This document shows, in pieces, positions 1-64,000 of a stretch of 64,000 nucleotides of DNA. A model generated the notes under the pieces. It saw only the letters and a list, made by a program, of their open reading frames with translations, ran no database searches and had not been told where the DNA came from. The stretch is taken from positions 1-64,000 of the forward strand of contig JADGEH010000007.1 in NCBI GenBank assembly GCA_016744475.1. Reading direction: 5' to 3'. The stretch's first letter is position 1. Every line of letters begins with the position of its first letter. The position numbers and the translations under genes were made by a program. Origin of the DNA: Thiotrichales bacterium (lineage in GTDB: Bacteria > Pseudomonadota > Gammaproteobacteria > Beggiatoales > Beggiatoaceae).

Positions 1-240
1 GGTGGCACCAGCGATGCGAAGGGTTTTGGTTCGCATCGCGGGTGTTGCCAAGACACAATGTATTGGCCGTATAGTCATGGGGGAAGGCAGTGGCCGTAGT
101 AGCGGAGTGCGAAGGTGACTGGGTGATACCGGACGTGTCGGGGCACCAAAATAGCGTCTCGCGCCCACTTAAGACGTTCTAAGGACAAGGATGTCCGGTA
201 AACACCTCTTAAACGATGCGAGACACCACAATAAAATGTT
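1..240 (+). ncRNA. Candidate structured RNA (family unknown)
   Basis: No convincing gene is visible, but the stretch is rich in nested complementary segments. Positions 1-49 form a long hairpin: a 9-bp outer stem (with G-U pairs) around a perfect 10-bp stem, GCGATGCGAA with TTCGCATCGC. Around 153-222 three nested stems are visible: GTCTCGC/GCGAGAC outside, TTAAGA/TCTTAA inside it, and GGACA/TGTCC innermost. A last hairpin at about 220-252 (AGACACCACA/TGTGGTGTCT) could be the 3' end or a terminator, though no strong T run follows. The purine-rich middle loosely recalls group II intron RNA, but I see no domain V and no reverse transcriptase. The 5' part may lie outside the window. The pairing is read directly; RNA identity and strand are inference. 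Confidence 0.35.
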
Positions 241-320
241 TGTGTGGTGTCTGTTTGAATAAAAAATCAACATCCAACTTAGTAAACCAGTCATCAGTCA
301 GAGACTATAGCAAGATGACA

Positions 321-354
321 TCAGTTATTAAGACTGGCAGTCTTGGGTTTAGCT
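321..354 (+). repeat. Short hairpin repeat, copy 1
   Basis: A small palindrome, AAGACT-GGC-AGTCTT, with flanks that recur at 44489-44540 inside a dead IS4-like transposase. The copy here lacks the 17-bp interior of the other. The rest of 241-460 shows no gene or clear signal. Confidence 0.5.
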
Positions 355-460
355 ATAAGTAGGTAGGCAAAAATTCACTAACAAAAATTTACCTTAATAT
401 CTGTTCCTATGCAAAATCACACGCTATACGCCCTGGTTTTATTCAGCTTTCACCCCTAAT

Positions 461-691
461 TCACGACCAAAAACGTCTTTTTTTCTTTTCGCTCACTACA
501 ATAATTACGGGTTGTGCACTGGCATCAATGCTACCACTGCTTTGTAATTCAGCAACACAAGCTTGCACTTCATCTAACAAACCTCCTGAATGGCCTTTTC
601 TCAATGCTTTAACACGTTTTGATTTATGTTTACCTAAATCAATTAAAATCGGTGCTTGGGTTTCACCGGTGTCTTTTTCTTCAATGCTCAT
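461..691 (-). CDS. Small conserved protein, DUF6200-like
   Basis: A 76-residue protein with no signal peptide or membrane segment. The N-terminal part reads APILIDLGKHKSKRVKALRKG and the tail is hydrophobic then basic (VIIVVSEKKKRR). From memory this fits the DUF6200 family, whose members start with a PxxxDLGKxxxK-type stretch; function unknown. A ribosome site (AAGGA) lies 8 bases before the ATG. It is 12 bases downstream of the 100-aa basic protein, so the two are very likely co-transcribed. They are the last genes of a run that includes a FeeM-like acyltransferase, a radical SAM protein and a methyltransferase. Confidence 0.7.
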   Translation of the reverse strand: MSIEEKDTGETQAPILIDLGKHKSKRVKALRKGHSGGLLDEVQACVAELQSSGSIDASAQPVIIVVSEKKKRRFWS

Positions 692-703
692 AAGATGTTC
701 CTT

Positions 704-1006
704 TTAGCGCAGTAGGGGCAATTTCAAAACTTTAAGCTGTTTTTTGGCAGCACGATAACTATTGTAATTTAAGTCACGTAACCAACCATCTTTTTTCTTA
801 CGCTTAGATTTGTCATGACGTTGTAAATAGATTTTCACTGATTTTTGCTGAGCTTTACCCAGTTTACGAATGGTTTTATCTAATGGCTTGAGTAATGCTG
901 AGGTTTTCTTTTTTTTCTTTTTTGGCGCTTTATACAACAAGGTCGTTTGACCTGCTGGAGTGAGAACCGTGATACGGCGGATGGAACGGCTTAATCTCAG
1001 TTGCAT
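704..1006 (-). CDS. Small highly basic protein, DUF6312-like
   Basis: A 100-residue, very lysine/arginine-rich protein with no signal peptide or membrane helix. It starts with a short strand-like segment (RRITVLTPAG), has a KKKKKK run near residue 30, and a conserved-looking core YLQRHDKSKRKKKDGWLRDL followed by NSYRAAKK. The RHxxSxRKxxDGWLRDL core matches what I recall of DUF6312, which has no known function; nucleic-acid binding is possible from charge alone but is not shown. A strong ribosome site (AAGGAGA) precedes the ATG by 5 bases. It sits 60 bases after the acyltransferase gene and 12 bases before the DUF6200-like gene, so it is probably part of the same operon. Confidence 0.72.
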   Translation of the reverse strand: MQLRLSRSIRRITVLTPAGQTTLLYKAPKKKKKKTSALLKPLDKTIRKLGKAQQKSVKIYLQRHDKSKRKKKDGWLRDLNYNSYRAAKKQLKVLKLPLLR

Positions 1007-1066
1007 GATATTCTCCTTAGACTACGTTGTGGGTTTGCTATAAATCTAAGCATATTTGCCATTAGC

Positions 1067-1642
1067 CTAGATGATATTTTTGAATCTTTCCCAACCACTA
1101 GAGACTTCCATTTGCATTAAAACTAATGGGAGCTTGACATTATTATCAACAGACGCTGTTTTACTTGCCAATACGGTGGCACCGATAATACGCTGATAAA
1201 CCTTGACATGTTTTTGATTAAAAACAAAAAGACAAAGATCATAGCCTTTTTCTTGTGCGGTACGAAATGTTTCTTTGATAAGTTCAAGCACTAAACGGCG
1301 GTTGTAACGATATTCTTGAGTGGTGGCGATGCGCCAAGTCGCGCATAGATTGCCATTAAAATGCGCCCGAACATGGTCGGTTTCTGCTTTAAAGTAAACA
1401 TCGGTATATAACCCCTGCGAGCCATCTAATGTGAGTGATACTGTGCCGACAATATGCTGATTTTTTTCTGCAATAATAATTGTTGTTTGCGGAATAGTAT
1501 CCAGATGTGGGTAGCTGATAATTTTTCCATCTGCGCGAGGTAAAATATCGCCTACCGCAACCAAGCTGTCGTGGGTAAGGCGATAGACTTCATCCATACG
1601 GGATATATCTGTTAACCGGTTGATAATATAGTCTACAGCCAT
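1067..1642 (-). CDS. FeeM-like N-acyl amino acid synthase / GNAT acyltransferase
   Basis: A 191-residue soluble protein of the acyl-homoserine-lactone-synthase/FeeM branch of the GNAT fold. Visible hallmarks are the N-terminal substrate-loop region with Y-P-H-x(4)-P-Q-T, a central beta segment IVGTVSLTLDGSQGL, an ETD-x-R element and the late NPKH-like NQKHVKVYQRIIGA. Known FeeM proteins transfer a fatty acyl chain, usually from acyl-carrier protein, to an amino acid; the substrate here cannot be read. A strong AAGGAGAG ribosome site precedes the start. It lies 43 bases after the radical SAM gene and 60 bases before the basic protein, same strand. The context suggests a small lipid-like product, but this is inference. 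A generic GNAT role remains possible. Confidence 0.7.
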   Translation of the reverse strand: MAVDYIINRLTDISRMDEVYRLTHDSLVAVGDILPRADGKIISYPHLDTIPQTTIIIAEKNQHIVGTVSLTLDGSQGLYTDVYFKAETDHVRAHFNGNLCATWRIATTQEYRYNRRLVLELIKETFRTAQEKGYDLCLFVFNQKHVKVYQRIIGATVLASKTASVDNNVKLPLVLMQMEVSSGWERFKNII

Positions 1643-1685
1643 TTTGCTTACATCTCTCCTTACCGTTGTTTTTCCAGATAAAAGA

Positions 1686-3248
1686 TTACAAATTGCTTTG
1701 TATCCAATGATCGCCAGAACGCATATTTTTAGCTAATGTGTGCAGATGGTAGTGCATGGCACAGGTGACGATAAAGTATAACCAGAGTGCCGGATTAAAC
1801 TGTTTGAACATGAGGTGTTTAAAGTGCTTACGATACACAGCGACCATACTGCGATCCGGCAAAGAACGCATTAAGTGGTGATAAAACAAGAAGGTTTTAA
1901 GCATAAATCCACTTTGCGCTTTGACATATTGCCAGGGATGTTTTTTCCAATACGGTTTTCGCCCGCGCCCAAAATCAAGCTTACCTTCAATAAATAGCGC
2001 TTCGATGCGCCCAAAAAAAGCATCGGGTTCATACAATGCATTCATCACATCAATGTAACCATCGCGCAGTTCTTCTCGACTGAGTAATTTGGGAATCACA
2101 TTCGTGCCAAATTCATTCATATCACGCAAATCTAAACGTTCTTCTTCAGCAAGTCGTTTATACAAGGGGGTGCGCGGAATGGCATGGAGCATACCAATAC
2201 CGGCAATAGGGATGCGCGCTTCTTTAATGAATTCTTTTTGTGCGGCAAAAATACTCGTATCATCATGATCAAAGCCCAAAATCATGCCGCATGTGACTTC
2301 CATACCGGCATCTTGAATTTTTATCACTTGTTCAGTCATTGATAATGCGCTTTTGATATTTTGATTTTTGCGGGTTTCTTTTAATGAATCTGCATTGGGT
2401 GATTCAATACCAATGAATACTTTGGTGATATTAGCTTCAACCATCAATTGCATGAGTTCATCATCCTTGGATAAATCCAGGGATACTTCGGTAAAAAAAG
2501 TAAAAGGGAAACCGTGTTTCCATTGATAGGCGATGACTTCTTTGAGTAGTAGTTTGATGGCTTTTTTATTGCCAATAAAGTTATCATCCACAATGAATAC
2601 GCGAAGAAAATCTTTAGTGCGCAATGCATCCAGCTCATTAATGATTTGTTGCGCATTCTTGAGTCGCGGTTTGCGTCCAAAGGTCACGATAATATCGCAA
2701 AACTCGCATAAAAATGGGCAGCCTCTGGAAAACTGTATGCTGCCGTTGATGTAATGTTTGGCTTTCAATAAATCGGTACGAGGTACAGGAATACTAGTCA
2801 TGTCAGTGGGTTCTGTTTGCTCGTAGCGTTTTTGATGCGTCCCCTGTTTCCAATCGAGCAAAAACTGCGGCCATGTTCGTTCAGCTTCACCAATAAAAAT
2901 GGCATCGCATAGTCCATCAAAATAATCTTGTTTAACTGTGACCCAAGGGCCTCCCACTACAGTAAAGATATGGCGTTTTTTCAGTTCATTGAGAATTTCC
3001 ACCATGCGGAAACGCTGTACACTCATGCCGGTCAGCCCAACTAAATCTGCTTTTGCAACACGTTCAAAATCAATCTCTTCAATATTTTCATCAATCAAGG
3101 TGATCTGATGTTCTTCTGGGGTGAGCGCTGCGAGTAATGGAAGTGCCGCTGTTGGCATATTGGAACTTTTGCCTAAAAAGGGTAAGGCATACTCCATTCC
3201 CCAAAATGAAATACCAAATTTCGGATTAATCAGCACAATATCAGCCAT
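1686..3248 (-). CDS. B12-binding radical SAM protein (DUF4070 type)
   Basis: A 520-residue protein. Residues 1-135 resemble a cobalamin-binding Rossmann domain (LIDENIEEID, then GLTGMSVQRF and VVGGPWVTV) without the DxHxxG motif that supplies a lower His ligand. The radical SAM core follows, with the CxxxCxxC cluster in SRGCPFLCEFCDI near residue 175 and a GIESPN strand near 280. The last 170 residues fit the DUF4070 extension of this class. Such proteins typically methylate unactivated carbons or otherwise modify lipids and natural products; the substrate is unknown. Its ATG overlaps the stop of the upstream methyltransferase gene (TAATG), so the two are translationally coupled. Confidence 0.88.
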   Translation of the reverse strand: MADIVLINPKFGISFWGMEYALPFLGKSSNMPTAALPLLAALTPEEHQITLIDENIEEIDFERVAKADLVGLTGMSVQRFRMVEILNELKKRHIFTVVGGPWVTVKQDYFDGLCDAIFIGEAERTWPQFLLDWKQGTHQKRYEQTEPTDMTSIPVPRTDLLKAKHYINGSIQFSRGCPFLCEFCDIIVTFGRKPRLKNAQQIINELDALRTKDFLRVFIVDDNFIGNKKAIKLLLKEVIAYQWKHGFPFTFFTEVSLDLSKDDELMQLMVEANITKVFIGIESPNADSLKETRKNQNIKSALSMTEQVIKIQDAGMEVTCGMILGFDHDDTSIFAAQKEFIKEARIPIAGIGMLHAIPRTPLYKRLAEEERLDLRDMNEFGTNVIPKLLSREELRDGYIDVMNALYEPDAFFGRIEALFIEGKLDFGRGRKPYWKKHPWQYVKAQSGFMLKTFLFYHHLMRSLPDRSMVAVYRKHFKHLMFKQFNPALWLYFIVTCAMHYHLHTLAKNMRSGDHWIQSNL

Positions 3249-4141
3249 TAGGTTTTCCTCATGATTTGAGCCACCGTTATTGCTTCAGAACGGTCATAGG
3301 TTTGTGGGCGAGAAGAGCCAAGATAGTGTGCGCCCAATAAGGCTCCGTGGGTAGTTTTTTCTAATGTGTATTGGTGAGTGCGCAGAAAATCTGCCAGCTT
3401 ATCTCTACCAATGACCCAACGGATGGATTCTTTTTGTGTTTTCAAATAAAGTTTAAGTAGAATACGGCTGGTATTTTCTGGGCTATCGGGGGGTTCTAAG
3501 GAGGTGAAAATAATTCTTGCATCAGCATTCATTAAATCTCGTAATGATTGAAAGAAATTGACAACCTCACTCTGATCAAGATACATCAATACACCTTCAC
3601 TAATGAATAAAGTGGGTTTGGTTGAGTCAAAGCAAGTTTCTTGCACTAGAAAATCAGCAATATTTTTTTTGCTAAAATCAATATCTAATAAATAAAAATT
3701 GTCAGTTGGAGTCACCGCCTTACGTTTTATCAAAGAAATATCTTGGCGATCTAGTTCAATAAAGCAAGCTTGTGGATAACGGGTATGCAAGCGCCATAAT
3801 AAAGTATCCAGTCCAGCTCCTAAATTAACAATTTGCTTAACCCCTGCATCCAAAGCCTGCTGTACGGTATCTTCTATGAATCGCTTACGCAATACATAGT
3901 GCAACCTAAGACCGGGTGCTAATAAGTATTCTATAAAGGGAGATAAGGTCTGAAACCAAGTATTCTCTACATGACGTAGATACATCGCCCCTTCTTCAGA
4001 AGAAGCCAGCATGTGTCGGCTGGCTGCACTTACCTCTTCAGGAACAATACCCGCGTAATGCGGATCAGCAGCAATCAGTAGAATGCCTTGTTGAACATTA
4101 AAAGCCGTTGTACTGGCTTTTTGGGGTTTTATACGCATTTG
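3248..4141 (-). CDS. PPM/LCMT-family SAM-dependent methyltransferase
   Basis: About 297 residues. The SAM-binding loop VNLGAGLDTLLWRL and the acidic loop FIELDRQD are typical of the leucine-carboxyl-methyltransferase-like family (COG3315), whose members are often O-methyltransferases of secondary metabolism. The reading frame stays open up to 4180, but the first 13 codons and the ATG at 4180 lie in the terminal repeat of the element at 4156-4318. I choose the ATG at 4141 because AGGA sits 8 bases before it and the element supplies no ribosome site. The gene ends in TAATG, overlapping the radical SAM start. Substrate unknown; co-location with a FeeM-like enzyme and UbiB-like kinases suggests lipid or quinone-like chemistry, as inference. 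Confidence 0.82.
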   Translation of the reverse strand, partial: QMRIKPQKASTTAFNVQQGILLIAADPHYAGIVPEEVSAASRHMLASSEEGAMYLRHVENTWFQTLSPFIEYLLAPGLRLHYVLRKRFIEDTVQQALDAGVKQIVNLGAGLDTLLWRLHTRYPQACFIELDRQDISLIKRKAVTPTDNFYLLDIDFSKKNIADFLVQETCFDSTKPTLFISEGVLMYLDQSEVVNFFQSLRDLMNADARIIFTSLEPPDSPENTSRILLKLYLKTQKESIRWVIGRDKLADFLRTHQYTLEKTTHGALLGAHYLGSSRPQTYDRSEAITVAQIMRKT

Positions 4142-4155
4142 CTTAATTCCTGCAT

Positions 4156-4318
4156 TAGACTTGTTGCGAGGGGTAGGCATCGTAACGAAAAGGTGTGGTT
4201 TTGAGGCTGTTTTTTCGATTTTTTGAGGCGAATAACGGGTTATTTAACGAAAAAAAGCGGAAAAACAGACCAAAATCCACGCCTTTGCAGTCAATGAATG
4301 CCCCTTGCAACAAGTCTA
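4156..4318. repeat. MITE-like element, family 1 (full copy)
   Basis: About 163 bp with imperfect terminal inverted repeats beginning TAGACTTGTTGC and ending CAAGTCTA. The interior carries CCAAAATCCACGCC near one end and GAGGCGAATAACGGG in the middle. No coding capacity. One end touches the stop codon of the UbiB-like gene at 4320; the other supplies a spurious in-frame ATG to the methyltransferase gene. Confidence 0.85.
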
Positions 4319-4319
4319 T

Positions 4320-6089
4320 TTAAACTTCCCGACATATTCGACATAGCTTGGCAAAAGTACGCTCGATGTAAAGCAGACAAGCAAAAATGATAAACCAGAT
4401 TTGTATATCGAGTATCAGCGACCAATGCAAAGGTAAGAGCCATTGTGCTTCAGGCAAGGCCATTCCTCCGTATTGAGTAAGAAAAACCAGCAATAAATAT
4501 AATCCGCTAAATCTCAAGAGATTAATAGTTATAGTTAGCAGAGTATAAAAACCTTGAGTAATCTTACTACTTGTACCTTCAAACACCTGAGCTAAACGGC
4601 GCACCACTGAACCGCGAAATACCATAGATTCATTTAGACTGATGGGCGCGTCAATGAGGGTTGTTAACTGGGTGCTATCAAATTCTTTATGGCTATCGAG
4701 CATACGTTTCAATACGCGCTGATTGCGTTGGCGAAAATAGCGTTTCATTAAAGTAATGACGCTGATATCAGGAATCAGCTCACGAATAGCAGCATCCAAT
4801 GTCGTGCTGGCGCGCATAAAGCGTAAAATTGACCACGTCATAGTAATTTTGTATTCACCTAACAGTGCAATCACTTCATCATTAACCGAGCTGACGTTTT
4901 TTTCTTTGTACGGTAATTCTTTAATTTGTGAACGTTCTTGCCAAGCTTGCAAAATAGCAGTAAAACTTTCTTTTAATCGGCTTAAATCAGTAGCGGGGAT
5001 GTTATCAGGAAATAGTAAATATAAATCAAATACTTTTGCATATTGACGATTGACTAAGGCTTCCATATAAAGTGAATATTTTTTCAAGAAATCCTGATCA
5101 GAAAAGCCAATACTGCCAAAATCAATAAAAGCAATTTGACTGTCGCGCAAAAGAACAATATTGCCAGGATGTAAATCACCGTGAAAAAGGTTGTCTTCAA
5201 ATAATTGGCGAAGATTAGAGAAAAATAAACGCTGCCCTAAACGCTTAGTCGATATATTATTTTCCTTGCGCCATGCCGCAAGACGATTTGGATCACTATA
5301 GGCTATTTTTAAATAATCAGACATTAATGCGCCTTGTACAAATTCCATGACTAAAATGCGTTTACTACTGTATTTTGAATACACTTTAGGAACGTAAACA
5401 CGATGGCGACGCAAGGTTTTTTTCATGCGCTGCATATTAGCAATTTCATAGTGATAATCCAGTTCTTCTTCCATTAGTTGTTCTATTTCCCACAACATAT
5501 CTGACCAGCGCATGTGCGGGCTAATGGCAAACACACCCAGCAAACGAATAAACACACGGATGACTGCAATATCACGGAGAAACGTTTTATGCGCATCGGG
5601 TTTGCGCACTTTAACCGCCACCCAAACCTTTTCTTGTTTTAAGTAAGCGCGATGTACTTGAGAAATGGAAGCTGCTGCAAAAGGTGTATCAGCAAAGACG
5701 CTGAAATACTCTTCCAACGGTGCGCCTAAATCGTCTTCTATTTGTTGTCGAGAAAGAACAGGATCGAAACCGTGGGCTTGATCTTGTAATTTGCTCAATT
5801 CTTCGCACACTTGTGCGGGTAAAATATCCACGCGCAAGGATAATAATTGACCGATTTTTATCCACAACACGCCCATTTTTTGAAAAAAATGTCCTAATAA
5901 TTGGCCTACTACTGTCGGCTGTGCTTTTCCGCGTAGTTTCAACCATAACAACTGCCCCCCTAGTTTCAATAATTGCATCAGTAAATATCCCACGCGCAAA
6001 TGGGCTGCTGAGGCAATGTCATCAATTTTAATCGGTTGGCGTTCTTCTGGATGAATCAGCGGTGTAGGGATACGTTTTTTTTTCAGCAC
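4320..6089 (-). CDS. AarF/UbiB/ABC1-family atypical kinase
   Basis: A 589-residue membrane-associated protein of the UbiB/ABC1 family, which supports quinone or other isoprenoid-lipid metabolism in bacteria. All hallmarks are present: KIGQLLSLR with the family KxGQ motif near residue 76, an Ala-rich loop AAASISQVHRA, the lysine strand VAVKV, HGDLHPGN and an intact DFG (IDFGSIGF). Two hydrophobic helices near residues 510-575 should anchor it in the membrane. The start is GTG, 2 bases after the stop of a paralogous gene, so the two are co-transcribed. E. coli UbiB is about 546 aa. There are no ubi genes nearby; the neighbours instead are methyltransferase, radical SAM and acyltransferase genes. 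The TAA stop abuts a MITE-like element. Confidence 0.88.
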   Translation of the reverse strand: MLKKKRIPTPLIHPEERQPIKIDDIASAAHLRVGYLLMQLLKLGGQLLWLKLRGKAQPTVVGQLLGHFFQKMGVLWIKIGQLLSLRVDILPAQVCEELSKLQDQAHGFDPVLSRQQIEDDLGAPLEEYFSVFADTPFAAASISQVHRAYLKQEKVWVAVKVRKPDAHKTFLRDIAVIRVFIRLLGVFAISPHMRWSDMLWEIEQLMEEELDYHYEIANMQRMKKTLRRHRVYVPKVYSKYSSKRILVMEFVQGALMSDYLKIAYSDPNRLAAWRKENNISTKRLGQRLFFSNLRQLFEDNLFHGDLHPGNIVLLRDSQIAFIDFGSIGFSDQDFLKKYSLYMEALVNRQYAKVFDLYLLFPDNIPATDLSRLKESFTAILQAWQERSQIKELPYKEKNVSSVNDEVIALLGEYKITMTWSILRFMRASTTLDAAIRELIPDISVITLMKRYFRQRNQRVLKRMLDSHKEFDSTQLTTLIDAPISLNESMVFRGSVVRRLAQVFEGTSSKITQGFYTLLTITINLLRFSGLYLLLVFLTQYGGMALPEAQWLLPLHWSLILDIQIWFIIFACLLYIERTFAKLCRICREV

Positions 6090-6091
6090 AA

Positions 6092-7897
6092 TTAAATCGC
6101 CGCGTGTATATCAGGAATCATAATTTCTATTTGTTCAAAGCGTTTCTTCAAGCGTCTGCAAAGCAAAAACAAAAAGCCTGAAACTACAACACCGCTGCTC
6201 CATAGCAAACAGTTGTTAGGTAATGCCGAGACAATATTTGCTAGTTGTTTACCTATAAAAAACTCGAATGAGCCCCCCATACAGTGAGTAAAGAATGTGA
6301 TGCTACAAAAACCACATAGGCAGAAGAAAAATAGCGTAGCGAGACTAAAAAATGTACTAATGACATAACCGGTACTGGTAGTTTTGCCTTGTACTGATTG
6401 TGCTTGACGGCGCAAGATACTTTGCTGGAAAAGGGTAAATTCAGCGATTTGCTTAGGCAATTCGGCTGCTGCATCCAGACTGCGTGGTAATCGTTTTGGC
6501 ATTTGGCGTATCTGTTGTTTAACACCACGTCGGTGGGCGTAATGAAAATAACGGAGCAAATAATGTCGGTAATTCAATTCTGAACTTAAAGCGTTTAATG
6601 AAGCATCTAAATTGCTCAAAGCCATACTCATTTTAGATAGCGGCCATTGCACGATAAAATGATGTTGAAAAGCAATTTTATTGACTTGTAAAAACATATA
6701 GGTCATTGACTTTTCTGCGTAGGGAATGCCTTTAATATAGGTTTGTGTGTGCCAACGTCGCCAAATGCGCACTAAATCTGCTTTCACAATACTGACATCC
6801 ACGGCTGGCAAGCGTGAGGTTAATAATAAGTAAATATCTGCTGCTGTCGCATAGTTTTGACTAGCAATACTTTGTAAACAGATGCGGTATTTATCCAGTA
6901 ATTCGGCTTCCATAGAAGACATACGACGACAATCAAGCACTGCAATACGACTATCGCGTAGCAATACCACATTACCAGGGTGCATATCAGCATGAAATAA
7001 ATTGTCTTCAAAAATCTGCCGATAAACCGATGAAAATAAACGCTTTGCTACTCGTTTAGGCTGAATATTATTGTCTTTCAACCAATGCTGCAAACGTGTT
7101 GGATCATTCTGTTGTAAAGCAATAAAATCAGACATCAGCGCTGCACGAATAAACTCCATCACTAATACACGCTGACCACTGTAACGCCTAAACGTATCTG
7201 GTACATACACGCCGTGAGGCTGTAGTTTTTTCTTTAACCGCCGCAGCGACGATTCTTCATAACGAGAATCCAATTCACGTTGGGTCATTTCTTTGGCTTG
7301 GACACATAACTCATCCCAACGCAATGCCGGATAAATAGAAAAAAAGTCTAATATTTTAATTACCCATTGCATCAATTTGATGTCTTGAGCAAAAACGGCT
7401 TCGATAAAAGGCTTGTGCACTTTTACCGCAACCAAACGTTGTTCATGACGCAAAAAAGCACGGTGTAGCTGTGTCAATGACGTGGTGGCAAAAGGCTTTT
7501 CATCAAACTGAGCATAGATCGATTCCAGGGGGGAACCCGCAGCCTCTGTAATAGATGACTGTATCTCAGAAAATGCTACACCTTGTCCCGTGTCTCTAAT
7601 TTTAGCCAGTTCAGCGCGGATTTCAGCAGGCATCAAATCGCCGCGTGTGGCTAATAATTGTCCTACTTTCAGCCAAACGCTGCCTAATTCTTCCAGAACA
7701 CAACGCAGGCGGGCGGCATAAATACGATGATCGAGGTTTTGCCACTTATTTCGCGCTAGAAAAGTCAGCAGTTCTAAAAAATATCGCACTATCTTGAAGG
7801 TTCTGGCTAACGTTGGTGTATGTGGCGACCTAATGGCGATAGGTGGACGTTCAGAAGGGGATATTAATGAGCTAGGAAGTTGTTGTTCAGTAAGCAT
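6092..7897 (-). CDS. Second AarF/UbiB-like protein, probable pseudokinase
   Basis: A 601-residue paralogue of the next gene, with the same order of motifs and a similar C-terminal pair of hydrophobic segments (near 505-525 and 560-585). It keeps KVGQLLATR, VAVKVHKP and HADMHPGN. The metal-binding DFG, however, reads DCR (VLDCRRMSS), and the Ala-rich loop is changed to ATTSLTQLHRA. Loss of the DFG glycine and aromatic residue suggests weak or no catalysis and a regulatory or partner role to the intact copy, as inference. The frame is intact, so this is not plain decay. It is the first gene of the minus-strand run; no strong ribosome site is visible before the ATG. Confidence 0.85.
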   Translation of the reverse strand: MLTEQQLPSSLISPSERPPIAIRSPHTPTLARTFKIVRYFLELLTFLARNKWQNLDHRIYAARLRCVLEELGSVWLKVGQLLATRGDLMPAEIRAELAKIRDTGQGVAFSEIQSSITEAAGSPLESIYAQFDEKPFATTSLTQLHRAFLRHEQRLVAVKVHKPFIEAVFAQDIKLMQWVIKILDFFSIYPALRWDELCVQAKEMTQRELDSRYEESSLRRLKKKLQPHGVYVPDTFRRYSGQRVLVMEFIRAALMSDFIALQQNDPTRLQHWLKDNNIQPKRVAKRLFSSVYRQIFEDNLFHADMHPGNVVLLRDSRIAVLDCRRMSSMEAELLDKYRICLQSIASQNYATAADIYLLLTSRLPAVDVSIVKADLVRIWRRWHTQTYIKGIPYAEKSMTYMFLQVNKIAFQHHFIVQWPLSKMSMALSNLDASLNALSSELNYRHYLLRYFHYAHRRGVKQQIRQMPKRLPRSLDAAAELPKQIAEFTLFQQSILRRQAQSVQGKTTSTGYVISTFFSLATLFFFCLCGFCSITFFTHCMGGSFEFFIGKQLANIVSALPNNCLLWSSGVVVSGFLFLLCRRLKKRFEQIEIMIPDIHAAI

Positions 7898-7940
7898 TCA
7901 TAGAGTCTAGGCTATAATGCCAACAAGATCACTTTATTTT

Positions 7941-8100
7941 AGAGCCTATACGAAGATGGGGAATCGAAGCGAAAATTCGCTATTTTGAAGCAGGTTTTTC
8001 GGTTTTTTAAGGCGAATAGCGGGCGTGTGTTGATAAAAAGCGGAAAACCTGACCAAAAGGGTGGATTTGCAGCCGATTATCCCGTTTTCGTATAGGCTCT
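7941..8100. repeat. MITE-like element, family 2 (full copy)
   Basis: About 160 bp, AGAGCCTATACGAAGATGGG at one end and CCCGTTTTCGTATAGGCTCT at the other, with GAGCCTATACGAA as inverted terminal sequence. The interior has AAGGCGAATAGCGGG. It lies between the UbiB-like gene start and the aprA terminator. The remainder of 7898-8193 shows no gene. Confidence 0.9.
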
Positions 8101-8193
8101 TAATGGGTATTGCCCAACCATATCGCGTTGATAGCGCAACACGCCTACTCTTTTGCCATTAACAACGGATAAACCTGAGTAAATAACAGACAT

Positions 8194-8224
8194 AAAAAAA
8201 CCGCCCCGAGAGGCGGTTTTTTTA
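8194..8224 (-). terminator. Rho-independent terminator of aprBA
   Basis: A GC-rich stem (ACCGCC/GGCGGT, loop CCGAGA) flanked by A7 and T7 runs, placed 22 bases beyond the aprA stop. The flanking runs would allow it to act in both directions. Confidence 0.93.
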
Positions 8225-8245
8225 TCAGACTAAATTAAACAACTA

Positions 8246-10234
8246 TTAGTCTTTAGGCGCTGGTTTAGAAACGATATCTACGTGAGCACGTTTGAACACA
8301 GTCCATTTTTTGCTGTCTTTGTCGTAAATAGAGTTTACGAAGCATTTCCAGTTTTCTTCATCGGTATAGTTATGATCCATACGATAGTAGAAACCAGGAT
8401 AGCGAGACTCTTCACGGAATTGGATGTGTTTCATGTGAGCTTCAGCAGCCAAGATGCGGTGATAGTTTTCCCATGCACGTAATAATTCGTGCAAATCTTT
8501 TGCACGCATTTTCAATGCATCTTCTTTCAGCATCTCAAGTTTGCCTTCAGCCACTTCCATCATTTTCGCATTAGTGCGATACCAAGTGGCAACACCTGCT
8601 ACGTATTCGTCCATGATTTTTTGCAGACGGAATTGCAGCATTTTTGGAGTGATGTAGTTAGGATTCACATCAATCGCTGTGGTGTAGTCTTTGTGCTCTA
8701 AGAAAGTGCGGACTGGGCGATAAATATCTTCAATCAGTTCGTCAACAGAGGTGTTGAGTTCTGGTGTCCAATCTTTATTGTCCATAACAAATTTAACCAT
8801 GGATTTCGCACACATACGACCTTCTGCGTGAGAACCAGAGGAGAATTTGTGACCGGATGCGCCGACACCATCAGCAGCGGTGAACAGACCTTTAACGGTG
8901 GTCATTGAGCGATAGCCCCAGTTCCAGCCGTTAGGCAGGTGACCTGGTACTTTATCTTTTTCTGCGTGCAATTCTTCGGTAGGTGCGCCCAGATCGGTAG
9001 GACCTGAAACCCAGATACCGCAGCAGCCAGAATGAGAACCTAACAAGTAGGGTTCGGTAGGCATCAATTCAGAGTTTTTCTTCTCTGGTTCGATGTTTTC
9101 ACCGGCCCATACGCCTGCTTGACCAATACACATGTCTAAGAAATCTTCCCAAGCTTCTGCTTCCAGATGCTTGATTTCTTTAGGAGTCATGTTTTTAGCC
9201 AGATCACCCAGTGCAGTCACGGTGTCCATGTAAATAGGACCACGGCCTTCAATCATCTCGTTGAGCATAACGTGGTTACGCAGGCAAGATGGGGTCACAG
9301 CCGCTTTGTTGTAAGGGTAGTAAGGTTTCAGCAGTTCTTGTGCGCCGTCTTTGCTCAGGTATTCTTCACCATAAGCATTAATCGCTTTAGATTTGAACAA
9401 CAGGAACCATGCACCAACAGGACCGTAGCCGTCTTTGAAACGTGCTGGTACGAAACGATTTTCCATCATGGTCAATTCTGCGCCGGCTTCTGCCGCCATT
9501 GCATAGGTTGAACCTGCGTTCCATACGGGATACCAAGCACGACCAGTACCTTCACCGACTGAACGTGGGCGGAAGATGTTGACGCAACCACCTGCCACTA
9601 ACAGGCAAGCTTTGAATTTGTAAACGTGCAGTTTGTGTTCACGCACGTTGAAACCCACAGCACCCGCCACGCGGTTAGGATCGTTTTTGTCATTGACTAA
9701 TTTAACGATGAAAACACGTTCTTGGATGCGCTCGGTACCGAGTGCTTTTTTCGCAGCTTCAGCCACGATCCATTTGTAGGATTCGCCGTTGATCATGATT
9801 TGCCATTTACCAGAACGTACAGGTTTGCCGCCGTCTACTAATGGCTTGCCTTCGTCACCAGGTTGTTTCCAGATAGGCAGACCCCAGTCTTCAAAATGAT
9901 GTACGGAGTCATCAACGTGACGGCCTAAGTCATAAGCCAAATCATCACGGGTAATACCCATTAAATCGTTAGAAACCATACGAGCGTAGTCAGCAGGATC
10001 GTTATCACCTAAATAGGTGTTGATCGCAGACAGACCTTGCGCTACCGCACCGGAACGATCCATAGCGGCTTTGTCTACTAATTTAACTTTGATTTCGTGA
10101 CCGTCAGCTTTAGCTTGTTCTAACCAAGGGCCCAGCTCGTAGGCTGCACCGCAAGCGCCCATGCCACCACCGATCAGAAGGATGTCTACTTCTTCTTCAA
10201 CTACTTCTGGATTTCCAAATGTACCTTCAGACAT
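8246..10234 (-). CDS. aprA: Adenylylsulfate (APS) reductase alpha subunit
   Basis: A 662-residue flavoprotein subunit of dissimilatory APS reductase. The N-terminal FAD-binding motif LLIGGGMGACGAAYEL follows a strand near residue 20, and RSGAVAQGLSAIN, the long FAD-domain body, and the C-terminal helical region rich in aromatic and acidic residues all match AprA. In a sulfur oxidiser the enzyme works in reverse, joining sulfite and AMP to APS in the cytoplasm and passing electrons through AprB to the membrane. It lies 58 bases after aprB and ends in a strong terminator, so aprBA forms a two-gene operon. Length equals the family norm. No AprM or Qmo subunit gene is present next to it. Confidence 0.97.
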   Translation of the reverse strand: MSEGTFGNPEVVEEEVDILLIGGGMGACGAAYELGPWLEQAKADGHEIKVKLVDKAAMDRSGAVAQGLSAINTYLGDNDPADYARMVSNDLMGITRDDLAYDLGRHVDDSVHHFEDWGLPIWKQPGDEGKPLVDGGKPVRSGKWQIMINGESYKWIVAEAAKKALGTERIQERVFIVKLVNDKNDPNRVAGAVGFNVREHKLHVYKFKACLLVAGGCVNIFRPRSVGEGTGRAWYPVWNAGSTYAMAAEAGAELTMMENRFVPARFKDGYGPVGAWFLLFKSKAINAYGEEYLSKDGAQELLKPYYPYNKAAVTPSCLRNHVMLNEMIEGRGPIYMDTVTALGDLAKNMTPKEIKHLEAEAWEDFLDMCIGQAGVWAGENIEPEKKNSELMPTEPYLLGSHSGCCGIWVSGPTDLGAPTEELHAEKDKVPGHLPNGWNWGYRSMTTVKGLFTAADGVGASGHKFSSGSHAEGRMCAKSMVKFVMDNKDWTPELNTSVDELIEDIYRPVRTFLEHKDYTTAIDVNPNYITPKMLQFRLQKIMDEYVAGVATWYRTNAKMMEVAEGKLEMLKEDALKMRAKDLHELLRAWENYHRILAAEAHMKHIQFREESRYPGFYYRMDHNYTDEENWKCFVNSIYDKDSKKWTVFKRAHVDIVSKPAPKD

Positions 10235-10292
10235 AATCTCAACCTTATTTTATGTTTATGAAAGAGAATAAACGAGAATGTGATGATACGTC

Positions 10293-10754
10293 TTACAGAC
10301 GAATCAGTTCAGCCGCATCACCTGTTTTCAGGTAGCCGGTGTAGAACTCGTTTGCTTCAATTTTAGACAAGTCAGCCGCTGGTTTACCGGCATAAGGATC
10401 AATAGAACCTTCTGGGGTGGTGCGGATGGGGAATTTGAAACGTTTCATAACGCCGTTACGGAATTTGATCGTCCACATAATGGAGTCAGTACCGCGCAGA
10501 GGTTGTACAGAAGCGCCCATAGGCACAACGTCAGCATAATGACGTACTTCAATAGCATTTTGAGGACAGATTTTAACGCAAGAGTAGCATTCCCAGCATT
10601 GCTCAGGCTCTTGGTTATAAGATTTCATAGCGTGACCGGTGTCAGAACCATCTTTGTCCAGTTTCATCAGGTCATGCGGGCAGATGTACATGCAAGCGGT
10701 TTTGTCCTGACCTTTGCAGCCATCGCATTTATCAGTTCTTACAAATGTAGGCAT
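10293..10754 (-). CDS. aprB: Adenylylsulfate (APS) reductase beta subunit
   Basis: A 153-residue ferredoxin-like electron-transfer subunit. Two [4Fe-4S] binding sets are visible: CDGCKGQDKTACMYICP near the N-terminus and CWECYSCVKICP near residue 55. The C-terminal tail (after about residue 100) is the part that wraps around AprA in known structures. The frame is open to 10802, but I choose the ATG at 10754 because AAGGAGA stands 5-6 bases before it and the product then starts MPTFVRTDKC, as AprB normally does. It precedes aprA and should be translated from the same message. The promoter must lie in the AT-rich region upstream. Confidence 0.95.
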   Translation of the reverse strand: MPTFVRTDKCDGCKGQDKTACMYICPHDLMKLDKDGSDTGHAMKSYNQEPEQCWECYSCVKICPQNAIEVRHYADVVPMGASVQPLRGTDSIMWTIKFRNGVMKRFKFPIRTTPEGSIDPYAGKPAADLSKIEANEFYTGYLKTGDAAELIRL

Positions 10755-11389
10755 AGGTGTCTCCTTCGATTTGTGATTAGATATACCCAAAAAATCAGTC
10801 ACTTAAAAATCTAATTTAGCGGGCAAGTTACTGTATAAAGAGGTCCGCCACGTTGCGCCAAAACGGTATGTTAAGAATTTGGAATTTTATTAAATAATAA
10901 AATTCATACTCCTAATGATTGATGACGGTGAAATGTTCTACAGCATTTGACAATGTGTTTATCGACATTCCAAGAGAGTAGGCGCTAACTTTGTGTACCC
11001 CTGAAATGTGATGGCGCATTATCTATCGAGGTTTCTAAAAATCCAATACATTTATTCTTTGATTCATATAAAAATCATTTATTATCCCTTAATAAAGCAA
11101 TTTATGGCACAGGGTTTTTATTTATTTTCCCATTTATTCAAAGGGTTGAAATATTACCTTAGTATTTTTATAGGTTTTTTAGGGGGCTTTAAGATCAATT
11201 AAATCAGCTATTTGACATCAGAAAAATTAACTTTTTTTATACCCAATATAAAAATTGACACGAAAAATAGTGTTTTTCAATTTTTCCAATACCGACTAGG
11301 GGGCTTGTTTTGCCTTTCAGCTCGCTTTTACTAGCACATCACGGCAAGGCGACAGCCACTGCACTTGAGTTCTTGAGTTCTTGAGTTTA
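10755..11389. other. AT-rich region upstream of aprB
   Basis: About 630 bases without a credible gene; a 64-codon frame at 11008-11202 has low-complexity composition and no ribosome site. It should hold the aprBA promoter (minus strand), but I cannot place -35/-10 boxes with confidence. Just before the element at 11390 is a short tandem repeat of TTGAGTTC units. Confidence 0.5.
10882..10905. promoter_or_regulatory. Perfect AT palindrome upstream of aprB
   Basis: GAATTTTATT and AATAAAATTC are exact inverted 10-bp arms separated by 4 bases, about 130 bases upstream of the aprB start. This could be an operator or a cruciform-forming site. The symmetry is seen; the role is inference. Confidence 0.4.
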
Positions 11390-11550
11390 AGAGCCTATAC
11401 GAAAACGGGATAATCGGCTGCAAACCCACTCTTTTGGTCAGGTTGTCCGCTTTTTTTCGTTAAATAGCGCGCTATTCGCCTTAAAAAACCGAAAATCCTG
11501 CCTCAAAATGGCGAATTTTCGCTTCGATTCCCCATCTTCGTATAGGCTCT
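11390..11550. repeat. MITE-like element, family 2 (full copy)
   Basis: About 160 bp, opposite orientation to the copy at 7941-8100, with the same AGAGCCTATACGAA ends. Its terminal AG forms the last two bases of the TAG stop of the sensor gene at 11549. Confidence 0.9.
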
Positions 11551-13414
11551 AAGACAGGCGTGATATTGTGTTCACTTCAGGCAGACCGCGTAAATTGATA
11601 GGTAAATGCATGGTAAAGATAGACCCTTTACCCAGGTGACTGTTGACTTTAATTTCACCACCCAAGGCTTGACACAACTGGCGACTGATAGATAAACCCA
11701 AACCTGCACCCGGCGTGGTGCCATCAGTAGTGGCAGAGGTTTTGTCTACTTGCATAAAGGTTTCAAAAATACTCTCCAAATGATCTTCAGGAATACCGAC
11801 CCCCGTATCTTCTATCCTAAAGTTTAAAATGCCGACTAAATTGCATTTATTGCAATCTATATCTTCTGGATCACAGAGTTTGATATTTTTACCTGAATTA
11901 AAGGTATAACTAATATGCAATGTCACCTGTCCACATTGGGTAAATTTATTGGCATTGTGCAAAAGGTTTAACAAAATTTGTTTAAGTTTGGCAGGGTCTG
12001 TACACACTTGCCCAATATCTTGAGCATATTCAACGGTCAGTTGGTTACGATGTCTTTCTACTAATGGATGCATGAGAGTTACAATATTTTCAACTAAATC
12101 TGTCAGCATAAATTGTTCTAACTCTAACTTATATTGTTCGGATTCAATTTTAGTGACATCTAAAATACCACTAATCATGCTTAATAATTGTTGCCCTGCA
12201 CCTTGAATTTTCTTCAAGTCAGGCATCATATCGCTATAGCCAAAATCTTCCGCTTCCTCTTCAATCAATGTGCTATAACCAATAATGGCATTCAAAGGGG
12301 TGCGTAATTCATGGCTCATTTTGGCTAGAAAAATAGTTTTTGCAGAATTAGCTGATTCAGCTATATCTCTGGCATGTTCAGCCATGCTTAAGAGTTGAGA
12401 GGTTTGATGGTGTGCGGCTTTTAATTCCATATATAATTGCAAATTCTTTAAGGCAGAAGCACATTGATAAGCCATTATTTTCAAAAGTTCTTTATCTGTG
12501 CGCAAGAGACAATGTGCATTTTCTAAATAAATAAAACTTTGACTCTCTTCATTGGCTTGTTTATCAATTTGTAAACGAATCAGCATAGCTTTTTCCGGCA
12601 AAGGATCACCATATAAAATGCTGTGTTCACTGTCTTTATGCGATTCCAAACAAGCGATGCAATTTTTTTTGATTTGATCCGCCATGCGGTTATTTTCATA
12701 TTCACCGTCAGCAAAATGCCCCGTGCCTGCATGAATACTGATGTCATCATCTTTAGCAGTGGTCGCTACAAACCCACTTTTCAGGGTGGAAATTAAACTG
12801 TTTTCTCCCAAATGACACAAACTAATAATCTGACTTAGCACGCCATCAAAAAATTGCTTAATAGATTGAGGGTGATAAAGCTCTGGTGCGGCATCCAGGA
12901 TTTTGGTTAAAGCCCCACGATGAGTATTTAAAGAACTTAAAGCTTGATAGGATTTTAACGCCAGCCGCAAAGTGGTATACAACTTGGTTTCTGTGAGTTC
13001 GTTTTTTTCTTTATAATCATCAATATCATAACGCTCAATAATATCTTTCTCTGGGGCTAATCCAGGTTGTCCAGTACGAATAATCAAACGAGTGAGCACG
13101 TTATTTTGTTCATTACGAATGAAATCCACCAATTGTAATCCGGCATCATCCGTTTCCATGACCACATCAATAATGGCCACCACAATCTTAGGATGCTGCA
13201 TCAGCACTTCTCTGGCTTCGCTGCCTGACAATGCCGTCAATATTTCCAGCGGGCGACCTGAGAATTCAAATCCTGATAAAGCCAAACGAGTAATGGCATG
13301 AATATCGGGTTCATCATCTACAATCAACACTTGCCACGGTGGAAACAACGTGACATTTGGCTGAGCTTCTGATGCAGCAGAGGTGGTTTTTTTACGACGA
13401 ATAATCTTTTTCAT
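11549..13414 (-). CDS. Hybrid sensor: receiver + DUF3369-like + histidine kinase
   Basis: A 621-residue cytoplasmic protein. A receiver domain comes first (about residues 27-155), with VLIVDDEP acidic residues and the phospho-acceptor Asp in AIIDVVMET. Residues about 160-320 fit the DUF3369 sensor-like domain often found after a receiver. After a helical linker comes a HisKA helix with SHELRTPLNAIIGY (His near 366) and an ATPase domain with NLLHNANKF, DTGVGIPEDH and GAGLGLSIS. It is therefore a kinase controlled by an N-terminal receiver, probably a phosphorelay step. Its start overlaps the upstream GAF kinase gene by 4 bases. The TAG stop uses bases of the MITE-like element at 11390-11550. 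No transmembrane segment is visible. Confidence 0.9.
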   Translation of the reverse strand: MKKIIRRKKTTSAASEAQPNVTLFPPWQVLIVDDEPDIHAITRLALSGFEFSGRPLEILTALSGSEAREVLMQHPKIVVAIIDVVMETDDAGLQLVDFIRNEQNNVLTRLIIRTGQPGLAPEKDIIERYDIDDYKEKNELTETKLYTTLRLALKSYQALSSLNTHRGALTKILDAAPELYHPQSIKQFFDGVLSQIISLCHLGENSLISTLKSGFVATTAKDDDISIHAGTGHFADGEYENNRMADQIKKNCIACLESHKDSEHSILYGDPLPEKAMLIRLQIDKQANEESQSFIYLENAHCLLRTDKELLKIMAYQCASALKNLQLYMELKAAHHQTSQLLSMAEHARDIAESANSAKTIFLAKMSHELRTPLNAIIGYSTLIEEEAEDFGYSDMMPDLKKIQGAGQQLLSMISGILDVTKIESEQYKLELEQFMLTDLVENIVTLMHPLVERHRNQLTVEYAQDIGQVCTDPAKLKQILLNLLHNANKFTQCGQVTLHISYTFNSGKNIKLCDPEDIDCNKCNLVGILNFRIEDTGVGIPEDHLESIFETFMQVDKTSATTDGTTPGAGLGLSISRQLCQALGGEIKVNSHLGKGSIFTMHLPINLRGLPEVNTISRLS

Positions 13415-14742
13415 AAAGACAGTTGCACTGGAAATTCAATATTAAAACGAACGCCATGACCTGGTGTGCTCTCGCAGTTCATATCACCTTGCAAGCTGGA
13501 AGTCACCAAGTTATAGCTAATGTATAAACCCAAACCACTGCCGCCATGAGCGCGGTTAGTGGTAAAGAAGGGTTCAAAGATTTTCTCTAAGGTTTTGGCT
13601 TCCATACCCTTACCTGTATCGGTATAAGACAACTGTAATTTTTCTTGATTTAAGGTCGCATGGATTTTAATCTGCCCGGTTTTATTATCACTAAAACCAT
13701 GTTCTAAGCTATTGAGCAAAAGATTGGTTAAAATTTGATCTAAACTACCGGGAATACTGTAAACATTCAAATCCGCTAAACAATCCACTTCAATCCCAAT
13801 GGCAGTGGGTTTAAACCGATTATTTAAGGTGTTAATCACATCATCAATTGTCGATTTAATATTAAATTGACGCACATCTTCAGAACTTTGATCCACTGCC
13901 GTGCGTTTAAAGCTATTTACCAATTCTGATGCACGTTTTAGATTAGAAGTAATTAAGCGTGTAGCTTCATCAAATTGAGATAATTCTTCATCTAACGCTT
14001 CACCATCCACTTCATCTTGTTCTAACATATCGGTGATTTTACGAGACTTACCTTCTAATACTGAAGCACTACTCACAGCTACACCAATAGGTGTATTTAA
14101 TTCATGGGCAAATCCAGCGACCAAACGCCCCAAAGAAGCCATTTTTTCACTTTGCACCAATTCATTTCGAGTTTGTTCTAATTCTTCCATACGCGCTTTA
14201 AGCTCTGCGGTACGTTCTTCTACTTGTCGTTGCAAGTTTTCTTGTAAGTCATCACGTTCAATTTCTGAAGCGACACGCCCCGCAATCAATTCCATAATGG
14301 CAGAATAATATTCACGATCATCAATACCCACATCATCGAGAATAACAATTAAACCCAACATCTTATTTTTACTATCAAGAACGGGAGCACCTAAATAAGA
14401 TTCCACACCCATTTGACGCAATAATTCATCTTCAGGAAATTGATCTGCCACATGCGGTGAATATAAACCGACACGTTTGCCATCAAACACATTTTTACAG
14501 GGTGTGCCTGCTAAGTCGTATACAAAATTATCTACAAATTGATTGCCCGCCCAGACCACATGCGTTTGTACCTTAGTTTGCTCAGTATCTAAAGGACGAC
14601 CAATAAAGCAATATTTCACGTTCAAATGCTGAGCTACATTGCGCACCAATTCTTTGAAATATTCATCACCCGAACTAAATTGATTGATATCCAAAATGGC
14701 TTGAATAGTTTTGACCACATCTTGTGCTGATTTTTGTTGCAT
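13411..14742 (-). CDS. GAF-domain histidine kinase
   Basis: A 443-residue soluble sensor kinase. Residues about 10-160 fit a GAF domain (YCFIGRPL, then GTPCKNVFDG and ESYLGAPVLD), which would bind a small molecule. A coiled coil (about 165-205) leads to the HisKA helix MASLGRLVAGFAHELNTPIG with His near 214. The ATPase domain shows NLLLNSLEHGF, DTGKGM, FEPFFTTNR and GGSGLGLYIS. The FAHELNTPIG form of the H box places it in the same subgroup as the CBS-domain kinase at 56540. It is upstream of and overlaps (ATGA) the hybrid sensor, so the two are co-translated and probably work in one relay. The ligand is unknown. Confidence 0.9.
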   Translation of the reverse strand: MQQKSAQDVVKTIQAILDINQFSSGDEYFKELVRNVAQHLNVKYCFIGRPLDTEQTKVQTHVVWAGNQFVDNFVYDLAGTPCKNVFDGKRVGLYSPHVADQFPEDELLRQMGVESYLGAPVLDSKNKMLGLIVILDDVGIDDREYYSAIMELIAGRVASEIERDDLQENLQRQVEERTAELKARMEELEQTRNELVQSEKMASLGRLVAGFAHELNTPIGVAVSSASVLEGKSRKITDMLEQDEVDGEALDEELSQFDEATRLITSNLKRASELVNSFKRTAVDQSSEDVRQFNIKSTIDDVINTLNNRFKPTAIGIEVDCLADLNVYSIPGSLDQILTNLLLNSLEHGFSDNKTGQIKIHATLNQEKLQLSYTDTGKGMEAKTLEKIFEPFFTTNRAHGGSGLGLYISYNLVTSSLQGDMNCESTPGHGVRFNIEFPVQLSL

Positions 14743-15179
14743 ATTTATGATCTCTTTAGAATGTTAGAAGTTCAGTATGTGCTGTTTAAGCGTTTTATAG
14801 CGTCTATAAGAATAACATCGCTTAGAGCTGTATTATCCCTCACAGACTACTGATAGATGAAATAGGTGGATGAGACTCAGTTTGTCACATTATGTCATCA
14901 TTGTCGGTATTTTTTGTACCGGATGCCGGTCTAAAACGCAAGAGGTTTTTAAGGAGGAAGAGAATGCGAAGGGGTTTGTAATATTTTAGCGACAACCCAC
15001 TTATAATGCGGTTATCCCTTATTTATCATTGATTTATAAAAAATTTAAAAAATGTTTGTGTTGATATGCTGCTCGATACATCTTCATTATGTGCTGATGC
15101 TATCAATAGATTTATTCGCATCAGCTCTAGGGATTTTTGTGTGTGCTTGCTCAGTGTTTAAGCCACAGCTAAGAATCGC

Positions 15180-15209
15180 TTGACAAGCCATAAAACCGCT
15201 TTGTATCTT
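15180..15209 (+). promoter_or_regulatory. Candidate sigma70-type promoter
   Basis: TTGACA at 15180-15185 and TATCTT at 15204-15209, with an 18-base spacer, about 100 bases upstream of the small secreted-protein gene on the same strand. It is the best promoter match in the 565-base gap 14743-15307, where I otherwise see no gene. Confidence 0.45.
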
Positions 15210-15307
15210 ACCCCTTACCGTCCATTAGGTTTAGATGGATACTGATACTCAATTGAATTTGGATTGACTAAAGATGTACTGCTTCTCTATATCTCAGGAG
15301 AGTTAAA

Positions 15308-15574
15308 ATGCTAAAAGTATTGATGCCTGTATTAGTTGTTGCTGTCTCTGCATTAGCAAATCCTGCTTTTGCAAATGACCAAGAAGACAATAAATGGGTA
15401 GTGGAATGTGTTAAAGACAATCAAGATGAAGGCAAAGACGTTAAGGCTATCACGACTTATTGTGTTTGTATGAATGATCAAATGCCTGAAGATGAAGAAC
15501 GTTCTATCACTGAATGGGAAAAAAGCCATCCAAAAGAACAAGCGAAATGCGATAAAGAAGCAGGCTGGGAATAA
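15308..15574 (+). CDS. Small secreted protein with four cysteines, unknown function
   Basis: An 88-residue precursor with a clear Sec signal peptide (hydrophobic core VLMPVLVVAVSALA, cleavage after AFA near residue 22). The mature part is about 66 residues, acidic and lysine-rich, with four cysteines (EC, YCVC, KC) that could pair in the periplasm. I do not recognise a family. The ribosome site CAGGAGA lies 6 bases before the ATG. It stands alone on the plus strand, with a promoter-like sequence upstream and a stable hairpin just after the stop. Composition and signals make it a real gene. Confidence 0.75.
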   Translation: MLKVLMPVLVVAVSALANPAFANDQEDNKWVVECVKDNQDEGKDVKAITTYCVCMNDQMPEDEERSITEWEKSHPKEQAKCDKEAGWE

Positions 15575-15589
15575 ACCTCTATGATACTT

Positions 15590-15616
15590 GACCTCATCGT
15601 GTTATACGATGAGGTC
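15590..15616 (+). terminator. Hairpin after the small secreted-protein gene
   Basis: GACCTCATCG and CGATGAGGTC form a perfect 10-bp stem 16 bases past the stop. The following TATTTG is only weakly T-rich, so it is either a terminator or a 3' stabilising hairpin. Confidence 0.5.
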
Positions 15617-15771
15617 TATTTGCAAGGGGTATCCATCGACTGTAAAGGCGTGAATTTTGGCCTGTTTTTCCGCTTTTTATCAACAAATAGTCCGCTATTC
15701 ACCTCAAAAAACCGAAAAAACCGCCTCAAAACCACACCTTTTCGCTACGATGCCTACCTCTCGCAACCAGT

Positions 15772-15774
<3 letters not shown>
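15617..15774. repeat. MITE-like element, family 1 (nearly full copy)
   Basis: About 158 bp matching the element at 4156-4318; the right end reads TCGCAACCAGTCTA and the left end has lost a few bases. Its terminal CTA is, on the minus strand, the TAG stop of the giant gene at 15772. Short frames inside it on the plus strand are repeat-derived and not genes. Confidence 0.85.
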
Positions 15775-25878
<10,104 letters not shown>

Positions 25879-26048
25879 TAGACGACTCCTTGGTGTAAAC
25901 GCAGCCCAAACCGCTCCCGGTTAAAAAAAAACAGCCGCCCACACAAGCACTATCCGGATAGCAAAACGTATTATGACAGGCAAAAACGGATAATGAGGCA
26001 ACATCAGACTATCTCCTCTAAATCGTCGGGTAACTACTACTCGTGCCC

Positions 26049-26134
26049 GGAAATTCGTACCCCCCTGGAGTGCAGAGCCAGTGGCTTGCCTATGCAAAGC
26101 AGGCTTTGCACTCCGGTGAGGGGCACGAATTTCC
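26049..26134. repeat. Long imperfect palindrome between giant A and the AraC gene
   Basis: Arms of about 32 bases (GGAAATTCGT...GAGTGCAGAGCC and its near-complement) around a 22-base centre. It ends 12 bases beyond the AraC-type gene and could terminate its transcript or be a mobile REP-like unit. It does not match the other MITE families here. Confidence 0.7.
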
Positions 26135-26145
26135 AAGCAACAGTA

Positions 26146-27120
26146 CTACCGGCTTCTTTTGTACGCACCCGGCGTGACGCCGAACTTGGTTTTGAAAGCG
26201 GTGCTGAAATCCGGGACATGCTTGAAGCCCACCAGAGCCGTGATTTCTTTGATGGACTTTTTTCCTTCTTCAAGCAACTGTGCTGCATATTGCAAGCGTT
26301 GTTGCCGTAACCAGGCAAAGACCGTCATGCCGAAAAGTTGTTTAAATCCGGCATTTAATTTTTTTTCATTCAGTCCCACCGCATGGGCCAGCTCCCGCAG
26401 GCTGGGGATATCCTGCATATTTGCCGACAAACGCTCTTTGACGTCATAAATACGGCTTATCTCATAGGTGGATAATGGGGTATGGTTGCGGGTTATTCTG
26501 CTTTCATCCAGAGAGGCAAACACCAGTGCCAGCATTTCCAGGGCTTTGGCCTCCAGATACAATTGCCGCACATCCCCTTGATAAGGACACTTGTCGATTT
26601 GCCGGGCAAGCAACTTAATGTCCGCGGTTATTGGCAAGCGCTGGATTTCAGGTTGAAAATCCTGTTCCTGAATAAAACTGCGTAACAACCTGGCCGGAAC
26701 AATATCACCAATGCTTTGCTCCAAAGATTCCGGGTTGAAATCACAGTAAATGGTTTTTTCACGGGTTTTATTATGCTGAAACGCAACATATTCACGCTCC
26801 ATGACAATATTGACATGTTCCGAACTAATCAATTCCCCGTCACCGTTGCGTTGAGGCGCACTTTCCGTCAACCAAGTCCGGTAGGTGTTTTGGGTAACCG
26901 GCAGCAAAATACTGAATCCCGGCTCGCGGTGAAGCTGGCTTTTCAAGCCGTTCACCAAAGTAGCATCCATCGTCCCTAAAATAACCCCGCTACTCAGTAA
27001 ATCCGCCCTGATAAAGCCCTCTCCAAGGGTTTCAGGCAGGGTGATAATGCCGGGATATTCGGGGATGTAGTGGTTATTTCCATCCAAATCAGTGAACTGA
27101 AGGCTGTGTATTTCGGGCAC
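26146..27120 (-). CDS. AraC-family regulator, PchR-like
   Basis: About 324 residues. The C-terminal 100 residues hold the two helix-turn-helix units of AraC proteins (LAHAVGLNEKKLNAGFKQLF and IKEITALVGFKHVPDFSTAF, ending FGVTPGAYKRSR). The KLNAGFKQLFGMTVFAWLRQQRL form is typical of the PchR subgroup, which often senses siderophores or other ligands. The N-terminal domain is not recognised. The frame opens at 27180, but I choose GTG at 27120 because a perfect AGGAGG lies about 9 bases before it. It stands between two giant surface-protein genes on the same strand, which makes it a candidate regulator of one or both; this is inference from position only. Confidence 0.85.
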   Translation of the reverse strand: MPEIHSLQFTDLDGNNHYIPEYPGIITLPETLGEGFIRADLLSSGVILGTMDATLVNGLKSQLHREPGFSILLPVTQNTYRTWLTESAPQRNGDGELISSEHVNIVMEREYVAFQHNKTREKTIYCDFNPESLEQSIGDIVPARLLRSFIQEQDFQPEIQRLPITADIKLLARQIDKCPYQGDVRQLYLEAKALEMLALVFASLDESRITRNHTPLSTYEISRIYDVKERLSANMQDIPSLRELAHAVGLNEKKLNAGFKQLFGMTVFAWLRQQRLQYAAQLLEEGKKSIKEITALVGFKHVPDFSTAFKTKFGVTPGAYKRSR

Positions 27121-27644
27121 GACAGCTATCCTCCTTTGCATTATTGTTTTTTTGTCGACGATACAAAAGCCTGATAGCAAGCATAGTACAGTACAGTATC
27201 ATGACTTAGGAATGAGGGAGGAAACTTAGAAATGCGGGAATTTTTCAGCCGTGTAGATACTCCGCTCTCAAGTATTTTGTTGATAAAAATCAAATGGTTA
27301 TCAATTTTCTGGACTACTGCATCCGACAGGCAGCAACCTGTATACTCGATATTAAAATTAGAATATGCGAATAAACAGAAAGTTGAAATCAGTTGAAAAT
27401 CCACGATAAGAAGGTTCGCGGTGTACACCCGATGCGCAGCCGCTTTAACGCCGCAAAAATCAGGTGGGCTTGACGCAGTATTTAGCCTTTGGCTCAGATA
27501 CACTACGCCCCCTCATTTCTCATGATACATTTTGTCACGCCCAACCTATTCACTAGATCAGTATGTAGCAACAGTATTCCTTAAAGTTAATGATTTTGAA
27601 CAAAATCATCTTGCCAAGGTTGATGGGCTTTGAGCCTTGCGTTG
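27121..27644. other. Gap upstream of the AraC gene
   Basis: About 520 bases. A 120-codon frame at 27141-27503 (minus) has no ribosome site, no recognisable motif and overlaps the AraC leader, so I do not call it. The AraC promoter should be here; I cannot place it. Confidence 0.4.
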
Positions 27645-27804
27645 AGAGCCTATACGAAAACGGGATAATCGGCTGCAAATCCGCCCTTTTGGTCAGGTTT
27701 TCCGCTTTTTTTCGTTACACGCCCGCTATTCGCCCTAAAAAACCGAAAAACCCGCCTCAAAATGGCGAATTTTCGCTTCGATTCCCCATCTTCGTATAGG
27801 CTTT
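27645..27804. repeat. MITE-like element, family 2 (full copy)
   Basis: About 160 bp with AGAGCCTATACGAA and TTCGTATAGGCTTT ends, same orientation as 11390-11550. It lies 41 bases after the stop of giant gene B. Confidence 0.9.
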
Positions 27805-27807
27805 TAG

Positions 27808-27838
27808 GGGAAGCACCGCTTAAAGCGGTGTTCCTCTT
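27808..27838 (-). terminator. Hairpin after giant gene B
   Basis: GGAACACCGC pairs with GCGGTGCTTCC around a short loop, 8 bases beyond the stop codon. The T run is poor, so termination is likely but not certain. The adjacent MITE could add to it. Confidence 0.55.
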
Positions 27839-27845
27839 TTACTTT

Positions 27846-30800
27846 TTAATTAAAAAATGCCTCCAAGTTCAATTCACAGCGCCAATCTCCCGGCAACAAT
27901 TCTTCACAGAACTGTTCTCCAAATTGACAAATTCTGCGCTCTGGAATCAATTCTAGTGAACAGAACTCTTCAGGAATAAATTCCACCACTGGTTGAAACA
28001 CCACCACTTGACGTGCACGTCCACGACGGCGAGCATCGTTGGTTTGCGTGTCAAACGGGACGTGGAATTCTAGAACCTCATTGTTGATTTGAATGCTGGT
28101 GTCATCAGAATTGGACACGTTGTCGTTCACTTGCACATCAAACACGGGTTTTAGCAAGTATTTGCGGCCTGCGGCGGTCGCGGTAAAAGTGCCGTTGGCA
28201 TTGCGCACGACTTTTTCTACCCCTTCATATTGTTCACCGATAGATTTGAATTCATCCGGCTCTAATAAAGCAGGGTTTAATGTTTGCGCACGTCCATCAG
28301 GATAAACAAATGTAGCTTTGTTTTGATTATCCGTGGGCAAGAAGGAATCAATGCGTCGTCCGGGGGGCGGCATGTACATACCGGGTTGTAATTCCGGTGG
28401 GAACAAAGCGGGATCACACAGGCAGCCTTCAGGTTGAGGCGTGTCTGGCGTGGGAATGTATTCCGGGGCTAATTGCTCCGGCGGAATGATGCCGCAGAAG
28501 GCCATGCAGATGAAGGCATCGGGGGCGGGTTCGACAAAGGATTGGAACGTCGCCACTTGGCGGGCACGTCCACGGCGGCGCGTGCTGTCGGCATAATCAA
28601 AAAATACGCTACCGTCTGCGGTGACTTGCGTGTTGCTGTCGGCACCCAGTGCTTGCGGAAAGGCTTCGGGATTGGCGGGGGCAGGCAATACGCGGAATGA
28701 TTCACCACTGGGCGTGATGACAATCGTAAAGCCACCTTCATCGACGGCTAAACCAATAGGCGTGGTGTCATTGACCACAATAATATTATTGGGATCAGGC
28801 ACAAAGGCCATTTCAAAGCGTGAATCGAAAGTGGCTGAGACTTTCAGTATCCCTGTCGATTTTTGTGACAAATTAAACTGGCTTTGTAGGCCGCCGCCGC
28901 TACCTGAACCCGTGCTCCCTGTGCCGTTGTCGGTGCCGCCTGTTCCAGGATTGCTGCCGTTGTCGGTGCCGCCCGTTCCAGGGTTAGTGCCATTGTCGGT
29001 GCCACCCGTTCCAGGGGCAGTGCCGTTGTCGGTGCCGCCCGTTCCAGGGTTGGTGCCGTTGTCGGTGCCGCCCGTTCCAGGGTCAGTGCCGTTGTCAGTC
29101 CCGCCCGTTCCAGGGTCCGTGCCGTTGTCGGTACCGCCCGTTCCAGGGTCAGTGCCGTTGTCGGTGCCGCCCGTTCCAGGGTCAGTGCCGTTGTCAGTGC
29201 CGCCTGTGCCCGTACTGGGCGTTGAGCCTGCATTGCCTAAGTCTAAGCTGGTTTGCATATTACTCAGCGCACTGCCTTTGCTCCCTTCTCCACCCAGGCT
29301 AAAGCCACTGTTTAAGTCTGGCACATTGGCCAAGCTCACTTGAGTCGGCAATTGTTCTTGAACGTCCAGTGTTTGATAGGTGATGGCGGTACCACTGGGC
29401 GCACTCAGATCGCCTGTGGCGAGATCAATGCCCCAGCCTTCGGGCAACATATCCACCACCACAATGGGATCGATAGTGCCTGCATTGAGATTGACCATGA
29501 GTTCCGACACTTCTGTACTCGGCATGTTTTGCACTTCAGTTTCGTTTAGTGCATCCACTTGCTCAGGGCTGAGCGCTTCAATGGTGTCGGTGGCTAAAGC
29601 TTGCAGGCTGTCACCATTAAGATCGCTTAAGGCTTCTGGCGGCAAGCTGGCGACTTGATCAGGTGTGATGCCTGCTACCGCTTCGGTACCCAAATTAGCC
29701 AGTTGTGAAGCACTGAGTTGGCTAAAAGCCGCAGGCGGAATCGCTGCCAGTTGCTCGCTGTTGAGTTGATTCAACATCGTGGGCGGCACGGTCGCAATGC
29801 TCTCAGGGGTCAGCGCGGCAAAGTTTTCAACGGGTACTGCTGCTACCTGATTAGGCGCATCGGGATCAGGCGGTGGCTCAAAGGTGGCAGTGCAATGTTT
29901 GTCGCTGTTGAGCGTGACTTCACCGCTGGTGGTGCAATCGCCGCCCCATCCGGTGAATAACCAGCCGTCTTGACGCACGGCTTTGAGCAAAATATCCGTA
30001 AAAGGTGGATATTGGCCTTGTCCATCCACGCGCCCCTGACCTGTCACGTCTACGGTCAAGATAAAGGTATCTTGTGTAAAGCTCAGGCCACAGGTTTTGC
30101 TGTCATCCATCAACACGCCAATGAAAGGTTTACTGACATCGCCTAAACAATCGCCTGACCAACCAAGGAAGAACCATTCGGAAGCCGGTGTGGCTGTCAA
30201 AAAAGCGCTGTCGTTAAAGGCGTATTCGCCATCTCCTGTGACGCTGCCTTGACCTGAAATATTCACGGTTAAAGTGATGGCGTTATTGATCTCGCTAAAT
30301 ATGGCTTCGCAAGTGATGGCAGTTGTCACCGTGACTTGTCCATCAGCATCACAATCCCCTGCCCAGCCGTCAAATTGCCAGCCTTCAGCGGGCGTGGGAA
30401 TGAGTTGTGCCACGTCTTCAAATAGATAACTGCCTGCACCTTCTACGTCACCTTGTCCATTGATCGTGGCGCTGACGTTAAAGGATTGTCGCTCAAAATG
30501 CGCGGCACACTGTTTGTCGGTATTCATCACCACAGCCCCTTGGCTGTCGCAGTCTCCGCTCCACTGCTTAAACGTCCAGCCTGTGTCGGCGGTGGCGGAT
30601 AATTGTGCGGTGTCGCCAAATACATAGCCGCCTGTGCCGCTGACTTGGCCTTGACCGTTCGTGCTGGCAGATAGCGTGAAGTTTTGTAAGGCGAAGCTTG
30701 CGGTGCAGTGTTTGTCTGTGTCGATGAATACGCTGCCATTAGCCGCGCAATCGCCACTCCAAGCACTTAATGCCCAACCGGATTCGGGGGCGGCAGATAA

Positions 30801-33800
30801 TTGCACGGTGTCGCCAAACACATAGCTTCCCGCGCCACTGACTTGACCTTGGCCTTGGCTCACGCTGGCGGTCAGATTAAAGCTTTGACGGCTAAACGTG
30901 GCAGTGCAGGTTTTGTCGCTGTCCATATTCACAGGTATCGTGCTACAAGCGCTGTCCCAGCCGTCAAATTGCCAACCCGCAGCGGGTGTGGCGCTGATGT
31001 TGACGGGGGTAAAACTGGGATAACTGCCTGCGCCTGTCACCACACCTTCGCCCACTTGGTTCAAGCTCAAAGTGAAGCTTTGCTGGGTGAAAGCCGCCGT
31101 ACAGTGTTTATCAGCGTCTAAAAAGGCAGTGCCATCAACATCGCAATCACCGCCCCACAGCACGGGTAGTGTCCAGCCTGCGGAAGGAGTCGCGGTCAGC
31201 GTGAGGGCTTGTTGAGATAAATGCGAGCCAGTGCCCGACACAGTACCTTCGCCGCCTGTGATGTCAGCGGTGAGATTAAAACTCAATTGGCTGAAAGTGG
31301 CGGTGCAAGTGTAGTTGTTATTGATAAACACGCTGCCATTGCTGGAACAACCGCTCCAGCCATCAAACACCCAACCCGCTGCGGGTGTGGCAGATAATTG
31401 AACGGAGTCACCTTGAGTGACCACCACCTCTCCAGGGCCTGGACTGACGCTGCCTTCGCCTGTCACCAACATCGTCAAGGTGCGCTCATTATCAAACACT
31501 TGAATCGCTGCGGTGCCGCTGGTCTGTCCTGGCGCACTGGCGGTAAGAGTCAGACTTTGCGTGCCATCTAATGTGCTGTCATCCATCGCATCAATAGCAA
31601 AGGTCGCGCTGAGTTCTCCATCAAGAATCACCACGGTCAGCGGCACGGTGGCTTCACCCATGTCGCTACTGGCTAAACTCACAGTCAAATCGCCTTGCGT
31701 ACTACTTTCTCGACTCACAGTGCCCGTGATGGCACCCGCTCCGGCTCCTTCACCTGCCGTCCCAGCAGATAACAGCACTTCTAAAGCGCCTTTGCCAATG
31801 GTTACGCTGGCAGCGGTAGACATATCCACACCGCCGTTTGTTACCCCGCCGTTGTCTTGTAAGAACATTTCAAGCGTGGCAACGCCTGCCCCCGCATTGA
31901 GCGTGTAGGTGAATTGTCCATTGGCGGCCACGGTGGGAGGTGCTGCATCATTGAGGATGTCTGTGGGGTCGGTGACATTGACAATAAACAGCGGTGTTTG
32001 GCTTACATTTTCATCAACGCTGCCTAAATCAATATTAAACGCCCAAGCGGGGACGGTGTGTGCGCCGCTCAAAGCGATAGGGTGTGTAATATCGTGGCTT
32101 AAATACTCAAAACTGGGCTGATCATTGACGGGTACCACGGTGATTTGCGCCACTTCGGTATCGGCACTGAAGGCCGTGGCCCCCCCGCTGCTAATAATCG
32201 CGGCGGTGTTGCCGTTGACCGTGGCATCATTTTTATCCCATAAACGGAAGTTAATCGCCGCCGTGCCGTGATAATCAGCATTTGGCACAAAGCGCAAACG
32301 GGTGACGACATCGCTGGCTAACATCCGCGCATGACTGGCAGACACCACGCCCACGGCTTGCCAACTGCTGCCATTATTTAAGCTGTATTCCCACGCGCCA
32401 TTGCTTTCATCGGTGGTGAAAATCGCTAAACCATGCGTATCGGCGGGATCATCGTCGCTCAGCATCGTCACCGCAGGTTCTACGGAAGCGATGATCTCTG
32501 AGATTAAATTGCCATTGCTGGCGACATCCTCTTCGAGAATATCCGTCAACACAGGTGCGCCGCTAAAATCTAGCACGGGCGCGTCGTTGACGGCATTCAC
32601 AGTGATGGTGAAAGTGAGGGTGGCAGACGTATCCAGGCCACCGTTGGCGGTGCCGCCGTCATCTTGTACGGTCACGTCAAAAGTGGAAGTGCCGTTTTGT
32701 GCGGCGGCGGGGGTGTAAGTCAAAGTCCCGCTGTTATCCACCGCAGGCACAGCGCTGAACAAACCAGAGTGGCTGATAGCGCTGACCGTGTAAGCCACCA
32801 CGCTATCGCTTTCATCGGTGCCGGAATCAAACGTCGCCCAGCCTGCTAAAGTTTGTGCGCCAGCATCTTCATCAATGGTCGCAGGGTTTGAGGCAGTAAA
32901 AGACGGCTGATCGTTGACTTGATTGACGGTGACAGTGAAGCTTTGCTGCACGTTTTCCGTGCTTTCATTCAAACTCAACACCACATTGTGCGTACCCACT
33001 TCAGCATTGGTCGGCGTACCGCTTAAAGTCGCCGTGCCGTCGCCGTTGTCTGTGAACGTCAGCCACGTCGGCTTGGTGGGTACTGTGATCGCAGGTGATG
33101 CGCCGTCCGTGCTTTCATTGTCCGTAGTGGTGATGCTGTAGCTATAAGCCGCATCTTCGTTGACGCTCGTCACTTCTGTGCTAGAAAACGCGGGTGGGCG
33201 TTTTTCGTAAGCACCGATGCTACAGTTGGTGCTTTGTGGGCGGGTGATGCCGCGTGCGTCGGTCGCTTCGCAACTGGCATTATCGCCTGCGTTGGCGGCG
33301 GGAGAGCCGGGGAGCAATGCCATTGTTTGCATTGAGCCGCCGTTGTCCTGGAGCGTGCCTAGATTAGGATCGCCTGTGACCATGCTGGAAGCATTTGTCG
33401 CACAAGAGCCATCTTTAATCAGGTTGTTAGTGTGAGTGAGAAAAGTGCCCGAACAATCACCACCTGTGTTGTTAGCAATAAGGGTGTTTTTCAAAATCCG
33501 GGTGGCACCTGTTCCGATGTGAAGGCCACCAGAACCAGAGGTACTATTACCTGAAATCGTGCTGTTTAAGAGGGTGATACTTGCGTTGCCACCACGTATT
33601 GCAGCACCAGCACCATTGGCTGAATTGCCTGTAAAGATGCTATTGATAACCGTCAGAGTACTTGAGTTATCATTATAAACGGCACCACCGCCTACACTGG
33701 AAGCTGTATTGTTAGCAAAAACACTGTTTTTAACCGTCAACACACCGTTTGAATTGTTGATAGCACCGCCTCTAGCAGCAGTATTATCCGACAACATGCA

Positions 33801-36800
33801 CTGCTCAATGGTCAAATTGATCGCAGTCCCCATAGAGATAGCTCCGCCGTATATCCCTCCTGCATTACCATTACTGAGCGTTAAAGCTTTTAAGGTAGCG
33901 GTTGTAGTGCCAACAAAGTCAAGCAAGCGAATGCTACTGGCAGTAGTGATAGTAATATTGTTTGCACCGCCATCAATCGTCAGGTCTTTATTGACATCAA
34001 GCTCGCTAAGCAATGTGATCGTGTGATCGGTATCAAAGGTCACCGTATCCCCCACGCAAGCCGCACCCACCGCCCAGCGCAAAGAATTCGCGCCCGTATC
34101 AGCGCTGCTGGTCACCACAGGATTGCTGGCACAAGCCACCGTCACATCAAAGCTTTGCGTCACATTTTCCGTGCTTTCATTCAGGCTTAGCACCACCGCA
34201 TTGACTCCCGCATCACTGCCATCCGGTGTACCCGTCAAAGTCGCTGTGCCGTTGCCGTTATCGGTTAGCGTTAGCCAAGCGGGTTTGGTGGGGGCGGTGA
34301 TTGCAGGTGACGCACCGTCGGTGGTTTCGTTATCGGTGGTACTGATGTTATAGGTATAGACCGTGCCACTCGTTGCGCTGGTCACTTCCGTACTGGAAAA
34401 GGCGGATGGGTGTTTTTCATACGCACCAATGCTGCAATTCGTGCTTTGTGGGCGGGTGATGCCGCGAGCATCTGTGGCTTCGCAACTCGCGTTGTTCCCA
34501 GCATTAAGCGCGGGCGAACCCGGCAATAAAGCCAAGGTATGAATTGAGCCACCATTATCTTGCAAAGTGCCAAGTGCTGGGTTGCCGCTCAAGCGACCGC
34601 TGATTGTAGTACCTGAGTTACAACTATTATCTTCAAACAAATTGTTGATATTATCGTTGATATTGCCTGTCTGGAGATAACAGTCTGAACCAGACACCGC
34701 ACCAGCAAAGATATTGTTATACAAATTCAACGTGCCACTCGCATCAAGATTGTAGACACCTGCCCCCTTACTAACAGGTGCGGAATTGGCAGAAAATGTA
34801 CTGTTATAGATATTTAGAGTGCCACCATCGCCGCCAAGAAGAATGCCTCCTCCTCTGGAAGTCGCAATATTATTGTAAAAAATGCTATTTTTTACGGTGA
34901 GTGTTGCCCCACTCACACGAATAGCCCCCCCATGTCCCGCTTGATTATTTTTGAATAAGCAGTTTTCCACTGTAAGTGTGACATCAGGACCAGAAATACC
35001 TGCACCAGTCGAGTTAGAAGCTGCGCTACCGTCCGCAATAGTCAAACTATTAAAGGCAATAGTGGTGGATGCACCTAGACTAAATACTCGCACTGCGCCA
35101 CCACCGCTAACCGTCATGTTTTGTCCACTGCCATCAATGCTCAAATCTTTATCAATGTCTAATTGACCACTGCTGCTGATGTCAATAGTGCTGCCCGCAA
35201 TCCCCGCATCGAATGTTACCGTATCCCCCACACAAGCCGCTTGAATCGCCCAGCGCAAAGAATTCGTACCCGTATCGGCACTGCTGGTCACCACAGGATG
35301 ACTGGCACACGTCACAGTGACATCAAAGCTTTGCGTCACATTCTCCGTGCTTTCATTCAGGCTCAGCACCACCGCATTGGCACCCGCATCACTGCCGTCC
35401 GGTGTTCCACTCAAAGTAGCGGTGCCGTCGCCATTATCGGTCAGCGTCAGCCAAGCAGGCTTGGTGGATGCGGTGATCGCAGGCGATGCACCGTCGGTGC
35501 TTTCGTTGTCGGTGGTGGTGATGTTGTAGGTATATGCTGTACCCGCCGTGGCGGCGGTGACTTCCGTGCTGGAAAACGCAGGTGGGCGTTTTTCATACGC
35601 ACCGATACTACAGTTAGTGCTTTGTGGGCGGGTGATACCGCGTGCGTCTGTCGCTTCGCAATTGGCATTATCGCCTGCATTGGCGGCGGGAGAGTTGGGG
35701 AGCAGTGCCATAGTGTGAACGGTACCGCCATTATCTTGCAAAGCACCCAGCAGCGGATCGCTGCTGACCAAGGGGCTACAAGTACCATCTTCAATTAGGT
35801 TATTGGTATTCGTAGTTACACCGCCACTCGCATCATAAAAATAACAATCACTACCGCTAGTGGTGTTGGCAATAATGTTATTACTTAATGCCAAGAAACC
35901 ACCATGACTGCGAATGGTATGTTTACTGTTATCAGAAAATGTGCTGTTTTTGATAGTAATGGTGTAAGTCGGATTGATATTTAATGCAGCACCACCAATG
36001 GATGCCGTGTTGTTATAAAAGGTGCTATTAAAAATATTGGCATCACTCGCTAGGTCTAATGTTCCACCGTGGGTAGCTGAACTGCCATTGCCTGAAAAAA
36101 CACTGTTATTGATGGTCAGAAGCAGCGCCCCCGCATAACTTTCTATGGCTCCCCCTTTTGCGGCTGTATTATTGCTCATTACGCTGTTACTCAGCGTGAC
36201 TCCCGCACCACTGGCCACAAAAATACCACCGCCATTCTGCGCACCTGCATGACCATTGCTAATCGTTAAACTATTTAAATTGATTGAACCGCTGGCTACA
36301 TTGAATACGCGCGTTACGTTATTACCACTCACGGTGATGTTATTGGCACCACCATCAATGCTCAAATTTTTGTCCAACGTCAATTCACTGGCAAGCGTGA
36401 TGCTGTAATCCGCATCAAAAGTCACGGTATCACCTGAGCAAGCCCCTGCAATGCCATCTCGCAAGGAGCCAGCACCCGAATCGGCATTATTACTGACGAT
36501 GGGATTACTCATACAAGCCACAGTAATGTTAAAGCTCTGCGTCACATTTTCCGTGCTTTCATTCAGGCTCAATGTCACCGAATGGCTACCCACATCAACA
36601 CCCAAGGGCGTACCCGTCAAAGTGGCTGTGCCATCGCCATTATCCGTCAGCGTCAGCCCCGCGGGTTTGGTGGGTGCGGTGATCGCAGGCGATGCGCCGT
36701 CAGTGGTCTCGTTGTCGGTGGTAGTGATGCTGTAGGTATACGCCGTACCTGCTGTGGCGGCGGTGACTTCCGTGCTGGAAAAGACGGGGGGGCGTTTTTC

Positions 36801-39800
36801 ATACGCACCGATGCTGCAATTCGTGCTTTGTGGGCGAGTGATGCCGCGTGCGTCTAAGTTGTTGACCGTGCCTGCGTCGGCGCAAGCGGTGTTGTTGCCT
36901 GCGTTGGCGGCTGGGGAATCGGGTAACAGCGCCATCGTTTGCACTGACCCGCCATTATTTTGTAATGCACCGAGATTGGGGTCACCAGACAGAGCGGGGC
37001 TACAAGTATTGTCTTCAATCAGATTATTGATGTTTGTGGTAATGCTGCCAGGCAGTGTTGTACCAATACGGCAGTCACCCCCCCCTGTGTTATTCGCTAT
37101 AATATTATTGCTAAACACAGCCAGTATGCCGTCTACATTGATATTTCCACCTTGACTCGCGGCTGAGCTATTGCCAGAAAAAGTGTTATTCACAACTGAC
37201 AGATTGGTGGCCGCAGAAGCAAGATTAACCCCACCACCAGAGCTGGTGGCGGTATTCCCAATAAAGGTATTATTGATGACTTGACCAGAATCAACGCCGC
37301 TGAATTGGAGCGCACCACCACTTTGGATAGATTGATTTCCATTAAAAAGGCTGGTGAATATATGACTGCGGGTTTTACCGCTGCCGGTGCCTGCTATCTG
37401 AGCAATGGCTCCCCCATACCCACTCACCAAGGTTTTGTTATTTTCAAATAAACTGTGACTAACGGTGATAACGGTATCCGTATTCCCTTCATTTTGTAGG
37501 CTAATCGCGCCACCATTTTTGTTCGATTCATTTGCACTGAAAATGCTATTGCCCACACTCACATTAGCACCATCATTGAGCCTGAGTGCACCGCCACGCT
37601 GAGTAGTGGAATTGCTAGTAAAGGTACTGTTACTCACACTGCCAGTGATATCTAAACCAAAATTGATCGCGCCACCGCCACCATCCGTCGAGTTATTCGT
37701 TGAATTACTAATGAAAACCGTTCCAGTCACAGAAATATCTGTAGGCGCGCTCAGTGTAGCGATAGCTCCACCAAAACCGAAAGTCGATCCATTGGCCTGA
37801 TTGCCATTAAAAGTACCGCCGTTAATGGTGGCTGTCGTTCCACTGAAAGAGATGCCACCACCCGCTCCAGTATTTGCGGCATTAGTGCTGAAATCTGTAT
37901 CACTGACACTCAAAGAGGTGCCTGAGCTATAAATAGCACCGCCGCTATAAGCCGTGTTGCTGGTGAAGCTACTGTTTGTCACTGTCAATGGGCCGATGGT
38001 ATAAATCGCACCACCAGAGCGATTACCACTAACAGTACCTGTCGCGGTGTTATTGTCGAAATGACAGTTATTAATGCTTAACGTGGACGCACTATTTGTG
38101 ACGTTTATCGCACTGCCAACCGTTGAAATACCTTTACTCAAGGTCAGGCTTTCCAGGCTCAAGTTGCCTGCACTCACATCAAAAATTGGCACATCACCTG
38201 TGCCGTTGCTGTCAGTATCACCACTCATTGCAATATTATTGCTACCACCATCAATGGTGAGGGGTTTATTGATGCTGAGTGGGTTGGCGAGAAGAATGCT
38301 GTAATCCGCATCAAACGTTATCGTATCCCCACTACACGCCGCAAAAATAGCTGCCCGCAATGAAGTCGTGCCAGAATCAGCATTGCTGGTGACTATCGGA
38401 TGACTCACACAAGGTATGGTGATGTTAAAACTCTGCGTCACATCCTCTGTGTTTTCATTCAAACTCAGCACCACAGCATGACTTCCCACATCATCAAAAC
38501 CAGGCGTACCTGTTAGCGTTGCCGTGCCATCAGTGTTATCCGTCAAACTTAACCAAGCTGGCAGAGTCGGCGCGGTGATGACAGGCGATGCGCCGTCGGT
38601 GGTCTCGTTGTCGGTGGTGGTGATGTTGTAAGTGTAAGCCGTGCCGCTCGTTGCGCTGGTCACTTCCGTGCTGGAAAAGGCGGGTGGGCGTTTTTCGTAA
38701 GCACCGATGCTGCACAAGGTGCTTTGTGGGCGGGTGATGCCGCGTGCATCAAAGTTGTTGACTGTAGTGGCATCGGCACAAGTGGTGTTGTCGCCTGCGT
38801 TGGCGGCAGGAGAATCTGGCAACAGCGCCAAAGTGTAAACCCCTGAGCCGCCGTTATCCTGATACGCACCCAGCAAAGGATCGCCCGTCAAGGCAGGGCT
38901 GCAAGTACCATCCTCAATCAAATTACGCACATTGCTTGATAGAGTGCCAGTGTTGTTGCAATCATAGCTTGTGCTGTTTGCCACCAAAGCATTTTTCAAA
39001 TGCAAGGTACCATCACTATATACACCAGTAGAGTTGCTGGCTAAGGTGGAATTCAGAATATGTAGCGTCCCTGAATTGGATACGCCCCCACCGTGACCTG
39101 TCGCCGTATTGTTATACACACTGGTACTGATGAGATGAGCCGTACCTTGAGCATTGCGCAAAGCCGCCCCTTGACCACTGGCAGTATTATTTGAAAAATC
39201 ACTATCAAATACTTTCAACAGCGCACTGCTGCCTGTGTTGTAGATAGCCGCCCCATCGGTTTGACTGCTGTTATTGAAAAATACCGTGCTGTAAACACTT
39301 AAAACCCCATCGTCAACATACACCGCAGCACCTTTGCCCGAGCCTGTCACCACGTTGTTTTGAAATAATACATATTGCAATAGTACATTGGCGCTACTGC
39401 CCACGTATAAAGCCGCACCATGATCATTAACCAGTGCCCCCTTTTCAAGGGTCAAGTTTTTCAAATCCACCGAGCCAGAACTGACATAAAAAATCGGTGT
39501 GCTGTCGTTGCCATCAATGCGAATGGTGCGGGGATCGCCATCAATAGTGAGGTTTTTATTGATGGTTAAATCGCTCGCCAGCGTGATGGTGTGATCCGCA
39601 TCGAAAGTCACAGTATCTCCACTACAAGCCGCTTGAATGCCCCAGCGCAAAGAATTCGCACCCGAATCAGCATTGCTAGTGACGACAGGATTAGTCACAC
39701 ACGCCACCGTCACATCAAAGCTTTGCGTCACGTTTTCCGTGCTTTCATTCAAACTGAGCACCACCGCATTTGCTCCGACATCGCTACCATCCGGCGTGCC

Positions 39801-42374
39801 CGTCAAGGTCGCCGTGCCATCACTGTTATCCGTCAAACTCAACCAAGCAGGCAGAGTTGGCGCGGTGATGACAGGCGATGCGCCGTCAGTGGTTTCGTTA
39901 TCCGTGGTGGTGATGTTGTAGGTATACGCCGTGCCCGCCGTGGCAGTAGTGACTTCGGTGCTGGAAAAGGCGGGGGGACGTTTTTCATACGCGCCGATGC
40001 TGCAATTCGTGCTTTGTGGGCGAGTGATGCCGCGTGCGTCTAAGTTGTTGACCGTGCCTGCGTCTGCACAAGCGGTGTTATCGCCTGCGTTGATGGCAGG
40101 AGAACCAGGCAGTAAAGCCATGGTGTGGACGGAACCGCCGTTGTCTTGCAAGCTGCCTAAGAGAGGAACTGATGTCGTGCTCGGTGTACCACAGCCAGTA
40201 TGATTTTCAATTAAATTATTGACATCAGATGCTAGGCTTGCAGTGGTTAAAACACAGTCATTTGCACCAGAACCATTGTTGTTATTGGCAAGAATGCTAT
40301 TTTTTAAATGCACGGTGCCTTGTTTAAAATGAACTCCCCCACCATTGGTTGTGCTGGTTGCAGTATTATTAGCAAATGTCGAATTCAAAATAGATACAGT
40401 ACCGCTGGTGTTAATGTATATAGCCCCCCCCCCGCCAGTACTTGCGGTTGACGTATTATTATAAAAACTGCTGTTGATCACCTCTCCAGAACTGTCACTC
40501 CCAAACCCAAGCGCACCACCGAAACCGGCTTCATTACCATAGAAAACACTGTTTTTTACCTGTAGAGAGCTTGTGTCTGAGGCGGTAATAGCACCCAGAT
40601 GAGTCGATGGCGAAGAAGCATTTGAAACAGTGCAATGTTCAAGTGTCAGCACAGCAGTGTTAGAAATGTGAACAGCACTACCTGCCCCAGCCCCCGTCCC
40701 TTTATCTAAATGCAAATACCTTAAGCTAATGGTTCCAGCATCTATATTAAAAATAGTGACGTCGCCGGTACCATCGCTATCGCTATCACCACTGATAGTG
40801 ATGTTATTAGTTTCGCCATCAATACTCAGGTTTTTACTAATACCCAACTGGCTGGCCAGCGAGATGGTCTGCCCTGCAAGACTGGCATCAAAAGTAATGA
40901 CGCTGCCATTCCCCGCACAAGCGATGACATTACGCAAAGAACCCGCGCCAGAATCGGCTGCGCTGGTCACTGTGGTGGTGGCATTGTTCACATTGCTTTC
41001 ACTGCCGCTGGCAATATAAAAATCATTCGTATCATTGGCGCTGCTGGCGGTATCTGCCGCCGTATTACCAGAAAAACTCACACCGCAAGAAGCTGCGCCG
41101 ATGCTCGGCAAACTTGCAGGCATAGATTCGTTGTTAGCATTAGTATTGGTCGTTAAGTGCATGATAAACAACGCGCCGCCCAAGCCTTGTCCGTCATTGG
41201 TGGGTGTCGGGTTTCCGGCTCCACCCGTAGTGCTGTTATTGCTGAAAGTCACTGTTTGCAACGTCAAAGTACCCGTGCGAATAAAGATCGCACCCCCCAA
41301 GCCTGCACCGCCGCCGCCGTTATCGCCAGCAGCAAAACCACCCGCCCCATTGAGGCGACCACCGCCGCCGCCAAAGCCGCCTTTGCCGCCGGCTAATGTA
41401 GGGCTATTACTACCCGCAGCACCGCCGCCACCGCCAAAGCCACCGTTACCGCCCGCGCCATTACTGGAGCTGCTGCCAGAACCGCCGCCGCCGCCAAAGC
41501 CACCATGACCACCACGACTACCACTACTAGAAGAAGCGCCACCGCCGCCGCCGCCAAAACCGCCTGTGCCACCGATCCCTGAGTTATTGCCACCGCCGCC
41601 GCCGCCATAACCACCATTGCCACCAGTTGCTGAACCCGCTCCATTACCAAAGGCATCCGTGCCCCCCGTGCCCGTACCGCTACCATTAGTCGCCAGTCCA
41701 CCACCGCCACCACCGCGACTGGCATTAGCTGCGCCATTACCATAGAAACCACCGCCGCCAGCCCCAGGGAAACCATCGACACGCGCACCATTACCGCCCA
41801 TGCCGCCACCGCCGCCTTTGCCACCGCCTTTGCCTAGACCGCCTACCGCTTGATTGTTATCCAGCGTGACATTGATGAGTGAAACATCACCGTCATAAAT
41901 CAAAATGGCACCGCCCATACCAGCACCACCACCACCACCATTCTTAGCGTCTCCGCCTTTGGCCATGCCTTTTTCGATGGTCAAGTCTTGAAACACCACG
42001 GTGCCGCTTTCGACAAAAAACGGGCGTTTATCGCCTGTGCCATCCGTGTCTTCATCGCCAGTAACGATACTGGTGGCTTCAGATGCGCCCTGAAAGGTGA
42101 TGTTGCTGGTGATGGGAATCGTCGGTGCACCGACAAAGGTGCCGACGGGAATGCTGATAATGTCGTCGCCACTGCCTGCGGTGCAAGCACCACTGGCGGT
42201 GCTGTCGTTGTTAGCCGCTTCGATGGCCTTGCTCATGGTGCAAGTGACGGCATCAATGGTGATAGTCGCCGCTTGTGCTTGTGGCAACAAGCTACAAGCC
42301 AACAATATCCATGCTGATAGGCAATGTGATGGGCGCATGGGTAGCGTGCGGAAGGGGGTTTGATGGGCGTTCAT
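27846..42374 (-). CDS. Giant exported multi-domain protein B (beta-helix units, InlB repeats)
   Basis: 4842 residues. The signal peptide ends near residue 35 (PQAQA), followed by a CSLREA-like start (ITIDAVTCTMSKAIEAAN) and a long Gly-rich stretch (about 150-370) with GGGGG runs. Six tandem units follow: a right-handed beta-helix region, a choice-of-anchor-Q-like end (DNGGSVHTMALLPGSPA, ITRPQST) and a putative Ig domain (FSSTEVT...TLTGTP). Cadherin-like domains, a Calx-beta-like region, eight InlB-type B-repeats, the 16-residue repeats, a TDNGTDPGTGG linker and the same C-terminal region as protein A (RRRGRARQV twice) complete it. AGAGG lies 9 bases before the ATG. The C-terminal half is clearly paralogous to protein A; the N-terminal half is different. 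Probably a surface or matrix protein; no dedicated exporter is adjacent. Confidence 0.9.
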   Translation of the reverse strand: MNAHQTPFRTLPMRPSHCLSAWILLACSLLPQAQAATITIDAVTCTMSKAIEAANNDSTASGACTAGSGDDIISIPVGTFVGAPTIPITSNITFQGASEATSIVTGDEDTDGTGDKRPFFVESGTVVFQDLTIEKGMAKGGDAKNGGGGGAGMGGAILIYDGDVSLINVTLDNNQAVGGLGKGGGKGGGGGMGGNGARVDGFPGAGGGGFYGNGAANASRGGGGGGLATNGSGTGTGGTDAFGNGAGSATGGNGGYGGGGGGNNSGIGGTGGFGGGGGGASSSSGSRGGHGGFGGGGGSGSSSSNGAGGNGGFGGGGGAAGSNSPTLAGGKGGFGGGGGRLNGAGGFAAGDNGGGGAGLGGAIFIRTGTLTLQTVTFSNNSTTGGAGNPTPTNDGQGLGGALFIMHLTTNTNANNESMPASLPSIGAASCGVSFSGNTAADTASSANDTNDFYIASGSESNVNNATTTVTSAADSGAGSLRNVIACAGNGSVITFDASLAGQTISLASQLGISKNLSIDGETNNITISGDSDSDGTGDVTIFNIDAGTISLRYLHLDKGTGAGAGSAVHISNTAVLTLEHCTVSNASSPSTHLGAITASDTSSLQVKNSVFYGNEAGFGGALGFGSDSSGEVINSSFYNNTSTASTGGGGAIYINTSGTVSILNSTFANNTATSTTNGGGVHFKQGTVHLKNSILANNNNGSGANDCVLTTASLASDVNNLIENHTGCGTPSTTSVPLLGSLQDNGGSVHTMALLPGSPAINAGDNTACADAGTVNNLDARGITRPQSTNCSIGAYEKRPPAFSSTEVTTATAGTAYTYNITTTDNETTDGASPVITAPTLPAWLSLTDNSDGTATLTGTPDGSDVGANAVVLSLNESTENVTQSFDVTVACVTNPVVTSNADSGANSLRWGIQAACSGDTVTFDADHTITLASDLTINKNLTIDGDPRTIRIDGNDSTPIFYVSSGSVDLKNLTLEKGALVNDHGAALYVGSSANVLLQYVLFQNNVVTGSGKGAAVYVDDGVLSVYSTVFFNNSSQTDGAAIYNTGSSALLKVFDSDFSNNTASGQGAALRNAQGTAHLISTSVYNNTATGHGGGVSNSGTLHILNSTLASNSTGVYSDGTLHLKNALVANSTSYDCNNTGTLSSNVRNLIEDGTCSPALTGDPLLGAYQDNGGSGVYTLALLPDSPAANAGDNTTCADATTVNNFDARGITRPQSTLCSIGAYEKRPPAFSSTEVTSATSGTAYTYNITTTDNETTDGASPVITAPTLPAWLSLTDNTDGTATLTGTPGFDDVGSHAVVLSLNENTEDVTQSFNITIPCVSHPIVTSNADSGTTSLRAAIFAACSGDTITFDADYSILLANPLSINKPLTIDGGSNNIAMSGDTDSNGTGDVPIFDVSAGNLSLESLTLSKGISTVGSAINVTNSASTLSINNCHFDNNTATGTVSGNRSGGAIYTIGPLTVTNSSFTSNTAYSGGAIYSSGTSLSVSDTDFSTNAANTGAGGGISFSGTTATINGGTFNGNQANGSTFGFGGAIATLSAPTDISVTGTVFISNSTNNSTDGGGGAINFGLDITGSVSNSTFTSNSTTQRGGALRLNDGANVSVGNSIFSANESNKNGGAISLQNEGNTDTVITVSHSLFENNKTLVSGYGGAIAQIAGTGSGKTRSHIFTSLFNGNQSIQSGGALQFSGVDSGQVINNTFIGNTATSSGGGVNLASAATNLSVVNNTFSGNSSAASQGGNINVDGILAVFSNNIIANNTGGGDCRIGTTLPGSITTNINNLIEDNTCSPALSGDPNLGALQNNGGSVQTMALLPDSPAANAGNNTACADAGTVNNLDARGITRPQSTNCSIGAYEKRPPVFSSTEVTAATAGTAYTYSITTTDNETTDGASPAITAPTKPAGLTLTDNGDGTATLTGTPLGVDVGSHSVTLSLNESTENVTQSFNITVACMSNPIVSNNADSGAGSLRDGIAGACSGDTVTFDADYSITLASELTLDKNLSIDGGANNITVSGNNVTRVFNVASGSINLNSLTISNGHAGAQNGGGIFVASGAGVTLSNSVMSNNTAAKGGAIESYAGALLLTINNSVFSGNGSSATHGGTLDLASDANIFNSTFYNNTASIGGAALNINPTYTITIKNSTFSDNSKHTIRSHGGFLALSNNIIANTTSGSDCYFYDASGGVTTNTNNLIEDGTCSPLVSSDPLLGALQDNGGTVHTMALLPNSPAANAGDNANCEATDARGITRPQSTNCSIGAYEKRPPAFSSTEVTAATAGTAYTYNITTTDNESTDGASPAITASTKPAWLTLTDNGDGTATLSGTPDGSDAGANAVVLSLNESTENVTQSFDVTVTCASHPVVTSSADTGTNSLRWAIQAACVGDTVTFDAGIAGSTIDISSSGQLDIDKDLSIDGSGQNMTVSGGGAVRVFSLGASTTIAFNSLTIADGSAASNSTGAGISGPDVTLTVENCLFKNNQAGHGGAIRVSGATLTVKNSIFYNNIATSRGGGILLGGDGGTLNIYNSTFSANSAPVSKGAGVYNLDASGTLNLYNNIFAGAVSGSDCYLQTGNINDNINNLFEDNSCNSGTTISGRLSGNPALGTLQDNGGSIHTLALLPGSPALNAGNNASCEATDARGITRPQSTNCSIGAYEKHPSAFSSTEVTSATSGTVYTYNISTTDNETTDGASPAITAPTKPAWLTLTDNGNGTATLTGTPDGSDAGVNAVVLSLNESTENVTQSFDVTVACASNPVVTSSADTGANSLRWAVGAACVGDTVTFDTDHTITLLSELDVNKDLTIDGGANNITITTASSIRLLDFVGTTTATLKALTLSNGNAGGIYGGAISMGTAINLTIEQCMLSDNTAARGGAINNSNGVLTVKNSVFANNTASSVGGGAVYNDNSSTLTVINSIFTGNSANGAGAAIRGGNASITLLNSTISGNSTSGSGGLHIGTGATRILKNTLIANNTGGDCSGTFLTHTNNLIKDGSCATNASSMVTGDPNLGTLQDNGGSMQTMALLPGSPAANAGDNASCEATDARGITRPQSTNCSIGAYEKRPPAFSSTEVTSVNEDAAYSYSITTTDNESTDGASPAITVPTKPTWLTFTDNGDGTATLSGTPTNAEVGTHNVVLSLNESTENVQQSFTVTVNQVNDQPSFTASNPATIDEDAGAQTLAGWATFDSGTDESDSVVAYTVSAISHSGLFSAVPAVDNSGTLTYTPAAAQNGTSTFDVTVQDDGGTANGGLDTSATLTFTITVNAVNDAPVLDFSGAPVLTDILEEDVASNGNLISEIIASVEPAVTMLSDDDPADTHGLAIFTTDESNGAWEYSLNNGSSWQAVGVVSASHARMLASDVVTRLRFVPNADYHGTAAINFRLWDKNDATVNGNTAAIISSGGATAFSADTEVAQITVVPVNDQPSFEYLSHDITHPIALSGAHTVPAWAFNIDLGSVDENVSQTPLFIVNVTDPTDILNDAAPPTVAANGQFTYTLNAGAGVATLEMFLQDNGGVTNGGVDMSTAASVTIGKGALEVLLSAGTAGEGAGAGAITGTVSRESSTQGDLTVSLASSDMGEATVPLTVVILDGELSATFAIDAMDDSTLDGTQSLTLTASAPGQTSGTAAIQVFDNERTLTMLVTGEGSVSPGPGEVVVTQGDSVQLSATPAAGWVFDGWSGCSSNGSVFINNNYTCTATFSQLSFNLTADITGGEGTVSGTGSHLSQQALTLTATPSAGWTLPVLWGGDCDVDGTAFLDADKHCTAAFTQQSFTLSLNQVGEGVVTGAGSYPSFTPVNISATPAAGWQFDGWDSACSTIPVNMDSDKTCTATFSRQSFNLTASVSQGQGQVSGAGSYVFGDTVQLSAAPESGWALSAWSGDCAANGSVFIDTDKHCTASFALQNFTLSASTNGQGQVSGTGGYVFGDTAQLSATADTGWTFKQWSGDCDSQGAVVMNTDKQCAAHFERQSFNVSATINGQGDVEGAGSYLFEDVAQLIPTPAEGWQFDGWAGDCDADGQVTVTTAITCEAIFSEINNAITLTVNISGQGSVTGDGEYAFNDSAFLTATPASEWFFLGWSGDCLGDVSKPFIGVLMDDSKTCGLSFTQDTFILTVDVTGQGRVDGQGQYPPFTDILLKAVRQDGWLFTGWGGDCTTSGEVTLNSDKHCTATFEPPPDPDAPNQVAAVPVENFAALTPESIATVPPTMLNQLNSEQLAAIPPAAFSQLSASQLANLGTEAVAGITPDQVASLPPEALSDLNGDSLQALATDTIEALSPEQVDALNETEVQNMPSTEVSELMVNLNAGTIDPIVVVDMLPEGWGIDLATGDLSAPSGTAITYQTLDVQEQLPTQVSLANVPDLNSGFSLGGEGSKGSALSNMQTSLDLGNAGSTPSTGTGGTDNGTDPGTGGTDNGTDPGTGGTDNGTDPGTGGTDNGTDPGTGGTDNGTNPGTGGTDNGTAPGTGGTDNGTNPGTGGTDNGSNPGTGGTDNGTGSTGSGSGGGLQSQFNLSQKSTGILKVSATFDSRFEMAFVPDPNNIIVVNDTTPIGLAVDEGGFTIVITPSGESFRVLPAPANPEAFPQALGADSNTQVTADGSVFFDYADSTRRRGRARQVATFQSFVEPAPDAFICMAFCGIIPPEQLAPEYIPTPDTPQPEGCLCDPALFPPELQPGMYMPPPGRRIDSFLPTDNQNKATFVYPDGRAQTLNPALLEPDEFKSIGEQYEGVEKVVRNANGTFTATAAGRKYLLKPVFDVQVNDNVSNSDDTSIQINNEVLEFHVPFDTQTNDARRRGRARQVVVFQPVVEFIPEEFCSLELIPERRICQFGEQFCEELLPGDWRCELNLEAFFN
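28918..29210 (-). repeat. 33-bp tandem repeat encoding TDNGTDPGTGG
   Basis: Eight to nine near-identical 33-bp units in-frame in giant protein B, at the place where protein A has its Gly-Thr linker. Copy change keeps the frame. There are no spacers, so it is not a CRISPR array. Confidence 0.95.
33190..40160 (-). repeat. Six large degenerate repeats in giant gene B
   Basis: A nearly identical block (encoding ARGITRPQST, CSIGAYEKRPPAFSSTEV and the following Ig domain) recurs near 33200, 34410, 35590, 36790, 38690 and 39980. Spacing is about 1.2-1.9 kb. The beta-helix parts between are more diverged. The high identity of the blocks makes recombination or gene conversion likely. Confidence 0.9.
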
Positions 42375-42781
42375 ATTCGTCAGCCTCTAGTGTAAAAAAC
42401 GTGATATTGCAGTCAACAACTGTGTTTGCTCGTATCCTTGATGTACAAGGGAGAGGATTCTGGCATCGTAGACGGGGCTTTTATAGCGTTATATTGACTC
42501 AGTTGAACTGAGCTAAACAGTGCAAAAGACCTGACATTCTGTGTTCATAAGGCTCACAAAATTTGGAGTCTAAAACCTTTGCGTAGCGCCTGATTAGGTT
42601 AATTTTAGCATGGATCAACGCCCTTGAAATGAAGCGACCATTCATCGCCATGACCAGTGGTAGTGGCCTGATTCACAAACCTTATGTAGCCACTGTATGA
42701 GCGCTTAAAGTCAGTGATGAACGGCGATTAAAATCCTGTTAAAAAGGGGCTAGGCGCTTGATTGCGACGAATTTACCCTTA
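42375..42781. other. Upstream region of giant gene B
   Basis: About 400 bases that should hold the promoter for giant gene B on the minus strand. I see no gene; short open stretches on the plus strand look like debris. No clear -35/-10 pair can be fixed. Confidence 0.4.
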
Positions 42782-42782
42782 A

Positions 42783-42819
42783 GAGCCTATACGAAAACGG
42801 GATAATCGGCTGCAAACCC
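42783..42819. repeat. Solo end of a family 2 MITE-like element
   Basis: The terminal 37 bases (AGAGCCTATACGAAAACGGG onward) match the other family 2 copies, then the match stops. It is a truncated or decayed copy. Confidence 0.8.
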
Positions 42820-42856
42820 CATTTTCTATTTCACTTCCTAACCTTATCTGAGCATC

Positions 42857-42970
42857 ATGCAAACTCATTTAGATTCTCTACAACAGCAGGTTAATCAAAG
42901 CATTATTGGCCAGGAAGGGCTGGTCACACGGCTCTTAAAAACGAGCATTGGCTGGTTGCTGCGGGGATGA
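42857..42970 (+). pseudogene. MoxR-like AAA ATPase fragment
   Basis: The first 25 codons (MQTHLDSLQQQV, then SIIGQEGLVTRLL) look exactly like the start of MoxR-family ATPases, just before the Walker A region. The next bases still resemble the NGHLLVEG stretch but in a shifted frame, and homology then disappears without any Walker motifs. It is a truncated, frameshifted remnant next to a truncated MITE end, most likely left by deletion. Confidence 0.65.
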
Positions 42971-43177
42971 CATTCATCGTGCGTCCGCTCAAAGTGACTA
43001 TTGGGCTAGTGAGTGATGCATTATGCCAACATGTAACCGCACATTTTATAATGCGTATTGCGTCAATGCCCCTGATACTTCTTCCCGGTTTTATTGCCTT
43101 TGTCTAACAGTCATAGGGCATACTTTCTCTAAAATCTGGCAGTCAATATCGAACACCTTTCTAAGGAGAAAAAACAG

Positions 43178-43623
43178 ATGTTGAAATTTTACACATTGAT
43201 CTGTCTGCTGTTATCTATGGCGTTAAATCATTCTGTATATGCAGAATTAACTCAGCTCAGTTTAGACACGATCACGGAATCAGAGGAACCCTTTTCTAGG
43301 CGTGTGTATTCTTATGATTTTAATGTCAGACCGGATGGCACTATTGATGTTATATATTCCAAGCCCGTAGTGGGAGAAGATCGTGCTCGAATTATTTATA
43401 TGAATAAACCTGTGGGTGGAACTTGACCTGCTGAATCAGAAAGAATTATTTTAGAAGAATTTGGCTCGGTATTGTCTGTGTCTACTTGGCTGATGTTTGA
43501 TCCTCAAACCACCACTATTCACATCAGTTATCTGGTTAAAAGAAATTATATTAATCAACAGGGAGCAACCCATACTCATGGCTTAGTCTATCAAACAATC
43601 AATAATAGAGTTATTTTTATTTA
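43178..43623 (+). pseudogene. Secreted-protein gene interrupted by an in-frame TGA
   Basis: A strong AAGGAG ribosome site and a signal peptide (LICLLLSMALNHSVYA) open an 82-codon frame that stops at TGA, 43424-43426. The same frame then continues for 65 codons to a TAA at 43621-43623, with matching composition (ERIILEEFGSVLSVSTWLMF). A full-length protein would be about 148 residues. This looks like a recent nonsense mutation in a small exported protein of unknown family. Selenocysteine is unlikely, since no SECIS-like hairpin or selenoprotein motif is visible. A truncated 82-aa product may still be made. Confidence 0.65.
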
Positions 43624-44230
43624 AAAATCAACCAGTTAGGTGCGTAGAATTTCCACAACCCAGTACGAACCCCAAGAAATTCATCATAAAAATCAAAGCT
43701 ATGTAATCGTAGTCTATTTGATAGAATTTGGTATCTTTTCATAGCTCCAATACTATGTTCAACTACAATCCTTTTTGATGAAAGCTCTTTAGTGAACTAT
43801 TTTTGTTCTTTTGATAATGGATTATTTTTAGATTTTTTATAGGGCAGTTCTAATGATTTAGAAGTATAAATTTTTCCAAACCCAGTGTCACCAGAAGCAA
43901 CCTTAATATTGAAATTTTCAAACCAGTTTATATTTGGTGGGAACATTTTTTTTCAGTCAATTAAAATCTTGCATATTTCCATTAACATTGGGACTCAAAT
44001 ACTTAATATATGTCTCTGTTGTAATTATCACTATTGACTTCAATGTGTGACTTTTTTTGCCTGAATAATGCTATTGCTGAATGCCTTTATCATTTGGGCG
44101 TTGTATTCTTTGTTCTGTTGCATCATTAAGAATTTCAATACCTGTTGCTTGCTGGCGCTTAGCATTTGAGGCATCCATACCTGAATAAATCATATCCTAG
44201 TCCTGATTTAAGGCTAAATAATCAGCCCTA
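43618..44230 (-). pseudogene. Decayed IS5-family (DDE_Tnp_4-like) transposase
   Basis: Reading the minus strand gives recognisable C-terminal transposase blocks: DATEQRIQRPNDKG, YSGKK-HTLK, VASGDTGFGKIY, SSKRIVVEHSIGAMKRYQIL and a final DFYDEFLGV. They are broken by at least three stops and frameshifts, and the N-terminal half is missing. The YSGKKxxHTLK and VEHxIGxxKRY motifs fit the IS5-type DDE transposases. Terminal repeats were not found. Confidence 0.75.
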
Positions 44231-44333
44231 TCAAGGTGAACAATCTACTGTAAAATAAGGATTATTTCTATAATCAACGGAATGATAGTGAAGTTCAATA
44301 GACAAAAAAATATTATTTTCATCACGGGTGGCT

Positions 44334-45115
44334 ATTATGTTGGAAGTTGTTTGCCGTGTTAGAAAAAATGTATATTCAGCCTCTCTAAATTCAAACATAG
44401 ATGCGAGCCGCCAAGCAGTGTATGACAAGCTATACAATGTAGAACTAAACACCAGTCAAGAACTTGTACGTTATATAGAAAAACTATATCAGTTGTTAAG
44501 ACTGCCTGTCCTTCAAGGACTGGCAGTCTTGGATTTGGCTCTATCTCAAGCCTACAAATGATATACTTTATCTATATTGGCTCAGAATCAGAATTAATTA
44601 TCCGAGAAATGAAGGCAGCACAAACGCCTTTATGACAAGGATTTAGAACAAAGTTTTTAGATGGCAACTGCATTGAAGCAACAGAAAAAGACTGAAAGTC
44701 TTAAGAAAAACCAACGCAGGTGCATGACCTGGGACATCATTGGTTGTATTTGAACAAGAATGAGGCATTGTTAGCGATGTATTCCCTTGTGAAGACGGAC
44801 ATGCTCAAGAACGCTCGCTGTTATCTTCTGTATTAGAAACCATTAAAAAAGATGATTTATGGTGTGCTGATAGGCATTTTTGCACGTTAGGTTTTCTATT
44901 TGGAATACAGCATAAAGAAGCCTATTTTGTCATTCGACAACATGCAAACACTCCATTGACATCATTGACTGAAAAGACATTTATAGGTGAATCCGACACG
45001 GGTAAAGTCTATGAACAAAATATAGGGAGAAGACATTGATGTGCGTCGAGTGATTGTAGAATTAAAAAATACAACCCGTAACGGAGATAAAGAACCGTGC
45101 AAACTTATGTGAGAA
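44334..45115 (+). pseudogene. Decayed IS4-family transposase
   Basis: The plus strand keeps pieces of an IS4-type transposase: an N-terminal segment (NIDASRQAVYDKLYNVELN), then in other frames LDGNCIEATEKRLKVLRKTNAG, VSDVFPCEDGHAQERSLL, DLWCADRHFCTLGFLFGIQ and VRRVIVELKNTTRNGDKE. Stops, frameshifts and an inserted hairpin repeat (44489-44540) show it is dead, and the C-terminal E-containing part is lost. DGNxIEATExR and ADRxFCT correspond to the DDE-bearing regions. Confidence 0.78.
44489..44540 (+). repeat. Short hairpin repeat, copy 2
   Basis: AAGACTGCC and GGCAGTCTT enclose an inner hairpin (TGTCCTTCAAGGACT). Flanks match the copy at 321-354. It interrupts the IS4-type transposase remnant, so it inserted or expanded within it. 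Confidence 0.6.
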
Positions 45116-45289
45116 AACTTTAAAACACTTATGGTCAACTACTTACGTCCTCCATTATGGGGTCTCGGTAACACATCACCTGTTTCGGCATAGAGGTTTA
45201 GTCCATCTCAAATCATTTGAATACGGCGCGGGCATTGATAGCTCCCTGGCAAAAGGCATGATAACAACGGAACCAAATATGAAATTGCT

Positions 45290-45316
45290 ATATGCCTCTC
45301 CCTCGCAACAAGTCTA
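45290..45316. repeat. Solo end of a family 1 MITE-like element
   Basis: CCTCGCAACAAGTCTA and adjoining bases match the terminus of the elements at 4156 and 15617; the body is absent. It lies 7 bases from the SulP stop codon. Confidence 0.65.
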
Positions 45317-45323
45317 ATGATGT

Positions 45324-46859
45324 TTATCCACCTAATTGATCATCCGCCACATGATAACGTGGGTCTTCAATCACATTCACTTCCACTAAATCCCCCGCTT
45401 TACGTAATAACTGACGACATTCCAGACTGAGATGACGCAAATGCAAACGCTTACCCGCATTAAGATAACGTTCAGCTAAGGTATCAATGGCTTCAATGGC
45501 GCTGTGATCCATGACACGAGAATGTTGAAACTCGACCACTACATCGTCGGGATCATTTTTCGGGTCAAATAAATTCTGAAAATTATTCACTGAAGCAAAA
45601 AACAAAGGGCCGTGTAGTTCATAGACTTTACCGCTTAGATTGCCTGTATAGGTTTTGACATTGATATGTTTGGCATGTTCCCACGCAAAGACCAAGGCTG
45701 AAACAATCACGCCGACCACCACCGCAATGGCTAAATCTGTGGCTACCGTCACGCCAGACACCAGCACTAGAACAAAAGCATCTGCACGAGGAATTCTGCC
45801 CATAATGCGTAAACTTGACCACTCAAAGGTACCGATAACCACCATAAACATCACACCGGTCAAAGCCGCGAGAGGAATCATCTCAATCAAGCCTGACGCG
45901 AATAAAATAAATATTAATAAAAACAAGGCTGCAGAAATACCCGATAAACGCCCACGCCCACCAGAGTTAATATTGATCATGCTTTGCCCGATCATGGCAC
46001 AGCCGCCCATGCCGCCGAAAAAGCCTGTGACCGTATTCGCCACGCCTTGTCCCACACATTCTCGATTGCCTTTGCCACGGGTTTCGGTCAAATCATCAAT
46101 TAAGCTCAAAGTCAGCAAAGATTCAATTAAGCCTATCGCTGCCAAAATCACGGCATAAGGAAAAATAATCGTCAAAGTGTCCCAAGTGAGAGGCACGCTA
46201 GGAATGTGAAAAGACGGTAAACCGCCTGCAATAGAGGCGAGATCACCGACTGAGCGGCTGTCTAATTGCAAGCCAATAACAATCGCTGTCACCACAAGAA
46301 TCGCTGCTAAAGAAGCGGGAATGACTTTGGTTAATTTAGGCAAAAAGTGAATAATCGCCATCGTTAAGGTGACTAAGGCCAACATGACATACAGCGCGTC
46401 CCCTTGTAACCATTGGGAGGCACCCGTGTCGTCTTTGATTTGAAAAGATTGAAGTTGAGCTAGAAAGATGACAATGGCTAATCCATTGACAAAGCCCAGC
46501 ATGACGGGATGAGGCACCATGCGGATGAATTTCCCCAAGCGCAGCAAGCCGACGAGAATTTGAATAATGCCCATTAATACGACGGTAGCTAATAAATATT
46601 CCAAGCCATGCTGTGCCACCAACGCGACCATGACCACGGCTAATGCGCCTGTAGCGCCTGAAATCATGCCTGGACGACCACCAATGGCAGCGGTGATCAG
46701 TCCCACTAAAAAAGCGGCATACAAGCCGACAAGAGGCTCTACGCCAGCTACAAAAGCAAAGGCCACTGCTTCTGGCACCAATGCCAACGCCACTGTCAGC
46801 CCTGACAATATGTCATTCCTTGGGCAACCCTGTTCCGTACACTTAAAATTAAAAAACAC
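45324..46859 (-). CDS. SulP-family anion permease with STAS domain
   Basis: A 511-residue inner-membrane transporter. About 10-11 hydrophobic segments (residues about 15-395) include the family signature near the start ([20 protein letters not shown]) and [25 protein letters not shown], typical of SulP. A cytoplasmic STAS domain follows (about 405-495, [19 protein letters not shown]). Members carry sulfate, bicarbonate or other anions; in a sulfur oxidiser sulfate is a reasonable guess, not proven. The likely start is GTG at 46859 with GAGG 6 bases before it. It stands alone, next to dead insertion sequences, and its stop is 7 bases from a MITE remnant. Confidence 0.9.
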
Positions 46860-47227
46860 AAAAAACCTCGACTCAGTGAATTAAAACCCTGAATATTACC
46901 ATGTATATCCTTAATGACTGAGCCTGGGAACGCTGAAAATCGCTTATTTTTTTAATAAAAAACTTAAATATCATTCACCTATAGAACTTAAGTAAAGCCT
47001 TATTTAGCCTGCTTAAAAATAGACTCAAACGTAAAAAAACTGCGATGGCGGCGTACCTGAGTAGAACCAGGAAGCCACACTGATGACACAAGTCACCTTT
47101 CTATGTCATCTGTGAATTTAATCTTGTTAAGATGGTTTTATTGGGCGAAAGCCTTTTGGCTGTAGAAGTTGTGGATAAAACCTCATAAGCATAGACGGGA
47201 CAAGGCTTAACAGCTTCTCACATCACA
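46860..47227. other. Gap between the SulP and cytochrome genes
   Basis: About 370 bases, AT-rich, with no credible frame. It must contain the SulP promoter on the minus strand; I see no well-defined sites. Confidence 0.4.
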
Positions 47228-47389
47228 TTAAACTTATCCCGGTTTAAACGCCGTGGCGAAAAGCAGCGGGATGGTGCGGGGTTTTTCGTTCATTTGAGGC
47301 GAATAGTCATTCTATTTCACGAGAATGAACGGAAAAATCCGCCCATATCCGCTGTTTTGCAGTCGGTGTTTTAAGCCGGGACAAGTCTA
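47228..47389. repeat. MITE-like element, family 3 (full copy)
   Basis: About 162 bp. Its ends are ACTTATCCCGGTTTAAACGCC and a GCCGGGACAAGTCTA terminus. The interior shows GTTCATTTGAGGCGAATAG and ATAGTCATTCTATTTC. It is the third sequence family with the same overall plan. The end lies 24 bases before the cytochrome gene, so it may carry or disturb its promoter. Confidence 0.85.
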
Positions 47390-47413
47390 TTAACCACAAT
47401 CTAAGAGGTCGTC

Positions 47414-47899
47414 ATGAAAAACTGTGTTTTACCCTGGGTGTTGGCATTGGGTTTTGCTCTATTAAGCGCGGGTATGGCTTATCAATTTATCTTGCGAGGC
47501 AATACATTAACGCTGGTGGATCAACGTGTGGCGGTGGTGCTGAGCGCTGAAGAACGGGCTTTAGTGCTGAGTGAAATGCGAGATTTTCTTGATAGTGTGC
47601 GAGAAATCACACAAGGCGTTGTCGAGCAAGATACGGCTACGATTGTGCGGGCGGCGCGTGCGGTAGGACGAGAATCAGCGCAAGGGGTTCCAGCCTCTTT
47701 AATGGGTAAACTGCCGTTTGAATTTAAAGCCTTAGGTTTGAAAACGCATTCGGCTTTTGATGAATTAGCCTTAAATGTAGAACAAATGAACAGCGTTGAA
47801 TCCGCTTTACCCGAACTGGGCAAGGTCTTAAATAACTGCGTAGCCTGTCACGCCACTTATCGTTTAGCCATTACAGAAAACGCACAAGGAAGCCCTTAA
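47414..47899 (+). CDS. Cytochrome c'-like (class II) c-type cytochrome
   Basis: A 161-residue protein with an N-terminal signal or anchor (VLALGFALLSAGMAYQFIL). The haem motif CVACH lies near the C-terminus (NNCVACHATYRL, about residue 142), as in class II cytochromes c, and the body is helical. Such proteins often bind NO. It should be periplasmic, soluble or tethered. AGAGG stands 5 bases before the ATG. Its TAA overlaps the ATG of the next gene, a membrane protein, and NorE-like and NorF-like genes follow. The set suggests NO handling or quinol/NO reductase assembly. The usual cytochrome c' has about 125-150 residues, so length fits. Confidence 0.8.
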   Translation: MKNCVLPWVLALGFALLSAGMAYQFILRGNTLTLVDQRVAVVLSAEERALVLSEMRDFLDSVREITQGVVEQDTATIVRAARAVGRESAQGVPASLMGKLPFEFKALGLKTHSAFDELALNVEQMNSVESALPELGKVLNNCVACHATYRLAITENAQGSP

Positions 47900-48285
47900 T
47901 GTCAGCGCCTGCTGGACAAAAAATCGCCGTTATGGCTGAGAGCTTATACCTGGTGAATTTACTACTGCTGCCCGGTGTGGGGTTTATCATGCTGCTGTGG
48001 TTGTGGTGGAAACACTCTTCAACAGCACCACAAATCGCCTGTTGCCATCTGTGGCAAACTTTATCAGCCAGCATTTGGGCAGGCATGTTATTAGTCTTTG
48101 TCAACGGTCTAGTAATTCTAACCGGGGGCTATCAATCCCCTTGGGTGTGGCTGATTGTGGGACTGTATTTCACCATATGCCATAGTGCTTTAGTGCTCTT
48201 AGGCGTGATGGGATTGGCTAAAGCCATGGCTGGGCAAGGTTTTCATTATCCATTCATTGGCACACAACGCTGTGATGTGTGTTAG
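47899..48285 (+). CDS. Small membrane protein in the cytochrome/NorE set
   Basis: A 128-residue protein with three or four hydrophobic helices (about 18-37, 52-72, 80-108) and a short Cys-containing tail (TQRCDVC). I do not recognise the family. Its ATG overlaps the stop of the cytochrome c' gene (TAATG), which implies coupled synthesis and perhaps a membrane partner for that cytochrome. A histidine next to cysteines (CCHLW) could bind metal or haem, as inference. A MITE-like element begins 5 bases after its stop and separates it from the NorE-like gene. Confidence 0.75.
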   Translation: MSAPAGQKIAVMAESLYLVNLLLLPGVGFIMLLWLWWKHSSTAPQIACCHLWQTLSASIWAGMLLVFVNGLVILTGGYQSPWVWLIVGLYFTICHSALVLLGVMGLAKAMAGQGFHYPFIGTQRCDVC

Positions 48286-48289
48286 CTAT

Positions 48290-48450
48290 TAGACTTGTCC
48301 GGGTTTAAAACACCGACTGCAAAACAGCGGATATTGGCGGTTTTCTCCGTTCATCTTCGTTAAATAGAATGACTATTCGCCTCAAATGAACGAAAAAAAC
48401 CACTCAATCCCGCTGCTTTTCGCTACGGCGTTTAAACCCGGACAAGTCTA
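48290..48450. repeat. MITE-like element, family 3 (full copy)
   Basis: 161 bp with exact terminal repeats TAGACTTGTCCGGGTTTAAA / TTTAAACCCGGACAAGTCTA. Interior: GTTCATCTTCG, AATAGAATGACTATTCGCC, ATGAACG. It lies between two genes of one apparent operon; the next coding frame starts at the first base after it. Confidence 0.92.
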
Positions 48451-49044
48451 TTGATAAAACAGTCACACCCCCATGCGTCTGCGCACACCACGACAAGAGT
48501 CCCCGGTGATTTGGCCATGTGGTTTTTCATCCTGGCTGAACTCTTGGTCTTCACGCTATTATTTGCTGCCTACGCTTTTGCGCGAGCAGCAAATGTAGAG
48601 CTGTTCAATCACTACCAACAGACCTTAAATCGAGATATAGGCGCAGCCAATACTCTCGTTTTAATCACTGGCAGCTTGTTTGTGGTGTTCGCCGTACAAG
48701 CCATTCAAGCGGGAAAAACTCTCTTATGCCGTAACTGGCTATTAGCCGCTATCATTGCAGGCGGCTTTTTTGTCGTATTAAAAAGCATTGAATTGGCTGA
48801 TAAATTCTCCCAAGGCATCACCCTCAGCACCAACATCTTTTACATGTTTTACCTGTCGCTCACCGTCTTCCACTTCATGCATGTCATTCTTGGCATGATC
48901 ATCCTAGCCATCGTCGCCTGGAAAACCCACAAAAACGTATACTCCGCGCAACACCACACTGACATCGAAACAGCAGGTGCTTACTGGCACATGGTAGATT
49001 TAGTCTGGATCGTATTGTTTCCCTTAGTCTATGTCATACGCTAA
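48451..49044 (+). CDS. NorE-like cytochrome c oxidase subunit III family protein
   Basis: 197 residues with five hydrophobic helices, of the short haem-copper oxidase subunit III family. The signatures RVPGDLAMWFFILAELLVF at the N-terminus and FYLSLTVFHFMHVILG and GAYWHMVDLVWIVLFPLVYV later are typical of NorE, which helps form active nitric oxide reductase. No ATG is available before the first helix; the only in-frame start is TTG at 48451, one base after the MITE-like element. The GGA in the element's end could serve as a weak ribosome site. The NorF-like gene follows after 6 bases. No norCB genes are in this window. Confidence 0.82.
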   Translation: MIKQSHPHASAHTTTRVPGDLAMWFFILAELLVFTLLFAAYAFARAANVELFNHYQQTLNRDIGAANTLVLITGSLFVVFAVQAIQAGKTLLCRNWLLAAIIAGGFFVVLKSIELADKFSQGITLSTNIFYMFYLSLTVFHFMHVILGMIILAIVAWKTHKNVYSAQHHTDIETAGAYWHMVDLVWIVLFPLVYVIR

Positions 49045-49050
49045 ATCAAC

Positions 49051-49296
49051 ATGTCAATCATAAACTTATGGGTTATTTTGGTGTTTCTAACAGGACTGAC
49101 ATGGGCTGTCGGTGATGCAGGTGGAACAGGCATGATTTGGGCACTGGGTTTGTTGCTCTCTGTATTTTTGAAAGGACACTGGATTATTCAAGATTTCATG
49201 GGTTTGCGTCATGCTCCTGCCCTGTGGCGCAGGCTGTTACACGGATGGTTATTCTTAGTCACTGGGCTTATTTTTCTAGCCTACTGGATGGCGTAG
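49051..49296 (+). CDS. NorF-like / COX4-like small membrane protein
   Basis: 81 residues with three hydrophobic helices (about 5-22, 28-46, 60-80) and the motif LKGHWIIQDFMGLRHAPALWRRLLHGW. This pattern fits the small proteins (NorF or prokaryotic COX4 type) that accompany NorE. It starts 6 bases after NorE. Its role, probably assembly of a haem-copper reductase, is inferred from position and family. Confidence 0.75.
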   Translation: MSIINLWVILVFLTGLTWAVGDAGGTGMIWALGLLLSVFLKGHWIIQDFMGLRHAPALWRRLLHGWLFLVTGLIFLAYWMA

Positions 49297-49303
49297 CATG
49301 GAT

Positions 49304-49921
49304 TTATTCAGCACTTGACTGATAACGATACTGGGTATACAAGGCCAACACTTTTTTCACATACGCCTGGGTTTCTGGATACGGCGGCACCTGTCCACCA
49401 TATTTGCGCACCGCCCCTTCTCCAGCATTATAGGCCGCTAACACCAAGCGCAGATCGCCTTTGAATTTACGCATCAAATAGCGCACATGTTGAATGCCAG
49501 CTTGTAGATTTTCCAATGGGTCTTGCAAATTCTTCACGCCATATTGCGCGGCGGTACCGGGCATTAACTGCATTAACCCCGTAGCCCCTTTAGGCGACAC
49601 AGCACGCGGATTCCAATTAGATTCCACTTCAACTATCGCTCGCAATAACACTTGCTCCACAGCATTGACTTCGGGAGCAGGAGGCGTATAAGGCTGCCGT
49701 GTGATTTGTGCCGTACCGCCGTTATTATGTAAATGCAAAACCGTTGGCGGCGGTGTGGGCTGAGGCAGCGACGAAGACGCAGGCGGTGGCGTAGTGGTCA
49801 GATGCAATACGCCCTCAGCATCGGTATAACGATAGACAGGGGTGTCGGCAAAAAGATTTGCAGCGCAGAAAAGATGACAAAATAAGGGTACAGCGATAAT
49901 GCCGTATGCTGATTTAAGCAT
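49304..49921 (-). CDS. Lytic transglycosylase (SLT) with DUF4124-like N-terminus
   Basis: 205 residues: a signal peptide (cleavage after FAD near residue 26), a short DUF4124-like region (YRYTDAEGVLHLTTTPP), a Pro-rich linker, and an SLT domain (about 88-195). The domain carries the catalytic Glu in VEVESNW, then KGATGLMQLMPGTAAQYGV and LVLAAYNAGEGAVRKYGG, as in Slt70-type muramidases that cleave peptidoglycan to anhydro-muropeptides. It is convergent with the NorF-like gene (stops 7 bases apart). Periplasmic. No partner genes are adjacent. Confidence 0.92.
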   Translation of the reverse strand: MLKSAYGIIAVPLFCHLFCAANLFADTPVYRYTDAEGVLHLTTTPPPASSSLPQPTPPPTVLHLHNNGGTAQITRQPYTPPAPEVNAVEQVLLRAIVEVESNWNPRAVSPKGATGLMQLMPGTAAQYGVKNLQDPLENLQAGIQHVRYLMRKFKGDLRLVLAAYNAGEGAVRKYGGQVPPYPETQAYVKKVLALYTQYRYQSSAE

Positions 49922-50014
49922 GGATGTGAACCTGCATTTTTGATGACTGAAACGATATTTATTATCATTTTTGACGTTTAATTCAAAATTTATTTCATAA
50001 AAAAGGGATTTGAG

Positions 50015-50857
50015 ATGATAAAGCCATCACAGGATCGTATATCAGAAGCGATTAAAGAAGTGGTGTCTGAATTAATGGAAAGGGTGATGGAGAAAGTGCT
50101 GATTAAAGACCCTTTTATTAAAGAAAAACACTATTCCTCTAAACCACTTTATGCGGCCTTAGTACCGGATGAAATATTTAAAGGCTCTCATTTTGAACGA
50201 AGATTTGTCACCCCATTGGGTGGTGTGTGGGAAAAACTGGCTAAAGTGGTAGCGCTAGAAGCACATGGTCGTTGTAATACGGGACACCTTGTCACAGGTA
50301 CGGTCGGGGCTGAAAGTTTAAGGCGTATTCAGGAAGTATTAAATAATTTGGAACACAAAGCAAAAGGCAAGGCGAAAATCAAGCCTCACTGGAAAAATGA
50401 ACTTCAATATATACAAGCAGGTGGCGGAGAACTTATATCCACCTCTGTGGTCTGCGATATTTTTATTGACAGCATAAAGACCGGAAAAAAATATGCTTTT
50501 GAATTGAAAGGCCCATTACCTAATAGTGACCAAACCAAAGTGAGTAAAGAAAAAATGTTTAAACTGTTAGCCATGCAGCCACAAATAGTGGACTACGCTT
50601 TTTATGCTTTACCTTATAACCCTTATGGTAAAAAACAGGATTATAAATGGAGCTTTCCTTTACGTTGGTTCAACATGTGTGAAGATAAATCGGTGTTGAT
50701 AGGCGATGAATTTTGGGACATGATCGGCGGTAAAGGCACTTATGCTAAATTTGTTCGTGAAATAAATTCATTAGGGAAAGAATACAAAGAACGTATTTAC
50801 AAAGAGTTTTTAGGTATTGAAGTGCCTGAAGAAATGACCGATGGAGCACTTAAATGA
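50015..50857 (+). CDS. TdeIII-family type II restriction endonuclease
   Basis: 280 residues. The layout fits the TdeIII/MjaII family: a helical start, KPLYAALVPDEIFKGSHFERRF, TPLGGVWEKLAKVVA, and a putative catalytic segment VVCDIFI...YAFELKGPLPNSDQTK (the D and ExK of a PD-(D/E)xK site), then YALPYNPYG and LIGDEFWDMIGG. Family members known to me recognise GGNCC, so that is the predicted target; it is not proven. The stop overlaps the methyltransferase start by 4 bases (ATGA), forming a tight R-M operon. The AT-richer codon use than some neighbours is compatible with transfer. A GGGA-containing ribosome site precedes the ATG. Confidence 0.78.
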   Translation: MIKPSQDRISEAIKEVVSELMERVMEKVLIKDPFIKEKHYSSKPLYAALVPDEIFKGSHFERRFVTPLGGVWEKLAKVVALEAHGRCNTGHLVTGTVGAESLRRIQEVLNNLEHKAKGKAKIKPHWKNELQYIQAGGGELISTSVVCDIFIDSIKTGKKYAFELKGPLPNSDQTKVSKEKMFKLLAMQPQIVDYAFYALPYNPYGKKQDYKWSFPLRWFNMCEDKSVLIGDEFWDMIGGKGTYAKFVREINSLGKEYKERIYKEFLGIEVPEEMTDGALK

Positions 50858-52425
50858 CGAGCAAAGATGATGTCACTTTTTCATTTATTGATTTGTTCGC
50901 AGGCATTGGTGGATTCAAACTCGCTCTTGAAAAGAATGGTGGCAAGAGCTTGGGTTTTAGTGAAATCAACAAAGATGCCATCCATGCTTATTGTGACAAC
51001 TTTAATGAAACACCCAGTCATAATTTTGGTGATATTACAAAAATTAAAAACTTGCCTACTCACGATGTATTGACTGCTGGGGTTCCTTGTCAAAGTTGGT
51101 CGATTGCGGGTAAAAACTTAGGTTTTGATGATGATCGAGGGCAACTTTGGAATGATACGATTTATTTACTTCAGCATTCAAAACCTAAAGCCTTTATTTT
51201 TGAAAATGTAAAAGGTTTAGTTGATCCTAGAAACCAAATGGCATTGGCTTATATTCTCAATAGAATAAAAGAAGCGGGGTATCATGCCCATTATTACACA
51301 ATCAATGCTCATGACTATGGCGTTCCTCAAAGCAGAGTGCGCGTTTATATTGTTGGGTTTAAAGACAAAAATTTTTACCATCGTTTTAAGCTCCCACCCT
51401 ATCCTGCTCAGAAAACAAAGCTTGCTGATATTTTAAACATTGAATCCCTCAGCTTAACTGCATCCAATGATGATTTTCAAAAAGATTTATTCGGCGATGT
51501 GATTCCGGAAAAGTCTATGAGTCTATCGAGCAATAACGGAGTTAATGACTACTTTTTATTTAATGATTTACGCAATGGTCACACCACCATTCATTCCTGG
51601 GATATTATTAACACTACAGAAAGACAGAAACATATTTGTTATCTTTTATTAAAAAACAGAAGAAAAAGCGCTTATGGAAAACTGGATGGAAACCCCTTGT
51701 CACTCAAACATTTTCAAAGTTTAGACTCTAGCATTACACAAGCTGAACTCAATATCCTTATCCAACTTGACATCTTAAAGACGGAAGAGTATCTGTTTGC
51801 TATCAAGCAATATCAAGGCGTTGACTTATCGGAAAACGAACAATTATTGCTGGATGTTGCTCACACAGGAGCATTAATTATTGATGATCTTAAAGTCAAT
51901 CGGGTATTGAAAATAAAAAAAGTGCCTATTGTAAAGACCGTGGACACCTTAAAAGACAAAGGGGTGATTCAATGTATAGAGCTTCGTTATGAATTTAAAA
52001 ACACTAAAATTAGCACCGGATTGTTTGGGGTTAATCGTATCTTTTTACCCAGTTCAGATATATTCCCTACTTTAGTCGCCAGTGATACAAATGACTATAT
52101 TGCTCTTAAAGGTGTGTTGCCCACGAATAATAATGAGTATAAACAAAAGTTCATCGAAGATATTTATGCAACAGGGCTATATCGTAAAGTCACCAAGAAT
52201 GAAGCTTGTTTGATACAAGGCTTCCCTGAAGACTTTAACTTACCTCAAGCCAGAGCACGTTGGATGAAGTTGCTAGGCAATAGTGTGGCTGTTCCTATCA
52301 TAGATATTATTTGCAAAGCGATGATAGATACCGGGGTTTTTAATAAAGAAATAAGCGAACATAAAAAACCGGAAATATTGTCCCATCACCGCTCTGTTGC
52401 TCAAGTTGGCATAAGATGTGTGTAA
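50854..52425 (+). CDS. DNA (cytosine-5) methyltransferase of the R-M system
   Basis: 523 residues with the ordered C5-methyltransferase motifs: I FIDLFAGIGGF, IV GVPCQSWSIAG (catalytic Cys), VI FENVKGL, VIII QSRVRVY, IX NEACLIQGFP and X KLLGNSVAVPI. A long variable region (about residues 195-415) includes a helical winged-helix-like stretch (KHICYLLLKNRRKS...) and a target-recognition part. It should methylate the same site as the partner nuclease (predicted GGNCC) and protect host DNA. It overlaps the nuclease gene by 4 bases. All key residues are intact. The order R then M, on one message, means protection must come from a prior or internal promoter, which I do not see. Confidence 0.92.
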   Translation: MTSKDDVTFSFIDLFAGIGGFKLALEKNGGKSLGFSEINKDAIHAYCDNFNETPSHNFGDITKIKNLPTHDVLTAGVPCQSWSIAGKNLGFDDDRGQLWNDTIYLLQHSKPKAFIFENVKGLVDPRNQMALAYILNRIKEAGYHAHYYTINAHDYGVPQSRVRVYIVGFKDKNFYHRFKLPPYPAQKTKLADILNIESLSLTASNDDFQKDLFGDVIPEKSMSLSSNNGVNDYFLFNDLRNGHTTIHSWDIINTTERQKHICYLLLKNRRKSAYGKLDGNPLSLKHFQSLDSSITQAELNILIQLDILKTEEYLFAIKQYQGVDLSENEQLLLDVAHTGALIIDDLKVNRVLKIKKVPIVKTVDTLKDKGVIQCIELRYEFKNTKISTGLFGVNRIFLPSSDIFPTLVASDTNDYIALKGVLPTNNNEYKQKFIEDIYATGLYRKVTKNEACLIQGFPEDFNLPQARARWMKLLGNSVAVPIIDIICKAMIDTGVFNKEISEHKKPEILSHHRSVAQVGIRCV

Positions 52426-52473
52426 CCTTTTTTCTTTTGATTTTCAATCATCCCACTTAAATGAAGCAAAAAA

Positions 52474-53436
52474 ATGAAACCTACTTATCAAGACCATGAT
52501 TTTGGTATTACCACCATTGATACTGCGTATCTCCGTCCACAATTAGCCGCGAGTCATCTCATCGTAGAAAATGGACATGCGGCCTTTATTGATACCGGGA
52601 CGAATTATTCTGTAGAACATCTATTGGCAGTTTTACAAGATAAAAATATCCCGCTGGAGCAAGTGGATTATGTCATCGTCACGCATGTGCATCTTGATCA
52701 TGCGGGCGGGGCGGGACAGTTGATACAACAGTTGCCTCATGCGCAACTGGTCGTACATCCTCGCGGTGCACCGCATTTGATGGAGCCTAGCCGTTTAATG
52801 GCGGGCGTAAAGGCGGTGTATGGTGAGGAAAAAACCCACACTTTATATGGTGAACTACCGCCTATCCCAGCGGAGCGTGTGATTCAAGCCGGCGAGCATT
52901 ATGAACTGGATTTTCAGGGGCGCACTTTGTTGTTTTTAGATACGCCGGGACATGCGCGTCATCATTTTTGTGTGTGGGATGAACACAGTAGCAGCGTGTT
53001 TAGCGGCGATACTTTTGGCTTGTCATACCGCGTGTTTGATACGGAACAAGGTGCATTTATTTATCCCACCACCACGCCTGTGCAATTTGATCCCGGCGCT
53101 TTACACGCTTCTATTGATCGTTTGATGACCTTGCCCGTTAAGCAATTTTTCCTCACGCATTACGGTAAAGTCGATGCACATTTGCAGGCTTTAGCTGACA
53201 CTCAACATCAATTAATTGACGAGTTCGTCGGTTTGGTGCGCAAGCACAGCGATAAAGGCGAACAGCGCCATGCCTGCATTATGGAAGATATGATCGCAGT
53301 GCTGCTGTCGCGCTTGCAGGCACACGGTTGTCAATTACCGGAAGCAGAGATGCGTGATTGGTTGTCTATGGATGTGGAACTTAATGTGCAGGGCTTAGAG
53401 TTCTGGTGGGATAAAACCCAAGCCATTGTGAGTTGA
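52474..53436 (+). CDS. Metallo-beta-lactamase-fold hydrolase
   Basis: 320 residues. The metal-binding signature THVHLDHAGGAG (HxHxDH) is at about residue 70, with further ligands likely in DTPGHARHHFCV, FSGDTFGLSY and FLTHYGK. This is a stand-alone MBL hydrolase with a C-terminal helical extension. The substrate is unknown; thiol esters, lactones and nucleotides are all possible in this family. No partner gene is coupled; the ribosome site is weak. It is placed after the R-M genes and before the small lipoprotein gene, on the same strand. Confidence 0.88.
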   Translation: MKPTYQDHDFGITTIDTAYLRPQLAASHLIVENGHAAFIDTGTNYSVEHLLAVLQDKNIPLEQVDYVIVTHVHLDHAGGAGQLIQQLPHAQLVVHPRGAPHLMEPSRLMAGVKAVYGEEKTHTLYGELPPIPAERVIQAGEHYELDFQGRTLLFLDTPGHARHHFCVWDEHSSSVFSGDTFGLSYRVFDTEQGAFIYPTTTPVQFDPGALHASIDRLMTLPVKQFFLTHYGKVDAHLQALADTQHQLIDEFVGLVRKHSDKGEQRHACIMEDMIAVLLSRLQAHGCQLPEAEMRDWLSMDVELNVQGLEFWWDKTQAIVS

Positions 53437-53539
53437 GCATCGCAACGCCCATCCATCACGCTGTACTTCTGCGTGCGTGCCTCAAATCCTACCCGCCTTT
53501 GTTATCGTTTACTGATTCTGTGCTTAAGAGGATGTAAAA

Positions 53540-53764
53540 ATGAAAATGACTCGTTTGTTGGTACTGCTCGTTCTCACAACATTGATGCTGCAAGGTTGCT
53601 GGTGGCATCATCGACATGGGCACGGACATGGGCATGGACGTGGACACGGATATGAACGCGGAGATGATCGCGGACATCGGCGCGGAGACGGGCATAGGCA
53701 TGAACGTGGACATAAACGTAAGCATGAAGGCCGACATGGATATGATCGTTATTTTAGTGAGTAA
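53540..53764 (+). CDS. Small His/Arg/Gly-rich lipoprotein
   Basis: 74 residues with a lipoprotein signal peptide (lipobox LMLQGC, Cys at about 20). The mature part is dominated by histidine, arginine and glycine: HHRHGHGHGHGRGHGYERGD and further GH/RGH repeats. Such a tail can bind Ni, Zn or Cu, so metal storage or buffering at the envelope is plausible, but no family is recognised. AGAGGA lies upstream of the ATG. There is 103 bp from the MBL gene and 92 bp to the hicB gene, so it may have its own promoter. Confidence 0.78.
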   Translation: MKMTRLLVLLVLTTLMLQGCWWHHRHGHGHGHGRGHGYERGDDRGHRRGDGHRHERGHKRKHEGRHGYDRYFSE

Positions 53765-53856
53765 ATATCACGGTGCTATCCAGACTTATTTGTGAGCACT
53801 TGAATAAACGACTTAAAAAAGATTTAACTGAAGCCAGTTTTCAATGGAGTTAAGAA

Positions 53857-54057
53857 ATGAAACTAAAAGTCATCATCCATCATGCAGAAGAAGGGGGATA
53901 TTGGGCGGAAATACCCGCCATTGCCGGGTGTGCTACGCAAGGAGATACTTTCTCTGAGTTATTGCAAAATATTTATGAGGCGGTGGAAGCTTGCTTGTCT
54001 GTTGATATTGAAACCCCTGACACAGAATATACCGAAATCCTGGAGATTGCTGTGTGA
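53857..54057 (+). CDS. hicB: HicB-family antitoxin
   Basis: 66 residues of the HicB RNase-H-like fold: [20 protein letters not shown], a [12 protein letters not shown] segment and [10 protein letters not shown]. The DNA-binding domain of some HicB proteins is absent, so this is a short form. It neutralises the HicA mRNA interferase encoded directly downstream. TGGAG precedes the ATG by 7 bases. The antitoxin gene comes first and overlaps the toxin gene (GTGA), which favours antitoxin excess. Confidence 0.9.
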
Positions 54058-54260
54058 AATCTATATCAGGTAAAGACTTTGCCAAGTTGTTGGAAAAAAA
54101 AGGTTGGGTGCTTTCCAGAGTGAATGGAAGTCATCATGTTTATATTAAAGAAGGACACCCAGCAAGAATTTCAATTCCTATTCATTCTAACCAAGACTTA
54201 AAGAAAGGGCTACTCAAGCATTTTCTTAAAGTGAGCAAAATTGATGACAGTGAATTATAA
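54054..54260 (+). CDS. hicA: HicA-family mRNA interferase toxin
   Basis: 68 residues with the double-stranded-RNA-binding-like HicA fold: [19 protein letters not shown], then the catalytic His region NGSHHVYIK and [21 protein letters not shown]. It cuts mRNA to slow growth when HicB is lost. It starts with GTG at 54054, overlapping the hicB stop. All key parts, including the catalytic His, are present, so the module is probably functional. Confidence 0.9.
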
Positions 54261-54364
54261 AAATTAAAATGTCACGGGACTGAAAATCTATATCTCTATG
54301 TATAATTCTCACACACCATCCCTGTCTTTGTTCCACCTCTAGCATTAAAAGTAAACCTCACAAT

Positions 54365-55681
54365 ATGCCACCAACAGAATTTGTTCGCCGCCGCCAAGCC
54401 TTGATGGACCTCATAGGCCCTGGCGGCATGGCTTTAATCCCCTCCTCGCCGGTCAAAAGTCGTAACCGTGATGTGGATTATCCCTATCGTCCTGATAGCT
54501 ACTTTTATTATTTAACTGGCTTTGCCGAGCCTGAAGCGTTGGCTGTGCTAATTCCACAACGAGAACAAGGGCAATATTTGCTGTTTTGTCGTGAGCGCAA
54601 TCCCACTCAAGAAAGTTGGCATGGTCGCCGTGCAGGACTTGAAGGCGCTTGTGAGCTTTACGGGGCGGATGATGCTTTTCCCATTACCGATATTGACGAC
54701 ATTCTTCCAGGTTTGATGGAAGGCTGTCGGCGCTTATATCAAGCGATGGGGTATTACCCAGAATTTGATGCGCAGGTGAATGAATGGCTGAATACTTTAC
54801 GCTCGCGGGCGCGTGAAGGCGTGTGCGCTCCGGCTGAAACCATTCATCTGGATCACTTGCTCAATGAGTTGCGCTTGTTCAAAAGCCCCGCAGAAATAGA
54901 CGCTTTGCAAGCCTCTGCGGACATCGCGGTACAAGCACACCGTCGCGCCATGCAGTATTGTCGTCCCGGCGTGTGGGAATATCAGGTAGCAGCGCAGATT
55001 CATCACTGCTTTTTAGAAGCCGACGCACAGCCTGCGTATCCGACCATTGTCGGCGGCGGTGAAAATGGCTGCATTTTGCATTACACCGAAAATAATGCGC
55101 GGATTAAGGACGGCGATTTAGTCTTGATTGATGCGGGTGCCGAGCATCACTTTTACGCCTCGGACATCACCCGCACTTATCCGGCTAATGGACGTTTTAG
55201 CCCTGCTCAAAAAGACATTTACGAACTGGTGTTAGCCACGCAAATGGCGGCGATAGCGGCGGTACAACCCGGTCATCGCTGGATTGACCCGCATTATGCG
55301 GCGATTGAAACCGCCACCGAAGGCTTGCGTCAGTTGGGTTTATTAGTCGGCAAACAACGCGCCTTGATTGAAGAAGAAGCCTACAAGCGCTTTTTTATGC
55401 ATCGAACCGGACACTGGTTAGGTATGGATGTCCATGATGTGGGCGATTACAAAGTCCATGATGATTGGCGTTGTTTAGAACCGGGCATGGTGATGACCAT
55501 TGAACCGGGGATTTACATTCCTGGCGGTCAAGAAGATGTGCCGGAAAAATACTGGAATATCGGCATTCGCATTGAAGACGACGTGATAGTGACAGAAGAT
55601 GGGCATCGGGTACTCACCGCCGCTTTGCCCAAAACCGTTGATGACATCGAAGCCTTTATGGCTGAGGCACCCGTGGCATGA
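54365..55681 (+). CDS. pepP: Xaa-Pro aminopeptidase
   Basis: 438 residues, close to the E. coli PepP length. The N-terminal creatinase-like domain (RNRDVDYPYRPDSYFYYLTG) precedes the M24 pita-bread domain with metal ligands: LIDAGAE and SDITRTYP (two Asp), HRTGHWLGMDVHDVG (His), EPGIYIP (Glu) and GIRIEDDV (Glu). It removes the N-terminal residue from peptides with Pro at position 2, in the cytoplasm. Its stop overlaps the ATG of the following membrane protein. The ubiH/visC genes that follow pepP in many gammaproteobacteria are absent. The ribosome site is weak. Confidence 0.95.
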   Translation: MPPTEFVRRRQALMDLIGPGGMALIPSSPVKSRNRDVDYPYRPDSYFYYLTGFAEPEALAVLIPQREQGQYLLFCRERNPTQESWHGRRAGLEGACELYGADDAFPITDIDDILPGLMEGCRRLYQAMGYYPEFDAQVNEWLNTLRSRAREGVCAPAETIHLDHLLNELRLFKSPAEIDALQASADIAVQAHRRAMQYCRPGVWEYQVAAQIHHCFLEADAQPAYPTIVGGGENGCILHYTENNARIKDGDLVLIDAGAEHHFYASDITRTYPANGRFSPAQKDIYELVLATQMAAIAAVQPGHRWIDPHYAAIETATEGLRQLGLLVGKQRALIEEEAYKRFFMHRTGHWLGMDVHDVGDYKVHDDWRCLEPGMVMTIEPGIYIPGGQEDVPEKYWNIGIRIEDDVIVTEDGHRVLTAALPKTVDDIEAFMAEAPVA

Positions 55682-56229
55682 AGACCTTTAAAATCATTTA
55701 TTTTATTAGCATCAGTCTTGCGGTCATCGTGTCTTTTGCGTATCTCAGTGCGCGGTTGGAAATTCATAAGACCCAACATCTCATCGCTGAAAAAGCTTTA
55801 GAACGCAGCTTGCTAGAGCAGCAAATGCATCGTCTATCGCCCACTGCACAGCTCAGTTCAGCTTTTCCGCTACAAATCGCCATTCTCGATGAACAAGCCA
55901 CACGCCAACTGGATTACGTTAATCATCTTAAGCCTTATGCCAGCCTTTGGGTGTTGCTGGCACTCTTGATTTTATGGGGCATCGCATTAACCGCTTGGTA
56001 TCAAATGCGCCGTCAGATGGGTTTAAAAATACAGGTGGGCAGTGGGCAGTTATGGGTTGGACGCTTGTTATTTTTTGGCGGACTCGCTTTGGTGGCTAGC
56101 GCGGTGTTTTTATCCAATGGACAGACTGAGCAGATGTCGGGTGATAATGGCGGGCTGTTATTAGCGGGCTTGATATTAGCGGTGTTAGGCGTGGTCGTGC
56201 GGGTTAAAAGCGCCTCGCCCCGCAACTGA
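55678..56229 (+). CDS. Membrane protein of unknown function coupled to pepP
   Basis: 183 residues with an N-terminal helix (IIYFISISLAVIVSFAYL), a helical, probably coiled-coil, segment (about 30-80), and three more hydrophobic helices (about 85-108, 125-142, 155-175). I do not recognise a family. It overlaps pepP by 4 bases (ATGA), so its synthesis depends on pepP translation. A MITE-like element begins 20 bases past its stop. Confidence 0.72.
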   Translation: MKTFKIIYFISISLAVIVSFAYLSARLEIHKTQHLIAEKALERSLLEQQMHRLSPTAQLSSAFPLQIAILDEQATRQLDYVNHLKPYASLWVLLALLILWGIALTAWYQMRRQMGLKIQVGSGQLWVGRLLFFGGLALVASAVFLSNGQTEQMSGDNGGLLLAGLILAVLGVVVRVKSASPRN

Positions 56230-56249
56230 CGGAGGGGATAAGGATAAAT

Positions 56250-56390
56250 TAGACGGGTTGCAAGGGGCCTTCATCGACTGCAAAGGCGTGGATTTTGGCC
56301 TGTTTTTCCGCTTTTTCTCAACCAATAGCCCGCTATTCGCCTCAAAACCACACCTTTTCGCTACAAAACCTACCCCTTGCAACCCGTCTA
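56250..56390. repeat. MITE-like element, family 1 (internally deleted)
   Basis: 141 bp, TAGACGGGTTGCAAGGGG to CCCCTTGCAACCCGTCTA, a near-exact terminal repeat. It lacks about 20 bp of the interior found in other copies. The flanking 56391-56539 shows no gene and probably holds the promoter for the CBS kinase. Confidence 0.9.
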
Positions 56391-56539
56391 ATAGCCACTC
56401 ATTCTGTAGGGTCAAATCAGAGGAGATCGTCATCAAGTATTCACATTTGTTTTATAGGCTTACGGGTCGCTTGATGTCACACACTGCTGGAAGGTTCTCT
56501 AAATGCCTTCTGGTGTAGCGTTTACCTCTGGATAAGGCT

Positions 56540-57853
56540 ATGAAAACAACAGATACCATTGCATCTATGATGCTGAAAATCCCTGCTATTAAGCCATCGA
56601 ATACTGTTAATGATGTGGCTCAGTTGTTTTTATCTGAAGATTTTAAGCACCTATTGTCCATCCCTATTGTGGATGCAGGTCAACCCGTAGGGCTTATCAA
56701 CCGTTATGATCTTAATAAGGTGTATTTAAAAATGTATGGGCGTGAACTATATGGCAAACAAGCCATTGCCAAGCTCATGACTAAAGCGGTGATTGTTGAT
56801 AAAAATCAAATGATTGAAGCGGCAAGTCATCACATCACTCAACATATTCGTTTTCCTATTATGGAAGATTTTGTGGTGACTGAAGAAGGACAATATGTGG
56901 GCGTAGGCATTGTATTGGATTTGTTGAAAGCCATGGAAACCCGTGTACTGTCTCGCACTAAAGAATTGAGCAAAGCCTATCAAAGCTTAAAAGAATCTCA
57001 AGCTCAATTGGTGCAATCAGAGAAAATGGCTTCATTAGGACAAATGGTGGCGGGTGTTGCACATGAAATTAATACGCCTTTGGGCTATGTGCGCAACAAT
57101 GTTGAAGTCACTCAAGGATTGTTTGGTCAGGCAAAAGATTTAATTGAAAACTATGCGCAATTAGTCACTTTATTGACGGATGATGAAATAGAAGAAGAGG
57201 TATTAGGAAAGCAATTGGCTTTAGTGGGTGAATTAAGTGAACCTTTCTTAGAAGATGATTTGCTGAACGCTATGGATGAACTATTTAAAGATTCTTTATA
57301 TGGTGTAGATCAAATTTCAGAATTAGTATTAAACCTTAAAGATTTCAGTCGTCTGGATCAAGCTAAAACAGACCATGTTGATTTAAACCAATGTATTGAT
57401 AGTGCCCTGAATATAGGCCGTAATATATTGAAGTATAAAGTGACTATCAAAAAAAAATACGGCCATTTACCGCCTTTAAAAGGGGCACCATCACAATTAA
57501 ACCAAGTGTTTTTGAACTTACTCACCAATGGTGCACAGGCTATTCAAGATAAAGGCACTATTTGGATCAAAACCTGGGCTGATGATAATGGGGTGTATAT
57601 CAGCATTCAAGATAATGGCAAAGGGATTCCTGCAACGGTGATGAAAAGAATATTCGATCCTTTTTTCACCACTAAACCGGTGGGTGAAGGCACTGGGCTG
57701 GGTTTATCCATTAGCTATAAAATTATTGAGCAACACAATGGACAAATTAAAGTGGCTTCAACATTAAATAAAGGAACAAAATTTTTAATCACGCTGCCCT
57801 TAAATAGTGATAAAGCCATTCAGAGCCTATACGAAGATGGGGAATCGAAGTGA
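56540..57853 (+). CDS. CBS-domain histidine kinase
   Basis: 437 residues. A pair of CBS domains (about 1-135: PSNTVNDVAQLFLSEDF..., then FPIMEDFVVTEEGQYVG) would bind adenosyl ligands and act as the sensor. A coiled coil leads to MASLGQMVAGVAHEINTPLG (HisKA, His near 175), then the ATPase domain with NLLTNGAQAI, DNGKGIPATVM, FDPFFTTKPV and GTGLGLSIS. No membrane helix. The gene runs into a MITE-like element: the final residues (about SLYEDGESK) and the TGA stop are encoded by its terminus at 57822. The kinase fold is complete before that point. It is followed by a double-receiver gene and may signal to it. Confidence 0.9.
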   Translation: MKTTDTIASMMLKIPAIKPSNTVNDVAQLFLSEDFKHLLSIPIVDAGQPVGLINRYDLNKVYLKMYGRELYGKQAIAKLMTKAVIVDKNQMIEAASHHITQHIRFPIMEDFVVTEEGQYVGVGIVLDLLKAMETRVLSRTKELSKAYQSLKESQAQLVQSEKMASLGQMVAGVAHEINTPLGYVRNNVEVTQGLFGQAKDLIENYAQLVTLLTDDEIEEEVLGKQLALVGELSEPFLEDDLLNAMDELFKDSLYGVDQISELVLNLKDFSRLDQAKTDHVDLNQCIDSALNIGRNILKYKVTIKKKYGHLPPLKGAPSQLNQVFLNLLTNGAQAIQDKGTIWIKTWADDNGVYISIQDNGKGIPATVMKRIFDPFFTTKPVGEGTGLGLSISYKIIEQHNGQIKVASTLNKGTKFLITLPLNSDKAIQSLYEDGESK

Positions 57854-57982
57854 AAATTTGCCATTTTGAGGCAGGATTTTCGGTTTTTTAAGGCGAATAG
57901 CGGGCTATTCAACGAAAAAAAGCGGAAACCCTGACCAAAAGGGCGGGTTTGCAGCCGATTATCCCGTTTTCGTATAGGCTCT
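57822..57982. repeat. MITE-like element, family 2 (full copy)
   Basis: 161 bp, same orientation as 7941-8100, with AGAGCCTATACGAAGATGGG at the left. Its left end overlaps the last 32 bases of the CBS kinase gene and supplies its stop. The rest of 57854-58166 shows no gene but must hold the promoter of the receiver gene. Confidence 0.95.
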
Positions 57983-58166
57983 CAACCTTCGAATCATTCT
58001 CAACTCTCAGCGGTGGAATCTTAAGCTTTGTTTAAACTGTGCTTAAAAGCATTTCACGCTGTGCTCAGCATCAGTTAATGATTTGAACTTCGTAGAATAT
58101 AGATGATTCTAAGCTTAAAGTGATAGCAGGCAAAGCTCATCACTTTACAATGACAGTGGAGTATTT

Positions 58167-59162
58167 ATGAGCGATAAACCGACCATTTTATTTGTTGATG
58201 ATGAAGAGCGTATTTTACGTTCGCTCAAAATGTTATTTATGGGACTATACAAAGTGAAAACGACGACTGACGGTCATGAAGCGATTAACATTTTGAAAAA
58301 TGAAACCGTTCATGTGTTAGTCAGTGATCAACGTATGCCCAATATGACCGGGGTGGAAGTGTTGCGAGAAGCGCGTAAGGTGTCGCCTAACACCATGCGC
58401 TTATTGCTTACGGGCTATTCAGATTTAGCCGCAATTGTGGGTTCGGTCAATGAGGGTGAAATTTTCCGCTATATCAATAAGCCTTGGAAAAGTGAAGAAA
58501 TTAAAGCCACGATAGAGCAAGCTACACACATTGCTACGCAATTAGAAAGCAGTCGCAAAGCGGCTCAGGCGCAGAAAGCCTTAACTCAATCAGCAACAAC
58601 AGCAACGACACCTGACAGCCAAAGTCAAAACAACGATGATTTGCGTATCCTGGTGCTAGATGAAGAACCCGCTACTTATGAGATTTTGTTGGAATTGATT
58701 AAAGATACCAAACGCATCCATTGGAGCAAAAATACTGAAGATGCTTTTGCACATTTAAGTCAAGAAAGCGTGGCCATTGTGGTGTCAGAAGTGCGCATTA
58801 ATGATGAAGACATCAGTGCACCACTGAAAACCCTCAAACGCTACAACCCGAATATTCTGACCTTAGTGCTGACTTCTTTTCAAGACACAAAGTCATTGAT
58901 TGAACTAATTAACTATGGGCAGGTCTATCGTTTTTTGCCCAAACCTATTCATCAAGGTTTATTAGAAAAAAGCCTACGTGCAGCAATGCAACATTATCGT
59001 GCCATGCAAGCCCGACCTGAATTACTCATGCGTCATGCTGTAGAAAAACCGAAAGAAAAGATAGGAAGCGAACCAAGCAGAAAAATGTCAAAGGCAGTAA
59101 TGGGATATTTGAAAAAAATTCGCTCCCGTCGGCAGAACATAGAAGCGAGCTTTGAACATTAA
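58167..59162 (+). CDS. Double-receiver response regulator
   Basis: 331 residues. Receiver 1 (about 4-120) has VDDEE, the phospho-acceptor Asp in VLVSDQRMP, and KPW, like the receivers of HD-GYP-type regulators. Receiver 2 (about 155-275) has the same fold, but its acceptor region reads IVVSEVRIN, with Glu in place of Asp, so it is probably a pseudo-receiver. A basic C-terminal tail (about 290-331, SRKMSKAVMGYLKKIRSRRQ) may bind DNA or a partner; no known output domain is present. GGAG stands 6 bases before the ATG. The CBS histidine kinase upstream is the obvious partner, by position. Confidence 0.88.
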   Translation: MSDKPTILFVDDEERILRSLKMLFMGLYKVKTTTDGHEAINILKNETVHVLVSDQRMPNMTGVEVLREARKVSPNTMRLLLTGYSDLAAIVGSVNEGEIFRYINKPWKSEEIKATIEQATHIATQLESSRKAAQAQKALTQSATTATTPDSQSQNNDDLRILVLDEEPATYEILLELIKDTKRIHWSKNTEDAFAHLSQESVAIVVSEVRINDEDISAPLKTLKRYNPNILTLVLTSFQDTKSLIELINYGQVYRFLPKPIHQGLLEKSLRAAMQHYRAMQARPELLMRHAVEKPKEKIGSEPSRKMSKAVMGYLKKIRSRRQNIEASFEH

Positions 59163-59185
59163 ACCTGGAAGTCTATTAAATACAC

Positions 59186-59206
59186 AGAGGCTAAGAGCCT
59201 CTTTTT
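59186..59206 (+). terminator. Rho-independent terminator of the receiver gene
   Basis: AGAGGCT-AAG-AGCCTCT followed by TTTTC, 24 bases after the stop. Clear stem and T run. Confidence 0.85.
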
Positions 59207-59216
59207 CATGCAGCCA

Positions 59217-59546
59217 TCACCGAGGCTGAGCACTTTGCAAGCTACTTAAAGCGGCAATAATATCCCTGGGTTCCATCCGCTTGGTGTAAGCTGTTTCATT
59301 AATGTTTAGATTAGCCAACACAGCGTTGGGTGTTTGTGATGACAAGGTATAAACCTTTTGATTTTGCAACATGGCTTGCTCAAGTGCTTTGATAGCAGAA
59401 ATGCCCATACCTTTAATGTTTTCATTAGTGAAGAACAACTCTGGTACTCGGTATTCCAAAGCAGAAGTCATCATGCCAACTTGTTGCACTGTTTGTAACG
59501 TCTCTTGAGTACTGTATATTTTTTGCCCACAAAGATTGCGCAACAA
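59217..59546 (-). pseudogene. Probable gene remnant, unknown family
   Basis: A 109-codon frame starting with TTG. It has protein-like composition (YSTQETLQTVQQVGMM, GISAIKALEQAML, RDIIAALSSL) but I recognise no family. An ATG at 59553 with AGGAG just before it is in a different frame, so a frameshift at the start is likely and the frame may be a remnant of a longer gene. It ends 10 bases from the receiver gene terminator. Low confidence. Confidence 0.35.
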
Positions 59547-59762
59547 CCTTCATATCTCCTAAAAGCCCTGTTACACGAACTTTTTGGGGTATACCAAATC
59601 AATAATCAGTAGCCAAGTTAGTTGAAAATGTATCAAATGAAGGTTGTTTATAAGCTACGGCTGATACTCTCCGCCCGTCACCCTTGAAATCGCCGTAGTG
59701 GTATGCAGTTCCTGCCCCATTCTAAATCCAGTGCGGTAGATACCGTGCTACCAGTTTGATCT

Positions 59763-59816
59763 CACCGCAGAGACGCAGAGTAAAAGCGCTTCCTCTGTGT
59801 TCTTTGCGTCTCTGCG
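59763..59816. repeat. REP-like palindrome (CACCGCAGAGACGC type)
   Basis: CACCGCAGAGACGCA and TGCGTCTCTGCGGTG form a perfect 15-bp inverted pair around about 27 bases, followed by ATTTTTG. This kind of CGCAGAGACGCAGAG palindrome recurs across many bacterial genomes, as I recall. It may also act as a terminator. The rest of 59547-60018 shows no gene. Confidence 0.8.
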
Positions 59817-60018
59817 GTGCATTTTTGTCGTGGCTTACGTTTGAAGCGCGGTTGACCAACCGCTTCTAAGCTATTCTCGATTATTTTGCCTCTCATCCGG
59901 TGTAAACTATCTTAAGTTTGGTAGGATTGTCTTTTTCAAGACAATGTCTGCGGCACATTCATCGCCTCTCTGCTCGCCTTCCGCCTCCACCCTCATGAGA
60001 ACCTTTATTATTTAATCC

Positions 60019-63000
60019 ATGCCAACCTTAACCCTATTTATTTCTTCTCCTGGCGATGTCAATGAAGAACGTGTCATTTCGGCGCGTGTGATTGACCGCC
60101 TGAGCGACGAATTTATCCATCGCGTCACGCTTAAACCGATTTTTTGGGAACATGAGCCGATGCTCATGACCGAAACCTTCCAAACCCAAATCCAACCTCC
60201 TTCAGAGACCGATATTTTTGTCGGTATTTTATGGGCGCGTATCGGCACTCGTTTACCCGCCCATATCACGCGCCCCGATGGCAGCCGCTATGCTTCGGGC
60301 ACTGAGTTTGAATTTGAAGATGCTTGGGCGGGGTTTGAACAAGTTGGCAAACCTGAAATTCTGATTTATCGCAAAACCGCTAAGCCTTTGATCAGCCCGG
60401 ACATGCCGGATTTTGAAGCCCGTCGAGCGCAGAAAGAAGCGGTGGATGCGTTCAGCCGCAAGTGGTTCCAGGATGAAGAAGGTTCTTTTATTGCGGCGTT
60501 TAATCCCTTTGATAATCTGGCGGAATTTGAAGAGCGCTTGGAATCGCATCTGCGCAAACTGTTGCTGCGGCGCTTTCCATCGGATGATACTGACACGCAT
60601 GTGCGCCATATTACGTGGCATGAGGGTTCTCCGTTTCGTGGTTTAGTCACCTTTGAAGCTGAACACACGTCGGTGTTTTTTGGGCGCACGCGGGTGATTA
60701 GCGAAGTGTTAGCCAGCTTGCGCAAAAACGCGCTAGAAGGTTTGCCGTTTATTATGTTGCTGGGCACCAGCGGTAGCGGTAAGTCGTCTTTAGTCCGCGC
60801 TGGCGTTTTGCCTTTGCTGATGCAATCGGGCGTGATTGAAGGCGTGGCGGCTTGGCGGCAAGCTTTGTTTCGTCCGAGTGATTGCGGTGCGGATTTATTG
60901 CTGGGTTTGAGCAAGGTGTTGTTTAATCCTCAAGGCTTGCCTATTGATGATAGCCAAGCCCGTCACAGCAACGGTTTGTATGAGTTATTTCAGGTGTTTT
61001 ATAAGGCTCAAATCTGGCGTAATGAGCCAAGCCGCCAGGTGGAATATGCCAGCCTAGAAAAGAACATCCTGACCTTTGTGGCACATTGTTTAAGCCAAGC
61101 AGAGCACACTTTGGGCGCACAACAAGGGCAAGTGCGGTTGATATTGGTGTTAGATCAATTTGAGGAGATGTTTACTCAAGACATGATCGCGCCACAAATG
61201 CGCAAGGCTTTTGTGGAATTGCTCAGCCTTTTGATCCACTCACGACAATGTTGGGTGATTGCGACGTTTCGCAGTGATTTGTATTACCGCTGTGCAGAAT
61301 TGCCGCGACTGGCGAAGCTGCTGGAGGGTAATGGACAATATTTGCTCACGCCGCCCACCATTGGTGAGTTGACGCAAATGATCCGCTTGCCTGCGTTTGC
61401 TGCGGGTTTGCAGTTTGAAACCGATGCTGTCACGCAAACGCGCTTGGACGAAGTGATTTTACAGTCGATGGCGGACAATCCTGAAAATCTCTCGCTGCTG
61501 AGTTTCACCCTCGATGCTTTGTATCAGCACCGCAATGAACAGGCGTATTTAACCTATGCCGCTTATAAGCAACTGGGCGGCTTAGAAGGCGCATTGGCGC
61601 AACGCGCAGAAACCGCGTTTCAAGCGCTTAATCAGGCCACCCAAGACGCTTTTCCCATCCTCATGCGCACGCTGATTACGGTGAGTAATGGCGATGCTAG
61701 GCCGATGATTGGGCAGCGTTTTTTATATCAAGGCCACCAACAAGACCCGACTTTACAAGATTTATTGAATGCTTTTATTGAAGCCAATCTGATTATTAGT
61801 GGACAAAACACTGATGGCGTGGCGATTGCGCGGATTGCTCATGATGCTTTGCTGCAATATTGGCCGCGTTTAAAGCATTGGGTGCGTGAAAACCAGCATT
61901 TATTGCATATTCGTGTGCGCCTTAAAGATGCCGCACTTCAGTGGCAAGAAGAACAACAGCCGGATGAATTGTTGTTACACGCTGGACGGCGCTTAAATAA
62001 CGCCGAAGAATTGCTTAAGCAATGGCGCGAGGCTTTAGACCCTTTCTTAATTCAATATATTGAAGCTTCGCTACAAGCGGAAAAACATCTTCAAGCCGCA
62101 CAACAACGCAAGGCTTTAGATAAATTACGCACCAGTCGCCGCTGGGCGATGTTATTTGCGAGCTTGGCGGTGGTGGCTTTTATCGGTGGCTTGTTTGGTT
62201 TTGTGGGGCAAAAGAAAGCTAGGGAACAAGCAAAAATCGCTGAAACAGCACGACAAAGCGCACAGCATAATGCGGCGGAAGCCGCAGAATTGGCGATGCT
62301 GGCACAGCAGGAAAAACATCTGGCTTTGCGCACTCAATCACAATTTTTAGTGGCTTTATCGCGTCAACAAACGGATCAAGGCAATGCGGGCAACGGCGTG
62401 TTATTAGCGCTGGAAGCCTTGCCTAACAATGTGCTCAAAGCCCAGCGTCCGTATTTGTTGGAAGCTGAAATCGCCTTACGTCGTGCGCTGGCACATTTGC
62501 ACGAATATAAAGTGTTGAATGGACATACGGATGAAGTGTGGAACTTGAGTTTTAGCGCTGATGGGCGCTATCTGCTCAGCGCTTCGGATGATGGTACTGC
62601 ACGCCTGTGGGACGTTGAGCAAGGTACGCTTAAATATGTGCTGGATGCACATGAGCATCAAGTTTGGCACGCAAGCTTTAGCCCCGATCAACAATACATT
62701 GTGACCGCTTCGCTGGATCGCACTGCGCGTATTTGGGACACCGCAACAGGTCAGGTGTTGCACGTCTTGCGCGGGCATACCAGCGAATTGTATTTTGCCG
62801 ACTTTAGCCCGAATGGGCGCTATATTGCGACCACCTCGCTGGATAAAACCACACGTTTATGGGATGTGCAGACCGGGCAGTTATTGCATTTATTCACCGG
62901 ACACAGCGCAGCCGTAGGCAATGCAGCTTTCAGCCCGGATAGTCAGTTATTAGCCACCGCTTCACGCGACCATACGGCGCGTATTTGGGATGTCAACACG

Positions 63001-64000
63001 GGCGCTTTGCTGCATTCACTCACTGGGCATACCGACGAGTTAAACCATGTGTTGTTTTATCCCGATGGGCAACGTGTGTTGACGGATTCTAACGATGGCA
63101 CGGCTCGCTTGTGGGATGTGGCGACAGGAGCCTTGTTGCACACCTTTGCAGATGAGCATGTGGGTAAAATACTCGGCATGGCGCTCAGCCCTAATAATCG
63201 TTATTTCCTAACCTACACCACGCATCAAACCGCCCATATTTGGGATTTCAAAAAACAACATCCGCAAACTTTATATGGGCACGAGCATACCATCACCGAT
63301 GCGGTGTTTACGCCGGATAGTCAATCCGTCTTAACTGCTTCAAAAGACCACACCTTACGTCTGTGGCGGGTGGATAACGCCACGTCTATTGGCATTATGG
63401 CGGGTCATACCCAAGCGATTCATGCGTTGGCTTTAAGCCCGGATGGAGAGCGTATTGCCAGCGCTTCAGCCGACCACAGCGTGCGTTTATGGTATCGACA
63501 ACCCGCAGGCCATCTCGCCGTGCTACGTGGGCATCAAAACAACTTACAAAAGATGGATTTTAGTGCGGATTCACAGCGCTTTTTCACCCTATCCGAAGAC
63601 CTCGTGCAGGTCTGGGACAGCGCCAGCCAGCGCTTATTACTGCGTTTTACGGCACCCGCAGGACAGCATTTACTGGCGGCGGCTTTAAGCCCGGATGGAA
63701 ACACCTTACTCATCAGCGATGGCACGCCCACATTATCCCTGTGGGATGTGGATAGCCAAACGCTCAAACAGCAGTTTGCACTCGATCATGCGATGAGCGC
63801 TGTGCATTTTGATCATCGCAGCGAACAATGGGTGACTTTAACCGCCTATGGTGCGGTGTATTTATGGCAAGCCGATGGTCGTCATCAAGTTTTACCGACT
63901 CAATATACTCGCTTAAGCCACGCACGTTTTAGCCCAGATGATCGCTATTTATTGATCTTGTCGCGGTATCACGAAGCTCAATTGTGGGATACCCGCAGCG
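60019..64000 (+). CDS. DUF4062-STAND NTPase-TM-WD40 protein (partial at window edge)
   Basis: At least 1327 residues, open to the window end. Residues 1-100 fit DUF4062 (LFISSPGDVNEERVIS), a TIR/SEFIR-like effector-type domain. A STAND P-loop NTPase (nSTAND1-like) spans about 202-640 with Walker A LGTSGSGKSSLVRAG (near 252), Walker B LILVLDQFEE (near 374) and a winged-helix-like end (IAHDALLQYWPRL). One membrane helix (about 710-730) and a coiled coil follow, then at least 12 WD40 repeats from about 828 (GHTDEVW...RLWDV). The WD40 part probably binds a ligand or partner and triggers the NTPase; STAND proteins of this kind act in immunity, signalling or regulated death. The role here is not known. 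No partner gene is in the window. Confidence 0.9.
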   Translation, partial: MPTLTLFISSPGDVNEERVISARVIDRLSDEFIHRVTLKPIFWEHEPMLMTETFQTQIQPPSETDIFVGILWARIGTRLPAHITRPDGSRYASGTEFEFEDAWAGFEQVGKPEILIYRKTAKPLISPDMPDFEARRAQKEAVDAFSRKWFQDEEGSFIAAFNPFDNLAEFEERLESHLRKLLLRRFPSDDTDTHVRHITWHEGSPFRGLVTFEAEHTSVFFGRTRVISEVLASLRKNALEGLPFIMLLGTSGSGKSSLVRAGVLPLLMQSGVIEGVAAWRQALFRPSDCGADLLLGLSKVLFNPQGLPIDDSQARHSNGLYELFQVFYKAQIWRNEPSRQVEYASLEKNILTFVAHCLSQAEHTLGAQQGQVRLILVLDQFEEMFTQDMIAPQMRKAFVELLSLLIHSRQCWVIATFRSDLYYRCAELPRLAKLLEGNGQYLLTPPTIGELTQMIRLPAFAAGLQFETDAVTQTRLDEVILQSMADNPENLSLLSFTLDALYQHRNEQAYLTYAAYKQLGGLEGALAQRAETAFQALNQATQDAFPILMRTLITVSNGDARPMIGQRFLYQGHQQDPTLQDLLNAFIEANLIISGQNTDGVAIARIAHDALLQYWPRLKHWVRENQHLLHIRVRLKDAALQWQEEQQPDELLLHAGRRLNNAEELLKQWREALDPFLIQYIEASLQAEKHLQAAQQRKALDKLRTSRRWAMLFASLAVVAFIGGLFGFVGQKKAREQAKIAETARQSAQHNAAEAAELAMLAQQEKHLALRTQSQFLVALSRQQTDQGNAGNGVLLALEALPNNVLKAQRPYLLEAEIALRRALAHLHEYKVLNGHTDEVWNLSFSADGRYLLSASDDGTARLWDVEQGTLKYVLDAHEHQVWHASFSPDQQYIVTASLDRTARIWDTATGQVLHVLRGHTSELYFADFSPNGRYIATTSLDKTTRLWDVQTGQLLHLFTGHSAAVGNAAFSPDSQLLATASRDHTARIWDVNTGALLHSLTGHTDELNHVLFYPDGQRVLTDSNDGTARLWDVATGALLHTFADEHVGKILGMALSPNNRYFLTYTTHQTAHIWDFKKQHPQTLYGHEHTITDAVFTPDSQSVLTASKDHTLRLWRVDNATSIGIMAGHTQAIHALALSPDGERIASASADHSVRLWYRQPAGHLAVLRGHQNNLQKMDFSADSQRFFTLSEDLVQVWDSASQRLLLRFTAPAGQHLLAAALSPDGNTLLISDGTPTLSLWDVDSQTLKQQFALDHAMSAVHFDHRSEQWVTLTAYGAVYLWQADGRHQVLPTQYTRLSHARFSPDDRYLLILSRYHEAQLWDTRS

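Follow-up and report, generated by a model that had tools for sequence, protein, structure and literature searches.

Two UbiB-family genes and the genes of two small proteins, DUF6312 and DUF6200, constitute one module that recurs across phyla and that was overlooked by the earlier note on this DNA. In the window (the whole stretch of 64,000 nucleotides under analysis), the UbiB pair and the DUF pair flank, on the same strand, the genes of a FeeM-like synthase, an LCM-family methyltransferase and a B12-binding radical SAM enzyme, and the seven-gene locus looks like a composite of two blocks. Within the papers available for searching, no account of the UbiB/DUF6312/DUF6200 set was found.

Gene content and the repeat element

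All seven open reading frames of 461-7897 exist and lie on one strand, as had been claimed, namely the minus strand, and each product scores above its curated Pfam cut-off in a profile search. With the element between them and the upstream limit, they are:

8192..8225, minus strand: terminator-like hairpin (15-pair stem and T run) behind the upstream gene, the upstream limit of the locus
6092..7897, minus strand: UbiBa, UbiB/ABC1-family protein, 601 aa (PF03109, 165.5 bits)
4320..6089, minus strand: UbiBb, UbiB/ABC1-family protein, 589 aa (PF03109, 203.4 bits)
4156..4318, no strand assigned: MITE-like repeat element, 163 bases, between UbiBb and the methyltransferase
3248..4138, minus strand: LCM-family (TIGR00027) SAM-dependent methyltransferase (PF04072, TIGR00027); the listed open reading frame reaches 4180
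1686..3248, minus strand: B12-binding radical SAM enzyme with DUF4070 (Pfam; CxxxCxxC motif RGCPFLCEFC)
1067..1642, minus strand: FeeM-like N-acyl amino acid synthase, 191 aa (PF21926, 89.6 bits, cut-off 27)
704..1006, minus strand: DUF6312 small basic protein, 100 aa (PF19831, 67.9 bits, cut-off 27)
461..691, minus strand: DUF6200 small protein, 76 aa (PF19702, 68.6 bits, cut-off 26.9)

Read 5' to 3' along the transcript, the intergenic distances are 2, 181 (with the element inside), -1, 43, 60 and 12 bases; no distance exceeds 60 bases except at the MITE. The window begins at a contig end, and the locus may therefore extend past position 1. Across positions 1-8400 terminator-like sites occur at chance level (8 observed vs. 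8.4 expected), and the hairpin at 8225-8192, upstream of the locus, is the sole strong one.

The element at 4156-4318 is a MITE-like insertion and no part of the pathway. It is short, carries terminal inverted repeats of 25 bases with arms that are 84% complementary, and is present in at least 40 near full-length copies in the genome at 90-100% identity, its own copy included, a lower bound as 40 of 580 candidates were scored. The earlier note had considered it a possible functional part; a role as regulatory RNA or shared regulator is ruled out by this genome-wide repetition and by an Rfam search of 1-8400 that gave zero matches. The methyltransferase start as listed (4180) falls within the element. 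Judging from the sequence, the true start is probably at 4138, since the L131 homologue begins near residue 15 of the listed open reading frame and an AGGA is located about 9 bases ahead of the ATG at 4138.

The methyltransferase exceeds the cut-offs of both PF04072 (93.8 bits, cut-off 22.3) and TIGR00027 (99.5 bits, cut-off 93.55), and its matches among solved structures include LCMT1 and ML2640. The next gene encodes a B12-binding radical SAM enzyme, as both domains and the CxxxCxxC motif are present in the translation (Radical_SAM 54.1 bits, cut-off 29.5; B12-binding 34.3, cut-off 32.1; DUF4070 59.8, cut-off 22). None of the NCBIfam equivalogs tried, HpnR, PhpK and BchE among them, was over its cut-off (the best, TIGR04013, gave 77.3 vs. 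251 bits, and HpnR 58.5 vs. 650), so I do not claim that it is a known lipid methylase, and that assignment was dropped. Relatives of this enzyme with 54-56% identity are found on Rhizobium and Skermanella plasmids, and the window FeeM protein had zero plasmid matches. A phmmer search of solved structures with the FeeM protein gave no match to a FeeM structure.

Every domain of life has UbiB proteins, and what exactly they do is still debated. Both window proteins are above the curated PF03109 (ABC1) cut-off of 22.9 bits, and both have two hydrophobic segments at the C-terminus (509-541 and 562-581 in UbiBa). In UbiBb the KxGQ motif, A-rich loop, lysine, catalytic loop and DFG are all intact, whereas in UbiBa the A-rich loop is changed to ATTSLTQLH and DCR stands where UbiBb has DFG. 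As UbiBa retains most catalytic residues, the label "inactive" is too strong for it.

Recurrence of the module

The module is defined here as DUF6312 adjoining DUF6200 with a UbiB-family gene close by, an arrangement found in the window. In all 19 other loci, from Chloroflexota, Myxococcota and Alphaproteobacteria, DUF6312 adjoins DUF6200, and a UbiB-family gene lies inside 17 of the 19 fetched stretches; in L105 UbiB is absent across 20 kb. A further locus, L108 (genome G1225), was excluded from the 19, as its DUF6200 score of 21.7 bits is below the cut-off and it has one internal stop and no DUF6200 open reading frame. Twin UbiBs are present in nine of the 19 (8/8 Chloroflexota loci and L106), and in these and in the window one copy is altered every time. 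The altered copies of the Chloroflexota form a separate clade in a UbiB tree from which the second-strain copy of the Azospirillum gene (L109) and the short first piece of the split L096 open reading frame were omitted.

Of the 19 module neighbourhoods, 13 contain PKS, NRPS or acyl-activation genes, against none of the 20 comparison stretches. The 13 comprise 12 from a domain HMM scan plus L100, which was added separately; the HMM seeds were drawn from the tested loci L072, L073, L095, L097 and L103, which match by construction, and the comparison stretches were a non-random draw, chosen by contig number, with two inside one complete chromosome and a shorter average length (14.6 vs. 18.9 kb). 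Assembly-line domains are absent from the other six (L101, L102, L104, L105, L106 and L107), all of which belong to the phylum of the Sorangium genome. Type I PKS clusters, trans-AT ones among them, carry the UbiB/DUF6312/DUF6200 set in Methylosinus OB3b, Azospirillum and Sorangium. Among the papers available for searching, none combines Methylosinus trichosporium OB3b with trans-AT and polyketide. A class-3 lipase is fused to UbiB in Sorangium and stands ahead of UbiB in Azospirillum, and a Coq4-family gene adjoins UbiB in L103. In the Chloroflexota loci L073 and L095, Pfam identifies FHA-ABC-2 transporter fusions adjoining the module, and similar-sized proteins of the same BLAST cluster are present in L074, L096, L099 and L100.

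Each DUF is rare in the phylum of the host, being found in 1 of 397 sampled genomes, that of the host itself, and DUF6312 is absent from the other 56 relatives, the sole other genus member among them. As a single query, DUF6312 retrieved nothing from genome contigs or viral contigs, as the exact 8-residue patterns were too strict; it had zero plasmid matches. The DUF6200 alignment search retrieved four loci among genome contigs and zero among viral contigs.

BLAST clustering placed FeeM, LCM or a radical SAM enzyme of the window type in no other module locus, which leaves the host genome as the single one in which the two blocks are joined. FeeM and LCM adjoin in three of ten FeeM-bearing relatives of the order; in the window the radical SAM gene separates them. 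At 13 further LCM places among 263 genomes of the class, a four-sequence HMM of unbenchmarked sensitivity detected no FeeM nearby, so a class-wide pairing is unsupported and, within the genomes sampled, the pair is confined to the order. The earlier note had proposed to look for recurrence of the gene order. The UbiB twin, the DUF6312-DUF6200 pair and the LCM-FeeM pair do recur; the complete seven-gene order is absent from every other genome searched and, given also the lack of DUF6312 in the relatives, is by the criterion of the note itself not conserved among close relatives. Gene content, recurrence of the module across phyla, its association with assembly lines and recurrence of the FeeM-LCM pair were observed as such.

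Proposed pathway and alternative explanations

From the genes I infer reactions, a substrate, complex formation and a handling role. FeeM would transfer an acyl group from acyl-ACP onto an amino acid, and the LCM-type enzyme would methylate the free carboxylate of the N-acyl amino acid to yield its methyl ester. The radical SAM enzyme may add a methyl group to an unactivated carbon, or alter it otherwise. UbiBa and UbiBb could form a membrane-anchored ATPase pair, one intact and one divergent. At the membrane, this pair would act with DUF6312 and DUF6200 on the acylated intermediate or product, to lift it, hold it or present it, much as COQ8 is proposed to handle coenzyme Q precursors. The acylated, possibly methylated, lipid-like product suggested earlier is consistent with the gene content. 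An acyl-lipid block (FeeM, LCM, radical SAM) joined to a UbiB/DUF handling module is the best explanation, and I hold it tentatively. This explanation is favoured by the DUF pair in 19/19 loci, UbiB in 17/19, the twin UbiBs, the assembly-line neighbours, the lipase fusion, the Coq4 neighbour, the hydrophobic C-terminal segments, the COQ8 and MABP-1 papers, the FeeM-LCM pair in 3/10 relatives and the module genes on either side of the acyl-lipid block on one strand. It is weakened by the six neighbourhoods that lack assembly-line domains, by L105 without UbiB, by the union of the blocks in one genome alone, by the 163-base MITE between UbiBb and LCM and by the order-limited FeeM-LCM pair.

Alternatively, the module may be a self-protection or export device that binds the finished hydrophobic product, shields its target from it or hands it to an exporter, and has no role in synthesis, which I consider rather unlikely. 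The solved structure nearest to UbiBb by sequence is MABP-1 (5yjz, E 6.5e-25), which is reported to give an inducible macrolide resistance dependent on its ATPase residues (PMC6208485), and the Chloroflexota transporter fusions fit the same picture. However, both window proteins are far from the MABP-1 equivalog NF050082 (91.4 and 66.7 vs. 800 bits), the window locus has no transporter-like gene, and the lipase fusion and Coq4 neighbour suggest lipid work. That the UbiB pair, the LCM-radical SAM-FeeM genes and the DUF pair were gathered loosely or by chance, through insertion and lateral transfer, is unlikely: the full order was found in no other genome searched, a MITE splits the locus and the close genus relative lacks DUF6312, but UbiB and the two DUFs co-occur across phyla, and in the window they bracket the FeeM block on the same strand, where no gap is longer than 60 bases apart from the one with the MITE.

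The module could also organise a lipid inclusion, which seems improbable: DUF6312 would be its coat-like helix protein, and the UbiBs would act at its surface, comparable to the plastoglobule ABC1K proteins mentioned in PMC8346625. The window DUF6312 is very basic (pI 11.4) and its predicted model is a hairpin plus a long helix, that of DUF6200 being strand-helix-helix-strand. The basic charge, however, is not conserved (pI 6.3 in Azospirillum), and no PDB entry, and hence no known fold, matched the DUF models (mean pLDDT 79) at E <= 0.001, in a search that was weak because of their low pTM (0.54 and 0.41). A function of the UbiB pair in ubiquinone synthesis, with the methyltransferase acting on a quinone precursor, would accord with UbiB family membership and the Coq4-family neighbour of one related locus, yet is very improbable, as both proteins are below the ubiquinone UbiB equivalog TIGR01982 (250.8 and 232.1 vs. 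487.55 bits), another UbiB-family gene of the genome, on C89, has a higher ABC1 score (264.5 bits), the methyltransferase is LCM-type and outside the quinone methyltransferase families, and the module relatives are located in assembly-line clusters.

Relation to known systems

ATP-driven extraction of hydrophobic molecules is proposed for COQ8, and the yeast family members Cqd1 and Cqd2 have opposing roles, according to PMC8346625. The window proteins resemble UbiB, COQ8A/B, Cqd1 and Cqd2 in the ABC1 fold, the C-terminal hydrophobic hairpin and, in UbiBb, the KxGQ and catalytic motifs, but differ from them in their tandem genes, their altered copy, their scores below the UbiB equivalog and the linkage of the module to DUF6312/DUF6200 and assembly-line clusters, not quinone genes. 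MABP-1 (Rv3197/MSMEG_1954) is likewise an ATPase with the UbiB fold; it dimerises, and its ligand is a macrolide (a polyketide). According to PMC6208485 it is a homodimer without transmembrane regions, unlike the window UbiBs. The window FeeM, well over its family cut-off, is joined here by LCM and B12 radical SAM genes, and LCM-family methyltransferases are adjacent to FeeM in the three relatives. The PKS clusters of Methylosinus OB3b, Azospirillum and Sorangium share the accessory genes; the window locus lacks a PKS, and the PKS genes of the host are located on other contigs.

In its most specific form, which is possible but doubtful, the proposal is that an undescribed UbiB/DUF6312/DUF6200 machine, whose ATPase is an active/inactive heterodimer in many lineages, extracts and presents membrane-bound intermediates for PKS, NRPS and acyl-lipid pathways in several phyla, and here serves a FeeM-LCM-radical SAM route to an N-acyl amino acid methyl ester that is also methylated on carbon. 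FeeM acting together with a carboxyl methyltransferase would be predicted to yield NAME lipids, a class whose synthase genes are stated as unknown in PMC11580390, and their link to this locus is put forward as a proposal. If this most specific form holds, the locus would supply candidate genes for these orphan lipids. DUF6312 and DUF6200 gain a first context, and the module beside assembly lines could offer defined products for probing ATP-driven lipid extraction in bacteria that can be cultured, for example Methylosinus trichosporium OB3b and Azospirillum.

Layout of the locus and its repeat elements

The host genome comprises 5.34 Mb in 253 contigs, and the window forms the start of contig C103. 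The earlier note had described seven genes on one strand with mostly tight spacing, and the open reading frames, the Pfam matches and the intergenic distances bear this out.

Genes of the locus in transcription order (each match passes the curated Pfam cut-off)
7897-6092, minus, UbiBa
6089-4320, minus, UbiBb
likely 4138-3248, minus, LCM methyltransferase
3248-1686, minus, B12 radical SAM enzyme
1642-1067, minus, FeeM-like protein
1006-704, minus, DUF6312
691-461, minus, DUF6200

From UbiBa to DUF6200 the genes are separated by 2, 181, -1, 43, 60 and 12 bases, and the G+C content of the locus is 40.5%, versus 46.5% in the window. Only one terminator-like hairpin is strong (8225-8192), and it follows the gene upstream of the locus; over 1-8400 such sites are about as many as chance would give. 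The two upstream genes at 8246-10802 are presumably similar to AprA and AprB of sulfur oxidation. At the other end, within 1-460, a 15-base inverted repeat is present at the contig start (6-20 / 30-44) and 19-153 is 70% similar to part of host contig C147, so that C103 may break inside a repeat.

The element at 4156-4318, between the UbiBb and LCM methyltransferase genes, is most plausibly an insertion. It has 25-base inverted ends with TA at both outer limits, and the host genome holds 40 or more near full-length copies of it (90-100% identity, itself counted; a lower bound, as 40 of 580 candidates were scored). Upstream, at 7938-8103, there is a related element, which has three more near full-length copies in the window (89-94% identity).

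Second MITE-like family (23-base inverted ends)
7938-8103
27642-27802
11387-11552
57819-57985

The middle part of this family is related to the element at 4156-4318. The methyltransferase reading frame as listed has its start codon inside the latter element; its start is likely at 4138, since a relative in locus L131 and an AGGA sequence both indicate that position.

Recurrence and surroundings of the UbiB, DUF6312 and DUF6200 module

DUF6312 was found in one of 57 genomes of the host and its relatives, and DUF6312 and DUF6200 each in one of 397 genomes across the phylum, in every case the host; the sole other genome of the host genus yielded no DUF6312. By tblastn, DUF6200 is present on plasmids of Methylosinus trichosporium OB3b and Azospirillum argentinense, and scanning genome contigs with a three-sequence alignment gave four loci, including two in Anaerolineales and one in Sorangium cellulosum So ce26; the genome of the fourth reappears among those sampled from the phylum to which the Sorangium genome belongs. 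Further sampling (E <= 0.001, starting genomes counted) gave a match in 7 of 301 genomes in the order of genome G693 and in 9 of 235 in the phylum of genome G692. In the resulting set of 19 loci outside the window (fetched stretches of 12-22 kb, iterated HMMs), DUF6312 adjoins DUF6200 in all 19, and a UbiB-family gene lies inside the stretch in 17. The Azospirillum UbiB is located about 74 kb from the DUF pair on the same plasmid, and locus L105 has no UbiB within 20 kb.

Adjacent UbiB twins are observed in all eight Chloroflexota loci (seven genomes), in L106 and in the window; the remaining loci have a single UbiB, with additional ABC1 genes of a distant clade in L071 and L102. Each twin includes one altered copy. 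In the Chloroflexota pairs the copy beside the DUFs lacks the G of DFG in 8/8 and its D in 4/8, and the Q of KxGQ is mostly gone, while one copy in L106 lacks the lysine and both aspartates. UbiBa of the window carries ATTSLTQLH and DCR and, as its other motifs are kept, is divergent, not clearly dead; it is 34% identical to UbiBb over 545 columns. The tree groups the eight altered Chloroflexota copies in a single clade (support 100/99) and places the intact ones in two supported groups on the same open fork. The window pair falls in a different region of the tree, on long branches and at an open fork, together with proteins from OB3b, Sorangium and Azospirillum and several from Myxococcota. 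By these placements the twin state probably arose more than once. In L096 the first twin UbiB (10767-12604) consists of two overlapping reading frames, perhaps a frameshift or an assembly error.

In OB3b and Azospirillum the module lies within or next to PKS clusters whose annotation includes malonyl transferases and an HMG-CoA synthase, together with a PfaD-family protein in OB3b, and the Sorangium neighbours are an acyltransferase, thioesterases, an enoyl-CoA hydratase and an HMG-CoA synthase. The HMG-CoA synthase genes beside these three modules (L051, L072, L054) suggest beta-branching trans-AT polyketides. The Chloroflexota loci have PKS, NRPS or AMP-ligase genes, and several have FHA-ABC-2 transporter fusions. 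Searched with HMMs of the KS, AMP-ligase, condensation, AT and thioesterase domains, 12 of the 19 neighbourhoods (359,578 bp) give matches and 20 stretches taken for comparison from ten of these genomes (291,053 bp) give none, so that assembly-line domains are enriched around the module, although the size of the contrast is inexact because the seeds were drawn from five of the loci tested. A KR-ACP-hydrolase gene identified by Pfam in L100 brings the total to 13; the neighbourhoods of L101, L102, L104, L105, L106 and L107 gave no assembly-line domain matches.

UbiB is fused to a class-3 lipase in Sorangium, and in Azospirillum such a lipase comes before UbiB. In L103 a Coq4-family protein (6990-7943) is the neighbour of UbiB; NRPS and thioesterase genes lie alongside, and quinone genes were not seen. 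In the Chloroflexota loci L097 and L098 an AMP-ligase gene separates the UbiB twin from a nearby PKS, and a condensation-AMP-ligase-ACP-reductase NRPS is on the opposite side; the L097 PKS scores 887.9 bits against the model of the mycolate condensase Pks13 (cut-off 2100). The host itself has, on contigs C147 and C55 (L063-L066), two large assembly-line genes with the domain order AMP-ligase-ACP-KS-AT...condensation; a methyltransferase domain is present in one and an aminotransferase domain in the other, and no evidence here ties them to the locus.

These kinds of protein are known, while the set of UbiB, DUF6312 and DUF6200 and its recurrence are without an account in the open literature searched. 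Full-text search gave no paper on DUF6312 or DUF6200, titles and abstract openings on UbiB or AarF with polyketides or gene clusters mention no such module, and none of the best 15 of 313 matches for AarF, PKS gene cluster and trans-AT names AarF.

The FeeM block and its predicted product

FeeM matches occur in 11 of 42 genomes of the order, host counted, and all 11 FeeM neighbourhoods in ten relatives were fetched. An LCM methyltransferase is the next gene to FeeM in three relatives (G010, G017 and G035), and in G017 the two are followed after about 8 kb by the start of a PKS; no FeeM was found near 13 other LCM places in 263 genomes of the class. In L131 the gene adjoining LCM (9396-10304) joins a FeeM domain to one that binds cyclic nucleotides, so cyclic nucleotides might switch the FeeM-LCM pathway. 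The best relatives of the radical SAM enzyme are on Rhizobium and Skermanella plasmids (54-56% identity), and three of their neighbourhoods (L052, L055 and L056) have neither FeeM nor LCM; seven gammaproteobacterial loci with 42-44% identical relatives gave no match to other window proteins.

LCM-type enzymes methylate carboxylates, as is established for LCMT1. Combined with the N-acyl amino acid synthesis expected of FeeM, this predicts an N-acyl amino acid methyl ester as the product. Such esters are known from Roseovarius tolerans, where no candidate gene for the synthase had come to light (PMC11580390).

Proposed role of the UbiB pair

The predicted models of DUF6200 (strand-helix-helix-strand) and DUF6312 (hairpin and long helix), each with a mean pLDDT of 79, gave no PDB match at E <= 0.001. 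UbiBa and UbiBb each have two hydrophobic segments at the C-terminal end, and the nearest solved structure to UbiBb is MABP-1. MABP-1, an ATPase with the UbiB fold, binds erythromycin via an accessory domain and dimerizes by swapping that domain (PMC6208485, PMC8696161). COQ8 has been proposed to use its ATPase activity to extract hydrophobic coenzyme Q precursors, and Cqd1 and Cqd2, two UbiB proteins of yeast, act against one another (PMC8346625). From these precedents and the terminal hydrophobic segments I infer, by analogy, that the UbiB pair would be anchored in the membrane and handle the acylated product; DUF6312 and DUF6200 would be its putative partners.
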